Shown here piece after piece: positions 1-64,000 of a stretch of DNA of 64,000 nucleotides; within the stretch, counting starts at the first letter, position 1, and every line of letters starts with the position of its first letter. Where the stretch lies: assembly GCF_001742225.1 (NCBI RefSeq), contig NZ_CP017075.1:3192001-3256000 (forward strand), written 5' to 3'. Below the pieces are notes generated by a model. That model was not told the origin of the DNA. It searched no databases and was given only the letters and a program-made list of their open reading frames with translations. This DNA comes from Novosphingobium resinovorum. GTDB lineage: Bacteria; Pseudomonadota; Alphaproteobacteria; Sphingomonadales; Sphingomonadaceae. The translations under genes were made by a program, and so were the position numbers.

Positions 1-2
1 TC

Positions 3-647
3 CAGTTCGTCTACCAGGCCGAGATCCACCTGACCTCGGGGCTGGTCGCTGTCTGCTACGCGCTGCTGATGCTGCCCAATGCGGTGCTGGCGCGGATATT
101 CCTCGGCCAGCGGGTGACGCCGGGCTTCATCGCGGGCTCGCTGGTGGCGATCGCGGGCATCGCGCTGCTGATGGTTCACGAATACCGCAGCGCTCCGCCC
201 GAGGGCCGCGTCGCGCTCGGCGTGCTGATGACTTGCGCGGGCATCCTCAGCGCCTCCACCGCCAACATCCTGCAGGGCACGAGCCTTGGCCGCGCGCAGC
301 CGATGGTGCCGATGCTGGCATGGGCGATGCTGCTGGGCGCCGCGATCGACGCCTGCTGGAGCCTCGCCACGGTCGGCGCGCCGGTGATGGAGACGCGCTG
401 GGAATACCTCGCCGGGATCGCCTATCTGGCGATTGCCGGCTCGGTGGTGACCTTCCCGCTCTACTTCATGCTGATCCGCGAACTCGGGCCTGGCCGCGCG
501 GCCTACAACGGCGTCGCGGTGCCGGTGGTGGCGATGGGGCTCTCGACGCTGTTCGAAGGCTATCGCTGGACCGGCCTTGCGGTCGGCGGCGCGGTGCTGG
601 CGCTGGCGGGGCTAGTGATCGCGCTGGCGGCGCGCAAGCGCGGCTAG
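3..647 (+). CDS. DMT/EamA-family transporter, 3' part
   Basis: The frame is open from the window edge, so the start codon and N-terminal helices lie outside. The visible 214 codons are almost entirely hydrophobic helices separated by short loops, with small-residue-rich segments (for example GLAVGGAVLALAGLVIALAA just before the C-terminal Arg/Lys cluster). This is the pattern of the second half of a ten-helix drug/metabolite transporter. Such proteins move small metabolites across the inner membrane; the substrate cannot be read here. The 3' end overlaps the convergent next gene by 36 bp. Family assignment is from overall character, not a diagnostic motif. Confidence 0.7.
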   Translation, partial: QFVYQAEIHLTSGLVAVCYALLMLPNAVLARIFLGQRVTPGFIAGSLVAIAGIALLMVHEYRSAPPEGRVALGVLMTCAGILSASTANILQGTSLGRAQPMVPMLAWAMLLGAAIDACWSLATVGAPVMETRWEYLAGIAYLAIAGSVVTFPLYFMLIRELGPGRAAYNGVAVPVVAMGLSTLFEGYRWTGLAVGGAVLALAGLVIALAARKRG

Positions 648-1415
648 GCCCTCGACATAAGTGGGGTAGCGCGGCCGCCAGCCAAGCACGCGCTTGGCCC
701 TACCGTTCGCGACGCGCCGATTCTCCGCGTAGAAGGCCCGCGCCATGGGTGACAGCTCAGCCTCCTCCAGCGATTGCAGCGGCGGTAGCGGCGTCCCGGT
801 AAGGCGGCACGCTTCCTCCACCAGCAGGTTCTGCGCACAGGGCAGGTCGTCGGCGAGGTTGTAGGCGCCCGGTTGAGCGCTGATCCCGGTCAGCACCCCG
901 GCCGCGATGTCCTCGACATGGACGCGGCTGAAGACCTGATCGGGCAGGTCGATCCGATGCGCGCGGCCCAGCGTCAGCCGTTCCAGTATCGAGCGGCCGG
1001 GGCCGTAGATCCCCGGAAGGCGATAGACCCGCGCGCCCAGCGCCAGCCATGCCGCATCGGCTTCGGCCCGCGCTGTGCGGCGGCCGGTGCCGACAGGCGC
1101 GCTCTCGTCCACCCACGCGCCGGCGGTATCGCCGTAGACGCCGGTGGAGGACAAGTACGACAGCGCCTTTCCCCTTAGCGCATCGCCATAGCGCTCGAGT
1201 ACGAAGTCCAGCGGTTCGCCCCGCCCCTCGCGTCCCGGCGGGACCGAGGAGAGCACGTGATCGGCATCCGCCAGAGCAAGGCGCACACTGCCCTCGTCGT
1301 CGAAGGCGAGCGTGCCCCCGCTGCCGGTCGAGACCACTTCCCACCCGTGCGCCTCGAACAGTGAGGCGATGAAACCGGCCGTATAGCCGAGACCGAAAAT
1401 GAACAGGCGGCGCAT
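612..1415 (-). CDS. NAD(P)-binding epimerase/reductase, YeeZ-like
   Basis: The 267-residue protein opens with a Rossmann segment (FGLGYTAGFIA) in which GxGxxG is relaxed to GLGYTAG. It then has the YLSSTGVYGD segment typical of atypical SDR/YeeZ-like proteins and a GIYGPGRS motif. It lacks an obvious YxxxK pair in the classical spacing, so catalytic activity is uncertain. It is convergent with the upstream transporter and its start is 171 bp from divergent pepN. Cellular role unknown; cytosolic. Confidence 0.7.
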   Translation of the reverse strand: MRRLFIFGLGYTAGFIASLFEAHGWEVVSTGSGGTLAFDDEGSVRLALADADHVLSSVPPGREGRGEPLDFVLERYGDALRGKALSYLSSTGVYGDTAGAWVDESAPVGTGRRTARAEADAAWLALGARVYRLPGIYGPGRSILERLTLGRAHRIDLPDQVFSRVHVEDIAAGVLTGISAQPGAYNLADDLPCAQNLLVEEACRLTGTPLPPLQSLEEAELSPMARAFYAENRRVANGRAKRVLGWRPRYPTYVEGLAALARRQRDH

Positions 1416-1447
1416 GGTCCATAGCTAGCGAAGGTAGCGCGCGATGC

Positions 1448-1530
1448 CCACCCCGCTGCGACTAACTCAGCCTGCGGCTTCGCAAGTCTCGCTCCCCTCC
1501 CGCTTGCGGGAGGGGTTGGGGGTGGGCGGA
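1448..1530. repeat. Dispersed palindromic repeat, copy 1
   Basis: It contains a near-perfect palindrome at 1494-1515 built from CCCCTCCCGC and GCGGGAGGGG around TT. It is preceded by a GCTGCGACTAA...TCTCGCT segment. The same composite unit occurs in opposite orientation at about 9292-9414. It lies in the intergenic space between the divergent YeeZ-like gene and pepN. Confidence 0.75.
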
Positions 1531-1586
1531 TCGCCAATGACGAATCCCCCGCTGGCAATCGGCCGCCGAGCCTCTAAGTAACAGGC

Positions 1587-4241
1587 ATGGACATCGCCAG
1601 CAGACCCTCCGAGCCCGCCGAGAACACTCAAGTGGCGGATGCCGCGCCGCCGCCCGCCGCGCCTCCGGTGATCCGGCGCGAGGATTACCTGCCGCCCGCA
1701 TGGCTGGTGCCTGAGGTCGCGCTGGATTTCCGCCTCGGCCTCGACGCCACTAAGGTCGTCGCCAAGCTCTCGGTCGCGCGCAATCCCGCAGGAAGCGGCG
1801 CTTCGACGCTGCGCCTCAATGGCGACCAGATCGCCCCGCTGGCGGTCCGGGTGGACGGCCTCGACGTCAACGACTGGCGCCTCGACGGCTCCGACCTGCT
1901 CGTCGAACTGAACGGCGAGGCGCATGCAGTCGAGGTCGAAACCGCGCTCAATCCCGCCGCGAACAGCCAGCTCATGGGCCTCTATGCCTCGAACGGGATG
2001 CTCTGTACCCAGTGCGAGGCGGAGGGATTCCGCCGTATCACCTTCTTCCCCGACCGGCCCGACGTGCTGTCCACTTACACGGTGCGGATGAGCGGCGAGA
2101 AGGCGCAGTTCCCCATCCTCCTCGCCAACGGCAACTGCACCGCCAGCGGAGAGGGCGAGGACGGCACGCATTGGGCCGAATGGCACGATCCCTGGCCCAA
2201 GCCGAGCTACCTCTTCGCGCTGGTGGCGGGAGACCTCGTCGCCAATCACGCGGAATTCACCACCATGGGCGGCCGCAAGGTCGACCTCAACATCTGGGTC
2301 CGCCCGGGTGACGAGGACCGCACCCAGCATGCGATGGATTCCCTCGTCAATTCCATGAAGTGGGACGAAGAAGCGTTCGGGCGCGAGTACGATCTCGACC
2401 TGTTCAACATCGTCGCCGTGTCCGATTTCAACATGGGCGCGATGGAGAACAAGGGCCTCAACGTCTTCAACACGCGCTATGTCCTGGCCGACCCCGAGAC
2501 CGCGACCGACGGCGATTACGATGCCGTCGAAGGCGTGATCGGGCACGAATACTTCCACAACTGGTCGGGCAACCGCGTGACCTGCCGCGACTGGTTCCAG
2601 CTGAGCCTCAAGGAAGGCTTCACCGTCCTGCGCGACCAGCTGTTCAGCGCCGACATGGGCAGCGAGGCGGTCAAGCGGATCGAGGATGTGCGCGTCCTGC
2701 GCATTGCCCAGTTCCCCGAGGATTCCGGCCCGCTTGCGCACCCGATCCGGCCCGATTCCTTCCAGGAAATCAGCAACTTCTACACCGCGACGATCTACAA
2801 CAAGGGCGCCGAGGTGATCCGCATGATGCGCACCATGGCGGGCCTCGAACGGTTCCGCCAGGGCACCGACCTCTACTTTGAGCGCCACGACGGCGAGGCC
2901 GCGACCTGCGAGGATTTCGTCAAGGCGATCGAGGATGGCGCCAGGCTCGATCTCACGCAGTTCCGCCTGTGGTACTCGCAGGCCGGCACGCCGCAGGTTG
3001 CTGCCGAGATGGCACATAACGGCACCCAAACGGTACTCAAGCTCACCCAGACCGTCCCCGCCACCCCCGGACAGCCCGAAAAGCAGGCCATGCCGATCCC
3101 CTTGCGCGTCGCGCTGTTCGACCGCGACACCGGCACCCATTCGGGCGAGCAGCTGATCGTCCTCGACAAGGACAGCCAGACCTTCACCTTCGACGGTTTC
3201 ACCCAGCCGCCGGTGCTGTCGATCAACCGCGGCTTCTCGGCTCCGGTGGCGATCGAGTTCGAACGCGACAGCGCGGACCTCGTGTTCCTCGCCGCGCATG
3301 ACGACGATCCCTTCGCCCGCTACGAGGCGATGCAGGGCCTCGTCGTCCAGCATCTCGTCGCCGCCGTCTCCGGCAAGCTCGATGATGCCGCGCGCGCCGA
3401 GGGGCGCGCGGCGATCGGGGAGGCTTACGGTTCGGTGATCGCCGACCCGGCGCTCGACGACCTGATGCGCGGCGAACTGATGATCCTGCCCGCCGAGACC
3501 TACCTTGCCGAGCAGCTTCCCGTCTCCGACCCCGGCGCGATCCATGCCGAGCGCGAAGCGCTGAAAGCATGGCTGGGCCGCGAACTCGCCGCCCCGCTTA
3601 AGGCGCTCCACGACCGCGCCGTCGCCGTGGCCTATTCGCGCGAGGCGGCGGCGCGCGGCGCCCGCAAGATCAAGACGCAGGCGCTGGTGCTGATCGCCTG
3701 CAGCGACCCAGCCGAGGGCGCGCGCCGTGCCTTCGCGCAGTACCAGGCGGCCGACAACATGACCGACCGCCAGGGCGCGCTCATGGTCCTCGCCAGCCTC
3801 GACGCGCCGGAGCGGGAGACGGCGCTGGCCGATTTCCACGATCGCTACGAAGGCAATGCCCTCGTCATCGACAAGTGGTTCTCGCTGCAGGCGGGCGCGC
3901 TCAATCCGAAGGTGCTGGAGCACATCGCGGCGCTGGCGCAGCACCCCGACTTCACCATGACCAACCCCAACCGCGTGCGCGCGCTCTACATGGCGGCGGC
4001 GGCGAACCCCAAGGCGTTCCACGACGCCAGCGGCGAGGGCTACCGCATGATCGGCGACCTGATCCGCCGTCTTGATCCGATCAACGCGCAGACGGCGGCG
4101 CGCTTCGTGCCCTCGCTCGGCCGTTGGCGCCGGATCGAGCCGGTCCGCGCGGCGATGATGCGCGCCGAACTGGAGCGCATCGCGGCGCTGCCCGAGCTTT
4201 CGCGCGACGTGCGCGAGCAGGTGTCGAAGTCCCTTGGCTGA
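1587..4241 (+). CDS. pepN: Aminopeptidase N (M1 family)
   Basis: This 884-residue zinc aminopeptidase removes N-terminal residues from peptides in the cytosol. The exopeptidase motif GAMEN is near residue 284, and the zinc-binding HEYFH motif starts at His320, with the expected downstream Glu in the following helix (LKEGFTVLRDQ). Length and the C-terminal helical half match the proteobacterial PepN (alanyl aminopeptidase) subfamily. The N-terminal 35 residues are Ala/Pro-rich and low complexity, so the true start could be somewhat downstream. Its stop overlaps the next gene by 8 bp, suggesting coupled translation with pgeF. Confidence 0.95.
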   Translation: MDIASRPSEPAENTQVADAAPPPAAPPVIRREDYLPPAWLVPEVALDFRLGLDATKVVAKLSVARNPAGSGASTLRLNGDQIAPLAVRVDGLDVNDWRLDGSDLLVELNGEAHAVEVETALNPAANSQLMGLYASNGMLCTQCEAEGFRRITFFPDRPDVLSTYTVRMSGEKAQFPILLANGNCTASGEGEDGTHWAEWHDPWPKPSYLFALVAGDLVANHAEFTTMGGRKVDLNIWVRPGDEDRTQHAMDSLVNSMKWDEEAFGREYDLDLFNIVAVSDFNMGAMENKGLNVFNTRYVLADPETATDGDYDAVEGVIGHEYFHNWSGNRVTCRDWFQLSLKEGFTVLRDQLFSADMGSEAVKRIEDVRVLRIAQFPEDSGPLAHPIRPDSFQEISNFYTATIYNKGAEVIRMMRTMAGLERFRQGTDLYFERHDGEAATCEDFVKAIEDGARLDLTQFRLWYSQAGTPQVAAEMAHNGTQTVLKLTQTVPATPGQPEKQAMPIPLRVALFDRDTGTHSGEQLIVLDKDSQTFTFDGFTQPPVLSINRGFSAPVAIEFERDSADLVFLAAHDDDPFARYEAMQGLVVQHLVAAVSGKLDDAARAEGRAAIGEAYGSVIADPALDDLMRGELMILPAETYLAEQLPVSDPGAIHAEREALKAWLGRELAAPLKALHDRAVAVAYSREAAARGARKIKTQALVLIACSDPAEGARRAFAQYQAADNMTDRQGALMVLASLDAPERETALADFHDRYEGNALVIDKWFSLQAGALNPKVLEHIAALAQHPDFTMTNPNRVRALYMAAAANPKAFHDASGEGYRMIGDLIRRLDPINAQTAARFVPSLGRWRRIEPVRAAMMRAELERIAALPELSRDVREQVSKSLG

Positions 4242-5004
4242 GCCGGTCGAAGTCAACCGCGCCACTCTGCTCGAAGGTGTCTCCCACGGCTTCCTCGGCC
4301 GCCGGGGCGGAGTAAGCGAGGGCGAAGTCGCGGGCCTCAACGTCGGGCGCGGTTCGGGCGATGATCTCGACATCGTCGAACGCAACCGCACGCGGGCGGC
4401 CGAAGCGGTGCTGCCCGGCGCGCGGCTGGTCACGGTCTATCAGGTCCACTCGGCCGACTGCGCGGTGCTGGGCGGGGAACCATGGTCCGAGGAAGACCGC
4501 CCCAAGGCCGACGCCATCGTCACCGACCGGCCCGGCGCGGTGCTGGGTATCCTCACGGCCGACTGCGCGCCGGTGCTCTTCGCCGACCGCGAGGCGGGCG
4601 TGATCGGCGCGGCCCATGCCGGCTGGCGCGGGGCGCTGGGCGGCGTCACCGATGCCACCATCGCCGCGATGGAGGCCCTCGGCGCCCGGCGGGAAAGCAT
4701 CGTCGCGGCGGTGGGGCCGTGCATCGCGCAGGATTCCTACGAGGTGGACGCAGCGTTCCGCGAGCGCTTCCTCGCCGACGACCTGCCCAATGCGCGGTTC
4801 TTCCAGGAAGGGCGGCCCGAGCATTTCCAGTTCGACCTCGAAGGCTACGTGCTATGCCGGTTGCGCCTCGCCGGGATCGCGCATCCCGAGGGTCTGCGGC
4901 TGGATACTTATGCCGAGCCCGAGCGGTTCTACTCCTTCCGCCGCGCCACCCATCGCGGGGAACTGAGCTACGGGCGGCAGATTTCGCTGATCGGGCTGGG
5001 CTGA
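4234..5004 (+). CDS. pgeF: Peptidoglycan-editing factor PgeF (laccase-domain, YfiH family)
   Basis: The 256-residue protein has the YfiH/Cu-oxidase_4 signatures: a VHSADCAVL segment, LTADCAPVLFAD with the metal-ligand Cys, AHAGWRGALGG, and a late AVGPCIAQDSYEV. E. coli PgeF prevents L-Ser incorporation at the second position of peptidoglycan precursors; related proteins act on purine nucleosides. The start is a TTG inside the end of pepN. No in-frame ATG gives the complete N-terminus, so coupled translation is likely. Confidence 0.9.
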   Translation: MAEPVEVNRATLLEGVSHGFLGRRGGVSEGEVAGLNVGRGSGDDLDIVERNRTRAAEAVLPGARLVTVYQVHSADCAVLGGEPWSEEDRPKADAIVTDRPGAVLGILTADCAPVLFADREAGVIGAAHAGWRGALGGVTDATIAAMEALGARRESIVAAVGPCIAQDSYEVDAAFRERFLADDLPNARFFQEGRPEHFQFDLEGYVLCRLRLAGIAHPEGLRLDTYAEPERFYSFRRATHRGELSYGRQISLIGLG

Positions 5005-5725
5005 GGGTGTACCTTCGTCATTGCTTCGCTGCGCTCGCAATGACGAAGAAGAATGATTCACGCGGAGGCGCAGAGGTGTAGCGCTTGCGGCAGCGAGCCT
5101 TTCCTTTCATCGGTGCGTTTTCCTCACCATTGGAATGGGGAGCGAGTTCACGGCGTCACCCAACACCTCTGCGCCTCCGCGTGAACCCGTTTTTCTGCTT
5201 TTTATCGAGCGGCAGCTTCCGCCGCGTTGGGGACCTTGTGTATCCTCCCTGTTCCGCAGGAATGGGGAGGGGGACCGCCGACGAAGTCGGTGGTGGAGGG
5301 GGAGAAACCCCTCCGTCAGCCCTGCGGGCTGCCACCTCCCCATTCCTACGGAACAGGGAGGATAAAGCAGCTGCTTCCTACCCAAATCCGCCGTCACCCT
5401 GAACTTGTTTCAGGGGCCATCAGGCCGATCGCCCATTTCGTGAGCGGCTAAATCGAAGGTGCGGTTTTCGCCTTCCGGCTTCGGCGCCAGCTGCCCGATG
5501 GATCCTGAACCAAGTTCAGGATGACGAAGGCAGGGGCGCAACATCGGCGTCTCACTGATAGGCCCTTAACCCGCTCAGGCTGAGCTTGTCGAAGCCCCCC
5601 GAGGCCGAGCGCTGCGGCCTGCCATGCTTCGGCAGCCCGAACGCGCCATCGCCACCGTCCCACCCCGAAATCACCGGTATCGCCAAGCCGATCGGCCTAA
5701 CTTCCGTCCGTTACAGTAGCTTGCC

Positions 5726-5739
5726 TTGACCAAAATCAA
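5726..5739 (+). promoter_or_regulatory. FNR/FnrL-type box upstream of petABC
   Basis: The sequence is TTGA-CCAAAA-TCAA, a perfect match to the CRP/FNR half-site pair TTGA-N6-TCAA, extended to a CCTTGA...TCAAGG palindrome. A TATAAC hexamer at 5763-5768 would place the transcription start near 5775, so the box centre would be near -42, the class II activator position. The bc1 operon may therefore respond to oxygen through an FNR-family regulator. Confidence 0.6.
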
Positions 5740-5762
5740 GGTTGGCACAGGCGACGTTCATG

Positions 5763-5768
5763 TATAAC
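5763..5768 (+). promoter_or_regulatory. Candidate -10 element (TATAAC) for petABC
   Basis: The hexamer is five of six to the sigma-70 consensus. The nearest -35-like sequence, TTGGCA at 5742-5747, is only 15 bp away, which is suboptimal. That would fit a promoter needing the FNR-type activator bound just upstream. Confidence 0.4.
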
Positions 5769-5910
5769 AGAAGCCCCAAAGCCGGGAGATTCATGGGTTT
5801 TGCCCATGGCTCGCAACCGGTACGGGGGATACCAGGATACCATTCGGTCTGATAGACCTCCTGCCGCACCTCCGGCAGAGAGGGTTGTCGAAAGCAAGGC
5901 AAGGGCAAAC

Positions 5911-6444
5911 ATGGCAGAAACAGAGGGCGTAAGGCGGCGCGATTTCATCAACATCGCCGCAGTCAGCGCTGCAGGCGTTGCAGGAATCGGGATCGTCGTC
6001 CCGCTCGTGAGCCAGATGTCGGCATCGGCCGACGTTCTCGCGGCTTCCTCCACCGAAATCGATATCTCGGCGATCCAGCCCGGACAGGCGATCAAGGCGG
6101 TGTTCCGCAAGCAGCCCGTCTTCGTGCGCAACCTGACCCCGCACGAGATCGAGGCCGCCAACAAGGTGGACGTCGCCTCGCTGCGCGATCCCCAGACGCT
6201 GGAGGAGCGCACCAAGGAGGGCAAGGAGAACTGGCTCATCACCATGGGCGTGTGCACCCACCTCGGCTGCGTGCCGCTGGGCGCCGGCGAAGGTGAAGTG
6301 AAGGGCGAGTTCGGCGGCTACTTCTGCCCCTGCCACGGTTCCGCCTACGATACCGCGGCGCGCATCCGCAAAGGCCCCGCGCCCAAGAACCTCGAGGTGC
6401 CGAAGTACGAGTTCTCGTCCGACACCGTCGTCAAAATCGGCTGA
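5911..6444 (+). CDS. petA: Ubiquinol-cytochrome c reductase iron-sulfur subunit (Rieske)
   Basis: This is the Rieske [2Fe-2S] subunit of cytochrome bc1, which passes electrons from quinol to cytochrome c1. Both cluster-binding boxes are present: CTHLGC and CPCHGSAYD. The chosen ATG gives a twin-arginine type N-terminus ([16 protein letters not shown]) followed by a single membrane anchor, the normal form. An in-frame ATG at 5800 would add 37 atypical residues. It is the first gene of the petABC operon, with 23 bp to petB. Confidence 0.95.
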
Positions 6445-6467
6445 GCCCAAGAGAGAGGATCAAGAAC

Positions 6468-7769
6468 ATGAGCTTTCCCTGGGCAAAGCACTACACCCCC
6501 GCGCATCCCTTCATGAAGTGGATGGACGACAGGCTGCCGATCCCGCGCCTCGTCTACAATGCCGTGGGTGGTGGCTACGAGGTTCCGCGCAACCTCAACT
6601 ATTTCTGGAACTTCGGTTTCCTTGCGGGGCTCTGCCTCGTGCTGCAGATCGTCACCGGCATCGTCATGGCCATGCACTACGCGGCCAATACCGCCGTGGC
6701 GTTCGACACCATCGAGATGACCGTGCGCGACGTGAACTGGGGCTGGCTGATGCGCTATGCGCACGCCAATGGCGCCTCGGCCTTCTTCGTCGTCATCTAC
6801 ATCCACATCTTCCGCGGCTTCTACTATGGCTCGTACAAGGCCCCGCGCGAAATGGTGTGGCTGCTGGGCGTGGTGATCTTCCTGCTGATGATGGCCACCG
6901 CCTTCATGGGCTACGTGCTTCCCTGGGGCCAGATGAGCTTCTGGGGCGCCAAGGTCATCACCGGTCTGTTCGGCGCGATCCCCTTCGTGGGCGAGCCGTT
7001 GCAGCAGTGGCTGCTGGGCGGTTTCGCGCCTGACAACGCCGCGCTCAACCGCTTCTTCTCGCTCCACTACCTGCTGCCCTTCGTGATCCTGGGCGTGGTG
7101 ATCCTGCACATCTGGGCACTGCACATCCCCGGCTCGTCGAACCCGACCGGCGTGGAAGTGAAGTCCAGCTCGGACACGGTGCCGTTCTACCCCTTCTACG
7201 TCGCCAAGGACGGCTGGGCGATCGGCGTCTTCGCGATCCTCTTTGCGATCGCGGTGTTCTACTTCCCCAACGCGCTCGGCCACCCGGACAACTACATTCC
7301 GGCGAACCCGATGAGCACGCCCGCGCACATCGTGCCCGAATGGTACTTCTGGCCGTTCTACGCGATCCTCCGCGCCTTCACGCAGGACTTCTTCTTCATC
7401 CCGGCCAAGCTGATGGGCGTGCTCGCCATGTTCGGCGCGATCCTGGTGTGGTTCTTCCTGCCCTGGCTCGACAAGTCGCCGGTGCGTTCGGGCGGCTACC
7501 GTCCGCTGTACCGCAAGTTCTTCTTCTTCGGCCTGATCCCGGCGATGCTGGTGCTGTTCTACTGCGGCGGCGCCGCGGCGGCGGAGCCCTACGTGATGAT
7601 CTCGCAGCTGGCGGCGCTCTACTACTTCGCGCACTTCCTCATCATCATCCCGGTGGTCTCGGCGATCGAAAAGCCGCTGCCGCTGCCGTTCTCGATCACC
7701 GAATCGGTGCTCGGCAAGGATGACGAGGCCGTACTCGACGTTTCCGCCGCCCCGGCTTCGGCCGTCTGA
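6468..7769 (+). CDS. petB: Cytochrome b subunit of the bc1 complex
   Basis: The 433-residue integral membrane protein carries two b hemes and the quinol sites. Visible hallmarks are the first transmembrane block ([19 protein letters not shown]), heme-ligand histidines in RYAHANGAS...IYIHIFRG and in the SLHYLLPF...ILHIWALH helix, and the Qo-site PEWY motif ([14 protein letters not shown]). A GAGAGAGGA Shine-Dalgarno precedes the ATG. The C-terminal ~20 residues are a short polar tail. Confidence 0.97.
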
Positions 7770-7795
7770 TCCAGCCAGAACGAAAGACGAAAGAC

Positions 7796-8635
7796 ATGGC
7801 ACGCATTCTCTCGATCCTCGTCGGGCTGTTCTTCACGGTCGCGCTGGCGTGGTCGTTCGGCAAGGGCGCCTACACGCAGATCACCGAACCGCCCGCAGCG
7901 ACTGCCGAGCACGAGTTCCACCTGCACCCCAAGGAACTCCACCTCGCCAGCGACGGCCCCTTCGGCAAGTTCGACAAGCAGCAGCTGCAGCGCGGCTTCC
8001 AGATCTACAAGGAAGTCTGCTCGGCCTGCCACTCGCTCAGCCACGTCGCCTTCCGCGACCTGGCGGCGCTGGGCTATTCCGAAGGCCAGGTGAAGGCCAT
8101 CGCGGCGGGCTTCCAGGTCCCCGGCGTGGACCCCACCACCGGCGAGGCGAACACCCGTCCGGGCCTGCCGACCGACTACTTCCCCAAGCCCTTCGCCAAC
8201 GACACGGCCGCGCGCGCCGCGAACAACAACGCGATCCCGCCCGACCTCTCGCTGATGACCAAGGCGCGCCACGAAGGCGGCCCCTACGTCTACTCGCTGC
8301 TGACCGGCTTCCAGGCCCAGCCCGCCGCGTTGCTCAAGGAGTTCCCGGACGCCAAGACGCCTGACGGCCTGCACTACAACCCGTACTTCGCGAACCTCAA
8401 CCTCGCGATGGCGCCGCCGCTGACTGCCGACGGCCAGGTGGAATACAGCCCGGGCAACCCGAAGCCGACGGTCGACCAGATGGCGAAGGACGTCTCGGCC
8501 TTCCTCGTCTGGACCGCCGAACCGAAGCTGGAGAAGCGCAACCAGACCGGCCTTGCCGTGGTGCTCTTCCTGATCTTCGCGACGGTGCTGGGCTATATGT
8601 CCTACCGCAACATCTGGGCGGGCAAGAAGCACTGA
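7796..8635 (+). CDS. petC: Cytochrome c1
   Basis: The 279-residue subunit has an N-terminal hydrophobic export segment and the covalent heme motif CSACH at residues 75-79. The MAPPL segment supplies the likely Met ligand. A C-terminal membrane anchor (VVLFLIFATVLGYMSYRNIWAG) ends in a Lys-rich tail. It accepts electrons from the Rieske protein in the periplasm. It follows petB by 26 bp and ends the operon before a hairpin terminator. Confidence 0.96.
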   Translation: MARILSILVGLFFTVALAWSFGKGAYTQITEPPAATAEHEFHLHPKELHLASDGPFGKFDKQQLQRGFQIYKEVCSACHSLSHVAFRDLAALGYSEGQVKAIAAGFQVPGVDPTTGEANTRPGLPTDYFPKPFANDTAARAANNNAIPPDLSLMTKARHEGGPYVYSLLTGFQAQPAALLKEFPDAKTPDGLHYNPYFANLNLAMAPPLTADGQVEYSPGNPKPTVDQMAKDVSAFLVWTAEPKLEKRNQTGLAVVLFLIFATVLGYMSYRNIWAGKKH

Positions 8636-8680
8636 TCCAAGAAGCGCTGACGTAAGCGCTTCCACCTGCTAAGGGCTCCG

Positions 8681-8719
8681 GCGCCCCGCCATCCACGGTG
8701 ATGGCGGGGCGCTTTGCTT
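8681..8719 (+). terminator. Rho-independent-like terminator after petC
   Basis: Perfect 13-bp GC-rich arms (GCGCCCCGCCATC at 8681-8693 and its complement at 8700-8712) surround a 6-nt loop and are followed by the modest T-rich tract TTTGCTTAT. It separates petABC from apt. Confidence 0.75.
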
Positions 8720-8741
8720 ATGAGCTGCCGGAGATGCAAAA

Positions 8742-9278
8742 GTGACCGTCGAAGACCTCCGCCAGCTGGTGCGCACGATCCCCGACTTCCCCAAGCCCGG
8801 AATCCTGTTCCGCGACGTCACCACCCTGATCGGCGACGGCCCCGGCTTCGCAGCGGCGGTGGGGCACATGGCGGACCGTGCCGAAGCGGCCGGGGCCGAG
8901 GTGATCGCCGGGATCGAGGCGCGCGGCTTCGTGTTCGGCGCGGCGATGGCGGCGCGCATGGGCCTGCCCTTCGTGCCGGTGCGCAAGCCGGGCAAGCTGC
9001 CGGTCCCGGTCCTCGCGATCGACTATGCGCTGGAATACGGCACAGACACGCTGGAGGTCGATCCGGGCGCGGTGCCGGACGGCGCCCGCGTGGTGGTGAT
9101 CGATGATCTCATCGCCACCGGCGGCACGGCGCTGGCGGCGGTGGAACTGTTACGCCGGGCAGGGGGTGAGGTGGTGCATTCGCTCTTCGCCATCGACCTG
9201 CCTGACCTCGGCGGCGCGCAGCGGCTGCGCGATGCAGGCGTTCCGGCCGAGGCGCTGATGGCCTTCGAGGGGCATTGA
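8742..9278 (+). CDS. apt: Adenine phosphoribosyltransferase
   Basis: The 178-residue enzyme converts adenine and PRPP to AMP in purine salvage. The PRPP-binding signature VVVIDDLIATGGTALAA is present. The N-terminal IPDFPKPGILFRDVTTL block and the adenine-loop sequence GIEARGFVFG are typical of APRT. The start is GTG with a GGAG Shine-Dalgarno eight bases upstream; no better ATG exists. Monocistronic between a terminator and a repeat pair. Confidence 0.96.
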   Translation: MTVEDLRQLVRTIPDFPKPGILFRDVTTLIGDGPGFAAAVGHMADRAEAAGAEVIAGIEARGFVFGAAMAARMGLPFVPVRKPGKLPVPVLAIDYALEYGTDTLEVDPGAVPDGARVVVIDDLIATGGTALAAVELLRRAGGEVVHSLFAIDLPDLGGAQRLRDAGVPAEALMAFEGH

Positions 9279-9291
9279 GGCGCTAAGGGAA

Positions 9292-9414
9292 AAAGCCCGC
9301 CCCTGCCCCCTCCCGCAAGCGGGAGGGGAATGAGAGGTCGGGTTTCCCCCTCCCGCAAGCGGGAGGGGCAGCGAGACTTAGTCCGCAGGACTTAGTCGCA
9401 GCGGGGTGGGAGGG
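9292..9414. repeat. Dispersed palindromic repeat, copy 2 (tandem palindromes)
   Basis: Two copies of the CCCCTCCCGC/GCGGGAGGGG palindrome lie at 9307-9328 and 9347-9368. They are followed by CAGCGAGACTTAGTCCGCAGGACTTAGTCGCAGCGGGGTGGG, the reverse complement of the unit near 1448-1530 with small differences. They fill the convergent gap between apt and the malonyl-CoA decarboxylase gene and may act as a bidirectional terminator. Confidence 0.8.
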
Positions 9415-9426
9415 TGGACCTGCCGC

Positions 9427-10773
9427 TCAGGCCGCCACGGTCTCCTTGGCCTTCTTCCCACCCTTCTTCGGCCCGCCTTCCGGCTCCTCCAGAAGCGTTT
9501 GCACCGCCTTCGAGGTGACGACGGTGCCCAGTTCGGTCAGCGCAAAGAAGTTCGCCTCGATGTCTGCAAGATCGTAGAGGTAGTTCACCATGACGCCGTG
9601 CGCCTGCTTCTGCCCATTGGCGGAGAGGTCCGCATTGGCATGCACCGCCTCAAGCCGTGCGCCGTTGCCGAGGTGGAATCGCGCCACCGGATCGAGCGGC
9701 TGCCCGCTCTTCTTCGCCTCGACCAGATAGCGCGCCGCCAGCCGCCGCAATTCCTGCGCACCGGGGACCGGAGCATCGGCGTCCTGCTCCTTCGCCAACC
9801 ACTTGGCAAAGCCCGGCACCGGCGAGAGCGTGGCGAACGTCTTGAGGTGCGGCAGTTCCTCCTTGAGCAGGCCCACAACACGCTTGATCAGGTGGTTGCC
9901 GAAGGGAATGCCCTTCAGCCCGACCTGGCAGTTGCTGATCGAATAGAAGATCGCGCAGTTCGCCTCGCGCGGGGCGATCGTCTCACGCTCCTCGGAGATG
10001 ATCTCGTGGATGGAGCCGGGAATCTGCTGCGTCAGCGCGACTTCGACGAAGATCAGCGGATCGTCCTGCATCTGCGGGTGAAAGAAGCCGTAGCAGCGCC
10101 GGTCGACCGGCTCGACCCGGCGGCGAAGGTCGTCCCAGCCCTGGATCTGGTGGACCGCCTCGTAGCGGATGATGCGCTCCAGCAGTTGCGCGGAGCTGTC
10201 CCAGCCGATCCGCCGCAGTTCGAGAAATCCGGCATTGAACCAGGCCGTGAAGGCGTTCTCCAGATCACGGTCGAGCGCGGCCAGGCCCGAGGTGGAGGCC
10301 GAGCGCGGCACCGCCAGCAAATCTTCGCGCAAGTCGATCAGGCGCTGGGTGCCCTGCGGCGCCAGGTTGAGCTGGTTGATCAGCCGCCGGCTGGGCGACT
10401 TGCTGGCGACGTTGAGGGCGAGGGCGGAAGCCTCGTCCCGCTTGTCGTTCCATCTGGCGATGGCCTGGTCGATGGCCTTGGCGTCGGCCGGGTGGAGATC
10501 GTGCACCTTGCCGAGAAATTCCTGCCGCGCGGCAAGGTCGCTCGCTTCGTAGAGATCGAAGAACGCCGAGGCGAGCGCCGGGCCGGAAGCGCGCCCGCGC
10601 AGTGAAAGCAGGGCATCGGCAAGGTCGAGCAGGCTCTCCCCGCTCGCTGGCCGGGGGGCGACGCCGATGCCGCGCAGCAGCTTGCCCAGCCCCGAATTCA
10701 TCAGCAGGTCGAGCGGGTTGCGCCGCCGCGCGGAAGCGGTTTCGGCGGGTGTGCGCGTCCGGGGCGTGTTCAT
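9427..10773 (-). CDS. Malonyl-CoA decarboxylase
   Basis: The 448-residue protein matches MCD along its length. It has an N-terminal helical domain, then the catalytic GNAT-like domain with conserved stretches such as RRCYGFFHP, PLIFVEVAL and CAIFYSISNCQVGLKGIPFG, followed by LKTFATLSPVPGF. It converts malonyl-CoA to acetyl-CoA, controlling malonyl-CoA, which is the likely extender for the PKS far downstream (that link is only inference). The C-terminal tail is Lys/Gly-rich. ATG is preceded by GAGG. Confidence 0.93.
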   Translation of the reverse strand: MNTPRTRTPAETASARRRNPLDLLMNSGLGKLLRGIGVAPRPASGESLLDLADALLSLRGRASGPALASAFFDLYEASDLAARQEFLGKVHDLHPADAKAIDQAIARWNDKRDEASALALNVASKSPSRRLINQLNLAPQGTQRLIDLREDLLAVPRSASTSGLAALDRDLENAFTAWFNAGFLELRRIGWDSSAQLLERIIRYEAVHQIQGWDDLRRRVEPVDRRCYGFFHPQMQDDPLIFVEVALTQQIPGSIHEIISEERETIAPREANCAIFYSISNCQVGLKGIPFGNHLIKRVVGLLKEELPHLKTFATLSPVPGFAKWLAKEQDADAPVPGAQELRRLAARYLVEAKKSGQPLDPVARFHLGNGARLEAVHANADLSANGQKQAHGVMVNYLYDLADIEANFFALTELGTVVTSKAVQTLLEEPEGGPKKGGKKAKETVAA

Positions 10774-11183
10774 GATGACCTCGTTCTCGTCAGCAGCTTT
10801 GAGATGTCAGGCTATCATCGCTGCACCTGCGAGAGAATACGTCGAAGCCGCGATGCGCGGCGTTCGGGACAGGAAGAATAGTCCGGATCGGCAGTTTTCC
10901 GTGCCTTGAACGGCAGAAGCCGCCCTGGCGATCGGTCGACGCGCACCAAAGTGTCACGGATGTCGGCGTTTGGGCTCCGGCAAACGCCTTCAGCCAGGAA
11001 CCTTGGAATCTCGCGGGGCTGCAGGATCAAGCGGGATGGGCCGGAAGTACTGTTTCGACAGTTCTTTCGAGTTCGCCTTCGCATGCTGCGATGCAGCGCA
11101 ATCGATGTTGACATCACCCAATTTGTTCGGCTTCCGTATTTCTACCTCATCTGTTTCCGCAAGATGAGGCAGGGGCAATTCGG
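10774..11183. other. Gene-free 410-bp stretch before the split acyltransferase
   Basis: No convincing coding frame, RNA or strong palindrome is seen. Base composition shifts from GC-rich to noticeably more AT-rich across it, marking the left edge of the accessory region. An AGGGG Shine-Dalgarno for the next gene lies at its end. Confidence 0.6.
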
Positions 11184-12532
11184 ATGACGCAGTTGAGACA
11201 AATCGAGAAATCCAACTTCATCAAGTTCCGGCCGGACATAGAAGGCATGCGCGCGATTGCGGTCTTGAGTGTGCTGCTTTTTCACATGGGCTTTTCCGCG
11301 ATTCCGGGCGGGTTTGTTGGCGTAGATATTTTCTTTGTCATTTCCGGATTTTTGATAACCCAGGATATATACAACAGAAGTGTGACGGAAAAATTTAATT
11401 TAATGGAATTTTATTTACGGCGGGTGAGGCGAATATTTCCGTCTTTAATTGCTGTACTTATCGCATCGACCGTTGCGGCTGTTTTTATATTACTGCCGTC
11501 AGAGTTGGAAAATTTTTCTAAAAGTGCCCTGTCGGCGTCCATTTCCCTGTCAAATATTTATTTCTTTAAGAAAAATGACTATTTCAGCCCATCTGCGGAA
11601 GAGATGCCGCTGTTACACACATGGTCCCTGGGGGTTGAAGAGCAATTCTATATCTTCTGGCCGATGGTGATCGTTTTGTCGCTGAAGTTTTTCGGCAGGC
11701 ATGGGGTCAAGGCTGTATTATCGGCCGTAATCATCATCAGTCTTATTTGTTCAGAGCTTCTTCTGAAGAGCAATCCCAGTTTCTCCTTCTACATGCTGCC
11801 CGCTCGTGCATGGGAGTTGGCGATCGGAGGCCTTCTTGGCCTTTCCGGCAATCTAGGTTTGCAAATTAAAAAGAGCGTAGCTGGCGTACTTGTATCCGCC
11901 GGAATATTGATTGTTGGCTATTCCATTTTCTTTTTTGAAAAGACCACGCCATTCCCGGGTTTGCATGCCCTGATCCCCTGCATTGGCGCGGCATTGATCA
12001 TTTTCGGCGGGCAATTCGAAAACCTGGTTTCTTCATTTCTATGCAACGTCGTCATGAAATATATCGGGAGGATTTCTTATCCTCTTTACCTTGTTCACTG
12101 GCCCATCATCGTATTCTGGGGACTTGCCTCGACAACTGAAGTGTCGATGGCTGTGAAACTCGTCCAGATCGCCGTCATGTTTGGCGCCGCGCATGTGCTG
12201 TATGCGGGGGTGGAGCCTATTTTCCGCCGCATCTCGGCAACGCGCGCGCGCATGAAGGTGTGGGCACCGATGGCAGTGGCGCCGGTAATTGCGATGGGCC
12301 TGGTTTGCGCGTCGATGCTGTTCACCAATGGCTTGCAGGGGCGGCACCCGATGCCGGCCTGGGTGAGTCAGGCCGCAGCCGAGTCCAGTTCATTCCAGCG
12401 CGATCCTTGCCTCATGCGCGGCGCGGAACTTTCGACTTCTGCGCAATGCGTGATCGGCGATCCCACCCGGCAGCCCACTTTGGTGCTTTGGGGCGATTCT
12501 CATGCCACGCAGTTGATCCCGGCGTTTCGTGA
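11184..12532 (+). pseudogene. OafA-type acyltransferase/SGNH protein, 5' fragment (split by insertions)
   Basis: The N-terminal two-thirds of an Acyl_transf_3 membrane protein is present: the opening FRPDIEGMRAIAVL, VDIFFVISGFLIT, the SLGVEEQFYIFWP motif and about ten membrane helices. The start of a fused SGNH domain follows (LVLWGDSHATQ). The frame is broken after 12532 by an IS5-type element and resumes at 15299. Joining 1-1349 of this part to 15299-15926 keeps frame exactly and gives 658 residues reading ...IPAFREIADANGYAG.... Such proteins O-acylate cell-surface polysaccharides. Codon use and lower GC suggest transfer. Confidence 0.9.
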
Positions 12533-13487
12533 GAGCCTGATCGGAAAATAAGTTGAGTGGTATCAGCAAGTTAGCTTGACGCTTTGGCCTGTCATTGATT
12601 CATGGGTTTCGCCAAAAACTACCATGGATTCAACGATGTGGACCGATACCACTCGCGCCCTTCATGCGCGAAGAGGGCTAGCTTTGCCAAGCGATTTGAC
12701 GGATGCCGAGTGGGCGCTGCTGGAGCCATTGCTTCCACCTGCGTCTCGTGTCGGACGGCCCCGCAAATGGCCATTACGACGCATCGTCGAGGCAATTCTG
12801 TACCTACTGCGCGGAGGCCTGCCATGGCGGATGCTGCCGCCTTGCTTTCCGCCGGTGTCGAGCGTGCGGCATTGGTTCTACTTGTGGCGAGACAACGGGC
12901 TGTGGCTGACGATAAACCACACCTTGTTGATGATGGCCCGAGAAGCTGATGGGCGAGAGGCTTCTCCCAGCGCTGGCGTGATCGACAGCCAGTCGGTCAA
13001 GACGACCGAAAGCGGTGGCCTGTGCGGTTACGATGCAGCGAAGAAGATCAAAGGACGCAAACGGCACATCCTGACCGACACCGATGGAAATCTTGTCCAT
13101 GCCGTTGTGCACGCCGCCGACATTCAGGACCGGGACGGGGCACCGCTGGTCCTTGGAGAAATCGTCAGGCGCTTCCCCTGGCTGCGTCACGTGTTTGCAG
13201 ACGGCGGCTATGCCGGAAACAAGCTCAGGGAGGCCCTGCGCCGGATCGGAAAGTGGACCGTCGAAATCATCAAACGGTCCGATACTGCCAAGGGCTTCGA
13301 GGTCTTGCCGCGACGATGGGTCGTCGAAAGAACGCTCGCATGGCTGAGCCGCAACCGGCGTCTGGCAAAGGACTTCGAGGAAACCATCGCGTCCGCCACA
13401 GCTTGGCTCTTTATCGCATCCATCCAGCTATATGCTCGCCGCATCGCAAGGCCCTGATTGCCACGCCCGCAATTTTGAATCAGACAC
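12533..13487 (+). mobile_element. IS5-family element (IS1031-like group), 955 bp
   Basis: The boundaries are inferred from imperfect terminal repeats (GAGCCTGATCGG... at the left, ...TTTTGAATCAGACAC at the right) and a flanking TGA direct repeat at 12530-12532 and 13488-13490. This fits the TNA target of the IS1031 group. It carries one transposase gene and interrupts the SGNH part of the acyltransferase gene. Confidence 0.75.
12624..13457 (+). CDS. IS5-family transposase
   Basis: A DDE transposase of about 277 residues. It has an N-terminal DUF4096-like HTH block (LTDAEWALLEPLLP, RRIVEAILYLLRGGLPWRML), then the catalytic core with GVIDSQSVKTTE, GRKRHILTDT, VFADGGYAG, and the C-terminal WVVERTLAWLSRNRRL motif containing the catalytic Glu. 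It looks intact. Start codons at 12624 and 12636 are both possible. Confidence 0.93.
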   Translation: MDSTMWTDTTRALHARRGLALPSDLTDAEWALLEPLLPPASRVGRPRKWPLRRIVEAILYLLRGGLPWRMLPPCFPPVSSVRHWFYLWRDNGLWLTINHTLLMMAREADGREASPSAGVIDSQSVKTTESGGLCGYDAAKKIKGRKRHILTDTDGNLVHAVVHAADIQDRDGAPLVLGEIVRRFPWLRHVFADGGYAGNKLREALRRIGKWTVEIIKRSDTAKGFEVLPRRWVVERTLAWLSRNRRLAKDFEETIASATAWLFIASIQLYARRIARP

Positions 13488-13512
13488 TGAGCTCGACTTT
13501 GTACGTTTTTGG

Positions 13513-13797
13513 TCAGGTCCAGGTCCAGAAGATGCTGTTTTCAGCAACGTGGTCGAGTGCTTGATCGAGGGGCAAGACGCATCCGCCCATATCATCGATA
13601 TTTTCCCATTTTCGCTGGTGTGACCAGTAGCCGAGCCTGACTTCGTCACGCGTGCCGACAGGCTTGAGGCGGGCGATCGGTGCCTCGGTTGCCAGCAGAT
13701 AGAGATGGTAAGCGCCTTTGTTCTCATACCATCCGACGCCGCCGCCGTTGGCCGCGTCGAACGTTTCGATGCGCAGAATGATTTCCTCGTCTTTCAT
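13513..13797 (-). CDS. Small hypothetical protein carried within the second IS
   Basis: The 94-residue reading frame lies inside the terminal repeats, opposite to the transposase. The sequence looks protein-like (WYENKGAYHLYLLATEAP, EVRLGYWSHQRKWENIDDMG), with a balanced composition and no repeats. I do not recognise a family. It could be a passenger gene or a remnant taken up with the element; the upstream Shine-Dalgarno is weak. Confidence 0.55.
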   Translation of the reverse strand: MKDEEIILRIETFDAANGGGVGWYENKGAYHLYLLATEAPIARLKPVGTRDEVRLGYWSHQRKWENIDDMGGCVLPLDQALDHVAENSIFWTWT

Positions 13798-13902
13798 GGT
13801 GCATCCATTGCCGCCGTCAGGTCACAGCATATCCGAGTCACCTCACCGCATGGCAACAGCCTAAGCGTTGCAACGTGCTTCAGTCAGGACTCGAAGCATG
13901 GG

Positions 13903-15279
13903 ATGTTGGACCAGAACAAGGCCGTGATCGGCGATCCCGTCCCCCAGATCCTGCGCCAATGGCTGCAGGCATGGCGTCCCTGCTTTACGGCTCCCAGTTG
14001 GGAGCATGTACTTGTTCTTGTGATGGGGGGCGTGCTGGCCACGGGCAAACGGACCGTCACGTCTTGCCTGCGCGTGACCGGCCGGGGCGATGCTGCCAAC
14101 TTTGCAACCTATCACCAGATCCTCAACCGCGCCCGCTGGAGCTCCCGTGCCGTTGCCAGGCGTTTACTGGGCATTGTGGTCGAACGGCTCGTGCCCGATG
14201 GTCCTGTGGTCATCGGTATGGACGACACCATTGAGCGGCGATGGGGGCGCCGGATCACCGCACGGGGTATCTACCGCGACCCGGTCCGCTCCAGTCACGG
14301 CCATTTCGTCAAAGCTAGCGGACTGCGCTGGCTCAGTTTTATGGTGCTCACCCCGGTGTCATGGACCCGCCTGATCAAAGCGCTGCCAGTCTTGACGTTG
14401 CTCGCTCCTTCGGAACGATCGAACCGTCAACGCGGCTGTCGTCATAAATTGCTGACGGACTGGGCGCGGCAGGGCGCGCTACAGCTGTCTCGCTGGCTGC
14501 CGGGTCGGCGGATCATCTTCATTGGCGACAGCAGCTTTGCTGTCCACGAACTGGCACATGCAATTGTCCGCCGGGCCACACTCATCAGCCGACTGCGGCT
14601 CGATGCCAACTTGTTTGCACAGCCTGCGGGGCGAACGGCACGCACGATGGGGCGCCCCGCACAGAAAGGGCGAGCATTACCAAAACTCAAGACCCTGCTC
14701 GCCAACCCGGCGACACGCTGGACCAGCATTCTCGTCTCTGCCTGGTATGGCCATGCGGGCGGCAAGACGCTCGAGATCACATCTGACATCGCCCTATGGT
14801 ACAGGCCCGGCACCCCGGTCTTGCCGGTCCGCTGGGTCCTGGTTCGCGATCCTGACGGAAAGCGCGACCCGCAGGCCTTCTTCAGTACCGACATCACCCT
14901 CGAGCCCGCCGAGATGATCGCCCTCTACGTCCGCCGATGGCAGATCGAGGTCACCTTTGCAGAAACCCGCGCTCACCTTGGTGTCGAAACACAGCGCCAG
15001 TGGACCGACAAAGCCATAGCGCGAACCACGCCGGCGCTGCTGGGTCTCTACAGCCTAATATCGCTATGGGCCTGCGATCTGTTGACCATTAAAAGCACCC
15101 CTTATTCCGCCGCCTGGTATCGAAAAACCAACCTGACATTCAGTGACGCCATCGGAGCTGTCCGTCTCCAACTCTGGGTCGGCGACATTAATCAACACTC
15201 CCCGCCGCACCCAGAACCGAACTATATTCCCACAACCCGCCTAAAACGTATGGCTCAGGCACTATGCTTCGCTACCTGA
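13903..15279 (+). CDS. DDE transposase (DDE_5/IS701-like)
   Basis: The 458-residue protein has plausible catalytic acidic residues in VIGMDDTIERRWG, IFIGDSSFAVHEL and the RRWQIEVTFAETRAHLG segment (Glu). A longer in-frame start at 13705 would run through the passenger-gene region and add sequence unlike transposases, so ATG 13903 is preferred. The reading frame is complete and ends two bases before the right inverted repeat. Confidence 0.85.
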   Translation: MLDQNKAVIGDPVPQILRQWLQAWRPCFTAPSWEHVLVLVMGGVLATGKRTVTSCLRVTGRGDAANFATYHQILNRARWSSRAVARRLLGIVVERLVPDGPVVIGMDDTIERRWGRRITARGIYRDPVRSSHGHFVKASGLRWLSFMVLTPVSWTRLIKALPVLTLLAPSERSNRQRGCRHKLLTDWARQGALQLSRWLPGRRIIFIGDSSFAVHELAHAIVRRATLISRLRLDANLFAQPAGRTARTMGRPAQKGRALPKLKTLLANPATRWTSILVSAWYGHAGGKTLEITSDIALWYRPGTPVLPVRWVLVRDPDGKRDPQAFFSTDITLEPAEMIALYVRRWQIEVTFAETRAHLGVETQRQWTDKAIARTTPALLGLYSLISLWACDLLTIKSTPYSAAWYRKTNLTFSDAIGAVRLQLWVGDINQHSPPHPEPNYIPTTRLKRMAQALCFAT

Positions 15280-15298
15280 TCGTACAAAGTCGAGCTGA

Positions 15299-15926
15299 GA
15301 TCGCGGATGCCAATGGCTATGCTGGCCTGATCATAACCAAGGCGGGGTGTGCGCCCATCCCCGATACGACGATGTTGCCGAATTCGGAGATGCGCCGCGA
15401 TTGCCGGCAGTTCAACAGCGAGGCAATCGAACGGGTTGCGGCCATACCAAAGTTGAAGGGGCTTATCGTCGCAGGAAACTGGAGGACTTACCTTTCAGGC
15501 GGTGGACTGCTGACGGATGGTGATGAAGTCGCAAGTCCGGATGGCACCCAGCGCATCATGGCTGATCGATTTTCAAGAATGCGAGAGCAACTGCCGCCCG
15601 GCGGATATAAACTGATCCTGATGGGTATCGCTCCAACCGGCGAAAATAAAGCGTTTTCCTGTGCAAGCAGGGCTGCCTACCGCAATATGGATTTCAGGAA
15701 TTGCAGCTCCGATCTTTATTCAGATACGCTGTTCTATCAGAAAGATCTTGAAGGGTTGGTGGATAAGAACTCCAAGATCGATCTTGTCGATTATCTTCCG
15801 GTAATGTGCCCTGATCAAAAGTATTGTGCGGTTTATAACGGACGAAATGCAAACTTTCTGGATGACAGCCATATTTCTGCGCATGCCGCAAAAAGTGTGG
15901 TTTCAACCATAGAACATCTTCTGTGA
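15299..15926 (+). pseudogene. OafA-type acyltransferase/SGNH protein, 3' fragment
   Basis: This encodes the remainder of the SGNH hydrolase-like domain: ANGYAGLIITKAGCAP (block II), GLIVAGNW (block III) and the terminal FLDDSHISAHAAK carrying the Asp-x-x-His of block V. It has no start of its own; an ATG at 15264 lies in the neighbouring IS. It is the exact continuation of the fragment ending at 12532. Confidence 0.9.
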
Positions 15927-16216
15927 TTGAATTTCGAAACAGATGGCGATGGAGGTCGTGATCGTACGGTCGATTGTGCGGTCGTCGCCACAGGACGCGT
16001 GACGCCACGCCTGCAGTTTCCCGAGCATCGAATCTTTATGTGAACCGGCATTGTCCGGGCGCAAGGCGGAACGACGATCGCATCGCATCGCTTCGCTTCG
16101 TAAAGGCGTCGCGGTGCCATGGATGTCGAAGATTGGAAAAGATACGTTGACGAGGCGGTCATCGTCGTGGCAAGCGGCGAGCGCATCAACGGTCTGTCCT
16201 TGGGCGGGCCGGTAAT
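15927..16216. other. Non-coding gap between split acyltransferase and tRNA-Gly
   Basis: 290 bp with no supported gene or clear palindrome. It presumably contains the tRNA promoter, but no consensus -35/-10 pair stands out. Confidence 0.5.
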
Positions 16217-16290
<74 letters not shown>

Positions 16291-16496
16291 TTTCCCCTTC
16301 AAAAATCACCCTGAAAATGGTATAAAATCCGCAGAAAACCTAGGGTTTTTGTGCCTTGGTTCGTCCGGGTTTGCGTACCCCCGTCCACCGGAATCCATGC
16401 CATTGTGGTGGTCTTTTGGGGTTTCGCGTTCTCGGGTCGATTGGACATACCCCCATACTGGGGGTGTCATCTCGCGAAAGGCGCGGCCCTTACAGA

Positions 16497-16736
16497 CATT
16501 GCTATTCGACCGATGAAATGACGGCCCATGGTTTTCGAGCAACAGCATCCACGCTGCTGAACGAAAGCGGGAAATGGCACCCTGATGCGATCGAATGCGC
16601 GCTCGCCCACGGCGATAGCGATAGAGTTCGGGCTGCGTACCATCGCGGCGCTCACTGGAATGAACGCGTGGCTATGTCGCCGTGGTGGAGCGATAATCTC
16701 GATAGCCTCAGGAACGCATCTAACAGTAAAAGGTGA
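16497..16736 (+). pseudogene. P4-type tyrosine integrase, C-terminal remnant
   Basis: About 80 residues match the end of prophage P4-type integrases: EMTAHGFRATASTLLNE (catalytic His and Arg), AIECALAHGDSDRVRAAYHR (catalytic His and Tyr), then the ERVAMSPWWSDNLDSLR tail. The N-terminal arm-binding and core regions are absent and the upstream sequence is unrelated, so the gene is truncated. It sits 207 bp after tRNA-Gly and marks a decayed island. Confidence 0.85.
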
Positions 16737-16918
16737 GGCAAACGGCGCGCTGCCTGGATTCCGCATCGTCTGGACCGGGCCAGGCCGGACCATCGAACAG
16801 ACCATCTACGGCGGGCGCCGCGTGTCCGGAGTGCACGAAAGCCGAAGGCACTCGTTCGGAACAGGCTCAACCTTCGGGGCTTTCTCTTGTGGCTTCTGGC
16901 AACACACGAGAAATATTC

Positions 16919-18628
16919 ATGGCGACTGTCGCGCAAGTTATCGTCGAAACCCTTGCGGCGGCGGGCGCATCCCGCTGCTACGGCGTGCCGGGCGATACGC
17001 TCAACCACGTGACCGATGCAATCCGAACCAGCGACATCCGATGGGTCCACGTGCGGCATGAGGAAGCGGGCGGTTTTGCGGCCGGAGCGGATGCGCTGCT
17101 GACCGGCGAACTGGCGCTGTGCGCGGGGTCGTGCGGCCCAGGCAGCCTCCATTTCATAAACGGCTTGTTTGAGTCCCATCGCAACCGTGCGCCGGTGGTG
17201 CTGATCGCAAGCCAGATCGTGCGCGACGAACTGGGTTTCGATTTTCCGCAGGAGGTGGATTTCCGCTCGGTCTACCAAAGCTGCTCGGTGTTCTGCGAGG
17301 AAATCCGCACGCCGGAGCAGGCCCGTCGCAAGACCGCGATGGCCGCACAGGCCGCGCTGGCCAAACGCGGGGTCGCAGTGCTGATCGTGCCTGCCGACAT
17401 ATCGAGCGCAAAGGCGCCCGAGGAGCCGCCCTTCGCAGTGCACCGTGCAAATCCGCTGGTGCGCCCCTCCAACCCGGAACTCGACCAGATCGCAAGCCTG
17501 CTGGGCAAGGGCAAGAAGATCGCCATCTACGGCGGCTCTGGCTGCGAGCAGGCGCACGACGAGGTGGTGGCTTTGGCGCACGCACTTCAGGCCCCGGTCG
17601 CGCATACCTCGCGCGCAAAGGACTTCCTCGAACACGACAATCCCTTCGATGTCGGTATGACCGGCATCTTTGGCGGAGACGCCGGTTACCACGCGCTGAT
17701 GGCGTGCGACACGCTGCTGCTGCTCGGCTGCGATTTCGCCTGGCGCCAGTTCTATCCTGAAAAGGCGACGATCATCCAGGTCGATCTCGACGGCACCCAT
17801 CTTGGCCGCCGGCATCCGGTAGACCTGGGCGTCGTCGGGGATGTTCAGGCTACCTTGAGTGCACTGCTGCCCCGTTTGCAGGCTCGTTCGGACCGTGCTT
17901 TCCTCGACGACTGCCTGGCGCACCGGGCGAAGACCGAGGAACGGCAGGGCAAGCACGCGCACATCGGCAAGGGTGGGGCGATCCATCCGCAATACCTGAC
18001 CGAGACGATTTCCCGGTTGGCGCCCGACGATGCAATCTACACCGCAGACGGCGGTTCACCGATGGTGTGGTGCCTGCGTCACGTCACCTCAACTGGGCAC
18101 AACCGCACCGTCATCAGCCTCAGCCATGGGACGATGGCCAACGCGATGCCGCAGGCCCTGGGCGCCAAGGCAGCGTACCCTGATCGAACGGTGATCTCGC
18201 TTTCAGGTGACGGAGGGCTCGCGATGATGCTGGGTGACCTGCTCACGGCGGTGCAGGAGAAGCTGCCTATCAAGGTCGCCGTGTTCAACAACAGCGCGCT
18301 CGATTTCGTGGAGATCGAGCAGAAGGTGGAGGGGTTGCTGGACACTTATACGGACCTGCTCAATCCCGACTTCGGCCGTGTTGCCGAAGCGGTCGGGTTC
18401 TGGGGGCGCCGAGTGGAAAAGGCGGAGGAACTGGAAGGCGCGGTGCGGGATTGGCTGGCGACGCCCGGACCCGCACTGCTGGACGTGGTGACCGACCGGT
18501 TCGAACTGGTAATGCCGCCAAAAGTCGAGGCCGGGCAGGTGGCGGGCATGGCGCTCTATTCTGCAAAGGCCTTGCTGGGCGGCCGGGGCCGCGATGTCGC
18601 GGGCCTGATCCGCAATTTGCTCCCATGA
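16919..18628 (+). CDS. ThDP-dependent pyruvate oxidase/dehydrogenase (PoxB-like)
   Basis: The 569-residue enzyme is close to the length of E. coli PoxB. The N-terminal Pyr domain has the catalytic Glu (HVRHEEAGGFAAGADA). The middle domain and the C-terminal PP domain follow, the latter with the ThDP motif (SGDGGLAMMLGDLLTA...VFNNSALDF). The family decarboxylates pyruvate, passing electrons to quinone. The extreme C-terminus (ALLGGRGRDVAGLIRNLL) resembles the PoxB membrane-binding helix region. An acetolactate-synthase-like activity cannot be excluded. ATG 16919 is chosen because upstream in-frame sequence is low quality. The stop overlaps the next start (ATGA). Confidence 0.85.
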   Translation: MATVAQVIVETLAAAGASRCYGVPGDTLNHVTDAIRTSDIRWVHVRHEEAGGFAAGADALLTGELALCAGSCGPGSLHFINGLFESHRNRAPVVLIASQIVRDELGFDFPQEVDFRSVYQSCSVFCEEIRTPEQARRKTAMAAQAALAKRGVAVLIVPADISSAKAPEEPPFAVHRANPLVRPSNPELDQIASLLGKGKKIAIYGGSGCEQAHDEVVALAHALQAPVAHTSRAKDFLEHDNPFDVGMTGIFGGDAGYHALMACDTLLLLGCDFAWRQFYPEKATIIQVDLDGTHLGRRHPVDLGVVGDVQATLSALLPRLQARSDRAFLDDCLAHRAKTEERQGKHAHIGKGGAIHPQYLTETISRLAPDDAIYTADGGSPMVWCLRHVTSTGHNRTVISLSHGTMANAMPQALGAKAAYPDRTVISLSGDGGLAMMLGDLLTAVQEKLPIKVAVFNNSALDFVEIEQKVEGLLDTYTDLLNPDFGRVAEAVGFWGRRVEKAEELEGAVRDWLATPGPALLDVVTDRFELVMPPKVEAGQVAGMALYSAKALLGGRGRDVAGLIRNLLP

Positions 18629-20265
18629 GCACCCGGCCCGGGCTGGTCGCCGCGTTGACCCGCGACCATGCGCTGTCGCGCAATCTCGTTCTGCTGGCGG
18701 CGCTGGCTGCAACGGTCGCCGTGCTTGTCGCGGGGCCGCGCCATCCGATGGCATTATGGCTGCTGCTAGCCAGCCTGCCTGTTCTGGTGATTTCGCTGGT
18801 GGACCTGTTCCAGACGAGGCATTCGCTGCGCCGGAACTACCCAGCGTCCGCACGCTTCCGCTGGTTCTTTGAATGGCTGCGGCCATTCCTGCGCGCCTAT
18901 ATCGTCGAGAGCGATCTCGACGGCCGGCCCTTTAGCCACGACGAGCGAGCGCTGGTCTACGCGCGCGCCAAGGGCGATGTCGCGGCCCACCCCTTCGGAA
19001 CCGAACTCGACGTCTATTCCGACGAATATGAATGGCTGGCACACAGCATTGCGCCTTCGCGTGATGCCCCCAAGGAAACGCGCGTGCACGTCGGAAGCGC
19101 GCAGTGCTCGCAGCCGTATGATGCGGCACGGCTGAATATTTCGGCCATGAGCTTCGGCGCCTTGGGAGCGAACGCTATCGAGGCGCTGAACCTGGGCGCG
19201 AAGATAGGCGGATTCTATCACGACACCGGCGAGGGCGGCCTGTCACCTTATCACCTGAAGCACGGTGGCGACGTCGTTTGGGAGATCGGTTCGGGCTACT
19301 TCGGCTGCCGCGACAAGGAGGGCCGATTCGATCCCGGCCGCTTCGCCGAACGGGCCGCGAACGATGCCGTGAAGATGACCGAAATCAAGTTGAGCCAAGG
19401 CGCCAAGCCGGGGCATGGGGGCCTTCTGCCCGGCCCGAAGGTAACCCGCGAGATCGCCGGGACACGCGATGTGCCCGAGGGCGAGGATTGCCTTTCGCCG
19501 CCTTGGCATTCAGCGTTCTCCACGCCCGTCGAGCTGGTCGAATTTGCCGCCCGCATGCGCGAGTTGTCGGGCGGCAAGCCGGTGGGCATCAAGCTGTGCG
19601 TAGGTTACCCGCACGAGCTCTTTGCCGTGACGAAGGCTATGCTGGAGACGGGAATCCTTCTGGACTTCATCGTCATCGACGGTGCTGAAGGCGGAACCGG
19701 CGCAGCGCCGACGGAACTTTCCGATCGGGTAGGAATGCCGCTGCGAGAGGGATTGATCCTGGCGCGCAACGCGCTGGTGGGAGCGAATCTGAAAGGGCCC
19801 GTGAAGTTGGCAGCATCGGGCAAAGTAAGTTCCGGTGCGGGTATTGCCATGAATGCAGCGCTGGGTGCCGATTGGTGCAATGCCGCGCGTTCGTTCATGT
19901 TCTCGCTGGGCTGCGTGCAATCCATGCGCTGTCACACGGATACGTGCCCAACCGGTGTCGCCACGCAGTCACCGGCGCGTCAGCGGGCTCTGGTGATCCC
20001 GGAGAAAGCCGAGCGCGTCGCCCGTTTCCAACGGACGACGCTTGAAGCGCTTCACGACATCGTCGTTGCCTGCGGTCTACAGTCGCCCGATGAATTCACC
20101 CCGGACGGTCTGCGCCAGCGTATCAGTGCGGTGGAGATGCGTTCCGTTGATGAGCTCTATGCCTTCGTTGAACCCGGTGAACTGCTTTCCGGCGCTCGCG
20201 ATCCTCGCACTGCGAAGTGGTGGGCGCAGGCAGATCCAACCTCTTTCAAGCGATGCGAAGTCTGA
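18625..20265 (+). CDS. FMN-binding glutamate synthase family protein, membrane-anchored
   Basis: The 546-residue protein has two N-terminal membrane helices followed by the FMN-barrel domain of the glutamate synthase large subunit (Glu_synthase). Visible motifs are ISAMSFGALG, DTGEGGLSPYH, KLSQGAKPGHGG, DFIVIDGAEGGTGAAP and a C-terminal CHTDTCPTGVATQ with Cys residues. The amidotransferase domain is missing, so it is the stand-alone (YerD-like) form of unknown substrate. The ATGA overlap with the PoxB-like gene implies a shared function. Confidence 0.85.
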   Translation: MSTRPGLVAALTRDHALSRNLVLLAALAATVAVLVAGPRHPMALWLLLASLPVLVISLVDLFQTRHSLRRNYPASARFRWFFEWLRPFLRAYIVESDLDGRPFSHDERALVYARAKGDVAAHPFGTELDVYSDEYEWLAHSIAPSRDAPKETRVHVGSAQCSQPYDAARLNISAMSFGALGANAIEALNLGAKIGGFYHDTGEGGLSPYHLKHGGDVVWEIGSGYFGCRDKEGRFDPGRFAERAANDAVKMTEIKLSQGAKPGHGGLLPGPKVTREIAGTRDVPEGEDCLSPPWHSAFSTPVELVEFAARMRELSGGKPVGIKLCVGYPHELFAVTKAMLETGILLDFIVIDGAEGGTGAAPTELSDRVGMPLREGLILARNALVGANLKGPVKLAASGKVSSGAGIAMNAALGADWCNAARSFMFSLGCVQSMRCHTDTCPTGVATQSPARQRALVIPEKAERVARFQRTTLEALHDIVVACGLQSPDEFTPDGLRQRISAVEMRSVDELYAFVEPGELLSGARDPRTAKWWAQADPTSFKRCEV

Positions 20266-20560
20266 CAATCGGCCACTTCGACCGTGCAATTCATCGCAAT
20301 GCAGAAATGGCGGCAATCGAATCATCGGTCATTTGGCTGCTCACTGCGGAGGAAGCATGAATTGTGTTTAAATATGCAGGCTCCAGCCTGCCTTTACGAC
20401 GACACGGGCTGCGGCGGAACAAATCTTGCAGCAAGGGCAGGTCGACTGTGGTTCATGCCCGAATGAGACTGCGGGAAGAGGTTGTTATTCCAGCACTTGC
20501 GTGTTCCCGGCTGGATGCCGGGGACCTTTGGGTCTATACTGCCCGTCAGGGAGCCAGGCC
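20266..20560. other. Intergenic stretch, nothing recognised
   Basis: 295 bp without a supported gene. It ends with an AGGGAG Shine-Dalgarno for the next small gene. Confidence 0.5.
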
Positions 20561-20863
20561 ATGATGCGTTATGCCGAAAAGCCATTTCTCCAGTATCTCG
20601 ACTCCTTCGTGCTGCGCGCGATCGGTGAACTGACCGAGCAGCAGGAACAGGCAATCCACCTCCTCTCCCCGACGTTTGTTCAGGCTGAAGGAACGCGGCC
20701 CTGGTTTGAAATCGTCGCTGAACGGATGAGCTTCAGCGAGGGCTACGTTTCCGAGATCGCTTCTGTCTGGGAGGCCAGCAGGCGATCCGCCAGTGAACAG
20801 GGGTTGGAGATCAGTCCGTTCGAGTTCACGAGGTTGTTCGTGGATGCGAACTTCCCCAGCTGA
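20561..20863 (+). CDS. Small hypothetical protein (100 aa)
   Basis: The frame starts at ATG 20561 with AGGGAG seven bases upstream. The protein is soluble and acidic, with segments such as YLDSFVLRAIGELTEQQ and PWFEIVAERMSFSEGYVSEIASVWE. I do not recognise a domain. Convergent with the reverse-strand cluster that follows. Confidence 0.65.
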   Translation: MMRYAEKPFLQYLDSFVLRAIGELTEQQEQAIHLLSPTFVQAEGTRPWFEIVAERMSFSEGYVSEIASVWEASRRSASEQGLEISPFEFTRLFVDANFPS

Positions 20864-20886
20864 TCTGGCGAGTGTCGGCTCAGGTC

Positions 20887-21237
20887 TCACCCTGACTCGA
20901 TCGAGGTCATCAGTTTGAAGATATCCTTGTCCGGGTTCGCGCCAACGATCCGCCCGGCTTTCGAATGCGTGCAGACCAGAACGAACAGATCCACCTCATC
21001 GTCGATGGCTGATTTGAAGCGGTCCGTGATGTCGTCTATCGCGATCCGGGAATCGAAGATCATGAAATCTGGCGTTTCAGTCCAGACCGCGCTGCACGCG
21101 ATTTTCGACACGACCTCGATGAGCGCGCGCCTGCGATCGATTTGCGAACGCCCCTGCCTTGGTTGGTCGGCGATACCGAACGCCGTCCAGTATGTGGTGC
21201 TCATGAATGTCTCAATGTCTTGGCCTGGCCGCGCCAT
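20887..21237 (-). CDS. Hypothetical protein (116 aa)
   Basis: The chosen ATG overlaps the stop of the upstream winged-helix gene (TGATG), so it is probably translated by coupling. The core reads AVWTETPDFMIFDSRIAIDDITDRFKSA and DEVDLFVLVCTHSK, suggesting an alpha/beta fold. No family recognised. A later start at 21204 is possible. Confidence 0.6.
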   Translation of the reverse strand: MARPGQDIETFMSTTYWTAFGIADQPRQGRSQIDRRRALIEVVSKIACSAVWTETPDFMIFDSRIAIDDITDRFKSAIDDEVDLFVLVCTHSKAGRIVGANPDKDIFKLMTSIESG

Positions 21238-21710
21238 CAATCGGCGGCGGGGCTGTTGCGCCTGGCAAGGGTCTCGAGCGCGGAAACGATCGATGTCGTT
21301 GTGACAGCTATCGGGGTACGGGCGCCGAGATGCATGAGCGATAGCCATGCGCTCACCATCTTGCTCCCTTTTTTCGTGATGACGAGAGGAGGTTGCGACC
21401 GGTCATCCTCTGCCTGAAAACAGACCAGTTCGTCCTTGAGCAAGGAGGAAACGTGCGTGATGGCCTTGCTCGATGAACAGGCCGCCGCAGCACAAACCTG
21501 TGCGACGGTCATTTCCCCCTTTCGAGCACTGCCCGCCCGGTAAAGGCCAAGGAGCATCAGCCAGGCGCATTCATCGATGTCGGGGGCAACCTTGCGGCGT
21601 GCGGCAATCCCGTCGAGATAGGATTGAACGTTGTCGATCTCGCACTCGATCTCGGCGTGATCTCCGAGGATATGCGCCAGTTCGTCAGTCAGCGTATGGA
21701 GGTTCAGCAC
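21237..21710 (-). CDS. Winged-helix (MarR-like) DNA-binding protein
   Basis: The 157-residue protein has an N-terminal helical segment followed by a probable winged helix: LMLLGLYRAG, MTVAQVCAAAACSSSKAITHVSSLLKDELV (helix-turn-helix), then a PPLVITKKGSKMVSAWL wing. This suits a small local transcription regulator. The GTG start has GGGAG six bases upstream. It overlaps the membrane-protein gene upstream by 26 bp and the next gene downstream, indicating one operon. Confidence 0.65.
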   Translation of the reverse strand: MLNLHTLTDELAHILGDHAEIECEIDNVQSYLDGIAARRKVAPDIDECAWLMLLGLYRAGSARKGEMTVAQVCAAAACSSSKAITHVSSLLKDELVCFQAEDDRSQPPLVITKKGSKMVSAWLSLMHLGARTPIAVTTTSIVSALETLARRNSPAAD

Positions 21711-22125
21711 GGCGCGCTCCCCGGGAGGAATGCCGAAGGTCGAGTATTGGACCCACGCACAGAACGATCAGTTGCGGGATACTCCACACCGCCGAGGCAG
21801 CCTTGAACAGCCGGGGCGTATTGGGAACGATTTCCCAGGCCAGGAACGAGATGACGCTGAGTGCTTGAAACGCGCATATCCACAAGGGCCAGTACCGGTC
21901 GGTCTTCGCCGCGAGATGCGCGAGGCCGATGAGCAGCACGAAGTCCACCATGACCGTGGAGTGCGCGAGGCTGATCTGGGTCTTGAACGTCGTTGCGCCG
22001 ATATAGGTCGCCAGCGCAGCGACCACGAACATGAGGCATATCCTGCGCCCTTCCCACCCGCCCCACAGCAGTGCTGGCAGGCAGGACACGAACATGAGTA
22101 TTCCGAAGACGAGATTCAGGAGCAT
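21685..22125 (-). CDS. Small integral membrane protein
   Basis: 146 residues with about four to five hydrophobic helices (LVFGILMFVSCLPALLW, ICLMFVVAALATYIGA, VMVDFVLLIGLAHLAA, FQALSVISFLAWEIV, IPQLIVLCVGPIL). The C-terminal tail is Arg-rich and cytoplasmic by the positive-inside rule. No family recognised. Its start codon is inside an 11-bp inverted repeat. Confidence 0.65.
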   Translation of the reverse strand: MLLNLVFGILMFVSCLPALLWGGWEGRRICLMFVVAALATYIGATTFKTQISLAHSTVMVDFVLLIGLAHLAAKTDRYWPLWICAFQALSVISFLAWEIVPNTPRLFKAASAVWSIPQLIVLCVGPILDLRHSSRGARRAEPPYAD

Positions 22126-22165
22126 GGCCTTGACTTCAACCTGCGACGTTCGACGTCAAGGCCAT
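22124..22165 (-). promoter_or_regulatory. Inverted repeat sequestering a start codon
   Basis: Perfect 11-bp arms, ATGGCCTTGAC (22124-22134) and GTCAAGGCCAT (22155-22165), flank a 20-nt loop. In the reverse-strand transcript the second arm ends with the ATG of the membrane-protein gene. It could be an operator or a translation-blocking hairpin. Confidence 0.5.
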
Positions 22166-22179
22166 CACCCCTTTCCGGA

Positions 22180-22524
22180 TTACACTCGGGCCGTCGCCGT
22201 CTCGGGGGTCTTCAGCAGCCCGCTCGGGCTATCGTCGCCGAAGCAACCCCAATCCGTCTCCCGGTGCTGCGATTCGCCCTTGATGAAGGCGAGCTTGCGA
22301 TGCATCTGCACCATGTCCTTGCGGCCCTCCACCAGCTTGGCGAAACCGGCTGCAGCCGAATCCAGCGCACTTTGCAGATGGGCCGGCGGGACGCTGGATG
22401 CGGCATTGGTCTCCATGATGGTCGCGGCAAGGCGCGCGGCGTCGAAAAGGGCCGTGTCGACGCTCTTGAACATGCCAGAAATTTCCGTGGCGACCGCTCG
22501 TCCGCCTGCTTCCGAAAGACGCAT
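22180..22524 (-). CDS. Hypothetical protein (114 aa)
   Basis: ATG 22524 has a GGAG ribosome site about six bases upstream; a longer GTG start at 22548 has none. The protein is mainly helical (ISGMFKSVDTALFDAARLAA, LDSAAAGFAKLVEGRKDM), with a polar C-terminus. No family recognised. It lies between the LuxR-like and membrane-protein genes on the same strand. Confidence 0.6.
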   Translation of the reverse strand: MRLSEAGGRAVATEISGMFKSVDTALFDAARLAATIMETNAASSVPPAHLQSALDSAAAGFAKLVEGRKDMVQMHRKLAFIKGESQHRETDWGCFGDDSPSGLLKTPETATARV

Positions 22525-22573
22525 ATGTTTCTCCGATGCGTGAATCACGCTGAGGTTTGCCGTGAAGTGAAGC

Positions 22574-23083
22574 TCACCTGCCGAGCAGGCTGAGAATTCC
22601 GACCATCACCGTGACGATCGCGGCCAGGCCGACGACGGAGACAAGCGCAACCTGTCCCATCATCGCCATGCGCTGCGCCATCGTCAGGTCATGACGGGAG
22701 CCCCCGACCGGAGGAAGACTGAGGAGCCGCGAGAATTCCCATCGAGGGTGCGTTGCCCTCGCTTGGTCTTCTGCTCCGGCTCTCGTTTCTTCCGGACGAG
22801 TGCTCTGTGCCTCGGCATCCTCGTCGCTGTCGAGCGGTTGCGGCGCACTAGGTAGCCGCTCCCTACCCTTTGATGCGTCTAGGAAAATACGCGCCGCATC
22901 GGCCCGGCTGGAAACCCCCAGCTTGACCATCAGGTCGGCGACATGATTGTCGATGGTCTTGTAGGACAGCCCAAGGCTTGCGCCGATCTCCTTGGAAGAC
23001 AGGTGCCGGGCAACCAGCGAGAGAACCTCGTACTGCCGGGCAGACAGCTTTTGCCGAAGCTCCCCTTCTGACCATTCCCGCAT
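22574..23083 (-). CDS. LuxR-type HTH regulator with C-terminal membrane anchor
   Basis: The 169-residue protein starts directly with a GerE/LuxR helix-turn-helix (LSARQYEVLSLVARHLSSKE, TIDNHVADLMVKLGV). An Asp/Glu/Arg-rich linker follows, and a single hydrophobic helix ends the protein (QVALVSVVGLAAIVTVMVGI). There is no receiver or autoinducer domain. The HTH would face the cytoplasm and be tethered to the membrane. ATG 23083 has GAGGGG seven bases upstream. Confidence 0.8.
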   Translation of the reverse strand: MREWSEGELRQKLSARQYEVLSLVARHLSSKEIGASLGLSYKTIDNHVADLMVKLGVSSRADAARIFLDASKGRERLPSAPQPLDSDEDAEAQSTRPEETRAGAEDQARATHPRWEFSRLLSLPPVGGSRHDLTMAQRMAMMGQVALVSVVGLAAIVTVMVGILSLLGR

Positions 23084-23379
23084 CTTGCAGCCCCTCGTGC
23101 CTCGCCCTTCGTTTCCACACACGGTTGGAGGCTGAAAAGCATCCTAGCACTGTTTGCAACCGGTAACCTCGCTTGATTGACGCAGTGCCAAAGTCGTTAG
23201 TTACCGATTCATCGCCCGGCGCGGGATGCAAGTCTGGCAAACCTGGCTCGGCGAGCAGGTGAAGATGACTGCCTCCGCGCCTTTGGCGCGGCCAAGCTCT
23301 GCCTTCGCAGGTTGCTCCGACCGCGCCAACTGCGGTGTATCGTCGGCAGAGCCGCTGGCCTGAGCCCGTGGATTTCCTC

Positions 23380-23723
23380 CAGATTTGAGTAGAGTCCGCC
23401 CCTTGAAGGAGTCGGGTGGATATGAAGCGGAGCAGGTTCAGCGAGGAACAGATCATCGCGGTATCGAAGGAGCAGGAGGCCGGAATGGCGACGGCGGACG
23501 TGTGCCGCCGCCATGGGGTCAGCTCCGCGACGTTTTACAAGTGGAAGGCCAAGTATGGCGGCCTGGAGGTTTCCGAAGCCCGACGGCTGCGTTCGCTGGA
23601 AGAAGAGAACTCTCGGCTGAAGCGTCTTCTGGCCGATGCGATGCTGGATAACGCCATGCTCAAGGAGATCACCGCAAAAAAGTTCTGAGGCCTGGTGCCA
23701 AGCGGAAGGCGGTGGCTCATCCC
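23380..23723 (+). mobile_element. Truncated IS3-family element
   Basis: OrfA is complete with an A6G slippery heptamer at 23676-23682 just before its stop. The -1 frame then continues as the expected start of OrfB (RPGAKRKAVAH) for about 40 bp before similarity stops near 23720. The left boundary is approximate. The truncation point lies next to the SDR gene, so the element marks the island's right edge. Confidence 0.75.
23416..23688 (+). CDS. IS3-family transposase OrfA
   Basis: The 90-residue OrfA carries a HTH_Tnp_1 domain (RFSEEQIIAVSKEQE, VCRRHGVSSATFYKWKAKYGG) followed by a leucine-zipper-like helix (LRSLEEENSRLKRLLADAML) that mediates OrfA/OrfAB dimerisation. Without OrfB it cannot transpose by itself. 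Confidence 0.92.
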   Translation: MDMKRSRFSEEQIIAVSKEQEAGMATADVCRRHGVSSATFYKWKAKYGGLEVSEARRLRSLEEENSRLKRLLADAMLDNAMLKEITAKKF

Positions 23724-23724
23724 G

Positions 23725-23735
23725 TTCCCGCTACC
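23725..23735 (+). other. Possible att-like match to the tRNA-Gly 3' region
   Basis: The 11 bases TTCCCGCTACC also occur in the T-arm/acceptor end of tRNA-Gly at 16273-16283. The match is short and could be chance. Its position, exactly where the truncated IS3 ends and chromosomal-type sequence resumes, makes it a candidate right-end scar. Confidence 0.2.
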
Positions 23736-23743
23736 TCTATGGC

Positions 23744-24502
23744 TCACGCAGCGCAGAGCATCCTCGGCGTCGGCGCTGGGCGCAGCATCAGGCGGTTGAA
23801 TACTCGGCGCTTGAGCGATTGCGGCTCCAGGACCTCGTTGTTGCGCTCCCACAGGGTGCCGTTCAGCGAGGGATCGCTCGACAGCGCGAGTTCGGCGCCC
23901 CAGCGGGCTGCGTCGGCCGGGTGAATGCCGTCGGGCAGGCCCATCGCGGTGCGCAGGGCACCGGGGATCCAGTCGCTGATCACGATGTCCGGAAAGCGCC
24001 CCTCGAGGTCCGCGACCAGTGCGCGGGTGAAGATTCGTCCCGCGCCCTTGGAGACCGAGTAGGCGCCGCTCGCCGGGATCGGCGCGAGGTCGGCGAAGCT
24101 GGTAACGTTGACGATGCGGCCGGTGCCCCGGCTCACCATGTCCTCCAGCGCGAGGCGGCTGCAGGCGACCATGCCGCCCAGGTTGATCGCCATCGTGTGC
24201 ATGAAGCTTTCGGGCGTCTCGTCGAGGAAATCGCGGCGGGGGTAGACGGCGGCGTTGTTGATGAGGATGGCGATCGGGCCGAGGCGGCGGATCGCGTCGA
24301 AGGCGCCGCGCAGGGCGTCGTAATCGGATACGTCGCAGGCTATGGGGTGGAACGCCCCGGCGGCGGCGCACAGCTTCGACGTGGCGGCAAGGTCGCTCTC
24401 GCTGCGGGCGAGGCCCGCGACAATGCAGCCGCGCGCGACGAGTTCCAGCGCCAGCGCGCGGCCAAGGCCCTGACCGGCCCCGGTGACGATGGCCAGCGTC
24501 AT
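23744..24502 (-). CDS. Short-chain dehydrogenase/reductase
   Basis: A 252-residue classical SDR with the NAD(P) motif TGAGQGLG, the NNAA segment (ILINNAAVYP), the active-site Ser (VTSFAD) and YSVSK (YxxxK). It is the third gene of a minus-strand operon; its ATG overlaps the GMC gene stop (ATGA). It may act on the product of the GMC oxidoreductase, for example reducing a keto-sugar or keto-lipid. Substrate unknown. Confidence 0.85.
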   Translation of the reverse strand: MTLAIVTGAGQGLGRALALELVARGCIVAGLARSESDLAATSKLCAAAGAFHPIACDVSDYDALRGAFDAIRRLGPIAILINNAAVYPRRDFLDETPESFMHTMAINLGGMVACSRLALEDMVSRGTGRIVNVTSFADLAPIPASGAYSVSKGAGRIFTRALVADLEGRFPDIVISDWIPGALRTAMGLPDGIHPADAARWGAELALSSDPSLNGTLWERNNEVLEPQSLKRRVFNRLMLRPAPTPRMLCAA

Positions 24503-26109
24503 GACACGAGGCTCATGGCACGGTGTTCCAGGTCCGATGTTCCCGCAGCCTTGAGAATCGCATCGCCGACGCGCAGCGCGTTGGCGGCGATGGTCAGGCT
24601 GGGGTTGACCCCCATCGAGGTCGGCATGAACGAGGCGTCGGCCACCCACAGGTTGCGCATGCCGTGAACCCGGCAATCGGCATCGACAACGGACTTCGCG
24701 GGATCGGTCCCCATGCGCAGGCTGCCGCAGGGGTGGCCGAAGTTCAGCTCCGGCTGGTAAGTCAGGAACAGCGTGCGCCGCAGCCCCAGCGCAGTGCGGA
24801 TCAGTTTGCGGAAGCGCTTGCGGCGCTGGTGCAGTTCGGGGCTGAAGCGGTAATCGATCAGGATGCCGCCGGGACGGTCAGGGTCGGTCGTGACGCGGTT
24901 CTCGGCATAAGGCCTGTCTTCCAGCAGGCCGACGAAGACCTTGGCCTGTCCCAGCAGTCGCGCCGCTACTTTGGCCGGGATGCGCGCCATCTGGTGAGTG
25001 CCCGGCAGGCGGCGCAGCGGGCTGCGGTCGATCTTGCCGCGCAGGTAACTGAGAATCTCGCCTTCGCCTGCATCCAGCCCCATCGCCTGCACCATGCCGA
25101 AGCGGTGCCCCTCGGCATAGTAGAGGTCGCGAAAACCGATGGACTTGGCGGCCTCGGCATAGCCCTCGCCGCGCCGGGGCCAGAGTGCGAACATCTCGTT
25201 GAGGTGGAACATCAGGTATCGCCCGACCTGGCCGCGCGCGTTCCCGCAGCCCTCGGCCCAGTCCGAGCGCGAGGCGAGCAGAATGCGCGGCGAGGACAGT
25301 GCGCCTGCGGCCAGCACCACGTGGGACGCAGTGAACTCCAGCGTCTCGCCATCGCGGCGGGCGACGACGCGGGTGACACGGATATCGTCACCGCGCAGTT
25401 CGGTAACCTCGCAGCGATCGGCTATGGCGGCGCGGCCGGTGGCGAGAGCGGGCTCGACCCCTGCAGAGCGGCCGTCCAGCTTGCAGGGGCGGGGGCACTT
25501 GCGGCCGAGGCACGAGCCGCAGCCGTCGAGGCCGCGCATCGCGCTGTGCAACTGGTAGGGGTGCAGGCCGGAGCGGCGCATGCCCTCCATCAGCCGGGCA
25601 TCGCCCTCGCACATCGCGGGGCCTGCCGTGAGGTTGGGTGTCGGGTGGGGGGCGAGCGGGTCCGGCTGACCGCGCACCTCGAACAGGGCCTGCGCCGCGT
25701 CGAAGTAGGGGAGCATCGCAGAGAAGCTGACCGGCCAACCGTTAGTGGGGTGCGGGCGCTCGGCGCTGTGGTCGAGATCGTGCGGCTCGGGCCGTTCGAG
25801 CGTGGCGGCGTAGAAGACGGAAGAGCCGCCAACGGCGGCGCCTATCGCGGGATGGACGCGGTGTTCCTCTCCCTCGATGCGGGCGTGGATGGTCTCGGGC
25901 CACGATCCGCGCACGAGGCGGGCGACGGGATCGGTGATCTCGTCGCTTGCCATGTGGTTCTGCTCGGCGCGGTGTCCGGCGCGGCCCTTCTCTACGAACA
26001 GGACCGAAAGGCCGCGCTCGGCAAGGCGGCGGCCGATCGTACCCCCGCCGATGCCGGTGCCGATGACGATGACGTCCCAATGTTTTTCGGTGAGTTCGCC
26101 CGGGGTCAC
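24499..26109 (-). CDS. GMC-family FAD oxidoreductase
   Basis: The 536-residue protein starts with a FAD Rossmann motif (VIVIGTGIGGGTIGRRLAERG). It has the GMC substrate loop (AAVGGSSVFYAATLERP), a Cys cluster C-x2-C-x4-C-x3-C (CGSCLGRKCPRPC), and the C-terminal GMC_oxred_C segment with GHPCGSLRMGTD and NPSLTIAANALR. Family members oxidise alcohols or sugars. The GTG start overlaps the acyltransferase stop by 4 bp. A longer open frame continues upstream only because it is antisense-like reading of the acyltransferase gene. Confidence 0.88.
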   Translation of the reverse strand: MTPGELTEKHWDVIVIGTGIGGGTIGRRLAERGLSVLFVEKGRAGHRAEQNHMASDEITDPVARLVRGSWPETIHARIEGEEHRVHPAIGAAVGGSSVFYAATLERPEPHDLDHSAERPHPTNGWPVSFSAMLPYFDAAQALFEVRGQPDPLAPHPTPNLTAGPAMCEGDARLMEGMRRSGLHPYQLHSAMRGLDGCGSCLGRKCPRPCKLDGRSAGVEPALATGRAAIADRCEVTELRGDDIRVTRVVARRDGETLEFTASHVVLAAGALSSPRILLASRSDWAEGCGNARGQVGRYLMFHLNEMFALWPRRGEGYAEAAKSIGFRDLYYAEGHRFGMVQAMGLDAGEGEILSYLRGKIDRSPLRRLPGTHQMARIPAKVAARLLGQAKVFVGLLEDRPYAENRVTTDPDRPGGILIDYRFSPELHQRRKRFRKLIRTALGLRRTLFLTYQPELNFGHPCGSLRMGTDPAKSVVDADCRVHGMRNLWVADASFMPTSMGVNPSLTIAANALRVGDAILKAAGTSDLEHRAMSLVS

Positions 26110-28157
26110 CGGCCTGCCGCCGCTATGGTTGTGGGGCCGGTGCCGAGGAGGAACGGCACGAACAGGTCGCGCAGGCGCACCGAGCCCTCGTAAGTCATGT
26201 GGTTGTTGTCGAAATAGAGCGAAGCGCCTTTTACCATGCCGCTGCAACTGCCGTGGCAGAGCCGTGGCCATGGGTCGATCAGGCGCACCTGCCGGTCGGC
26301 GACGAGCTGGTCGATCGGTGCTTCCGCCTGACGGTTGCGATCGCGCAGGGGGGCCATCTGCACGCTGGCGAGCGTGCGCGCCTGATCGGGGGTAAGCCGT
26401 CCGTAGGCGAGATCGCGGGCGACGCGGATGCTGTCGAACTGGGGCAGTTCGGGGACCTGGCGCATGAGGTAGACCTCGCGGCCCTCGCCGTTCAACTCCG
26501 CCACCGTGAGCTTGAGCGCGGCGCCGAACAAGGCGGCCTGTCCGTCCCCCTGCGGGAGGCCGGACCCGGCATCGGGGGAGAGGGTAATGAGGTTGTGAGC
26601 GTCGCGGCCCACGCCCCGGCCGTCGGCGTAGTAGGCCCAGCGGCCGACCAGCAGCAGGCGGCGGATGCCGGGATATTGCCGGATCGCCGCGCGGATGCGC
26701 CGGTTCTCCTCGGCGCAGAGGACGTCCTGATCGGGCGTCGATGCGCTCTCCTGCTTGGCGAGGCCGAACAGCGGCGGGCATCCGGCGCGCCAGATGATGA
26801 TGCCGGGCCGCCCCGCCTCGCGCGCGGCCATGGCGAGGCCGTCCATCTGCGCGCGCAAGTGGCTGTCGCCCCAGATCAGCACCTCGGGCGGGCCGTCGGG
26901 GCCGATGGCGCATGTGCGGATACCGGCGAGCGGGCCGTTCTCTGGATGGCGGCAGCGGCTGGTGTCCTGCAGGAATCCGCTCGAGGCGGCGATGTAGACT
27001 TGCGTTTCGGGGGAGAAGCGGTCGGGCAGGCCGTTGGCGAGGAACGTCACCGCGCCGACCGCGAGGGTCGCGCCGGCGGCCACGGCTGCGCTGCCCAGCA
27101 GCACCGGCGAGGTGACGCGGCGGCTGCGGCGGAAGGGCTGCTCGACGAAGCGCCAGCTCAGCGCCGCGACGACGAAGACCAGCGCCAGCCATGCGGCGGT
27201 CTCCAGCGGTGAGGCATAGTGCCCGCGCCAGTACCGCGAGAGGATCAGCAGCGGCCAATGCCACAGATACAGCGAGTAGGAGATCAGCCCGACGAAGACC
27301 ATCGCCGGGTGCGAGAGCACGGTGCCGGGGTTGCCTCTTGCATTGGTCGCTCCCGCCAGCAGCGCGGCGCTGCCCGCCACTGGAAGCAGGGCCTGCCAGC
27401 CGGGGAAGCCTGCGCTGTCGATCAGCAGGAAGGAGGCGGCGAGCAGCAGGAACCCGGCGCTTGCCAGCACGGCCTGCAGGCGCGGGGTCAGCGCCGCGCC
27501 GCGCAGCGCGATCGCCAGCAGCACGCCCGACAGCATTTCCCACGCGCGGAACGGGAAGAGGTAGAAGGTCATCACCGGATAGCCGGCGGTCATGGCCACG
27601 CAGGCCAGCAGCGAGCCTGCCCAGACCGCGATCAGCACGCCCAGGATCACCCTCGGCCCGACACGCGCGAGTGCGAGCACGGTCAGCAGCAGCGGCAGGA
27701 AGATGTAGAACTGCTCCTCCACCGAAAGCGACCAGGTGTGCAGCAGCACCCGGCTGTCGGCGCCGAAATCGAAGTAGCCCGCCTCGCGGTAGAACAGGAC
27801 ATTGGACATCCACAGGCTGGACGCGATCAGTTCCTTGCCGAAGTTGCGCAGCTCGTAGGGGAGCAGCACGAACCAGCCGATCACTGCGCTGGCGGCGCCC
27901 ATCGCGAAGAAGGCGGGCGCCAGGCGGCGGATGCGGCGCAGGTAGAACTGGCCGAGGTCGATCCGGCCCGCATCCAGCAGCTCGAACCACAGCATCCCGC
28001 CGATCAGGAAGCCGGAGATCACGAAGAACACGTCGACGCCGACGAAACCCGCCTTCAGGCCCGGCACCGCGAAGTGGTAGAGCACGACGGCCAGCACCGC
28101 GATGGCGCGCAGTCCGTCTATTTCCCGGCGATAAGGTCCATGCTGGGCTGCCGACAC
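26106..28157 (-). CDS. Acyltransferase (OafA type) with fused SGNH domain
   Basis: The 683-residue protein has an Acyl_transf_3 membrane domain (YRREIDGLRAIAVLAVV, VDVFFVISGFLIGG, SLSVEEQFYIFLPLL) and a periplasmic SGNH domain (VLIWGDSHLRAQ, LLLVGRW, YFDNNHMTYEG). It probably transfers acetyl or another acyl group to the exopolysaccharide. It is the intact counterpart of the split gene at 11184-15926. The GTG start is supported by the conserved first helix. First gene of the operon with GMC and SDR genes. Confidence 0.92.
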   Translation of the reverse strand: MSAAQHGPYRREIDGLRAIAVLAVVLYHFAVPGLKAGFVGVDVFFVISGFLIGGMLWFELLDAGRIDLGQFYLRRIRRLAPAFFAMGAASAVIGWFVLLPYELRNFGKELIASSLWMSNVLFYREAGYFDFGADSRVLLHTWSLSVEEQFYIFLPLLLTVLALARVGPRVILGVLIAVWAGSLLACVAMTAGYPVMTFYLFPFRAWEMLSGVLLAIALRGAALTPRLQAVLASAGFLLLAASFLLIDSAGFPGWQALLPVAGSAALLAGATNARGNPGTVLSHPAMVFVGLISYSLYLWHWPLLILSRYWRGHYASPLETAAWLALVFVVAALSWRFVEQPFRRSRRVTSPVLLGSAAVAAGATLAVGAVTFLANGLPDRFSPETQVYIAASSGFLQDTSRCRHPENGPLAGIRTCAIGPDGPPEVLIWGDSHLRAQMDGLAMAAREAGRPGIIIWRAGCPPLFGLAKQESASTPDQDVLCAEENRRIRAAIRQYPGIRRLLLVGRWAYYADGRGVGRDAHNLITLSPDAGSGLPQGDGQAALFGAALKLTVAELNGEGREVYLMRQVPELPQFDSIRVARDLAYGRLTPDQARTLASVQMAPLRDRNRQAEAPIDQLVADRQVRLIDPWPRLCHGSCSGMVKGASLYFDNNHMTYEGSVRLRDLFVPFLLGTGPTTIAAAGR

Positions 28158-28258
28158 GTTGCGATTTCTCCCTCGATGGAATGTCTAGGTTCCGGGCCGT
28201 CCCGGCGGAATTCGGCAAAGGTCGGTCGAACTTTTCGGAAGGGGGCATCCCCTGCGCA

Positions 28259-29410
28259 TCAGATGCAATGCCCCGTGCCTTCAGGCGCGAAGCGGGTGCA
28301 GTCCCAGCGCAGGTTCTCGGGCGCGGTGGCGGTGCTGCGGCGCTCGAAGATGAAGGTAATCGCATCGACCGAACTGCCGGGCATCGGCAGAGCGCGGGGG
28401 GTGCGGGCGGCGTCGGTCCAGCCGATGAAGCGGCACTGGCTCACCCCGGCGCAGCGCTGCTCGGCCATAGCGCGGAAGCTGGCGGGGGTGCCGCCTGCGG
28501 GCAGGGTCACGAGGAAGACGTTCGGTGGCGGTGCAGCCAGGACGCTGCCGAGACCCGACCTCGGCGCGGCCGGCGGTGTCGGTGCCGCAAGGGGAGGCTG
28601 TCCGGTCGGGATAACCGGCAGGAACTGCAGCTGCGGCGCTTCCGAGCCGACCGTCGCGGCGCGATGGGCGTCGGAGATGCGGGCGAGCATCGCGATGTCC
28701 GGCTCGCTGCCGGTGTGGCGCATCTCGAAAACCTGCGTGCCGCGCCAGCGGTAGAACAGGTGGGTGCGCACGACCGCGATCTTGTCCATCGTGCGATCCC
28801 ACGCCGGGCTCACCCAGTCGGTGTGGTAATGCGTGGCCAGGCCGACGGTCGGATCGACCTGGCCCAGCAGCATCTCGGTGGCGACGCGGCGGGACTGCTG
28901 CCAAGCCTCTGCGGAGGGCGTGCGGCGCAGCAGAGAGCCGTCGCAGGTGAAAGTGAACTGGCAGCCGGTGCGCCGCTCCGAGCCCTGGAAGACCACGCCG
29001 CAGACGCTGGCGGGAAAGGCGCGGTGGCGTACCCGGTTCAGCACGACCTGCGCGACCGCGCGCTGGTCGGCGATGCCGAGGCCCGCCTCGTAGTAGTCCG
29101 CAGCTGCGAGGCAGTCGGTCGCGCGTGCCAGATCCTCGGGCGCGGCGCGCAAGTAGAACGGCTGGGCCGCGATGATGACGCCCCCCGCCAGCGGCACGGC
29201 GGCGTTGAAGGTGCGCGCCAGTTGCGACTGCGCATCGGCCGGGGGCAGCGGAGCATCGTCCGGCGCGTCGAAGGCGCCGCGCACCACCGGCGGCGCGGTG
29301 AAGCGCGGCAGCGGACTGGCGACGGGGTGCTGGGCGGGAACGGTGGCGACGGCGACGAGGGCCAGACATGCACCGAGCCACGTCCTACCCTTGACCATGG
29401 CCCGGCGCAT
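28259..29410 (-). CDS. SleB-like cell-wall hydrolase
   Basis: A signal peptide (LGACLALVAVATVPAQ) precedes a Hydrolase_2/SleB domain: LAAADYYEAG (catalytic Glu region), QRAVAQVVLNRVRH, CGVVFQGSERRTGCQFTFTCDG and ATHYHTDWVSPAW. The ~160-residue C-terminal part has several Cys and is not recognised. SleB-type enzymes cleave peptidoglycan as lytic transglycosylases. Starts at 29410 or 29398 fit the signal peptide better than the longer one at 29527. It faces the divergent glycosyltransferase gene. Confidence 0.85.
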   Translation of the reverse strand: MRRAMVKGRTWLGACLALVAVATVPAQHPVASPLPRFTAPPVVRGAFDAPDDAPLPPADAQSQLARTFNAAVPLAGGVIIAAQPFYLRAAPEDLARATDCLAAADYYEAGLGIADQRAVAQVVLNRVRHRAFPASVCGVVFQGSERRTGCQFTFTCDGSLLRRTPSAEAWQQSRRVATEMLLGQVDPTVGLATHYHTDWVSPAWDRTMDKIAVVRTHLFYRWRGTQVFEMRHTGSEPDIAMLARISDAHRAATVGSEAPQLQFLPVIPTGQPPLAAPTPPAAPRSGLGSVLAAPPPNVFLVTLPAGGTPASFRAMAEQRCAGVSQCRFIGWTDAARTPRALPMPGSSVDAITFIFERRSTATAPENLRWDCTRFAPEGTGHCI

Positions 29411-29645
29411 GACCGTCCTCCCACGCCCGGCCGACGGCTGCTCGCGGTTCCGATGCTTGCCCAACCATCTGGAACGAAAGGCGGCAAATGCCGACAAGAC
29501 CGGTCTCCCGCAGTGAAACCGATTCATCCCACGGTGGGCACCCGGGGGGCATCCGGGGGATCACGCTCCCGGGGCTCCCACCGTCAATTCCCTAAGTAAA
29601 ACCCGCAATGCCGTGGGCTCCCGCAGGGAGCATAATGACGGGATT

Positions 29646-30962
29646 ATGGAGATCATCGAACCGGCCGCCGCGCCGCTCGCCTTCAGGCACGATTCGGGTA
29701 TGCAGTGGGCAGGCGCTTCACGCCGCGCTTCGCCGCCCCGCGCGCGCGCGGCGATCGCCTATCTCAGCAACGTCTATCCGAAGATCAGCCACAGCTTCAT
29801 CCAGACCGAGATCGCGGCGCTGGAGCGGCAGGGGTTCGCGGTCCACCGCTTCACCGTGCGCCGTGCCGGAGAAGCCCCCGCAGATGCAGCTGAGCGCGCC
29901 GAGGCGGCCCGCACTACGGCGCTGCTGGAGGATCGAGGGGCGCTTGCGTCGGCGATGTTGGATCGCTTTGCCCGGCACCCTCGAGCCGCCTTGCGCGCGC
30001 TGCAACTGGCCTGGCGAACCGGCGGAAGCGGCAATCGCATTCGTGCGCTGGCCTACTTCGCCGAAGCCGCGCTGCTGGCGTGCAGGCTGGAGGCGGCGGG
30101 AGTCTCGCATCTTCATGCCCATTTCGGGACGAACCCGGCGATGGTGGCGCGTCTGGTGGCGCGGCTGGCGCGTGTGACTTACAGCTTCACCGCGCACGGC
30201 CCGGACGAATTCGATGCGCCGCGCGGCCTCGACCTGCCGGGCAAGATCGCCGAGGCCGCCTTCGTGGTGGGCGTGTCCAGCTTCGGGCGTGGGCAATTGA
30301 TGCGCTGGTCGCACCCGGATCACTGGCCGCGCATCCACGTCGTCCACTGCGCACCGGACCCGGCGTTCTTCGCGGGGCTCGCGGCAGATGACGCGGCGAC
30401 GATCGAGGGCGCGCCCGGAGACGATACGCGCTTCGTCTGCGTCGCGCGTCTCAGCGCCCAGAAGGGCCTGCCGCTGCTGCTGGAGGCCGTCGCCCGGGTT
30501 GCCGCCCGCCGCCCGATCCGGCTGGACCTGATCGGCGGCGGCGAGGACGAGGCGATCATCGCGGCCCAGATCGCGCGACTGGGGCTGGGCGGTGCCGTCA
30601 CCCTGCACGGCTGGGCGAGTCCGGAGACGATCCGCGATGCCCTGCGCTCCGCCCGCGCACTCGTGCTGCCCAGTTTCGCCGAGGGGCTGCCGGTCGTGCT
30701 CATGGAGGCGATGGCGCTGCGCCGCCCGGTCATCGCCACGGCCATCGCCGGAATCCCGGAACTGGTCGACGGTGAGGTCGGCTGGCTGGTGCCTTCTGGC
30801 TGCGTGAATGCGATCGAGCAGGCACTGGACGCCGCGCTCGATGCCTGGCCTGAGGAACTGGAGCAAATGGGCGAGCGTGCCCGCGCCCGCGTCCTCGAAC
30901 GCCACGATCCCGAACGCTGCGCGGCCCGAATGGTGGATTTGTTGGAGCCGCTGGTGCGCTGA
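29646..30962 (+). CDS. Glycosyltransferase family 4
   Basis: A 438-residue GT-B enzyme. The N-terminal domain begins IAYLSNVYPKISHSFIQTEI, resembling WcaL/AmsK-type transferases. The C-terminal Glycos_transf_1 domain has FVCVARLSAQKGLPLLLEAV, GGGEDEAI, and the E-x7-E motif in LPSFAEGLPVVLMEAMA. It would add a sugar to the lipid-linked repeat on the cytoplasmic face. An upstream GTG at 29613 is also possible. Confidence 0.9.
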   Translation: MEIIEPAAAPLAFRHDSGMQWAGASRRASPPRARAAIAYLSNVYPKISHSFIQTEIAALERQGFAVHRFTVRRAGEAPADAAERAEAARTTALLEDRGALASAMLDRFARHPRAALRALQLAWRTGGSGNRIRALAYFAEAALLACRLEAAGVSHLHAHFGTNPAMVARLVARLARVTYSFTAHGPDEFDAPRGLDLPGKIAEAAFVVGVSSFGRGQLMRWSHPDHWPRIHVVHCAPDPAFFAGLAADDAATIEGAPGDDTRFVCVARLSAQKGLPLLLEAVARVAARRPIRLDLIGGGEDEAIIAAQIARLGLGGAVTLHGWASPETIRDALRSARALVLPSFAEGLPVVLMEAMALRRPVIATAIAGIPELVDGEVGWLVPSGCVNAIEQALDAALDAWPEELEQMGERARARVLERHDPERCAARMVDLLEPLVR

Positions 30963-30963
30963 T

Positions 30964-31027
30964 CGTCATTGCGAGCACATGCTGCGCTCGCGATCAGCCT
31001 CGTCATCCCCGCTTTCGCGGGGATGAC
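30964..31027. repeat. REP-like palindromes in a convergent gap
   Basis: A GTCATTGCGAGCAC...GCTCGCGAT unit is followed by perfect 11-bp arms GTCATCCCCGC (31002-31012) and complement (31017-31027) around TTTC. They lie between the convergent glycosyltransferase and PhyH genes and may terminate both transcripts. Confidence 0.75.
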
Positions 31028-31079
31028 TACGGGTGTTTCAACCGAGGAAAATCGGGCTCCGACAAGGGTGACCCGCGCG

Positions 31080-32045
31080 TCAGACGCTGGCCGGAGGGAT
31101 CATCCGCATGACCGGCGAGAGCTGGCGGCGCCATAGCGCAGCGCGGCGCTGGCGTTCGTCCAGTCCCTCGATCATGCCCAATGCTTCACCGCGATCGATG
31201 CCGCTGCGTTCGCACAGGAAGGGATGGCGCGGCGGGCTGGCGAAATAGCTGTAGAACAGCGCGGCCCGGTCGCGCGCGGTGGCGGGCTTGCCGCGATGGA
31301 AGAAGCGCGCGGTGTCGCAGAACACCACGGTGCCCTTCGGGCCGGTGCAGCTTACCATGTCGTCGATGTAGTCCGGCCCCAGCCGCGCCTTGAGCAGCGG
31401 ATCTTCGCCGAATTCGTAGCGGTAGCCGTCGATGTCGTTGCGTATGGTGTCCTGCCGGGCGATGCACTGGAAGGGCCCGCCTTCCTCATCGACGTCGTGG
31501 AGATAGATCGCGACCTTGAGCATGCGCCGGTCCTCCCGGTCGCGGTGCCACTTGCGGGTGGCGACCTCCTGCCCGTCGGCGACGGTGTAGTTGATCGCGA
31601 CGCCGTCGTAGGCGACCGGCAGGCCGATGTAGCTCTCGACGATGTCGAGCAGACGCTCGTGCAGGCCGATGCGGTAGATGTTGGGGTTGCGCACGATCTC
31701 GGCGGGCGGAACGATGATGAACTGCCTGCCCCCGGCGGCCAGCGCACGGGCTTCGGGGGCGAAGTCGCTGGACAGAGCCCATGCCGTCTCGACCACCTCG
31801 GCGGCGCCGTGGATTTTCAGCGCGTCTAGCGTGGTCACGCAAACGCCCTTGCGGTTGAGCTGCGCGACGATGTCGTTGCCGATGGCGTCGAGATCCGGCA
31901 GGCGGCGGGCATGGCGGCTTACGGCGGCCCGGTGTCGCTTGCCCAGCCAGAGGCGCAGGCGCTTTTCGTTGAGCACCGCAAGCGCCGTCTGCGAGGGAAG
32001 GTCGCGCAGCCATCGGGCGCGCGCTTTCAGCTTCAGGATCGTCAT
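31080..32045 (-). CDS. PhyH-like Fe(II)/2-oxoglutarate dioxygenase
   Basis: The 321-residue protein has a likely iron-binding HxD in KWHRDREDRRML. A LKVAIYLHDVDEEGGPFQ strand and a distal His in TARFFHRGKPAT with downstream Arg (DRAALFYSYFA) complete the expected facial triad and 2-oxoglutarate Arg. It is the last gene of the wza-like operon with a GGAGG site five bases upstream. It may hydroxylate a sugar, lipid or carrier-bound acyl group; substrate unknown. Confidence 0.75.
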   Translation of the reverse strand: MTILKLKARARWLRDLPSQTALAVLNEKRLRLWLGKRHRAAVSRHARRLPDLDAIGNDIVAQLNRKGVCVTTLDALKIHGAAEVVETAWALSSDFAPEARALAAGGRQFIIVPPAEIVRNPNIYRIGLHERLLDIVESYIGLPVAYDGVAINYTVADGQEVATRKWHRDREDRRMLKVAIYLHDVDEEGGPFQCIARQDTIRNDIDGYRYEFGEDPLLKARLGPDYIDDMVSCTGPKGTVVFCDTARFFHRGKPATARDRAALFYSYFASPPRHPFLCERSGIDRGEALGMIEGLDERQRRAALWRRQLSPVMRMIPPASV

Positions 32046-32079
32046 TGCATCCTCCGGTATGGGGCGGTGTGCGGCCGCG

Positions 32080-32850
32080 TCAGGCCTGTCTGGAGCCGCT
32101 CTTGTAGTACCCGTAATCGACCCGCCTCGCGGTCTGCGAGATGGAACGGTTGAGCACGGTGCCGATGATCGGCGTCGGGCTGACGGCTTGCATGATCTCC
32201 TGAAGGGCGGCCTTGGCGGTGCGGCCTTCTTCCGCGACGATCAGGATGCCATCGACATTGCGGGCGATCAGCGCGAGGTCGTCGCTGAGGATCGCGGGCG
32301 GCGTGTCGATGATGCAGATCGTCCCGCTGTCGATCGAGTGCCGGTTGTGCAGCGCCAGCGCCAGTGCGTTGGAGGCGAGCAGCACCTCGGCATCGTCGCG
32401 CGCGCTACGGACGCGGTGGACGGTAAGGTCGAGCCCCTCGATCCGCGCCTGCGTGGCGCTCCAGGGACACTCACCGGCAAGGTAGTCCTCCACTCCCGCA
32501 TAGTCGTCCGGCAGGCCCAGCCGCTCGCCCAGGGCCGGGCGGCGGAGGTCCAGCTCGACGAGGACGGTGGGATGAATGCGCGCCATGGCCATGGCGAGGT
32601 TGAGGGTGATGTGCGTCTTGCCGTTGCCGGGCTCGGCCGAGGTCACCGCGAAGACGCGGGTGCCAGTGGCGCGGGCGTGGTCGAGCAAGGCCGAGCGGAT
32701 CATCGTGAAGGGACGCAGCTCGTTGCTCGGCGGGGCGAGGCCGACGATGTGGTTGTCGGCCAGGTGCGCGGCATCGGGCGTGAAGGTGATGCCGGCGACG
32801 GCGGGGACTTCGATGCCGCCTTGCGGAATGAATGGCACTTCGGCGTTCAT
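32080..32850 (-). CDS. Polysaccharide-biosynthesis ATPase (CpsD/BY-kinase-like)
   Basis: A 256-residue cytosolic partner of the chain-length regulator. The Walker A (SAEPGNGKT), A' (VLVELDLRRP) and B (CIIDTPPAI) motifs of bacterial tyrosine kinases are present. The C-terminus has a short Tyr cluster (DYGYYKSG). It likely controls polymer length or export by phosphorylation cycling. It starts 24 bp after the Wzz-like gene. Confidence 0.88.
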   Translation of the reverse strand: MNAEVPFIPQGGIEVPAVAGITFTPDAAHLADNHIVGLAPPSNELRPFTMIRSALLDHARATGTRVFAVTSAEPGNGKTHITLNLAMAMARIHPTVLVELDLRRPALGERLGLPDDYAGVEDYLAGECPWSATQARIEGLDLTVHRVRSARDDAEVLLASNALALALHNRHSIDSGTICIIDTPPAILSDDLALIARNVDGILIVAEEGRTAKAALQEIMQAVSPTPIIGTVLNRSISQTARRVDYGYYKSGSRQA

Positions 32851-32874
32851 GGGCCTGCTCCCGTTATGACTGGC

Positions 32875-34371
32875 TTAGGCTGGCGAATAGGCTGCGGCAT
32901 GCGCCCGGCCCGGCAGCCAGCGTGCGAGCCGATCGAGAAAAGTGGGTGTGCGGCTGGTGGCGACGGCTCCGAACAGCGGGGCGCGGACGGCGCGGCGCAG
33001 GCTTTCGGTGCCGTGGATCGTGCCGGTCAGCATCTCGCGGCCGATGATCAGGACGAGGCCCATGACGAACCCGGCGGCGATGCCCATCAGCACGACCATC
33101 CAGCCCTTCTGGCCGAGCGGGTGCAGCGGCAGGTTGGGCGCATCCACCACGGTGAAGCGTTCGCCCTTGTCCTCCGACTGGAGGTTGGCGGCGACTTGCG
33201 CGTCGAGCTGCTTTTCCCGCAGGGAGTCGTACTGGCGCTTGATGTTGTCGTACTCGCGCTCGATCGTGTTGAGTTCGTAGGCCGATTGCGGTGCCTGCGC
33301 GACGCGGGCGTCGATGTCGGCCATCGTGCGCACCAGTTCCGCGCGGCGGGCGGCGAGGGTGGAGATGCGCTCGCGCCCGGCGGCGATCTCGGCCTCGATC
33401 AGCGTCTCGCCCCGGCCCGGTTCCCGCGCGACCAGGGCGCGCTGACGTGCCACTTCGGCGCGGGCGGCGATCACGTCGGGGAAATTTTCCGAATGGGTGG
33501 AAAGCAGTGCGGAGAGGCGTTCCTCGGCGCGCTGCATACCTTCGATGCCGGGCGGGGTGCGCTCCAGTTCCTGCTGGCGGGCGGCGAGCAGGCTGGACTG
33601 CTGCACCAGTCCCTGCGTCTCGGCATCGGTGCGCGAGATTTCCGCGCGCATCGCCGAACTCGACTGCGAACTGAGCGCGACGTCGGTGGGCAGGGAACCA
33701 GCATAGCGGGCCTGCACGCCGCGGCGCTTCTCGGCAAGGTCGCGCAGCTGGCGGCGCAGTTCGTCGGAGCGCTTGGCGAGGAAGGCGGCGGTTCCGGTGG
33801 CCTGCTCGGTGCGGAAGCGCTTGTCCTCGACGAGGAACATCTTGGTCAGCTGCTCGGTCACCGCCTGCGCGGTGCGGGCATCGCGGTAGTCGAAGGTGAG
33901 GTTGAAGGCGATCGTGCCGCCGCGTCCCTGCGCCTGGTTGGCGGCGACGAGGTTCACCCCGATCTTCGTGCGCATGATCTCGAGCAGTTTGGGATAGTCC
34001 ATCGCCGCGCGCTCGCTGGGATAGAGCCTGTTCTGCTCGATCAGTCGCGTCAGGCTGTCGCGGCTGACGATCTGCTGGCGGATCTTGGCGATGCGCTCGT
34101 CCGCCACTTCGGTGATGGGCGAGGAGATCAGGCTCTGCGGGATCTGCGGGGAATCGATCAGCAACGTCGCGTAGGACCGGTAGACCGGCTCTCGCATCAC
34201 CACCGAGCCCGCCGCTGCGGCGGCTCCGAGCAGGGTCGGCGCGATCAGCCAGCGCCACCGGCGACGCAGCATGGCCAGGATCTCGACCGGGTAGATGCCG
34301 AGGGAGTCGGTATCGCCCACGATGGATGCCGGCGGCGAAACGGGCGCGGATGTCTGGGTCGTGCTGGTCAT
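32875..34371 (-). CDS. Chain-length determinant (Wzz/GumC family)
   Basis: A 498-residue inner-membrane protein with an N-terminal helix (RWRWLIAPTLLGAAAAAG), a long periplasmic coiled-coil-rich region (LRDLAEKRRGVQ, RQQELERTPPGIEGMQRAEE) and a C-terminal helix (WMVVLMGIAAGFVMGLVLI) preceded by the Pro-rich NLPLHPLGQ motif. It sets EPS chain length with the adjacent kinase. ATG overlaps the stop of the barrel gene (ATGA). Confidence 0.92.
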   Translation of the reverse strand: MTSTTQTSAPVSPPASIVGDTDSLGIYPVEILAMLRRRWRWLIAPTLLGAAAAAGSVVMREPVYRSYATLLIDSPQIPQSLISSPITEVADERIAKIRQQIVSRDSLTRLIEQNRLYPSERAAMDYPKLLEIMRTKIGVNLVAANQAQGRGGTIAFNLTFDYRDARTAQAVTEQLTKMFLVEDKRFRTEQATGTAAFLAKRSDELRRQLRDLAEKRRGVQARYAGSLPTDVALSSQSSSAMRAEISRTDAETQGLVQQSSLLAARQQELERTPPGIEGMQRAEERLSALLSTHSENFPDVIAARAEVARQRALVAREPGRGETLIEAEIAAGRERISTLAARRAELVRTMADIDARVAQAPQSAYELNTIEREYDNIKRQYDSLREKQLDAQVAANLQSEDKGERFTVVDAPNLPLHPLGQKGWMVVLMGIAAGFVMGLVLIIGREMLTGTIHGTESLRRAVRAPLFGAVATSRTPTFLDRLARWLPGRAHAAAYSPA

Positions 34372-35522
34372 CGGCTGGGTATCCGGAAGGTGACGCCTGC
34401 CCGGATCGTCCAGGACTTCTGCGTCTGGGTGGTCATGCCGGTGCGGCGGTCATAGTCCGCGCCGATGTGAAGGCGAAAGCGGTCGTCGAGGCGGTGCTCG
34501 TAAGTCGTGGACAGGCGCACGATCTTCGCGTCCGATCCGAAGGTGGGACTGGGAACCGAGCGATACTCGCCGCTCGCGCTCAGCCTGCCGCGATCGCTGG
34601 TCTGGAAGTCGAAGGTGGTGGTCAGCACCTTCTCGCGCTGGATGCCGCCGAAACTGGTGACGACCGGCGAGATGCGGCCCTCGATGCACACCCGCAGACG
34701 GCGCGGATCGTAGCATACCGACAGGGCGGTGGTGAGCTGGAACGGGTTGTTCTCGTTCGGCCGTCCCGGTTCGCGCCGGGTGATCTTCGAGACGCCCGTT
34801 TCGGCCTGGATCGACAGGTTCGGCGCGATGCGCGAACCGGCCTTGAGGACGAAGATCGCCGAATCCGATTCCGATCGGTCCGCCGACTTGCTGAACGTCG
34901 CCATACCGCCGAGGCCGACCCAGGAGGTGCCCGAAAGCCTGCGCTCCAGGCCGAGGCCGAAGCTGGTGGCGTCGGTTCGGCGCAGCAGCAGCGAACCTTG
35001 CGGCGACAACCGGCTCCACGCCGCCTCGCCGCTGACCGTCATGTACTGGTCGGGACGCCAGCGCATGCTCTGCTTGAGTTCGTAGCGTTCCTGCAGGCTC
35101 ACCGGGTCGATCGCGGCATCGATCGAGCCGGTGCCGCCTTCCAGCGGAAGGAGGCGCTCGAAGCCACCCTCGGTGCGGGCCGAAAAGCGCTCGCTGCCGC
35201 GATAGTCGATCGCCGTCCGGGCGTACCCCGTGACGAAATCCCCGTACCGACGGCTGTAGCGGCGATAGGCGAGCTTGCCGTCCAGATCGAGCGTGGTCTT
35301 GGGATCGATCCTGATCCCCGCGCTGCCTTGCGCGGAGACTTCGCCGCCCGAGGTCATCTTGCGGTCGTCCGTGGTGAGGAACGGGTTGCGCCCCGTGAAC
35401 CCCGTCATGTCGAACTCGATGTAGGGCGGCTGCTCCTGCGCGGCCGCATCGGTGGAAGCGAGCCCCAGCGTCGACGGGGCGACGGCCAGGAGGAGCAGGG
35501 TGCCACGACGTACCGCCGTCAC
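34368..35522 (-). CDS. Outer-membrane beta-barrel protein of the EPS operon
   Basis: 384 residues with a signal peptide (LLLLAVAPSTLGLASTDAAAQ) followed by alternating polar/hydrophobic strands ending in an aromatic/Arg terminal strand (IRAGVTFRIPSR). This is characteristic of a large beta-barrel such as EpsL/GumB-associated outer-membrane proteins. It probably helps secrete the polymer. The GTG start overlaps the wza-like stop (GTGA). Confidence 0.75.
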   Translation of the reverse strand: MTAVRRGTLLLLAVAPSTLGLASTDAAAQEQPPYIEFDMTGFTGRNPFLTTDDRKMTSGGEVSAQGSAGIRIDPKTTLDLDGKLAYRRYSRRYGDFVTGYARTAIDYRGSERFSARTEGGFERLLPLEGGTGSIDAAIDPVSLQERYELKQSMRWRPDQYMTVSGEAAWSRLSPQGSLLLRRTDATSFGLGLERRLSGTSWVGLGGMATFSKSADRSESDSAIFVLKAGSRIAPNLSIQAETGVSKITRREPGRPNENNPFQLTTALSVCYDPRRLRVCIEGRISPVVTSFGGIQREKVLTTTFDFQTSDRGRLSASGEYRSVPSPTFGSDAKIVRLSTTYEHRLDDRFRLHIGADYDRRTGMTTQTQKSWTIRAGVTFRIPSR

Positions 35523-36235
35523 GGGATCAGCAGGACGTCGCCGCTCTGGAGCGTCGGCAGCGGGGTGCCGAGGGCACCGGAATTGAGCGAGCGGGCGCCC
35601 TTCAGCAGCTTGCTCAGCTGGATGCGCTCCACCACCTGGCCATTGCGGGTCTGGCGCAGGATCACTGCGCTGCCGGTATCGGCGAACTCGGCGGTGCCGC
35701 CGGCCATGCTGAGTGCCTGCAGGATGTTCGGGACCGAGCGGCTGGTGTAGCTGCCGGGCGTGCGGACTTTGCCGAGCACGTAGAAGCGCGTGCCGTCGGT
35801 CTCGCGCACGGTCACCGTCACGTCGGGCGGTGCGGCCGTGTAATTGAGCGCGATGCGGCCGCGGATCTCGTCGGCGATGTCGGTGACGTTGCGGCCGTCG
35901 GCGCGGATCGTTCCCGCCAGCGGGAAGGCGAACGTGCCGTCCGGCTGGACCAGGACCTGGCGCTGCATGCGCTCCTCGCCCCAGACGAAGACGTCGAGCT
36001 GGTCGCCCGCCTTCACCTTGTAGCGCGTGGCCGAGGCGGCGTCGGGCATGGCGGCGGCGGACTGGGCGCCGGACACGGCGGGCGCGATCGCCGGACCGGC
36101 AGGGCTGCCAGCCTTGACCTGCGCTGCGACCGGGTGGACCGCAAGGCCCAGGGCGATCAGCGAAGCGGCCGCCGCAACGGCTCGGATCGACCGGCGCGCG
36201 GTGCGCGACCGATGTGAATCGTTCGATTGAAGCAT
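35519..36235 (-). CDS. Polysaccharide export protein (Wza/GumB-like, SLBB)
   Basis: A secreted 238-residue protein with signal segment (VAAAASLIALGLAVHPVAAQ), then the Poly_export domain (YKVKAGDQLDVFVWGEERMQRQVLVQPDG) and a SLBB domain (TRFYVLGKVRTPGSYT). It forms the periplasmic/outer-membrane channel. It is the first gene of the wza-barrel-wzz-kinase-phyH operon. The upstream in-frame start at 36367 would bury the signal peptide, so 36235 is chosen. Confidence 0.9.
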   Translation of the reverse strand: MLQSNDSHRSRTARRSIRAVAAAASLIALGLAVHPVAAQVKAGSPAGPAIAPAVSGAQSAAAMPDAASATRYKVKAGDQLDVFVWGEERMQRQVLVQPDGTFAFPLAGTIRADGRNVTDIADEIRGRIALNYTAAPPDVTVTVRETDGTRFYVLGKVRTPGSYTSRSVPNILQALSMAGGTAEFADTGSAVILRQTRNGQVVERIQLSKLLKGARSLNSGALGTPLPTLQSGDVLLIP

Positions 36236-36492
36236 GTCTACCCCCACAGCCGACATCGAATGCCGGTCTGTCGAAAAGCTAACCCCATGCGGTACTTGCC
36301 GAAAATTCTCCCATTGGAGGGCGTGCTTATCCGTGGGGAGAAACCCGCATCGGCTCGTCGCGCGCACCTTGCGAATATTTCCCAGGGGGATTTTCGGCAG
36401 GCGGAATGGGCCTCTCCCTTCACCCTGCGCAGTTGCTCGGGAAGACCACGGCGCAGGGCGGCGGCATAATCGCGTGTGGGGAGGTACGCTCT
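36236..36492. promoter_or_regulatory. Divergent promoter region between the two EPS operons
   Basis: 257 bp separate the minus-strand wza-like operon from the plus-strand WecG-like gene. Both promoters must lie here. No confident -35/-10 or operator is visible by eye. Confidence 0.4.
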
Positions 36493-37392
36493 ATGTCGCT
36501 TGAACACCTGAACATCACCGGCCTTGAAATTCCTGCGCCCGCACTGGCACCCGCCCTGGGTCTGCCGCTGCCGGATGTGCTCGATCTCGATGCCGGGCAT
36601 GAGGCTGCCGATCGCGGAGCGCACCGCGACGATGTCGAATTCCTCGACATCGACTTCACGCCGATCGACCTGCCGACGGCGATGGACGCGGTGTGCAAGC
36701 GGCCGCCCACGGCGCCCTTCACCTATATCGTCACGCCCAACGTCGATCATGTCGTGCGGCTGCTGCGGCGGCGTTCGGACTTGTGGCCCGCGTACCGCGA
36801 CGCGTGGATGACCTTGTGCGACAGCCGCATCCTCGCCCGCCTGGCGCGCGGTGACGGCCGCGAGCTTCCGGTGGTGACGGGCAGCGACCTGACGCTACGC
36901 CTGTTCGAGCAGGGCATAGCCCCCGACGACGCCGTCGCGATCCTGGGCGGCAGCGAGGCCACCGTGGCGCGGATCAAGGATCTCTACGGACTGCGCAACG
37001 TGCGGTACTACAACCCGCCGATGGGCTTCATCAAGGACCCGCGCGAGACGGCGCGGGCGGTGCGCTTCCTCGTCGAGGCGAAGGCGCGCTATTCCTTCCT
37101 CGCCGTCGGCTCGCCGCAGCAGGAGATCATCGCGCGGCGCGTCTCCAAAGCGCGCGGCGGGCAGGGTATCGGCTTCTGCATCGGCGCCAGCCTCGAATTC
37201 CTGTCCGGCGAGCAGGAGCGTGCGCCGGTGGTTATCCAGCAGATGTCGATGGAGTGGGCCTTCCGGCTCTGCTCCAACCCGCAGCGGCTCTGGCGGCGCT
37301 ATCTGATCGAGGGGCCGCAAATCTTCCGTATCCACCAGATGTGGCGCAGCAGCCGGGCTCCGGTCCCGGCGCGAACGCCGCTGCACGCATAG
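36493..37392 (+). CDS. WecG/TagA/CpsF-family glycosyltransferase
   Basis: A 299-residue GT26 protein with the family signatures PFTYIVTPNVDHVV, MTLCDSRILA, AILGGSEATVARI, NPPMGF, FLAVGSPQQEI and GIGFCIGASLEFLSG. Members transfer a sugar (ManNAcA, ManNAc, glucose) onto undecaprenyl-diphospho-sugar. With no WcaJ-type enzyme in the window, this may be the second committed transferase. Confidence 0.92.
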   Translation: MSLEHLNITGLEIPAPALAPALGLPLPDVLDLDAGHEAADRGAHRDDVEFLDIDFTPIDLPTAMDAVCKRPPTAPFTYIVTPNVDHVVRLLRRRSDLWPAYRDAWMTLCDSRILARLARGDGRELPVVTGSDLTLRLFEQGIAPDDAVAILGGSEATVARIKDLYGLRNVRYYNPPMGFIKDPRETARAVRFLVEAKARYSFLAVGSPQQEIIARRVSKARGGQGIGFCIGASLEFLSGEQERAPVVIQQMSMEWAFRLCSNPQRLWRRYLIEGPQIFRIHQMWRSSRAPVPARTPLHA

Positions 37393-37419
37393 GCGCGGGG
37401 CATGATCCGGGGGCGAATC

Positions 37420-38955
37420 ATGAACCGCATGGCACTGGCGATGCTGGTCGGAGGGGCGGCATCGCTGTCCGCGCTGCTCTACGTCGGAGGGGCGTGGCAG
37501 GCCGCCGGGGGCACCGAACTGCGGTCGGTCCGGGTCGCGCCCGCGCCGGAAACGACCATCGGAATCAACCTGTTCACGCTGCACTGGTACAACCGCCAGC
37601 AGGCCTTCGCGAACATGATCGCGCAAAGCGAATGGTTCCAGTCGCGCGGAGAGGGCTGGAGTCCGATGCCTGCAGGCCAGCTCGACGCGCTGGGGTGGGT
37701 GAAACAGCTCGAGCCGGGCCAGAGCGCGACGCGGCTGCTTGTCATGCCCGCCGCGCCGTTCCGGCCGGTCGAAGTGCGCTGCACTTTCCTGGGCACCGGC
37801 CAGCTTGAAGCCGACGGCGTGGTCGAAGTGACCGGGCGCGGGCCGCACAGCCTCGACCTGAAACTCTCGCCGACCGGCCAGGAGAACGAGATGGCGTGGA
37901 TCGAGCTTACCCGCACCGACCCGCGCGATCCGGTGCGCGACATCGACTGCCGCAAGGCAGGCACGCCCGCCAGCGTCCGCTTCGACCCCGAGTTCGTGAA
38001 CTTCGTGTCGGGCTTCGGGGTGCTGCGCTTCATGGACTGGCAGCGCACCAACGACAACTTGCGCCTGACCTGGAGCCAGCGGGCACTCCCGCAAACCTCT
38101 TCGCAGTCCGGCCCGGCAGGCGCGTCGGTGGAGGACATGGTCGACCTTGCCAACACGGTCCACGCCGATGCCTGGTTCACCCTGCCCTTCCACGCCGACG
38201 AGGCTTACGTCCGCAGCTTCGCGCAGCTCGTCCACCAGCGGCTCGATCCGGGCAGCCGGGTCTACGTCGAACTGGGCAACGAGGTCTGGAACGACATGTT
38301 CGACGCGACCAAAGACGCCGAGCGCGAGGGGCTGGCGCGGGGGCTGGGCGAGGGCAACGCCACTCGCGCCGCGATGGAGCGCTACGCCGAGCGGGTGACC
38401 GAGACGATGCGGATCTGGACGCAGGTGTTCGCCGACAGGCCCGGCGCGCTGGTGCGGGTCGCCGCGACGCAGAACGCCAACGCCGGTCTTGCGCGCATGA
38501 TCCTGGGCTTTCGCGATACCGCCGACTGGGTCGATGCCCTGGCGACCGCGCCTTACGTGTGGATGGACATGGACGCCTACCATGCCGGCGATACCGACCG
38601 CGTCTTCGCGGCGATGCCCGCCGCGATCGAGAAGTCGCTCGACATGGCGGGCGAGCAGCGCGAGATCGCCGCGCAGTACGGCAAGCGCTACATCACTTAT
38701 GAGGCCGGGCAGCACCTTGTCACGCCCGACATGGCGCTCGCCCGGGCGGTGCAGCGCGATCCGCGCATGGGGCAGGCCTATGCCCGCTATCTTACCGAGT
38801 GGCGCGACCGCTTCGGCGACACGATGATGCTCTATGCATCGACCGCGCCGATCTCCGAATACGGCTCGTGGGGCCTGCGCGAATACGGCGGCCAGCCGAT
38901 CGCCGAGGCGCCCAAGTATCAGGCCGTGCACCGCTTCCTGGAGGCAAGCCATTGA
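37420..38955 (+). CDS. Secreted glycoside-hydrolase-like protein (clan GH-A features)
   Basis: A 511-residue protein with an N-terminal signal anchor (LAMLVGGAASLSALLYVGGA). A beta-rich region (residues ~90-190) precedes a TIM-barrel-like part. That part has YVELGNEVWND, where Asn-Glu matches the acid/base motif of clan GH-A, and later ITYEAGQHLV as candidate nucleophile. It could trim or depolymerise the polysaccharide in the periplasm. No exact family can be named. An in-frame ATG at 37402 is also possible. It overlaps the next start. Confidence 0.7.
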   Translation: MNRMALAMLVGGAASLSALLYVGGAWQAAGGTELRSVRVAPAPETTIGINLFTLHWYNRQQAFANMIAQSEWFQSRGEGWSPMPAGQLDALGWVKQLEPGQSATRLLVMPAAPFRPVEVRCTFLGTGQLEADGVVEVTGRGPHSLDLKLSPTGQENEMAWIELTRTDPRDPVRDIDCRKAGTPASVRFDPEFVNFVSGFGVLRFMDWQRTNDNLRLTWSQRALPQTSSQSGPAGASVEDMVDLANTVHADAWFTLPFHADEAYVRSFAQLVHQRLDPGSRVYVELGNEVWNDMFDATKDAEREGLARGLGEGNATRAAMERYAERVTETMRIWTQVFADRPGALVRVAATQNANAGLARMILGFRDTADWVDALATAPYVWMDMDAYHAGDTDRVFAAMPAAIEKSLDMAGEQREIAAQYGKRYITYEAGQHLVTPDMALARAVQRDPRMGQAYARYLTEWRDRFGDTMMLYASTAPISEYGSWGLREYGGQPIAEAPKYQAVHRFLEASH

Positions 38956-40562
38956 ACCGACAGAATTCGTCAGCGATGCCGCTCATCGTAGTGGCTATGC
39001 TGGTCACGGCCGCCATCCTGTTCGTCGTCGCCAAGCCGGGATTCTACGGCGCCGTCTGCAGTACGGCAGGCGTGCTCTGGTTCCTGCGATGCCTGCGCGC
39101 GCCTCTGCGCGAGGAGATGGCGGTGAAGGCGGTGCTCATCACCTTCTTCATGCCCGCCGTCGCCTGGCTGCTGCCGAACGTGTGGATGCTCTACTTCGTC
39201 ATGCTGATGTGGGTTCCGCTGTTCGCCCGTCGGTCAGAAGAGATCGCGGGGGTCTATCTGTACAGCCTGATGCTGCTTCCCAGTCTCGATCAGGCGGTCG
39301 AGCTGGCCGGCATCAAGCTGTTCGACATCAGCGTGCACGATATGCTGGCCCTGGGCGCGGTCATTGCGATCGTCATCGCGCCCGGCAAGGCGCGGATCGG
39401 GCGCGGCGATGACATGCGCGTCGCCGCGGTTCTGCTCGTCATGGTCTTTGCATCGGCCCGCGAGACGAGCCTTACGCACTTCCTGCGCACGACGATCAAC
39501 ATCGGTTTCGATTACGGCATGCCGTACTTCATCCTCAGCCGGGGTTTCAGGGATCTCGCCTCGATGCGCACGGGGATGCGCTGGTTCGCCTGCTCCGGCA
39601 TCGCGATTTCAGGCGTGCTCGTATTCGAGATGGTGCAGAACTGGCCGATGTACAACGAATTGTACTGGCATTACGACGTGCCCAAGCTGCTCGCGGTCAA
39701 AGTGCGCGGTGCCTTCATGCGACCGGGCGGACCGTTCAACGAGCCGACCTCGATCGCGCTGGTCATGACCTTGTGCATGCTTGCCTTGTGGCTCATTCGC
39801 GACGATTTCCGGACCCGGATGCGCCATGGTCTGCTCTGCGCGGCCCTGTTCCTCGGCCTTTCTGCGCCGCAGTCGCGCAATGCCTGGGTGGCGCTGGGCA
39901 TCGCGGTCCTGCTCGCCGACATGTTCCTCGGTCGCTGGAGCGCGCTCGTTCGCAAGGCCGCGCCGACGGCGGCGGCGCTGACGCTGATCTTCGCTGCGGC
40001 CAGCATCTACCCGTCCTTCTCCGACTCCCTCGGCCTGTCGGGCCAGGCGAGCGAGACCGGCGAATATCGTCGCGCCCTCTTCGATCGCGGCGTGCAGGAG
40101 TTCTGGGACAGCCCGATCGTCGGCTTTTCCCGTGACCAGCTCGAAGTGCGCCTGAACGACATGCGCCAGGGAGAGGGCATCATCGACTACGTGAACTCGT
40201 ACCTGTGGTTCGCGCTCGTTTCGGGGGTCATCGGGCTGGCAGCCTTCGTGTGGAATTTCACGGCCCCGCTCTCGTACTTGTGGCGCATGCGCCGCGCCGA
40301 GATCGCGACGGGGACGGCGGTGCCCGCGGCTTTCGTGTTCGGCAGCCTCGCCGCGCTGGCGGCAACGCTGTTCTTCACGTTCTTCGCCACCCGCATGGCC
40401 TACCTGACGATCGGCTTCATGGGCTTCGCCGCCGCCATCCGGGCCATCAGCCGGACTTATGCCGCGCATCAGGCGGAGGAAGAGTACCAGCAGACGCTGC
40501 GGCAGCGGCCCGCGTCGGGTGTGCGGCAGGCGACCGCGCAGCCGGGATTGGCATCGGCGTAA
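38952..40562 (+). CDS. O-antigen ligase/Wzy-like polymerase
   Basis: The 536-residue polytopic protein has about a dozen helices and a Wzy_C-type central periplasmic region (RPGGPFNEPTS, SAPQSRNAWVALGIAVLLA, RRALFDRGVQEFWDSPIVG). It would polymerise lipid-linked repeats in the periplasm. The TTG start has TGGAGG eight bases upstream and overlaps the preceding stop. ATG 38976 lacks a good ribosome site. Confidence 0.82.
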   Translation: MNRQNSSAMPLIVVAMLVTAAILFVVAKPGFYGAVCSTAGVLWFLRCLRAPLREEMAVKAVLITFFMPAVAWLLPNVWMLYFVMLMWVPLFARRSEEIAGVYLYSLMLLPSLDQAVELAGIKLFDISVHDMLALGAVIAIVIAPGKARIGRGDDMRVAAVLLVMVFASARETSLTHFLRTTINIGFDYGMPYFILSRGFRDLASMRTGMRWFACSGIAISGVLVFEMVQNWPMYNELYWHYDVPKLLAVKVRGAFMRPGGPFNEPTSIALVMTLCMLALWLIRDDFRTRMRHGLLCAALFLGLSAPQSRNAWVALGIAVLLADMFLGRWSALVRKAAPTAAALTLIFAAASIYPSFSDSLGLSGQASETGEYRRALFDRGVQEFWDSPIVGFSRDQLEVRLNDMRQGEGIIDYVNSYLWFALVSGVIGLAAFVWNFTAPLSYLWRMRRAEIATGTAVPAAFVFGSLAALAATLFFTFFATRMAYLTIGFMGFAAAIRAISRTYAAHQAEEEYQQTLRQRPASGVRQATAQPGLASA

Positions 40563-40593
40563 ACCTGACCTTGCCTCGATCGAAACCAGCGCC

Positions 40594-40681
40594 AGTCATT
40601 CCCGCGAAAGCGGGAACCCATCTGAAAGCCGTGCAACAGGCAATGTCAGGAGATGGGTTCCTGCCTTCGCGGGAATGACGA
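40594..40681. repeat. REP-like palindrome in a convergent gap
   Basis: 14-bp outer arms GTCATTCCCGCGAA (40595-40608) and complement (40666-40679) enclose 9-bp inner arms AACCCATCT (40616-40624) and complement (40651-40659). It lies between the convergent polymerase and glycosyltransferase genes. Confidence 0.85.
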
Positions 40682-40735
40682 CGATACAAATGAACAAGGA
40701 TGCGCCATTTCGGACCCGATAACGGCGGCGGGTCG

Positions 40736-42040
40736 TCAGGCCCCGGAGATCGCCGGCTTGCCCGCTCGCGGCCGTACCGGATGGCTTCCCGCCATGGCAT
40801 TGGCCGGGCCGAGATGGCGGCGGATGACTTCGCTGCGGTGTTCGAAGACGTGCTCGTCGGTAAACGGCGCGCCGTCGCGCGATGCCTTGACGATCAGGTC
40901 CGAGAGCCGGGGGCGGTCCGCGTCCAGCCGGGCCAGTTCCCCGGCCAGCGCGGCCCTGTCGCCCATCGGCACGAGCACGCCCGCGCCGTGGACGGAGATG
41001 AGGTCCGCCGGATAAGTGCTGCCGTAGCCGACGATCGGACAGCCGGACGCCAGCGCCTCGATCAGGCAGCGCGGCGATTCCGGCGTCAGGTGGCAGAACA
41101 GGAAAGCATGGGCGCCGCGCAGTTCTTCGAGGATCGCGGTGCGGTCGGTCACGAAGCCGGGCATCTCGACGCGCGCTTCCAGCCCGGCGGCGGCGATGCG
41201 GGCGAGCATCGCGGGCCGTTCCGATCCGTCGCCCAGCCAGCGGGCGCGGAAGTCCACGCCCGTCGCGGCAAGGCGCTCCAGCACCTCGATCCAGTCGAGC
41301 GGGCCTTTCATCGGATCGGCTCGCCCGGTGTAGACCAGCCGCAGCGGCCCTTCACCCGCCTGCGCGACCTTGACGGCGAGGCGATCCGCGGTGATGTGGT
41401 CGCCGGGCGCGATGTGGATGTCGTGGACCACCTCCGCCGGGCCTGTGGCGAAGGGCGCGTAAGTCTCGTAAGTCTCCCGCCCGTGGAACAGGCCGAGCGC
41501 GGCGCGGCGGATCACTGCGCGTTCCAGCCACGCCATCGGCCGGTGAGTCAGCCGGGCGCGCAGACGCTCCTTCCAGGGGCCGCTCGCCGACGACTTGCGG
41601 ACGACTTCGGATTCCACGCGGTCGGTCCACACGGCGAAGGGGCGGCCCATGTCGTGGGCTGCGAAACCGGCAACCGCGCCCCAGTCCCCGAACAGGCCGC
41701 CGATCGCGAAGCTGAGCCACTGCGCCTCGGCGATCAGCCTGCGGATATGGCGACGCGTCGCCGGCAGATGACGCAGGAACTGGTCCGGGCGGTAGGCCAT
41801 CGGCAGCATCTCGAAGCGGACCCGGTCCAGCTTGCCGCCGGTGTCGGAAACCGGCACCCAGCCCGCAGGAACCGGCTCCGGGCTCAGCGGCATCATGACG
41901 ATGACGCGCGCGAAGTTTGCGGCCCACAGCCGCAGACCATTCACCGCCTGCGCCTCGACGAAGAGATTGCCCGCCGCATCGCGGTGCAGCGGCACCGGCG
42001 CATAGATCAGCAGCGTGTCGTTGTCCGGAATGTCGCTCAT
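40736..42040 (-). CDS. Glycosyltransferase family 4
   Basis: A 434-residue GT-B enzyme: LRLVYTGRADPMKGPLDWIEVL, WLGDGSERPAML, VEMPGFVTD and the ESPRCLIEALASGCPIV acidic motif. The ATG start overlaps the upstream flippase stop by 4 bp (ATGA). The open frame continues upstream through the flippase gene in another frame, but similarity begins at MSDIPDNDTLLIYAPVPLH. It likely adds a sugar to the EPS repeat. Confidence 0.9.
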   Translation of the reverse strand: MSDIPDNDTLLIYAPVPLHRDAAGNLFVEAQAVNGLRLWAANFARVIVMMPLSPEPVPAGWVPVSDTGGKLDRVRFEMLPMAYRPDQFLRHLPATRRHIRRLIAEAQWLSFAIGGLFGDWGAVAGFAAHDMGRPFAVWTDRVESEVVRKSSASGPWKERLRARLTHRPMAWLERAVIRRAALGLFHGRETYETYAPFATGPAEVVHDIHIAPGDHITADRLAVKVAQAGEGPLRLVYTGRADPMKGPLDWIEVLERLAATGVDFRARWLGDGSERPAMLARIAAAGLEARVEMPGFVTDRTAILEELRGAHAFLFCHLTPESPRCLIEALASGCPIVGYGSTYPADLISVHGAGVLVPMGDRAALAGELARLDADRPRLSDLIVKASRDGAPFTDEHVFEHRSEVIRRHLGPANAMAGSHPVRPRAGKPAISGA

Positions 42041-43413
42041 GTCAGGAACGGGCCCAGCACGAGATTGGCCCCCACTCCGAGCAGCGCGCCGACGAGCCCG
42101 GCGCCGAGGAACAGTCCCTCCTGCCACAAGTCCAGCAGGTTCACCTGCCACATGCGCCACCACTTGAGCCCCAGCGCCGCGCCTTCGATGGTGCCAACCG
42201 TCACGACCAGCCCGATCTGTCCCCACAGGAGATAGCCCGCGGTTCCCATCACGATCAGCCACGCGAGCTTGGCGAGGTTGGCTTCGAAGTAGGCGCTGAC
42301 GCGGCCGGTCGCGATCAGGCTTTCGTTCGCCGCATTGGAGGGCATCGCCAGCAGCGAGGAGATGCACAGGATCTGCATGTAGAATGCCGTCTCGGCGTAG
42401 ATGGAGTGGTAGAACAGACCGATGATGAGCGGCGCACTGCCGATGATCCCGCCGGTCGCGGCGGCGTAGAGGATGGAAGGCAGTCTTCGCCGGGCATAGA
42501 ACTGCGCCTTCAGGTCGCTCGCACCCTCGCGCCACAGCGCGGCATAGGCGGGCAGCAGCACGCGGCTGGTGTAGTTGCCCGCGAAGGCCAGCGGCGCGGA
42601 GGCGAGGTTGCCAGCAAGGACGTAGAACCCGAACTGGTCCAGCGGCATGAACTTGGCCAGCACCAGCTTGTCGCACTGGGTGACCATCAGGTAGATGATG
42701 CTCGATCCCGTGACGTAGCGGGAGAACGCCCAGAGCGCCTTCAGCGTCTCGCGCTCCAGCCCGAAGGCGCGCCGGGCGTCGGGGAACACCACAAAGCTCA
42801 GCAGCGACTTCAGCCCGGTGCCGATGAACATGCCGCCCAGGATCGCCCAGTAGGTCGGCCAGGCCCATGCCAGCAGGGCGCTCGCGGCGATCTGCATCAT
42901 CAGCGCGAAGAGTTCGACGCCCGACAGCCGCAGGATGCGGCCGCTGCGCAGCGCCGTGATCATGCTGGTCGATGCGAGGCCGTCCACCAGGAACAGCAGC
43001 GAGGCGGCGGCGATCAGCGGGGCCAGTTCGGGCCTGCCGAGGACATGCGCCATCGGCACCGCCAGCAGCGCCATGATCGCCGTGAGGAGCAGCGAACGGA
43101 GCACCGCCACCGTCCACACCGTGTCGAGGAAGCGCTTGCGGTCGCCGTCCTTCTGCCGGACGATGAAGCCCTGGAAGCCGAAGTCGCTGAGCAAGGCGAT
43201 GGTCAACTGCAGCGAGGCGATGACGCCCGATATGCCGAACACCTCCGGTGCCAGCAGCCGGGTGAGGATCATGCTGCTCACCGCCCGCAGCAGGTTCGTG
43301 ACCACCACCGAGGCGACGACGACGTTGGTGTCCCGCAGGGCAGCGCCGCGCAGTCGGCTCATCAGGCCGGGGCGGAGCGGCGCCCATCCGGCGCTCGGGG
43401 CCTGCGCGGTCAT
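42037..43413 (-). CDS. MOP-superfamily flippase (Wzx-like)
   Basis: A 458-residue polytopic protein with the Polysacc_synt opening (LRDTNVVVASVVVTNLLRAVSSMILTRLLAPEVFG) and about 12 helices. It flips the undecaprenyl-linked repeat to the periplasm. ATG 43413 is chosen; sequence upstream is Arg-rich and unlike the family. It pairs with the downstream glycosyltransferase by a 4-bp overlap. Confidence 0.9.
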   Translation of the reverse strand: MTAQAPSAGWAPLRPGLMSRLRGAALRDTNVVVASVVVTNLLRAVSSMILTRLLAPEVFGISGVIASLQLTIALLSDFGFQGFIVRQKDGDRKRFLDTVWTVAVLRSLLLTAIMALLAVPMAHVLGRPELAPLIAAASLLFLVDGLASTSMITALRSGRILRLSGVELFALMMQIAASALLAWAWPTYWAILGGMFIGTGLKSLLSFVVFPDARRAFGLERETLKALWAFSRYVTGSSIIYLMVTQCDKLVLAKFMPLDQFGFYVLAGNLASAPLAFAGNYTSRVLLPAYAALWREGASDLKAQFYARRRLPSILYAAATGGIIGSAPLIIGLFYHSIYAETAFYMQILCISSLLAMPSNAANESLIATGRVSAYFEANLAKLAWLIVMGTAGYLLWGQIGLVVTVGTIEGAALGLKWWRMWQVNLLDLWQEGLFLGAGLVGALLGVGANLVLGPFLT

Positions 43414-43675
43414 TGTGTCGCGCTTCCGGGCGTCACGCGTCCGGTCATCGTGCGCGCAAACGGCAGCCGACGATGTGAGCAGAGCCCGATGTGCACGCAG
43501 CAACTCTCCTTGAAAATCCGCAATGAAGCTTCGGGCTCAAGTCTATTGGCCGGGGCAGTCCGGTGTCGATCATGAGAACTTCCAAGGGAGTTTCAGGGCT
43601 GCCCGGCCCCTCGGTGGCTCCTTATCCTCGGCCCCGGTGAAGCTGGCGCCGTGGGGGCGCGAGAGGGGGAAGCGG

Positions 43676-44860
43676 ATGGATGTGCTTGCGCTCGCCGATC
43701 GCATGGCGCTGGGCTCTGCATGGTGGATGGCGGTCGCGGCGGGGTTGCCGACGGCGATGCTGGCGCTCGAATGCCTCGTCGGTGCACGGCGTGGACCTTC
43801 GGTGGAGAGCGGGGAGGCGCCGTCCTTCATCGTCGTCATGCCCGCCCACGACGAAGCCGCCGGGATCGAAGCTAGCGTGCGCGCGGCTCTGGCGCAGCTG
43901 CGTGGCGACGACGAACTGCTGGTGGTCGCCGACAACTGTTCCGACGATACGGCGGCAAGAGCACGCGCGCTGGGCGCGACGGTGATCGAACGCCGCGACC
44001 CCGACCTTCGCGGCAAGGGCCATGCGCTGGACTACGCCCGTGCCTTCATCGCCGAGCATCGTCCGGACTGCGGCGCGGTAATCGTGCTCGATGCCGATTG
44101 CCGGGCGATGCCGGGCTCCCTGACGGCGCTGGCGGAGACGGCGGCGCGGCGCGATGCCGCCGTGCAGGGCATCTTCCTGCTTGCCGCCCCGCGCGATGCG
44201 GGCGCGGTCGTGCGGGTTTCCAGCTTCGCCTTCCTCGTCAAGAACCTCGTGCGGCTGCAGGGGCTGGCCCGCCTGTCCGGCATGGCGCTGCTGCAGGGTT
44301 CGGGCATGGCCTTTCCGCGCGCGATGTACTTGGAAATGCGCTGGCCCGGCGGCTCTCTGGTCGAGGACCTGGAGATGGGTCTCGACCTGCTGCTCGCGGG
44401 CAGGCGCGTGGTCGTCGAGCCCGGCGCCCGCATCCTGAGCGCCACCAGTTCGGTCGAGGGCACGGGCAGCCAGCGCCGCCGCTGGGAGCATGGGATGATG
44501 CAGACCGCCTGGCGCTACGTTCCCAGACTGCTGGCACGCGCGGTACGGCGCCCGGCGCTGGCGGTGGTGGCGCTGGACCTCATGGTGCCGCCGACCGTGC
44601 TGCTGGCGCTTTGCTCGGCGGCCGCTCTGGGGATCGTGCTCGCGTTGGCGGGACCGACGGCGCCGTTCCTGACCTTGCTGGCGGCTCAGGTCGCGGCGGC
44701 GCTCGGCGTGTCGCTCGCATGGTGGCATCACGGGCGCGACGCGCTGCCGTGGTCGTCCTTGCGCGAACTGCCGGGCTACTTCGTCTGGAAGCTGCCGCTG
44801 ATCGCCCAGTTCGTGACCCGGCGCGAGCGGGAATGGACCCGCACGGAGCGTTTACCGTGA
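43676..44860 (+). CDS. Membrane glycosyltransferase family 2 (cellulose-synthase-like)
   Basis: A 394-residue processive-type GT2: IVVMPAHDEAAGIEASVRAAL, VLDADCRAM (DxD), SLVEDLEMGLDLL (ED) and QRRRW (QxxRW). It has an N-terminal helix and C-terminal helices (LALCSAAALGIVLALAG). It probably builds or extends a polysaccharide or lipid-linked sugar. GAGGGGGA precedes the ATG. Its stop overlaps the next start. Confidence 0.88.
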   Translation: MDVLALADRMALGSAWWMAVAAGLPTAMLALECLVGARRGPSVESGEAPSFIVVMPAHDEAAGIEASVRAALAQLRGDDELLVVADNCSDDTAARARALGATVIERRDPDLRGKGHALDYARAFIAEHRPDCGAVIVLDADCRAMPGSLTALAETAARRDAAVQGIFLLAAPRDAGAVVRVSSFAFLVKNLVRLQGLARLSGMALLQGSGMAFPRAMYLEMRWPGGSLVEDLEMGLDLLLAGRRVVVEPGARILSATSSVEGTGSQRRRWEHGMMQTAWRYVPRLLARAVRRPALAVVALDLMVPPTVLLALCSAAALGIVLALAGPTAPFLTLLAAQVAAALGVSLAWWHHGRDALPWSSLRELPGYFVWKLPLIAQFVTRREREWTRTERLP

Positions 44861-45783
44861 CGCCAGTAGGCTTCGTCATCATCGGCCGCAACGAAGGCGC
44901 GCGCCTGACCTTGTGCATCGACAGCGTCATGCGGACCGGACAGCGCGTGGTCTACGTAGATTCCGGCTCGACCGACGGCAGCGTGGAGCGGGTCAGGGCA
45001 CGGGGGCTGCCGGTGGTCGAACTCGACCCCGCCGCGCCCTTCACTGCCGCACGGGCGCGCAACGCCGGGCTGCAGTGGCATCTCGACAACGACCCGCAAC
45101 TGGAACTCGTCCACTTCATCGACGGCGACTGCGAACTGATTCCCGGCTGGCTCGAAAAGGCGCGGACCGCGCTGCTGGCCGATAGCGGGCTGGCTGCCGT
45201 CTGCGGCCGCCGGCGCGAGAGGGCTCCCGACGCCAGCCGCTACAACCGGCTGTGCGAGGCCGAGTGGAACACGCCGATCGGCCTTGCCGAAAGCGTCGGC
45301 GGCGACGCCCTTTTCCGCGTCGCGGCGCTGCGCCAGGTCAACGGCTACGACGAGACCCTGATCGCCGGGGAGGAGCCGGACATGTGCCATCGCATGCGGC
45401 GGCGCGGCTGGCTCATTCGCCGGATCGAGGGCGACATGACCATCCACGACGCGGCGATGATGCGCTTTGGCCAGTGGTGGCAGCGCAACCGACGCAGCGG
45501 CTATGCGACGGCGGAGGCACTGGCGATGCGCGGCGCGCAGGACCCTGAAGCGGGGCGCGACTTGCGCCGCAAGGTCCTGAGCAACGTGGTCTGGTCGCTG
45601 CCGCCGCTATGGCTGCTCTGGCCCGTGCTCTGGCTGCGCATCCGGGCGCGCAAGGACCCGCTTCAGGCGACCTGGCTGATCCTGGGCAAGTTGCCGCATC
45701 TGCAGGGCCAGATCGATTACTGGCGCCGCCGCAAGTCCCGGCACATCACGGCGCGGCCCGCCCGTCTGATCGAGTATAAGTAA
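44857..45783 (+). CDS. Glycosyltransferase family 2
   Basis: A 308-residue GT-A enzyme with FVIIGRNEGARLTLCIDS, YVDSGSTDGS and FIDGDCELIPGWLEKA (DxD). A late WSLPPLWLLWPVLWL helix may bind the membrane. The GTG start overlaps the previous stop (GTGA) with GGAG eight bases upstream; an in-frame ATG at 44833 is less well placed. It directly precedes the NRPS gene, 132 bp away. Confidence 0.88.
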   Translation: MTPVGFVIIGRNEGARLTLCIDSVMRTGQRVVYVDSGSTDGSVERVRARGLPVVELDPAAPFTAARARNAGLQWHLDNDPQLELVHFIDGDCELIPGWLEKARTALLADSGLAAVCGRRRERAPDASRYNRLCEAEWNTPIGLAESVGGDALFRVAALRQVNGYDETLIAGEEPDMCHRMRRRGWLIRRIEGDMTIHDAAMMRFGQWWQRNRRSGYATAEALAMRGAQDPEAGRDLRRKVLSNVVWSLPPLWLLWPVLWLRIRARKDPLQATWLILGKLPHLQGQIDYWRRRKSRHITARPARLIEYK

Positions 45784-45915
45784 TTCGCTCCCTAAAACAC
45801 CCAAGTAACCATCCATGGTGAAAACAGGGGCGGGGTTTGGGACATAGTTTTCCAAATTCAGCCCCAATACAGTCGGTATCGACTTGGGGGAAATCATTCA
45901 GGCGTGGGGCATCAC
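45784..45915. promoter_or_regulatory. Upstream region of the NRPS-PKS operon
   Basis: 132 bp of comparatively AT-rich sequence carrying CCCCAA (45862-45867) and TTGGGG (45884-45889) as an interrupted palindrome, with ATAC/GTAT inside. It could hold the promoter and an operator for the LuxR-type regulators downstream. No clear -35/-10 pair is seen. Confidence 0.35.
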
Positions 45916-48900
45916 ATGGCGTCTTTCGACGACTTCACCGGCAACGGGCAATCGCCTGTTGGTTCGGACATGAGCAGCATTCTCATCGGCAATGAAACCC
46001 TGCTCGCGGAATGCGGCAGGCTGCTCCTCGATCGCGGGCACCGGATCGCCGCCGTCGCCGCGGCGCCGATGTCTCCCGCCGCCGACTGGGCGCGCCGTCA
46101 CGGCATTGCGCTGTTCGAGAAACCGCGCGCCCTGTTGGCGGCCGAAATCGGCAGCGTTGACTACGTCTTCAGCATCTCCAACCTCGCCGTCCTTCCGGCC
46201 GAAGTTCTGGCGCTGGCTTCGCGCGCGGCGATCAACTTCCATGACGGGCCGCTGCCCGAACTGGCAGGCCTCAACACCCCGGTCTGGGCGCTGCTGGACG
46301 GAGCGCCGCGCCACGGCGTGACCTGGCACCTGATGACCGGCGCGGTGGACGAAGGCGCCATCCTCGCCGCCGAACGCTTCGACATCGCCAAAGAGGAAAC
46401 CGCGCTGTCGCTCAACACCCGCTGCTTCGAGGCGGGCCTGCGCTGCTTCGAAGGGCTCGTCGCCGATCTGGGCGGCGCGGTCGCAGCGGCCGTCCGGCAG
46501 GACCGCGCGCCCGATCGCATGGTCGGCCGCGCCGACCGCCCGCAGGCGGCCGCCACCATCGATTGGAGCCGCTCGGCCGAGGAGATCGCCCGCTTCGTCC
46601 GCGCGCTCGACTTCGGCGCTTACGCGAACCCGATGGGCGCTCCAAAGGCGCTCTTGGACGAGCATCTGTTGCTGGTACAGCAGGTCACGCCGCTCGCCAG
46701 TGCATCGGGCCGCGCACCGGGCACTATCCTCGTCTCCGGCCCGACACCTGTGGTCGCGACCGGTGATCTGGACATGCGGATCGATCGCCTCGCCACGCTT
46801 TCGGGCGAAGTGTTGAGTGGTGCGCAGGTCGGTGAACTGCTCATCGGGGCGGGCGGATTCACCGTGATCGACGATACGCGCCGTGATCAGTTGGACGGCC
46901 TCGATGCCGCCGCCGGACGCTACGAGGCATGGTGGCGCCGCCGACTGCAGCAGCGCGAGAGCCTGCAACTGCCGCAGTTCACTCCGCGCGTCGGTGACGG
47001 GCCTGCGCAGCCCTTCGTCCTTGACCGCGCCTTGCCGCAGGGGTTGGGTACCGGGGAGGCCTTGGCCGCTCTGGTCGCATGGCTGGCGCGCGCTGCAGAC
47101 CGCGCGAGTGTCGAGATCGGGTACTGCGACTGTGTCAGCCGCGCGCGACTGGACGATGTGGCGGGCTGGTTCGCGCCGGAAATGCCGCTCAAGGTTGCGG
47201 TCGATTTCGGCGCTCCCATCGCCGCCTTGCGCGATACGCTGGAGCGCGAAGTGGCCGGGATGCACCGCCGCGTGGCCATCTCCGCCGACCTGATCGCTCG
47301 CAGCCCGGAACTGCGCGGGCGGACCGGCTTCGACCACCCTGTCAGCATACAGGTCGTGAAGCGCCTCGACGAAGCGCGCGCCAGCGATGCCGTACTCGAC
47401 ATCGCCGTCTGCGCCTCCGAAGGCACGCTGCGTTGGACTTGCGACGGCACCCGTCTCGCCCGCGCCGATGCCGAGGACCTTGTGCGCGGCTTCGAGGCGA
47501 TGTGCGCGGGTGCCTCCGATGCGCCGGTCGGCAGCCTGTCGCTGCTCGAGCCCGAGGAACATGCGCGGATCGTCGGCGCCTGGAATGCGACCGAAGGCCC
47601 GTTCCTCACCGGCCCCGCCTGGTATCACCATTTCGCCGAACAGGCGGCGCGCACGCCGGAAAAGCCGGCGGTGACCGCCCTCGGTACCTCGCTGACTTAT
47701 GCCGAACTGGACGCGCTCTCCAACCGTATCGCCCGCGACCTCGCCGCACGCGGCGTAGGGCCTGAGGTTCTCGTCGGGCTGCACCTGTCGCGCTCTGTCG
47801 AGATGCTCGCCTGCCTTATCGGCGTGCACAAGGCGGGGGGTGCCTACGTGCCGCTCGATCCGTCCTATCCGCGAGATCGCATCGCGCACATGGTGGCGGA
47901 TTCGGGTCTCGGCCTGATCCTCAGCGAGACCGCTCTGGCGGGCGATCTGCCCCGGACTGAGGCGTCGATCCTGCACGTCGATACCATGCGCGAGGTCTTC
48001 GCCGCGTGCCCGTCCGATCCGTTCGACGGCGGCGCGGAAGGCGTGAACCTGGCCTACATGATCTACACCTCCGGCTCGACCGGTTTGCCCAAAGGCGTCA
48101 TGGTCGAGCACCGTAACCTGCTGAATTTCTACGCGGGAATGGACCGCAAGATCGCGCCGGACGGGACGTGGCTGGCGGTCACCAGCCTCAGCTTCGACAT
48201 CTCCACGCTGGAACTGATGTGGCCGCTGATGCACGGCTACCACATCGTCATCGCCAGCGAGCGCGAAGTGCGCGGCGATGTGCCGGAAGTGGCGGCGGTG
48301 GATGCGCGGCGGGTCGGTTTCAGCCTGTTCTACTTCGCCAGTTCCAGCGCGGGCAGCGCGGCCGAGCAGTACAACCTCCTGCTGGAAGGCGCCCGCTTCG
48401 CCGATGCCGAGGGCTTCGAGGCGATCTGGACGCCGGAGCGACATTTCCATGACTTTGGAGGACCTTACCCGAATCCCGCCGTCGCCGCAGCGGCGATCGC
48501 GGCGATCACGTCGCGGGTGCAGATCCGTGCCGGCAGCGTGATCGGGACCTTGCACCATCCCCTTCGCATCGCCGAGGAGTGGGCGCTGGTCGACAACTTG
48601 TCCGGCGGGCGCGTGGGGATTGCTTTCGCCTCCGGCTGGCAGCCGGACGATTTCGTCCTGAATCCAGTGGCTTATGCCGATCGTGCGGGCGTTCTCAAGC
48701 GGTGTGTCGAGGATGTCCGGGGCCTGTGGCGGGGCGAGGCGCGGGCCTATCCGGGGCCGCTGGGGCACGATGTTTCGGTGCGCACGTACCCGCGTCCGGT
48801 CCAGCCGGAGCTGCCGGTCTGGATAACTTCTGCTGGAAATTCAGAGACTTTCCGCGAGGCAGGGCGGGTCGGCGCCAATGTGCTGACGCACCTGCTGGGG

Positions 48901-50586
48901 CAGTCGATCGAGGAGGTGGCGACCAAGATCGCTGCCTATCGTAGCGCCTGGCACGAGGCCGGGCATTCGGGAGAAGGGCGCATCACCTTGATGTTGCACA
49001 CTTTTCTTGGAGAAAGCGAAGATGCGGTGCGTGCGGCCGTCAAGCCTGCGCTCATCGAGTACCTGCGCACCTCGACCAATCTGCTCAAGCAGTACGCCTG
49101 GTCGTTCCCGGCTTTCAAGACGCCGCAAGGTGCTGAAAGACTGGAACTTTCCGACATTTCCGAGGAGGAGACCGACGCGCTGCTCGACCATGCCTTCGAG
49201 CGCTACTTCGAGACCAGCGGCTTGTTCGGCACGCCTGAGGACAACGTCGCACTGGTCCACCGCCTGTCGGCGATCGGCGTCGACGAGATCGGCTGCCTCG
49301 TCGATTTTGGCGTGGATTCCCAGACGGTTATCGAACATCTGCCGCAAATCGCGCGTTTGCGCACACTGGCACTCAACGGCACTCAACAGGACCATTACGC
49401 CGCAGAACGCCAGCTGCACGACCTGATGGCGCGCCACGGGGTGACGCACCTGCAGTGTACGCCGTCCCTGCTTCAGGTGCTCGCAAGCGACCCGGCTGCC
49501 CGCCCACGCCTGCAGGCACTCCAGCACCTCATGGTCGGCGGCGAGGCGTTCCCGCCGCAGCTGGCGACCGACATGACCGGCCTCGTTTCCGGCACCGTCA
49601 TGAACATGTACGGGCCGACCGAGACGACCGTGTGGTCCGCCGTCCACGCGCTGGATGAAGGGGGCGCGCCGCCGCTCGGCAGGCCGCTGCTCAACCAGCA
49701 GATCTACATCCTCGACCGGCGGCTGCAGCCGGTGCGGCAGGGCACGCCGGGCGAGCTGGTCATCGGCGGCGCGGGGGTCGTGCGCGGCTACCACGACCGG
49801 CCCGAGCTGACCGCCGAGCGCTTCGTTGCCGACCCGTTCAATCCGCGCGCGCGCGTCTACCGCACCGGCGACCTCGCCCGCCAGCGCGAGGACGGCACGC
49901 TCGAATTCCTCGGCCGCCTCGACCATCAGGTGAAGATCCGCGGCTACCGCATCGAACTGGGCGAGATCGAGGCCGCGCTCACCGCGCACCCGGAGGTTAC
50001 CGAGGCCGTCGTGGTCGCCCGCAAGGAAGGCGCCGCCACCCGCCTCGTCGCCTACCTCGCCCCGCGCACCGGCGCCCCGGCGGTCGAGGACTTGCGCGCG
50101 CATCTGCGGGAGCGGCTGCCCGACTTCATGGTCCCCGGCAACTTCGTCCTGCTCGAAGCCCTGCCGCGCACGCCCAACGGCAAGATCGACCGCAATGCCC
50201 TGCCCGAGCCGGTCAGCGTGGTCGTCGACAACATGGATGACAGCGCCGCCCCGGCGACCGGCGTGGAGGCCCAGATCCAGGCGATCTGGTGCGACGTGCT
50301 CAAGCTGCCGCAAGTGCGCCTGACCGAGAACTTCTTCGACATCGGCGGTCACTCGCTGCTCGCCATCCAGGTCCACCGCCGCCTGTCCGCCGAACTGACG
50401 GGAGCCGGACTAGCTCAGGCGGTCGCGCTGACCGACATCTTCCGCTTCCCGACCATCGCCGCGCTCGGCGCGCACTTGTCGGGCGGGCAGGACGATGCCG
50501 CCGCGCTCGCCGGTCAGAACCGCGCCGAAATGCGCAATCAGGCACGTAATCGCCGCGCGACCGCCCGCATCGGCGTGAGGGTCTAA
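45916..50586 (+). CDS. NRPS: formyltransferase - partial C - A (with inserted luciferase-like monooxygenase) - carrier
   Basis: About 1556 residues. Residues ~20-330 are a Formyl_trans_N-like domain with the Asn-x-His (INFHDGPLP) and Asp (GAVDEGAIL) catalytic residues. Residues ~370-560 resemble the second half of a condensation domain and no HHxxxDG is visible. The A domain begins near 570 (A3 YTSGSTGLPKG, A4 FDISTLELMW). It is then interrupted at ~800-1145 by a MupA/Atu3671-type FMN luciferase-like monooxygenase (FSLFYFASSSAG, IWTPERHFHDFGGPYPNPA). It resumes with A5 MYGPTETT, A7 YRTGDLA and A10 NGKIDR. A carrier ends it (FFDIGGHSLLAIQ, Ser near 1480). GTG 45904 is an alternative start. Asp in A4 suggests an amino-acid substrate. 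Confidence 0.92.
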   Translation: MASFDDFTGNGQSPVGSDMSSILIGNETLLAECGRLLLDRGHRIAAVAAAPMSPAADWARRHGIALFEKPRALLAAEIGSVDYVFSISNLAVLPAEVLALASRAAINFHDGPLPELAGLNTPVWALLDGAPRHGVTWHLMTGAVDEGAILAAERFDIAKEETALSLNTRCFEAGLRCFEGLVADLGGAVAAAVRQDRAPDRMVGRADRPQAAATIDWSRSAEEIARFVRALDFGAYANPMGAPKALLDEHLLLVQQVTPLASASGRAPGTILVSGPTPVVATGDLDMRIDRLATLSGEVLSGAQVGELLIGAGGFTVIDDTRRDQLDGLDAAAGRYEAWWRRRLQQRESLQLPQFTPRVGDGPAQPFVLDRALPQGLGTGEALAALVAWLARAADRASVEIGYCDCVSRARLDDVAGWFAPEMPLKVAVDFGAPIAALRDTLEREVAGMHRRVAISADLIARSPELRGRTGFDHPVSIQVVKRLDEARASDAVLDIAVCASEGTLRWTCDGTRLARADAEDLVRGFEAMCAGASDAPVGSLSLLEPEEHARIVGAWNATEGPFLTGPAWYHHFAEQAARTPEKPAVTALGTSLTYAELDALSNRIARDLAARGVGPEVLVGLHLSRSVEMLACLIGVHKAGGAYVPLDPSYPRDRIAHMVADSGLGLILSETALAGDLPRTEASILHVDTMREVFAACPSDPFDGGAEGVNLAYMIYTSGSTGLPKGVMVEHRNLLNFYAGMDRKIAPDGTWLAVTSLSFDISTLELMWPLMHGYHIVIASEREVRGDVPEVAAVDARRVGFSLFYFASSSAGSAAEQYNLLLEGARFADAEGFEAIWTPERHFHDFGGPYPNPAVAAAAIAAITSRVQIRAGSVIGTLHHPLRIAEEWALVDNLSGGRVGIAFASGWQPDDFVLNPVAYADRAGVLKRCVEDVRGLWRGEARAYPGPLGHDVSVRTYPRPVQPELPVWITSAGNSETFREAGRVGANVLTHLLGQSIEEVATKIAAYRSAWHEAGHSGEGRITLMLHTFLGESEDAVRAAVKPALIEYLRTSTNLLKQYAWSFPAFKTPQGAERLELSDISEEETDALLDHAFERYFETSGLFGTPEDNVALVHRLSAIGVDEIGCLVDFGVDSQTVIEHLPQIARLRTLALNGTQQDHYAAERQLHDLMARHGVTHLQCTPSLLQVLASDPAARPRLQALQHLMVGGEAFPPQLATDMTGLVSGTVMNMYGPTETTVWSAVHALDEGGAPPLGRPLLNQQIYILDRRLQPVRQGTPGELVIGGAGVVRGYHDRPELTAERFVADPFNPRARVYRTGDLARQREDGTLEFLGRLDHQVKIRGYRIELGEIEAALTAHPEVTEAVVVARKEGAATRLVAYLAPRTGAPAVEDLRAHLRERLPDFMVPGNFVLLEALPRTPNGKIDRNALPEPVSVVVDNMDDSAAPATGVEAQIQAIWCDVLKLPQVRLTENFFDIGGHSLLAIQVHRRLSAELTGAGLAQAVALTDIFRFPTIAALGAHLSGGQDDAAALAGQNRAEMRNQARNRRATARIGVRV

Positions 50587-50589
50587 ACC

Positions 50590-53500
50590 ATGCACCAGCC
50601 CATCGAAGAACCGTTCGACCCCTCGCTCGACACCTCCAGCGCGGTGGCCATCGTCGGCATGGCGTGCCGCTTCGCCAGGGCGCGCGGCCCGGAGGAATTC
50701 TGGTCGCTCCTGAGCGAAGGCCGCGACGGGATCGAGACTTATTCCGAGGAGGAACTGCTCGCCGCCGGAGTCTCGCCCGCCCTGCTGCGCAACCCCGACT
50801 ACGTGCGCCGCGGCGCGCCGCTCGCGGACATGGAGTGCTTCGACGCCGCGCTGTTCGGCCTGTCGAAGCGCGATGCTGCAGTCATGGACCCGCAGCATCG
50901 CCACTTCCTCGAATGCTCGTGGGAGGCGCTGGAGGACGCAGGCCATACGCCGCAGGGCTTTGCCGAGGGAACAGGCGGTGTGATCGGCGTCTTCGCGGGA
51001 TCGGGCCACAACGCCTACATGCCCTACAACCTGCTCACCAACGGCAAGCTGGTGAACGAGGTCGGCCTGTTCCTGCTGCGCCATACCAGCAATGACAAGG
51101 ACTTCCTGACGACGCGGGTGTCGTACCTGTTCGACCTCAAGGGGCCGAGCATCAACGTCCAGACCGCGTGCTCGACCTCGCTCGTCTCGATCCACATGGC
51201 GGCGCAGAGCCTGCTGTCGGGCGAGTGCGACATGGCGCTCGCGGGCGGAACCTCGATCGAGCTGCCGCACCGCCGGGGCTACCTCTACGAGCAGGGCGAG
51301 ATCCTTTCTCCCGACGGCCTGTGCCGTCCCTTCGACGCGGACTCCAAGGGCACCGTGTTCGGCAGCGGCGTCGCCGTGGTGGCGCTGCGCCGACTGGAGG
51401 ATGCCATTGCCGCCGGCGACCACATCCATGCGGTGATCCGGGGCTCGGCGATCAACAACGACGGCGCGGGCAAGGTCGGCTACCTCGCCCCCAGCGTGGA
51501 CGGGCAGGCGGCGGTGATCGCCGAGGCCCTCGCGGTGTCCGGCATCGCGCCTTCGGCCATCGACTATGTCGAGGCGCACGGCACCGGCACGCCGATCGGC
51601 GACCCGATCGAAGTGGCGGCGCTGCGGCAGGTCTTCGCCCAGTCTGGCGCAAGGCCCGAGCCCTGCGCGCTGGGTTCGGTGAAGGCCAACATCGGTCACA
51701 CCGACACCGCCGCAGGCGCGGCGGGCGTCATCAAGGTGGCGCTGGCGATGCGCCACGCCGAGCTTCCCCCTGTTCCGCATTTCGGGGCCGCAAATCCCGA
51801 ATGCGCGCTGGATACTGGCCTTTTCCGCGTACAGGCCACCAGCGCGCCCTGGCTCCGGCGCGACGATCGCCCCCGTCGCGCCGGGGTCAGCTCACTCGGC
51901 GTGGGGGGCACCAATGCCCACATCGTCATGGAGGAAGCGCCGCCGCGCGCGCCCAGCGGGCCGAGCCGCCGTCGCCAGCTGCTGATGACCTCGGGCGCCA
52001 CGCAAGGTGCGGCGGATGCCAATGCTGCGGCGCTGGCGCAGTATTTCGCCGGAGATAGCAACAAACAACCAGCAACCACCTCCGTCATTGCGAGCGAAGC
52101 GAAGCAATCCAGGGCGGTTGACGCCGCCTCTGGATTGCCGCGCCCCTTCGGGGCTCGCAATGACGAAGCGGGGAGGGGGAACGCAGCGAACACGGGCGAC
52201 GAAGCCCGGCATCTCGCCGACGCGGCCTTCACCCTCAACACCGGCCGCCGCGCGCTGGCATGGCGTCGGTTCGCGGTGGGTCAGGACGGGGCTGAAGCCG
52301 CCGCTGCGCTCGAAACCGCAAGTCGCCAGTCGTCCGCGAAGCAGGTTTGCGTGCCCGGCCGCCCGGTCGCCTTCCAGTTCTGCGGCGGCGGGCTGCAGCA
52401 TGTCGATATGGCGCGTGATCTCTACCAGACCGAGGCCGCGTTCCGTGCCGACGTGGACAAGGGCCTCGCCGTGCTTGCGCGCATCGGCGTGCCGGACCTC
52501 AAGCGCTGGCTGTTCCCGGTCGAGGCCGACCGCGATGCTGCGGCCGCCGAGCTTGAACGTCCCTCCAACGCGCTGCCTGCGCTGTTCATCGTCCAGACCG
52601 CGCTCGCCCGCTTCTGGATGGCGCTGGGGATCGCGCCGGCCGCGATGATCGGCCACAGCTGCGGCGAGTATGCTGCGGCGCATGTTGCGGGCGTGGTGGA
52701 CCTCGAAGCGGGCCTGCGCATCGTCCACGCGCGCGGCCGCCTGTTCGAGACGACCGCGAAAGGCGGCATGATCAGCGTGCCGCTTTCCGAGGCGGAACTT
52801 GCGCCGATGCTGCCGCCCGGGGTTTCGATCGCGACGATCAACGCCCCGTCCCTGTGCGTCGTATCGGGCGCGGCGGACGCGGTGGCGGCCTTCCTCGACG
52901 ACTTGCGCGCGCGTGAGATCGAAGCGCAGCCGATCCCCATCGAGGTCGCCGCGCATTCGGCGATGCTCGACCCGATCCTGCCTGAATTCCGCGCCCTGCT
53001 GAAGACGATCACGCTGCGCGCGCCGCAGATCCCCTTCGCCTCGAACCTGACCGGGCGCTGGGTGAGCGCGGCGGAGGCGACCGATCCCGAATACTGGGTG
53101 CGGCACTTGCGTGAGCCGGTGCGCTATACCGACGGCCTCGAATGCCTGCTGGGCGAGGCGGACCAGGTGCTTCTGGAAGTCGGCCCCGGCCGCGCCATGA
53201 CCAGCCTCGCCCGCCAGCATCCGGCGCGCAAGGCCAGCCAGCCGGTGGTCGCCTCGATGCGCCATGCGGGCGAGGACGTTGCCGACGACCAGCGGTTGCT
53301 CGAAGCGCTCGGCGAACTCTGGGCGCTGGGCGTCGAGATCGACTGGACCGCATGGTGGGGTGACGAGCGCCGCCTGCGCGTGCCGCTGCCGACTTATCGC
53401 TTTGAGCGCGAACGGCACTGGATCGAGCCGGGTGCGAGCCTGCACACGGCGGCCTCCGGGGGCGATGCCGATACCCGCCTCGCGCTGGGCGACTGGGGCT

Positions 53501-56500
53501 ACGAGCCGGTGTGGAGCCGCGAGGATCTGGTGGCGGGAGAAGCCGTGGGCGGGGCTGCAGGTGGTCCGGCTCTGGTGCTCTGCGATGACGACGGGTTCGG
53601 CGCCAGCCTTGCCGCGCGTCTGCGCAAGGCGGGGGTGGAGACCGTAACCGTCCACGCGGCGACGCGCTTTTCCGCCAGTGCTGCAGGCGCCTTCGCGCTG
53701 CGGCCCGACATGCGCGAGGACTGGGCGCGGCTGTTCGTCCGGCTGGGCCGAGACGGGCGGATGCCGCGTCAGGTCTATCATTGCTGGCTGGCGGGCGGGG
53801 TAGCCGCGCCGAGGCGCCGGGATGCGGCGATCCTCGACCGGGGGCTGCATGCGCTGATCGCGATGGTGCCCGAACTCGCCGCGCAAGTGGACGAGGGGCC
53901 GGTGGTCGTCGCGCTCGTCACCGACAAGGCGCAGCGCGTGGCGGGCGATGCGGACCTCATGCCGCTCAAGGCCACGGCGATCGGCGCCGCGCGCACCGTC
54001 TCGGCCGAGTATCCGGCACTCGAGGTGCGCGCGATCGACATCGATCTTGCCGCCGTGAACGCCGCCGACCTTGCCGACGCGGTGATCGCCGAGGTTTCCG
54101 GCCCCCGTGCTTCCGGTGACGTCGCCTTGCGCGCGGGCGAGCGCTGGACGCTCGCCTACCGCAACGCGCGCGAGCCGCTGGCCGAGGGACAGCCGACATG
54201 GCTGCGCGAGGGCGGTGTCTATCTCGTCACCGGCGGGCTGGGCGGGCTGGGCCTGTCCATCGCCGACCACCTTGCGCGCGGATACAAGGCGCGCCTCGCT
54301 CTCGTCGGGCGCAGCGCCTTACCGCCGCGCGGGGAGTGGGCGCAGCGCCTCGCAAGCGGCGACCTGCCGCTGGGCGTCGAGGACAAGGTGCGCAAGCTGC
54401 TCGCGCTCGAAGCGGCGGGGGCGGACGTGGAACTGATCGTCGCCGACGTCGCCGATGCGAAGGCGCTGGCGAAGGGCGTGCGCAAGGCGGTTTCCCGCTT
54501 CGGCCCGATCGACGGCGTGTTCCATGCCGCCGGCGCGCTCGACGACGGGCTGATCGAGACCCGCAGCCGCAAGGCGGTGGACGCCGTGCTGCGACCCAAG
54601 ATCGCGGGCACCCTGGCGCTGGAGGAGGCGCTCAAGGGTCAGGCGCCGGGCTTCCTGCTGCTGTTCTCCTCGGTCAGCGCCTTCGCGGGGCTGCCGGGGC
54701 AGGTGGACTATGCCGCCGCCAATGCCTTCCTCGACGCCTATGCGCAATCGCGGCGCAGCGATGCGCGCACGCGGGTGCAGTCGGTCGGCTGGAGCCAGTG
54801 GGCCGAAGTCGGCATGGCCGCCGCGCTCGGCGGGCGCGAGGGCGGAGCGCCTGAAGGAGGGATGGGCGCGCTGCCCGACGACCTCGGGGCAGGGAAGGCG
54901 ATCGAGCATCCCTTCCTCGAACGGCTCTGCACCATTTCCGACGATGAGTTTGTGGTCACCGGCATCCTAACCCCCGTGCGGCATTGGGTGCTCGACGAGC
55001 ACCGAGTCGTTGATGCCGGTGCGCTGTTGCCCGGGACATCTTTCCTGGAGATGTCTCGGGCAGCAGTTGCGCTGGTCCACCAGGGCGCGCTGGAACTGTC
55101 CGACTTCACCTTCCTCAAGCCCTTCGCGGTGCCGGATGGAGAGGCGCGCGCGCTGCGGGTCCATGTCCGTCGGCGGGGCGCGAGCGGGTGGAAGGTCACC
55201 ATCCTCGGCCGCCCCGAACAGGGCGGCGAATGGACCGAGCACGCACACGGCGTGGTGCGCCCGCACACGCTGACGCCGCTGCGCTCCACGCTCGACCTCG
55301 GCGCCATCGCCGAGCGCTGCAGCCCCGCGATCTGCGGCGGCGCCGACCAGCGGATGATGAACTTCGGCCCCCGCTGGGATACGCTCGTGCAGGCGCTTGC
55401 GTCCCCTCACGGCGAGGCGCTGCTCCAGCTGGAACTCCCCGCGCCCTACGCCGCCGAGGCCGTGGCGATGGGCCTGCACCCGGCGCTACTCGACTTCGCG
55501 ACGGCGGGCGCACAGACGCTGATTCCCGGGCGCGACCGGAGCCGTGATTTCTACGCGCCGTTCACCTATCGCCGCTTCCTGCTCCACGCCCCGCTGCCCG
55601 CGCTCGCGTGGAGCCACATCCGGCTCGTCTCTTCCGATGGCCAGACGGCGGTGTTCAACGTGACGATCACCGACGCCGACGGCCTCGTCGTCGCCGAAGT
55701 GCGCGAATTCACGATGATGCACATGGGCGACGCGGCGCTGCTCGCCCGCGCCTCCGCGACGCCGCCGCGCGCCGCGAAGGCCGCCACCGGCGAGATCGCG
55801 GCAAGCTCCGAGGGCATCCTGCCCGAAGAGGGCACCGAAGTGATCGCGCGCCTGCTCTCGGGCCGGTGCCGCCCGCATACGGTGATCTCGCCCTACGACC
55901 TTGCGCCGGTGCTCGCGCGCCTGCGCAGCCCGCCGCGCGCCGCACGCCGCGAGGCTGCCGGGGGCGATCCGGCGGATCTGCCCGCGACCCCGGCCGAACA
56001 GGTCATCGCCGACTTGTGGTGCGACCTGCTGGGCATGGAGGCGGTCGGGCGGCACGACAACTTCTTCGATCTTGGCGGCCATTCGCTGCTGGCGGTGCAG
56101 TTCACCAACCGACTGCGCAAGAAGACCGGCCGCACCCTGCCGCTCGCGGCGATGCTCGGCCAGCCGACCGTCGCGGGGCTTGCCGCCGTGATCGACCCGG
56201 ACAGCCGCGCGCCCGATATGCCCGCCGCCGCCGAGGCGGATGCACCGGGTCTTGGTCTGGGTCAGGGCATCGTCACCATCCGTAAGGGCGGCCCGGCCAC
56301 GCCGCTGTTCCTGATCCACGACGGGCTCGGCGAGACGCTGCTCTATCGCGGCCTGGCGCTGCGACTGGATGGCGCGCGGCCGGTGCTGGGGATCGAGCCG
56401 CTGCGCAAGGCGGACGGCAACTATGCCCACACCCGCATCGACGAGATGGCGACGTACTACATCGGCAAGGTGCGCAGCGTTCAGCCGCAAGGCCCGTACC

Positions 56501-57201
56501 TCCTCGCCGGGCTCTGCGCCGGGGGCGTGATCGCCTTCGAGATGGCGCAGCAACTTCAGGCGATGGGCGAGCAGGTGGCCTTCGTCGGCGTGATCGACGC
56601 CGCCGACGTCGAGGCGCGCAAGCACCGCTTCGGCGAGAGCCGCGCCCGCCTTGGCCGCGTGCTCGGTGTGTTGAAGTCCGGCAATCCGCTGCAGATGCTG
56701 CCCGACCTCTGCCGCCGCGCCTGGAACCTCGCTCGCTGGGAGATCGAGTCGCGGATGCGGAGGGCCGAGGATCGACGAACCGTCGATGCCCTGCGCGCTG
56801 CCGATGCCGGTGACGCGGCGATGGAAGCGGATGCTCCGGCGATCCCGTTCCTCAGGCTCTATGAAGCCGCACACAAGGAACATCGGCCGATCGGCATCCT
56901 GCAATCGACCAGCGTGGCGCTGTTCAAGGCGTCCAACGACACCGACCTTGCCGACGATACCCCTTACCGCGCGATCTACCGGGACTTTGCGCTGGGCTGG
57001 GGCAAGCGGGTGCGCGAGGACATCGTGATCCTCGACATTCCCGGCGGCCACATGTCGAACCTGCAGGAGCCGCACGTCGCCACGCTCGCCCCGCTGTTCC
57101 AGAACGCGCTCGACGATGCCGTGTCCGAGCACGGGCCGTGGAGCCGCGCCGCGGTGATGCAGGAAGAGCGGTTCGACTTCTTCGAGGAGGCGGCGGAATG
57201 A
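50590..57201 (+). CDS. Type I PKS: KS-AT-KR-DH-like-carrier-TE
   Basis: A 2203-residue protein. KS has TACSTS with Cys194, VEAHGTGTP and GHTDTAAGAAG. AT has GHSCGEY near 690. KR (~1207-1420) has TGGLGGLG, an LDD motif (ALDDGLIE) that predicts B-type reduction, and Ser/Tyr/Asn residues. A DH-fold region (~1435-1715) has an irregular HRVVDAGALLP motif and HPALLDFA. The carrier Ser1832 lies in FFDLGGHSLLAVQ. TE (~1897-2167) has GLCAGG with Cys1976 in place of Ser. KR precedes DH, which is not the common order. Residues ~498-525 are the translation of a REP-like repeat. Three bases separate it from the NRPS stop, so they form one line. Confidence 0.93.
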   Translation: MHQPIEEPFDPSLDTSSAVAIVGMACRFARARGPEEFWSLLSEGRDGIETYSEEELLAAGVSPALLRNPDYVRRGAPLADMECFDAALFGLSKRDAAVMDPQHRHFLECSWEALEDAGHTPQGFAEGTGGVIGVFAGSGHNAYMPYNLLTNGKLVNEVGLFLLRHTSNDKDFLTTRVSYLFDLKGPSINVQTACSTSLVSIHMAAQSLLSGECDMALAGGTSIELPHRRGYLYEQGEILSPDGLCRPFDADSKGTVFGSGVAVVALRRLEDAIAAGDHIHAVIRGSAINNDGAGKVGYLAPSVDGQAAVIAEALAVSGIAPSAIDYVEAHGTGTPIGDPIEVAALRQVFAQSGARPEPCALGSVKANIGHTDTAAGAAGVIKVALAMRHAELPPVPHFGAANPECALDTGLFRVQATSAPWLRRDDRPRRAGVSSLGVGGTNAHIVMEEAPPRAPSGPSRRRQLLMTSGATQGAADANAAALAQYFAGDSNKQPATTSVIASEAKQSRAVDAASGLPRPFGARNDEAGRGNAANTGDEARHLADAAFTLNTGRRALAWRRFAVGQDGAEAAAALETASRQSSAKQVCVPGRPVAFQFCGGGLQHVDMARDLYQTEAAFRADVDKGLAVLARIGVPDLKRWLFPVEADRDAAAAELERPSNALPALFIVQTALARFWMALGIAPAAMIGHSCGEYAAAHVAGVVDLEAGLRIVHARGRLFETTAKGGMISVPLSEAELAPMLPPGVSIATINAPSLCVVSGAADAVAAFLDDLRAREIEAQPIPIEVAAHSAMLDPILPEFRALLKTITLRAPQIPFASNLTGRWVSAAEATDPEYWVRHLREPVRYTDGLECLLGEADQVLLEVGPGRAMTSLARQHPARKASQPVVASMRHAGEDVADDQRLLEALGELWALGVEIDWTAWWGDERRLRVPLPTYRFERERHWIEPGASLHTAASGGDADTRLALGDWGYEPVWSREDLVAGEAVGGAAGGPALVLCDDDGFGASLAARLRKAGVETVTVHAATRFSASAAGAFALRPDMREDWARLFVRLGRDGRMPRQVYHCWLAGGVAAPRRRDAAILDRGLHALIAMVPELAAQVDEGPVVVALVTDKAQRVAGDADLMPLKATAIGAARTVSAEYPALEVRAIDIDLAAVNAADLADAVIAEVSGPRASGDVALRAGERWTLAYRNAREPLAEGQPTWLREGGVYLVTGGLGGLGLSIADHLARGYKARLALVGRSALPPRGEWAQRLASGDLPLGVEDKVRKLLALEAAGADVELIVADVADAKALAKGVRKAVSRFGPIDGVFHAAGALDDGLIETRSRKAVDAVLRPKIAGTLALEEALKGQAPGFLLLFSSVSAFAGLPGQVDYAAANAFLDAYAQSRRSDARTRVQSVGWSQWAEVGMAAALGGREGGAPEGGMGALPDDLGAGKAIEHPFLERLCTISDDEFVVTGILTPVRHWVLDEHRVVDAGALLPGTSFLEMSRAAVALVHQGALELSDFTFLKPFAVPDGEARALRVHVRRRGASGWKVTILGRPEQGGEWTEHAHGVVRPHTLTPLRSTLDLGAIAERCSPAICGGADQRMMNFGPRWDTLVQALASPHGEALLQLELPAPYAAEAVAMGLHPALLDFATAGAQTLIPGRDRSRDFYAPFTYRRFLLHAPLPALAWSHIRLVSSDGQTAVFNVTITDADGLVVAEVREFTMMHMGDAALLARASATPPRAAKAATGEIAASSEGILPEEGTEVIARLLSGRCRPHTVISPYDLAPVLARLRSPPRAARREAAGGDPADLPATPAEQVIADLWCDLLGMEAVGRHDNFFDLGGHSLLAVQFTNRLRKKTGRTLPLAAMLGQPTVAGLAAVIDPDSRAPDMPAAAEADAPGLGLGQGIVTIRKGGPATPLFLIHDGLGETLLYRGLALRLDGARPVLGIEPLRKADGNYAHTRIDEMATYYIGKVRSVQPQGPYLLAGLCAGGVIAFEMAQQLQAMGEQVAFVGVIDAADVEARKHRFGESRARLGRVLGVLKSGNPLQMLPDLCRRAWNLARWEIESRMRRAEDRRTVDALRAADAGDAAMEADAPAIPFLRLYEAAHKEHRPIGILQSTSVALFKASNDTDLADDTPYRAIYRDFALGWGKRVREDIVILDIPGGHMSNLQEPHVATLAPLFQNALDDAVSEHGPWSRAAVMQEERFDFFEEAAE
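52083..52165. repeat. REP-like palindrome inside the PKS coding sequence
   Basis: Perfect 13-bp terminal arms CGTCATTGCGAGC (52083-52095) and complement (52153-52165) enclose 9-bp arms GCAATCCAG/CTGGATTGC. It is translated in frame as VIASEAKQS...GARND between the KS and AT domains. The same family occurs at 5013-5048 and near 30964. Confidence 0.9.
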
Positions 57202-58184
57202 GCGGGCGCGCAGTTCGCCGGGGGCTCGACTTCCCGATCGCCGTCGTCATCGTCAACTACCGCACGGCGGCGCTGGTGACGGAATGTCTCGCCAGCCTCG
57301 ATGTCGAGCGGCGCTCCGGCGCGGGACTGCGGGTGATCGTGGTGGACAACGATTCGCGTGATGGCTCGGCCGAATCGCTCGAAGCCGCGATCGTGCGGGA
57401 AGGCTGGGACTGGGCTACGCTGGTGCGTTCGCCGACCAACGGCGGGTTCGGGACGGGATGCAACCTCGGCATCGAGCACGCCCTTCGCGACGGCGAGGCC
57501 CGCGCGGTCTGGCTGCTCAATCCCGATACGCGCGTGATGCCCGGCGCGGCCAATGCACTGGCCGCCTTCATGGCGGCAACGCCGCGCGCGGGCGTCGTGG
57601 GTACGGCGCTGCTGCTCGCCGATGGCGCGCCGTGGCCTTACGCCTTCCGCTTCCCTACCGTACTCGGCGAACTGGAGCGGGCCTTGCGCTGGGGGCCGGC
57701 CTCGCGCCTGCTGGCGAGGCACAGGACGGCCCGGCGGATGGACGGGCGCGCCGAGCAGATCGACTGGGTCTCCGGCGCCAGCATGGCCGTGCGCCGCGAG
57801 GCGCTGCAGCAAGGGCTTCGCTTCGACGAGGACTATTTCCTCTACTACGAGGAGACCGACTTCTGCCGCGAGGCGAAAACGCGCGGGTGGCAGTGCTGGT
57901 ATGCGCCGCGTCCGACGGTGCTGCACGTCGCCGGGCAAAGCACCGGCGTCACCGGCGAGGACGCTCATGCGCGGCGGGTCCCGGGTTACTGGTTCGCATC
58001 GCGGCGGCGCTATTTCCGCAAGAACCATGGCTGGGCTTATGCGCTGGCGGCCGATCTCGCCTGGATCGCGGGGCATTGCTTCTACCTCGTCAAGCAGCAG
58101 CTGCGCCGCAAGCCGCGTGAGGATCCGCCGCGGCTGCTCAGCGACTTTCTCTGGTTCGGGATGCTCGCGCCCCAACGGCGTTGA
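57198..58184 (+). CDS. Glycosyltransferase family 2 (rhamnosyltransferase-like)
   Basis: A 328-residue GT-A enzyme resembling WbbL-type rhamnosyltransferases: VVIVNYRTAALVTECLASL, VVDNDSRDGS, LLNPDTRVMPGA, WVSGASMAVRREAL and DEDYFLYYEETDFC. A C-terminal hydrophobic segment may be peripheral-membrane. Its ATG overlaps the PKS stop (ATGA), so it is translated with the assembly line. It could glycosylate the NRPS-PKS product, or use rmlCBDA-derived rhamnose. Confidence 0.9.
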   Translation: MSGRAVRRGLDFPIAVVIVNYRTAALVTECLASLDVERRSGAGLRVIVVDNDSRDGSAESLEAAIVREGWDWATLVRSPTNGGFGTGCNLGIEHALRDGEARAVWLLNPDTRVMPGAANALAAFMAATPRAGVVGTALLLADGAPWPYAFRFPTVLGELERALRWGPASRLLARHRTARRMDGRAEQIDWVSGASMAVRREALQQGLRFDEDYFLYYEETDFCREAKTRGWQCWYAPRPTVLHVAGQSTGVTGEDAHARRVPGYWFASRRRYFRKNHGWAYALAADLAWIAGHCFYLVKQQLRRKPREDPPRLLSDFLWFGMLAPQRR

Positions 58185-58188
58185 GGCC

Positions 58189-58875
58189 ATGGGAGAGGAT
58201 CTCGTCGCGACACTCGCCCGGCACGGCATCATCGGTGAGCGGATCGCGGCGCCGTTTCCGCTTTGGCTGGTGCGGGCGGATCCGGACAACGCGGGCGACG
58301 TTTCCGCGCCCCTGAGTGACGAGGAACGCGCGCGCGCAGATCGGTTCAGGATTTGTGCCCTCGCGCGGCGCTACCTGACGGCGCATGGCGCGCTGCGCCT
58401 GCTGATCGAGGCCGAGTTCGGCATTGCGGCATCGCGGCAGCGCTATGGCGTGAACGATTTCGGCAAGCCGCATCTTCGTGATGTGCCGCATGTGCAGTGC
58501 AACATGAGCTACAGCGGAGAGGTCGCGCTCGTCGCTTTCGCGCGGCACGTGGAGATCGGGATCGACATGGAGCGGGTGCGCTCTGTCGACGACGCGGCCG
58601 GACTGGCTGCGATGTATTATACCGATCGCGAATTAATGCAGTTGAATGAAAGGCCGGATGCGTTTTCCGACCATGCATTCCTGACGGTCTGGGTCAGGAA
58701 GGAAGCCTGTTCTAAGGCACTCGGAAAGGGTCTTTCAATTGCCCCGTCATCGTTCGAGTGCGGTGTGGGCTGCGGCCCGAGGAACGTGCTTGTCGATGGA
58801 GAAGTCGTAGAAAGCGATGTTGTCGACCCGAAGGGCGGTTTGCTGATGTCTTGGGCCATGCGAGGCCAGTGTTAG
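58189..58875 (+). CDS. 4'-phosphopantetheinyl transferase (Sfp type)
   Basis: The 228-residue enzyme transfers phosphopantetheine from CoA to carrier-domain serines. It has the Mg-binding IGIDMERVR motif (D-x-E) and the W-x-x-K-E-A motif (VWVRKEACSKALGKGL), with N-terminal NMSYSGEVAL. It lies directly after the glycosyltransferase gene and would activate both carrier domains upstream. The start is ATG 58189, four bases after the preceding stop. Confidence 0.93.
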   Translation: MGEDLVATLARHGIIGERIAAPFPLWLVRADPDNAGDVSAPLSDEERARADRFRICALARRYLTAHGALRLLIEAEFGIAASRQRYGVNDFGKPHLRDVPHVQCNMSYSGEVALVAFARHVEIGIDMERVRSVDDAAGLAAMYYTDRELMQLNERPDAFSDHAFLTVWVRKEACSKALGKGLSIAPSSFECGVGCGPRNVLVDGEVVESDVVDPKGGLLMSWAMRGQC

Positions 58876-58890
58876 TTCCCAAATACTAAC
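58871..58890. terminator. Weak hairpin at the end of the biosynthetic operon
   Basis: Six-base arms GTTAGT and ACTAAC flank eight bases and overlap the PPTase stop codon. There is no adjacent U-tract, but TTCTTGCTTTTCTCT follows 5 bp later. A convergent terminator is possible; confidence is low. Confidence 0.3.
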
Positions 58891-58914
58891 CGACATTCTT
58901 GCTTTTCTCTGTAC

Positions 58915-59148
58915 TCAGTTAGCCTGCGACTGAAGCAGTCCTTCGCGGATGACGTAGGCGATCATGTGGGCGCGGTTGCGAGTGCGCGTCTTGAGCCGCA
59001 CGTTCTCGACGTGGCGTTCGACCGTGCAGGGCGCGATGTTCAGTTCGATCGCGGTTTCCTTCGCCGAACGACCCATGGCCACAAACTGAAGTACGTCCAG
59101 TTCGCGTGAAGTCAGCTGGACGTTCTCGGTTCCTTCAATTCGATACAT
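58915..59148 (-). CDS. Stand-alone LuxR-type HTH regulator
   Basis: A 77-residue protein that is essentially one GerE HTH domain (LTSRELDVLQFVAMGRSAKE, APCTVERHVENVRLKTRTRN). There is no receiver or ligand-binding domain. It is convergent with the PPTase gene and probably regulates the NRPS-PKS or EPS genes. Confidence 0.85.
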   Translation of the reverse strand: MYRIEGTENVQLTSRELDVLQFVAMGRSAKETAIELNIAPCTVERHVENVRLKTRTRNRAHMIAYVIREGLLQSQAN

Positions 59149-59365
59149 ATAAACCCCCGTAGACTCTAATGGGGTCAGTTAACCCCATGAACCCAATGTC
59201 GCATCGCTCTAACGGAGAGTCACGCAATATTTTGGGGGAATATACCTAGCTCGTCATCCTCTTGAGGCACTTATCAGTACTATAATGGGACTCTGAAAAT
59301 TCAGTATAAGCGGCCCATCCGGAACACATGAATATAACAAAAGCAGATAGATGACTCCGGATCAC
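59149..59365. other. Intergenic region with a 20-bp palindrome upstream of the LuxR-solo gene
   Basis: ATGGGGT (59169-59175) and ACCCCAT (59182-59188) form a 20-bp palindrome about 20 bp upstream of the LuxR-solo start, similar in size to lux-box operators. The rest of the 217 bp is AT-rich without a recognised gene. Confidence 0.5.
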
Positions 59366-60199
59366 CTATTGTAACAAAGTGTCTCTGCTCTTGCGCGCAA
59401 TCATCCTGTCGGTCTGGATCGACCCGGAGAAGCGCCTAGTGCTTGAATCGGAAGAGGTCGAGCCATGATCGAACAGACTCGGCTGCGGGGGATGGCTCGT
59501 CTGAGGAATATCGACGTTTCCCTCCACGGCCTCCTGACCGACGAGGCTGGAAGGCCTGTTAATTAACTCGCGTGCCATTACTGCGGCCTGGGTACGGTTT
59601 TCCACCCCGAGCTTGCGCAGGATGGCCTTAACCGCCGCTTTCACCGCAGCTTCGTTGATGCCCATCTCGCGCGATATCGCCTTGTTGGGCTGGCCGAGTG
59701 CAAGATGCTCCAGGACGCGCAGTTCCCGGTCGCGGAACCCGAACGCCTCGATCGCCGGGGCGGGGGCGGCGTGCCGTGTGGCTGCCGGCAGGCTGACGAG
59801 GAAGTCGATCACCTCCGGCGGCGCCACCTTCTGCCCGTTCGAGACCATCTGCAGGATCGCGACCAGTGAAAGATAAGGCACGTTGTCGGGAAAATAGGCA
59901 TAGGCTCCGGCCGCATAGAGCGCGACCATCTCGTCGAAATCGAAAGCGCCGGTAAGCACGATGATCCGCATTTCGGGATGGTCGTGCTGCATGGTTCCGA
60001 CGATGGCGGTGCAATTATCCTGCAGCAATTCGCGCTCGACGACGAGGATGTGCTGAACCTCTTCTTCGGAAAGACCAAGGTTCAGTTCTTCGAGAGCGGA
60101 AACCGATTCCGACACCTCGAAGTCCGCATCCGTGAATATGCGCCTTAGACCTTCGCGGATGATCGAATTCGTGATCGCAATGGAAATGGATGCCGGCAT
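59366..60199 (-). CDS. LuxR-family response-regulator-like protein with atypical receiver
   Basis: A 277-residue protein with a receiver-like N-terminal domain (SISIAITNSIIREGLRRIF...MRIIVLTGAFDFDEMVALYAAGAYAYF) and a LuxR HTH (FRDRELRVLEHLALGQPNKA, EAAVKAAVKAILRKLGV). The usual phospho-acceptor Asp appears replaced by Glu55 (ILVVERE), so it may be phosphorylation-independent. A ~60-residue Ser/Arg-rich C-terminal tail is extra. ATG 60199 fits the domain start better than 60253. Confidence 0.8.
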   Translation of the reverse strand: MPASISIAITNSIIREGLRRIFTDADFEVSESVSALEELNLGLSEEEVQHILVVERELLQDNCTAIVGTMQHDHPEMRIIVLTGAFDFDEMVALYAAGAYAYFPDNVPYLSLVAILQMVSNGQKVAPPEVIDFLVSLPAATRHAAPAPAIEAFGFRDRELRVLEHLALGQPNKAISREMGINEAAVKAAVKAILRKLGVENRTQAAVMARELINRPSSLVGQEAVEGNVDIPQTSHPPQPSLFDHGSTSSDSSTRRFSGSIQTDRMIARKSRDTLLQ

Positions 60200-60617
60200 G
60201 TCGGTTCGTATGCCCCTCTTCGCATTTTCGCCCCCATGCGTGTCAGGCACCATGGATGATGATTAATAGTTTGACAATGCCGTAAAAATCAGTGCTCGGA
60301 TGGGTAAGGATTGTTGCTGCGGCGTTGCAGCATTGCGGTAAGTCGATGGGGAACGATTACTGCGGACCGATGTTCCGGGCGCAAGATACGCGACTGAGCG
60401 GCACTTCTATTGGAAGACACGTAATCGTGCCTCTTACGGATTGCGTAAAAGTCATAAAGGCGAAGTCGGAATAGAATACTCGGGGCGGTCATCGCCGAAT
60501 GGCGGCTGCCCGGCAAATCTGGCTTCTTGTCCCTAGCGGGGCCTGCCGATCGTTGCGGCTACGCGGATACGCGCATCCGGGCTTTCTCGCCCGGCCGGGG
60601 GAGCGGGAGCCTCGACC
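60200..60617. other. Divergent intergenic region before rmlCBDA
   Basis: About 418 bp between divergent genes. The left part (60254-60480) is AT-rich and the right part GC-rich. No supported gene, RNA or strong inverted repeat is seen; promoters of both operons must be here. Confidence 0.5.
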
Positions 60618-61196
60618 ATGATCGTCAAGACCTATGAGATTTCCGGTCCCTGCGCCTTCGTGCCCAGCCGGATCGCCGACACGCGCGGCTGGTTCGCCGA
60701 AACCTTCCGGCACGACCTGTTCGCCCGGCACTGCGGCGATGCGGCCTTCGTGCAGGACAACGAGTCCTGCAGCCTTGCCGTCGGCACCGTGCGGGGCCTG
60801 CACTACCAGCGCCCGCCGCATGCACAGGGCAAGCTGGTGCGCTGCACCGCGGGCGCGATCATGGACGTGGCGGTGGACATCCGCGCCGGCTCTCCCACAT
60901 ACGGCCACTGGATCGCCGAGACGCTGACGCCCGACAACGGCACCCAGCTGTGGATACCGCCCGGCTTCGCGCACGGGTTCTGCACGCTGCTGCCCGACAC
61001 CGTCGTCGCCTACAAGGTGACCGACTACTACTGCGCCGAATGCGACCTCGGCATGCGCTGGAACGACCCGGCTCTGGCGATCGCCTGGCCCGATCTGGCC
61101 AATCCCGCCAGCCTCTCGCCCAAGGACCGCGCGCAGCCGTTGCTGTGCGAGCGGCCCGCGCACTTCTTCTTCGAGGAACTTGCCGCATGCGCGTGA
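60618..61196 (+). CDS. rfbC: dTDP-4-dehydrorhamnose 3,5-epimerase
   Basis: The 192-residue RmlC epimerises C3 and C5 of dTDP-4-keto-6-deoxyglucose. Hallmarks are [34 protein letters not shown] (with the catalytic His), [18 protein letters not shown] and [13 protein letters not shown]. First gene of the rml operon; its stop overlaps the rmlB start. Confidence 0.97.
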
Positions 61197-62245
61197 TGGT
61201 GACCGGCGGGGCGGGTTTCATCGGCTCGGCGCTGGTGCGCCATCTGGTACAGACGCGCGGGGACACCGTCCTCAACCTCGACAAGCTGACGTATGCGGGC
61301 AACCTCGCCTCGCTGAACTGCGTGGCCGGGCGCGAGAACTACCGCTTCGTGCGCGCCGACATCTGCGACCGCGCGGCGATGGCCGAAGCCTTCGCGCAGT
61401 TCCGCCCCGACCGGGTGATGCACCTTGCCGCCGAAAGCCACGTCGACCGCTCGATCACCGGCGCGGGGGACTTCATCGCCACCAACGTCGTGGGCACCTT
61501 TACCCTGCTCGAAGTCGCGCGCGACTACTGGCAGCGCCTGCCCGCGACCGAGCGCGACCGCTTTCGTTTCCTCCATGTCTCGACCGACGAGGTCTACGGC
61601 TCGCTCGGTGACGAGGGATTGTTCGAGGAGACCACGCCCTACGATCCCAGCTCGCCTTATTCGGCCTCGAAGGCGGCGTCGGATCACCTCGTCAAAGCCT
61701 GGTATCGCACGTACGGCTTGCCGGTGGTCGTCTCGAACTGCTCGAACAACTATGGCCCTTATCACTTCCCCGAGAAGCTGATCCCGCTGACCATCCTCAA
61801 CGCGCTGGAGGGGCGCCGCCTGCCGGTCTACGGCCGGGGCGAGAATGTGCGCGACTGGCTCTATGTCGACGATCACGCGCGCGCGCTGGAGTGCATCGCC
61901 TCGCGCGGGCGGCTGGGCGAGACCTACAATGTCGGGGGCCGCAACGAGCGCCGCAACATCGACGTGGTGCGCCGCATCTGCATGATCCTCGATGCGATGG
62001 CGCCGGGTCCGGTGCCGCGCGAACGCCTGATCGAATTCGTCGAGGACCGTCCCGGCCACGACGCCCGCTACGCCATCGACGCGAGCAAGCTGGAGAGCGA
62101 ACTCGGCTGGCAGGCGCAGGAAACCTTCGAGACCGGGATCAGCCGCACCGTCCGGTGGTACATCGATAACGAATGGTGGTGGCGCCCGCTGCGCGCCCGG
62201 TACGAAGGCGAGCGCCTCGGGCTGATGCAGGAGGTCGCCGCGTGA
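61187..62245 (+). CDS. rfbB: dTDP-glucose 4,6-dehydratase
   Basis: The 352-residue RmlB has [19 protein letters not shown] (NAD), [23 protein letters not shown] and the YxxxK motif in [14 protein letters not shown]. It dehydrates dTDP-glucose. The ATG overlaps the rmlC stop by 10 bp and its own stop overlaps rmlD (GTGA). Confidence 0.97.
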
Positions 62246-63162
62246 GACTGGCGGTCACCGGCACCGGAGGGCAGGTCGTGCGCGCGCTCATGGAGCGGGG
62301 CGCGGCGTTCGGGGTCGAGGTCCTGCCGGTCGGACGTCCGGTGCTGGATCTGCTCAGGCCCGAGAGCGTACGCGATGCGCTGGCCGCCGTGCGCCCCGAC
62401 GCCATCGTCTCCGCCGCCGCCTACACCGCCGTCGATGCGGCCGAGACCGATCGCCGCAAGGCGCAGGCGGTCAACGAGCACGGGGCGGAGGCGATCGCGC
62501 TTGCCGCGCGCGATCTCGGCGTGCCGCTGGTGCATTTGTCCACCGACTACGTCTTCGCCGCCGATGCGGGGGGGCCGCACACAGAGGATGCGCCGACCGA
62601 TCCGGCCGGGGTCTACGGCGCCACCAAGCTCGCAGGCGAGCGCGCGGTGCTGGCCGCACATGGCGCCGACAGCGCGGTCTTGCGCACGGCCTGGGTCTAC
62701 AGCCCGTTCGGCGGCAACTTCGTCAAGACCATGCTGAGACTGGCACGAGAGCGGGAGGAGGTCAGCGTCGTCGCCGACCAGTTCGGCAACCCGACCAGCG
62801 CACTCGACATCGCCGAGGGTGTGATCGCGGTCGCGCGCAACCTGCTGGCGGACCCCGATCCGTGCCTGCGCGGCGTGTTCCACCTGACCGGGCAGGGCGA
62901 CGCCTCATGGGCGCAGCTTGCCGAGGCGGTGTTCGACCTCTCGCACGAAATGGGCGGGCCATGGGCACAGGTCCGCGCCATCCCGACCAGCGCCTATCCC
63001 ACCGTGGCGCGTCGCCCGGCGGACTCCCGCCTCGACTGCGCGCGCATCGCGGCGGTGCACGGCCTCACCTTGCCGCCGTGGCGGACCTCCCTGCGCCCTA
63101 TCGTGCAGCGGCTGGTCGCCCGGCATCACTCCCTTAATCAGTTCGCAGGAGCCTGCTCATGA
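62242..63162 (+). CDS. rfbD: dTDP-4-dehydrorhamnose reductase
   Basis: The 306-residue RmlD has an N-terminal Rossmann segment ([18 protein letters not shown]), [26 protein letters not shown], and a YGATKLAGE YxxxK motif. It makes dTDP-L-rhamnose. The GTG start lies in the rmlB stop overlap. The 3' end overlaps rmlA by 4 bp. Confidence 0.95.
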
Positions 63163-64000
63163 AAGGCATCATTCTCGCCGGGGGCAGCGGAACGCGCCTC
63201 TATCCGATGACGCTGTCGACCTCGAAGCAGCTCATGCCGGTCTACGACAAGCCGATGATCTACTACCCGTTGAGCACGCTGATGCTGGCGGGCATCCGGC
63301 AGATCCTGATCATCTCCACCCCGCGCGACCTGCCCGCCTTCCGCGAACTGCTGGGCGATGGGTCGCAATGGGGACTGGAACTGGAATACGCGGTCCAGCC
63401 GCGCCCTGACGGGCTGGCGCAGGCTTACGTGATCGGTGCGGATTTCGTGGGCGGGCAGCCCTCGGCGCTGATCCTGGGCGACAACATCTTCCACGGCCAT
63501 GGCCTGCCCGACCTCCTCGCCCGCGCCGGCGAGCGCCAGCGCGGGGCGAGCGTCTTCGCCTATCATGTGCAGGACCCCGAGCGTTACGGCGTGGTCGAGT
63601 TCGACAACCGGGCGCGCGCCGTCTCGATCGAGGAGAAGCCCAGCCTGCCGCGTTCCAACTGGGCGGTGACCGGGCTCTACTTCTACGATGCGCAAGTGGT
63701 GGACATCGCCGCCAACCTCGCACCCTCGCCGCGCGGCGAACTGGAGATCACCGACGTCAACCGCGCCTATCTGGAACGCGGCCAGCTGTCGGTGGAGATG
63801 ATGGGGCGCGGCTACGCCTGGCTTGATACCGGGACGCCCGACAGCCTGATGGACGCAGCTGAATTCGTGCGCATCCTCGAAAAGCGGCAGAGCACCAAGA
63901 TCGCCAGCCCCGAGGAAGTCGCCTATCGCCGGGGCTTCATCAGCGAAGCGGGACTGGAGCGGGCGATCTCGCGGCTCGGCAAGTCGGACTATGCGCGCTA
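63159..64000 (+). CDS. rfbA: Glucose-1-phosphate thymidylyltransferase, 3'-truncated by window
   Basis: About 280 residues are visible and the frame runs off the window. RmlA features are [70 protein letters not shown] and [12 protein letters not shown]. It activates glucose-1-phosphate with dTTP and starts the rhamnose pathway. The ATG overlaps the rmlD stop (ATGA), so rmlCBDA is one operon. Confidence 0.96.

Follow-up and report, generated by a model that had tools for sequence, protein, structure and literature searches.

What does the NRPS-PKS gene pair of Novosphingobium resinovorum make, and is the combination as unusual as the original prediction stated? To answer this we analysed a 64,000-nucleotide stretch of contig NZ_CP017075.1 (positions 3,192,001 to 3,256,000; hereafter the window, whose numbering is used throughout) together with related loci. 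The pair recurs across many bacteria, mostly within surface-polysaccharide clusters, and may therefore make a small, so far unrecognised chemical decoration of these polysaccharides. It consists of two ORFs on the + strand, NRPS then PKS, with a gap of 3 bp:

45904..50586, + strand: NRPS, formyltransferase (FT) - C-terminal lobe of a condensation (C) domain - A(N) - luciferase-like monooxygenase (LLM) - A(C) - T; 1560 aa counted from the GTG start; further ATG at 45916
45976..46863, + strand: FT domain (aa 25-320; N111, H113, D149), Pfam FT_N and FT_C
46909..47583, + strand: condensation-domain remnant, C-terminal lobe only (aa 336-560), profile match
47632..48318, + strand: A domain, N-terminal part, to and past core A4 (FDIS, aa 764-767)
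48319..49362, + strand: luciferase-like FMN monooxygenase, between A4 and A5 (aa 806-1153), TIGR04020
49372..50208, + strand: A domain, C-terminal part, from before A5 (NMYGPTE) to A10; code DILQMGMVWK
50251..50493, + strand: T (carrier) domain, S1484, PF00550
50590..57201, + strand: type I PKS, KS-AT-(psi)KR-DH-T-TE, 2203 aa from ATG
50632..51939, + strand: KS (C194, H330, H370), Pfam and residue alignment
52083..52165, + strand: REP-like palindrome, in-frame insert in the KS-AT linker
52357..53289, + strand: AT (S690; VAAHS specificity motif), Pfam and residue alignment
53572..54084, + strand: structural half of KR, PF21394
54202..54849, + strand: catalytic KR (K1337, S1361, Y1374, N1378; LDD motif), Pfam and residue alignment
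54898..55809, + strand: DH (H1471, D1635), downstream of KR, PF21089 and PF14765
55972..56199, + strand: PKS T domain (S1832), Pfam
56287..57084, + strand: thioesterase (TE), Cys nucleophile (C1976, D2003, H2154), Pfam and residue alignment

Pfam and NCBIfam profiles returned the predicted string, FT - partial C - A(N) - LLM - A(C) - T, 3 bp, KS-AT-KR-DH-T-TE. The NRPS matched Formyl_trans_N/C, AMP-binding (in two stretches), Bac_luciferase, AMP-binding_C and PP-binding, and the PKS matched, in order, ketoacyl-synt, Acyl_transf_1, KR, PKS_DH_N with PS-DH, PP-binding and Thioesterase. Chance or a frame artefact is ruled out by the two long ORFs, the coding-type GC per codon position and the many homologues. 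The Met at 45916 is conserved in all 20 relatives aligned, in agreement with the start originally predicted, and the ATG there is a more plausible NRPS start than the GTG at 45904. A homology search found 1397 homologues; the 120 listed, the window's own protein included, each matched 90% or more of the query's length at an identity of 50% or higher. We compared 81 loci, the window and its 80 best relatives; 62 of these were full loci with 8 kb on either side. Catalytic residues are retained in the 81 NRPSs and in 62 to 66 of 66 PKS relatives, the TE being readable in 61. Intact residues in this alignment rule out dead domains, and the architecture of the pair and its catalytic residues are established.

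The original prediction likened the N-terminal FT to linear-gramicidin initiation. As in the LgrA initiation module (FT-A-T), the FT lies N-terminal to A and T, and its catalytic residues N111, H113 and D149 are kept in 81 of 81 sequences. That part of the likeness stands, but in sequence the domain is nearer ArnA and Fmt than LgrA. Among solved structures it comes closest to ArnA (E 8.5e-14), Fmt and other sugar or tRNA formyltransferases, whereas the LgrA FT is a weaker match (110 aa, E 1.8e-6); unlike LgrA, it has an Fmt/ArnA-type C-terminal domain (PF02911). ArnA and Fmt are also the top Foldseek matches of an AlphaFold2 model of the FT and C-lobe (mean pLDDT 88). Membership in the linear-gramicidin family as such was tentatively rejected, the FT being nearer ArnA/Fmt in sequence. 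The NRPS further differs from LgrA by the LLM insertion, the condensation-domain remnant and the hand-over to a PKS. What had been called a partial C proved to be the C-terminal lobe of a condensation domain: its 15-row profile aligns to the later part of the C domains in McyB, Txo1, Txo2, PvdL and EntF, and HHxxxDG was found in 0 of 81 relatives' remnants. FT and NRPS are fused in all 81 loci compared, with the FT in the place of the C domain's first half.

The LLM is inserted between A4 (FDIS 764-767) and A5 (NMYGPTE 1234-1240). With 481.5 bits against NCBIfam TIGR04020 (curated cut-off 244.45, model positions 1-341) it is of the MupA/Atu3671 type that had been proposed; it matches the PuwE monooxygenase 6ket with 338.8 bits, and 56 of its 348 positions are invariant across the 81 sequences. 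The T1 carrier Ser (S1484) is present in 81 of 81. Code prediction for the A domain, named as a check by the original prediction, points to glycine as the predicted amino acid. Using code positions set by our own alignment to GrsA numbering, we found DILQ[MLF]GM[IV]WK in 76 of the 81 sequences. The glycine-MOX proteins MtaG (myxothiazol) and MelG (melithiazol) offer the nearest comparison. According to PMC12283262, all four glycine-activating domains with a MOX have the code DILQLGMIWK, which the window's DILQMGMVWK matches at 8/10 positions and 13/81 relatives match exactly (10/10).

As in the pair, a flavin monooxygenase sits between A4 and A5 of the glycine A domain in the myxothiazol and melithiazol MOX modules (PMC10204066), and the chemistry given in PMC10204066 and PMC11342130 is alpha-hydroxylation followed by amide loss to a glyoxyl thioester. 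In those systems, as described, the hydroxylated glycine ends a peptide and a TE frees glyoxylate; the pair differs in having an initiation module, an FT, a C-lobe without a complete upstream C, and a downstream KS. Since the A-LLM unit matches these glycine-cleaving modules in code and insertion site, the formyl group may be lost, not kept. PuwE of puwainaphycin carries the same kind of LLM, placed between PKS and NRPS modules and thought to aid formation of the 3-amino-2-hydroxy acyl chain (PMC4219810), and fabrubactin FbnE, likened here by description, is a flavin monooxygenase proposed to form alpha-hydroxycarboxylates (PMC12971057). Solanimycin SolF, like the pair, joins a glycine A domain to a flavin monooxygenase and yields alpha-hydroxyglycine; unlike the pair, its insertion lies between a8 and a9 of an internal module and the hydroxyglycine is retained (PMC10204066).

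The PKS is a cis-AT type I module in which KS, AT, KR, DH, T and TE all have their catalytic residues. Its order departs from the canonical AT-DH-KR-T in that the KR (aa 1209-1406) precedes the DH (aa 1440-1716), as had been claimed. The label DH-like was too cautious: the DH His is kept in 65 of 66 relatives and the Asp in 63, so the domain is more than DH-like. The T-domain Ser is found in 62 of 66, with a gap in the other 4. The TE nucleophile is indeed a Cys (AGLCAGG), but this feature is confined to a single clade (8 of the 61 TEs aligned, against 53 with Ser).

The FT-LLM-PKS combination is real but belongs to a recurrent family, and recurrence across 81 loci rules out one unusual cluster. 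The PKS is present in 58 of the 62 full loci and not within reach in four (L051, L054, L096 and L100). Among 289 genomes of the class, the LLM occurs in 6, five of which have the full PKS, and the PKS was found in 0 of the 283 others. Identities of NRPS and PKS are correlated (r = 0.93; 66 loci, 2145 pairs).

In the window the pair lies inside a Wzx/Wzy exopolysaccharide (EPS) locus, with matches to PF13440, PF04932, PF02563, PF02706, PF03808 and PF00535:

32080..32850, - strand: P-loop ATPase adjoining the chain-length determinant, read as the putative tyrosine-kinase half; ParA/CbiA matches, all sub-threshold
32875..34371, - strand: chain-length determinant (Wzz/Wzc type), PF02706 26.9 bits (cut-off 25.5)
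35519..36367, - strand: Wza-type polysaccharide export protein, PF02563 67.5 bits
36406..37392, + strand: WecG/TagA/CpsF glycosyltransferase
37402..38955, + strand: conserved protein 'GH37' (label only), in 29/81 loci; no match in Pfam and NCBIfam searches
38799..40562, + strand: Wzy-type polymerase / O-antigen ligase family, PF04932 41.4 bits (cut-off 31.7)
42037..43503, - strand: Wzx-type flippase, PF13440 132 bits
43523..44860, + strand: family 2 glycosyltransferase, EpsU-like, 169 bits (cut-off 700)
44833..45783, + strand: family 2 glycosyltransferase, 5' of the NRPS, scanned from 44863
57198..58184, + strand: family 2 glycosyltransferase, its ATG overlapping the PKS stop (ATGA)
58189..58875, + strand: 4'-phosphopantetheinyl transferase (PPTase)
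60950..62245, + strand: dTDP-glucose 4,6-dehydratase type (RmlB-like)
62173..63162, + strand: RmlD-type reductase

The original prediction had not mentioned this locus. The ORF cluster of the glycosyltransferase at 57198..58184 has a member in 38 of the 81 loci and the PPTase ORF clusters have members in 45, the window's own PPTase not being counted because the ORF picker missed its gene. No acyltransferase tied to the pair was found in the window. An SGNH protein, which could attach an acyl group or take one off, is represented in 22 of the 81 loci and not in the window; a 311-aa protein with no Pfam or NCBIfam match has a DUF4886/SGNH-like fold.

Similar company was found elsewhere. EPS genes are present in 48 of the 62 full loci, nearly all of them in Pseudomonadota, and in Rhodobacteraceae there are co-directional runs of Wzy-PKS-GT-NRPS-PPTase-SGNH. 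The pair also occurs with EPS clusters on three annotated plasmids. EPS marker clusters were absent from 14 of the 62 full loci; among the one to three neighbours scanned in each of six of these, L033 and L038 have other polysaccharide genes and L075, L108, L039 and L045 have none. In the N. resinovorum locus L030 (genome G029) the pair is kept and Wzx and Wzy are not near it. As a weak control, 6 of 9 genomes carrying the pair have a flippase no more than 12 kb away, versus 3 of 16 genomes that carry other type I PKSs (Fisher p 0.025, kinship being ignored). Near-constant NRPS-PKS pairing and EPS co-location are established. Wzx/Wzy EPS loci with acyl decorations contain flippase, polymerase, export, chain-length and glycosyltransferase genes, as are found around the pair, and the known decorations come from acetyl, pyruvyl, succinyl or hydroxybutyryl donors. 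In titles and abstract openings of the open-licence papers searched we found neither an NRPS-PKS as donor for EPS decoration nor a description of the pair or its combination of parts, a scope that leaves absence unproven. An Actinoplanes EPS study (PMC13390465) was rejected as such a description, since polyketide, nonribosomal, formyltransferase, adenylation and NRPS are all missing from the vocabulary of its main text.

We consider it an even chance that the pair is one short assembly line dedicated to the surrounding EPS locus. Going by its code, the split A domain would activate glycine and load T1. The FT would then formylate T1-bound glycine, replacing an upstream peptide donor, with the C domain cut down to its C-terminal lobe, and the LLM, by homology, would hydroxylate the alpha carbon to give N-formyl-alpha-hydroxyglycyl-S-T1. 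This carbinolamide could persist or lose formamide to give glyoxylyl-S-T1, as in myxothiazol and melithiazol. The KS would add one, probably malonyl, unit, which the KR would reduce and the DH dehydrate, to give a C4 enoyl or hydroxyacyl thioester oxidised at C4. The TE, alone or helped by the coupled glycosyltransferase, would release or transfer the acyl group, whose final site would be the EPS repeat unit. The minimal product originally predicted, one amino acid plus one ketide, is supported; that the product keeps its formyl group is less sure, given the glycine-MOX match.

Two outcomes of hydroxylation have to be weighed. A starter that stays N-formyl-(alpha-hydroxy)glycyl would lead to a 4-formamido-C4 acid, the product first envisaged, as in FT-initiated peptides, and we rate this as a real possibility, though less likely than not. 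All three F-domain-initiated NRPS products named in PMC8949500 are N-formylated and solanimycin B retains alpha-hydroxyglycine (PMC10204066), but the insertion site and A code of the pair fit the amide-losing glycine-MOX and not SolF. Alternatively, N-formylation may be sacrificial, a speculative proposal that we rate as rather doubtful. In this scheme the FT would turn glycyl-S-T into the smallest N-acylglycyl substrate for the MOX, hydroxylation would expel formamide to leave a glyoxylyl PKS starter, and KS-KR-DH would give a 3-hydroxy-4-oxobutyryl or 4-oxocrotonyl group, an aldehyde-bearing C4 acyl on the EPS. A longer polyene acyl group, built iteratively on the glycine-derived starter, seems improbable. 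A KR ahead of the DH and a lone module ending in a TE both occur in some iterative synthases, but among solved structures the PKS best matches 8xju, 7zma and CurL, the last a modular, non-iterative PKS.

The remaining alternatives concern the link to the polysaccharide. If the product were a small molecule exported in free form, as a signal, metallophore or antibiotic, the EPS genes would be mere neighbours or share their flippase, which is possible but unlikely. Wzx-type genes do lie near other type I PKSs in three of the 16 control genomes, two of them in the same genus, in L075 and L108 the scanned neighbours have no relation to polysaccharide, and L045 has additional NRPS modules close by. 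Against this, the pair sits within co-directional EPS runs, with glycosyltransferase and polymerase, in different Pseudomonadota orders, where gene order varies and the company stays similar, and the pair shares plasmids with EPS clusters. That the FT instead acts on an amino sugar of the polysaccharide would suit both its ArnA-like sequence and the surrounding locus, but its fusion to the NRPS in 81 loci, at the position of the C domain's first half, makes this very improbable.

If the pair does decorate EPS, surface-polysaccharide loci in several Pseudomonadota orders, and perhaps beyond, have taken up a natural-product assembly line as one of their standard components. The pair would be, to our knowledge, the first NRPS-PKS devoted to the decoration of a surface polysaccharide in bacteria. 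The products of cryptic-looking NRPS/PKS clusters should then be looked for in the matrix besides the culture extract. The glyoxylyl route, if true, would account for the lasting fusion of FT, glycine A domain and MOX and would be a new way of generating a PKS starter unit, and an aldehyde-bearing C4 acyl group could let the EPS cross-link or bind amines.

The domain string of the original prediction was correct for both open reading frames when analysed with Pfam and NCBIfam.

45904-50586, + strand: NRPS ORF, 1560 aa, with formyltransferase (FT), split A, LLM (luciferase-like flavin monooxygenase, MOX) and T domains
50590-57201, + strand: PKS ORF, 2203 aa, 3 bp past the NRPS ORF, with KS, AT, KR, DH, T and TE domains

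The LLM matched the NCBIfam profile TIGR04020 at 481.5 bits, above the curated cut-off of 244.45. The predicted partial C domain is real: a profile of FT and the C-terminal lobe of a condensation domain (C'; 15 rows) aligns with the later portion of the solved condensation domains of McyB, Txo1, Txo2, PvdL and EntF, and the HHxxxDG motif was found in none of the 81 NRPS relatives (window and best 80). The AlphaFold2 model of FT and C' is confident (mean pLDDT 88); the 50 Foldseek matches shown for it are formyltransferases and their kin, with ArnA and Fmt on top, so C' is placed by sequence and not by Foldseek. The FT keeps its catalytic residues N111, H113 and D149 in all 81 NRPS relatives aligned, and neither the T serine nor the A-domain lysine varies among them. 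All 66 PKS relatives retain the AT serine and the lysine and serine of the KR; 65 retain the KR tyrosine, the DH histidine and, with a gap in the remaining one, the KS cysteine and two histidines; 63 retain the DH aspartate and 62 the KR asparagine. The T serine is present in 62, and the other four have a gap there. The KR carries an LDD-type motif, which we take to be B-type, and its last aspartate is invariant.

The cysteine TE stressed in the original prediction is present in the window but is the trait of one clade, since cysteine occurs in 8 of 61 readable PKS relatives, all sphingomonads or Caldimonas (window, L029, L030, L032, L033, L035, L036 and L037), and serine in the other 53; five more have a gap. 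Residue 1976 of the window PKS thus offers a natural Ser/Cys comparison within one conserved system. The KS-AT linker of the same protein contains a REP-like palindrome (52083-52165), in frame and translated (VIASEAKQSR...FGARNDE), with a predicted hairpin of -58 kcal/mol as RNA. It is shared by L030, also N. resinovorum, and absent from the eight other relatives compared; its 30-base half has 172 matches in the genome (90 forward, 82 reverse; up to 2 mismatches).

In our alignment to the ten specificity positions of GrsA, the window A domain has the code DILQMGMVWK. Of the 81 relatives, 37 have DILQMGMIWK, 15 DILQFGMIWK, 13 DILQLGMIWK, six DILQLGMVWK and five DILQMGMVWK, and five further codes occur once each. 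According to PMC12283262, DILQLGMIWK is common to four glycine-activating domains with MOX, and the MOX cleaves the glycine carbon backbone. The LLM is inserted here between a4 and a5. PMC10204066 gives the same site for the flavin monooxygenase in myxothiazol and melithiazol, where alpha-hydroxylation is followed by loss of the amide, leaving a glyoxyl thioester, and PMC11342130 is in agreement. Among solved LLM domains, PuwE comes nearest (338.8 bits).

Among the 120 of 1397 matches listed, the window's own included, NRPS homologues have at least 50% identity and at least 90% coverage. When one genome per species was scanned, at least 584 stretches proved to encode a relative of some part, of which the best 80 were taken as loci (L-numbers); several are metagenome bins, and by record title the loci belong to sphingomonads, Burkholderiales, Rhodobacteraceae, Rhizobiales, Myxococcales, Planctomycetes, Gemmatimonadetes, Anaerolineae and others. 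Of these and the window, 62 of 81 are full loci, in which the NRPS has 8 kb or more of sequence on either side, and 58 of the 62 have the PKS, which was not found in L051, L054, L096 and L100. Across 37 genomes of the genus, an LLM above the cut-off and the full PKS turned up in the same five. Among the 61 genomes searched there is a sixth with the LLM, G057 of the same order, which encodes it in a 785-aa frame and lacks a PKS of the pair type. The LLM is present in six of 289 genomes drawn from the class. Five of these (G000, G082, G214, G312 and G343) also have the full PKS no more than 10 kb away, and in the sixth, G272, the LLM lies among other PKS genes. The full PKS was not found in the other 283, twelve of which gave partial matches (best candidates per genome scored). 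NRPS and PKS identities are correlated (r = 0.93, 66 loci), to which common descent also contributes.

The company of genes is constant while their order varies between groups. The usual order is NRPS-PKS-glycosyltransferase, followed at some distance by the PPTase, in sphingomonads and Caldimonas, and PKS-glycosyltransferase-NRPS-PPTase in Rhodobacteraceae; in Rhizobiales the NRPS and PKS usually lie on opposite strands, mostly divergent. In the window the PKS stop is overlapped by the start of a glycosyltransferase gene (ATGA), and the PPTase follows 4 bp after the latter. L030 (genome G029) retains NRPS, PKS, glycosyltransferase and PPTase, with neither Wzx nor Wzy beside the pair; between its WecG and family 2 glycosyltransferase genes, a family 4 glycosyltransferase takes the place of the window's GH37, Wzy and Wzx genes. 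In L045, an Anaerolineae bin, further NRPS parts (A, C-T-TE and A-T, at 1593-9086 and 21715-24681) flank the pair, which may there be part of a longer assembly line.

The window pair is flanked by genes for Wza-type export, chain length, WecG-type and family 2 glycosyltransferases, Wzy- and Wzx-type proteins and RmlB/RmlD-type enzymes. We counted six exopolysaccharide (EPS) markers (Wzx, Wzc, WecG, Wzy, kinase and initiating sugar transferase) by ORF clusters labelled from window proteins or a single scanned member; the scanned member of one of the two Wzy clusters was under the Pfam cut-off (26.7 versus 31.7), and the kinase label is our reading. At least one marker occurs in 48 of the 62 full loci, and together with the PKS in 47. 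Marker-bearing loci are nearly all from Pseudomonadota, an exception being L097, a Myxococcales bin. Six of the 14 marker-less full loci were checked by scanning one to three neighbours each: in L033 and L038 the neighbours include genes for polysaccharide deacetylase, glycosyltransferase or AlgX-like proteins, and L075, L108, L039 and L045 gave no polysaccharide genes among the neighbours scanned. ORF clusters can miss EPS genes: L094, a seventh marker-less full locus, is from Aminobacter niigataensis, and on a plasmid of that species genes for an O-antigen ligase, export and a flippase lie 6 to 12 kb past the NRPS. On annotated plasmids of Ruegeria, Aminobacter and Paracoccus, hand-picked from sixteen plasmid records matching over 80% of the query, the pair is surrounded by genes for glycosyltransferases and other polysaccharide functions; in the stretch from Ruegeria these include a sugar transferase and a deacetylase and no flippase. 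GH37, our label for the protein at 37402-38955, is conserved, and 28 further loci have a member (275-986 aa long, some truncated by the end of the locus); this companion of EPS loci has no Pfam or NCBIfam match.

As a control, we compared how often a PF13440 flippase is linked to the pair and to other type I PKSs. Such a flippase occurs no more than 12 kb from the pair in six of nine genomes (G000, G007, G025, G032, G082 and G312; not in G029, G214 and G343) and within 12 kb of another PKS in three of 16 (G030, G008 and G337), these 16 being every genome in the genus and class surveys with a partial PKS match. The pair's linkage is thus modestly above that of other PKSs (Fisher p 0.025, kinship ignored). 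Two of the three positive controls belong to this genus; in them, L120 (G030:C24) and L121 (G008:C2) are NRPS-PKS loci lacking the LLM about 1 kb from a Wzx-type flippase, with a PPTase between. In G214 and G343 other features suggest a polysaccharide locus, namely a GH37-type gene with a sub-cut-off Wzy-like match, and a Wzz match.

We propose that the NRPS descends from an internal C-A-MOX-A-T module in which half of the condensation domain was lost and an FT acquired; the FT would substitute for the absent upstream peptide by turning glycyl-S-T into an N-acylglycyl substrate for the MOX. The resulting carbinolamide would either be kept, giving the formylated and hydroxylated product originally predicted, or collapse to formamide and glyoxylyl-S-T, and a single KS-AT-KR-DH round would then yield a C4 acyl group. 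An uncharacterised protein of about 311 aa near the pair in 22 of the 81 loci (for example L074:17422-18357; after the PPTase in many Rhodobacteraceae loci) has a hydrophobic segment at its N-terminus and carries the motifs GHSL and DxIH. The structure predicted for it (mean pLDDT 86) resembles a DUF4886 protein (E 6e-7) and, less strongly, acyltransferases and esterases of the SGNH type, a likeness that makes it a candidate to move or remove the acyl group in these loci; it is absent from the window. The window has an AT3-SGNH acyltransferase gene 18 kb away, which is not tied to the pair. At 11184-15279 of the window, a low-GC AT3-SGNH type acyltransferase ORF (50/41/60% by codon position), whose SGNH part ends early, has a DDE transposase ORF nearby. 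The observation behind the original prediction is confirmed, and its interpretation supported in part and extended. The separate parts are already known. As far as the open-licence literature searched extends, there is no earlier description of the fixed pairing of NRPS and PKS, of an initiation module that combines FT with glycine-MOX, or of such a pair residing in EPS loci.
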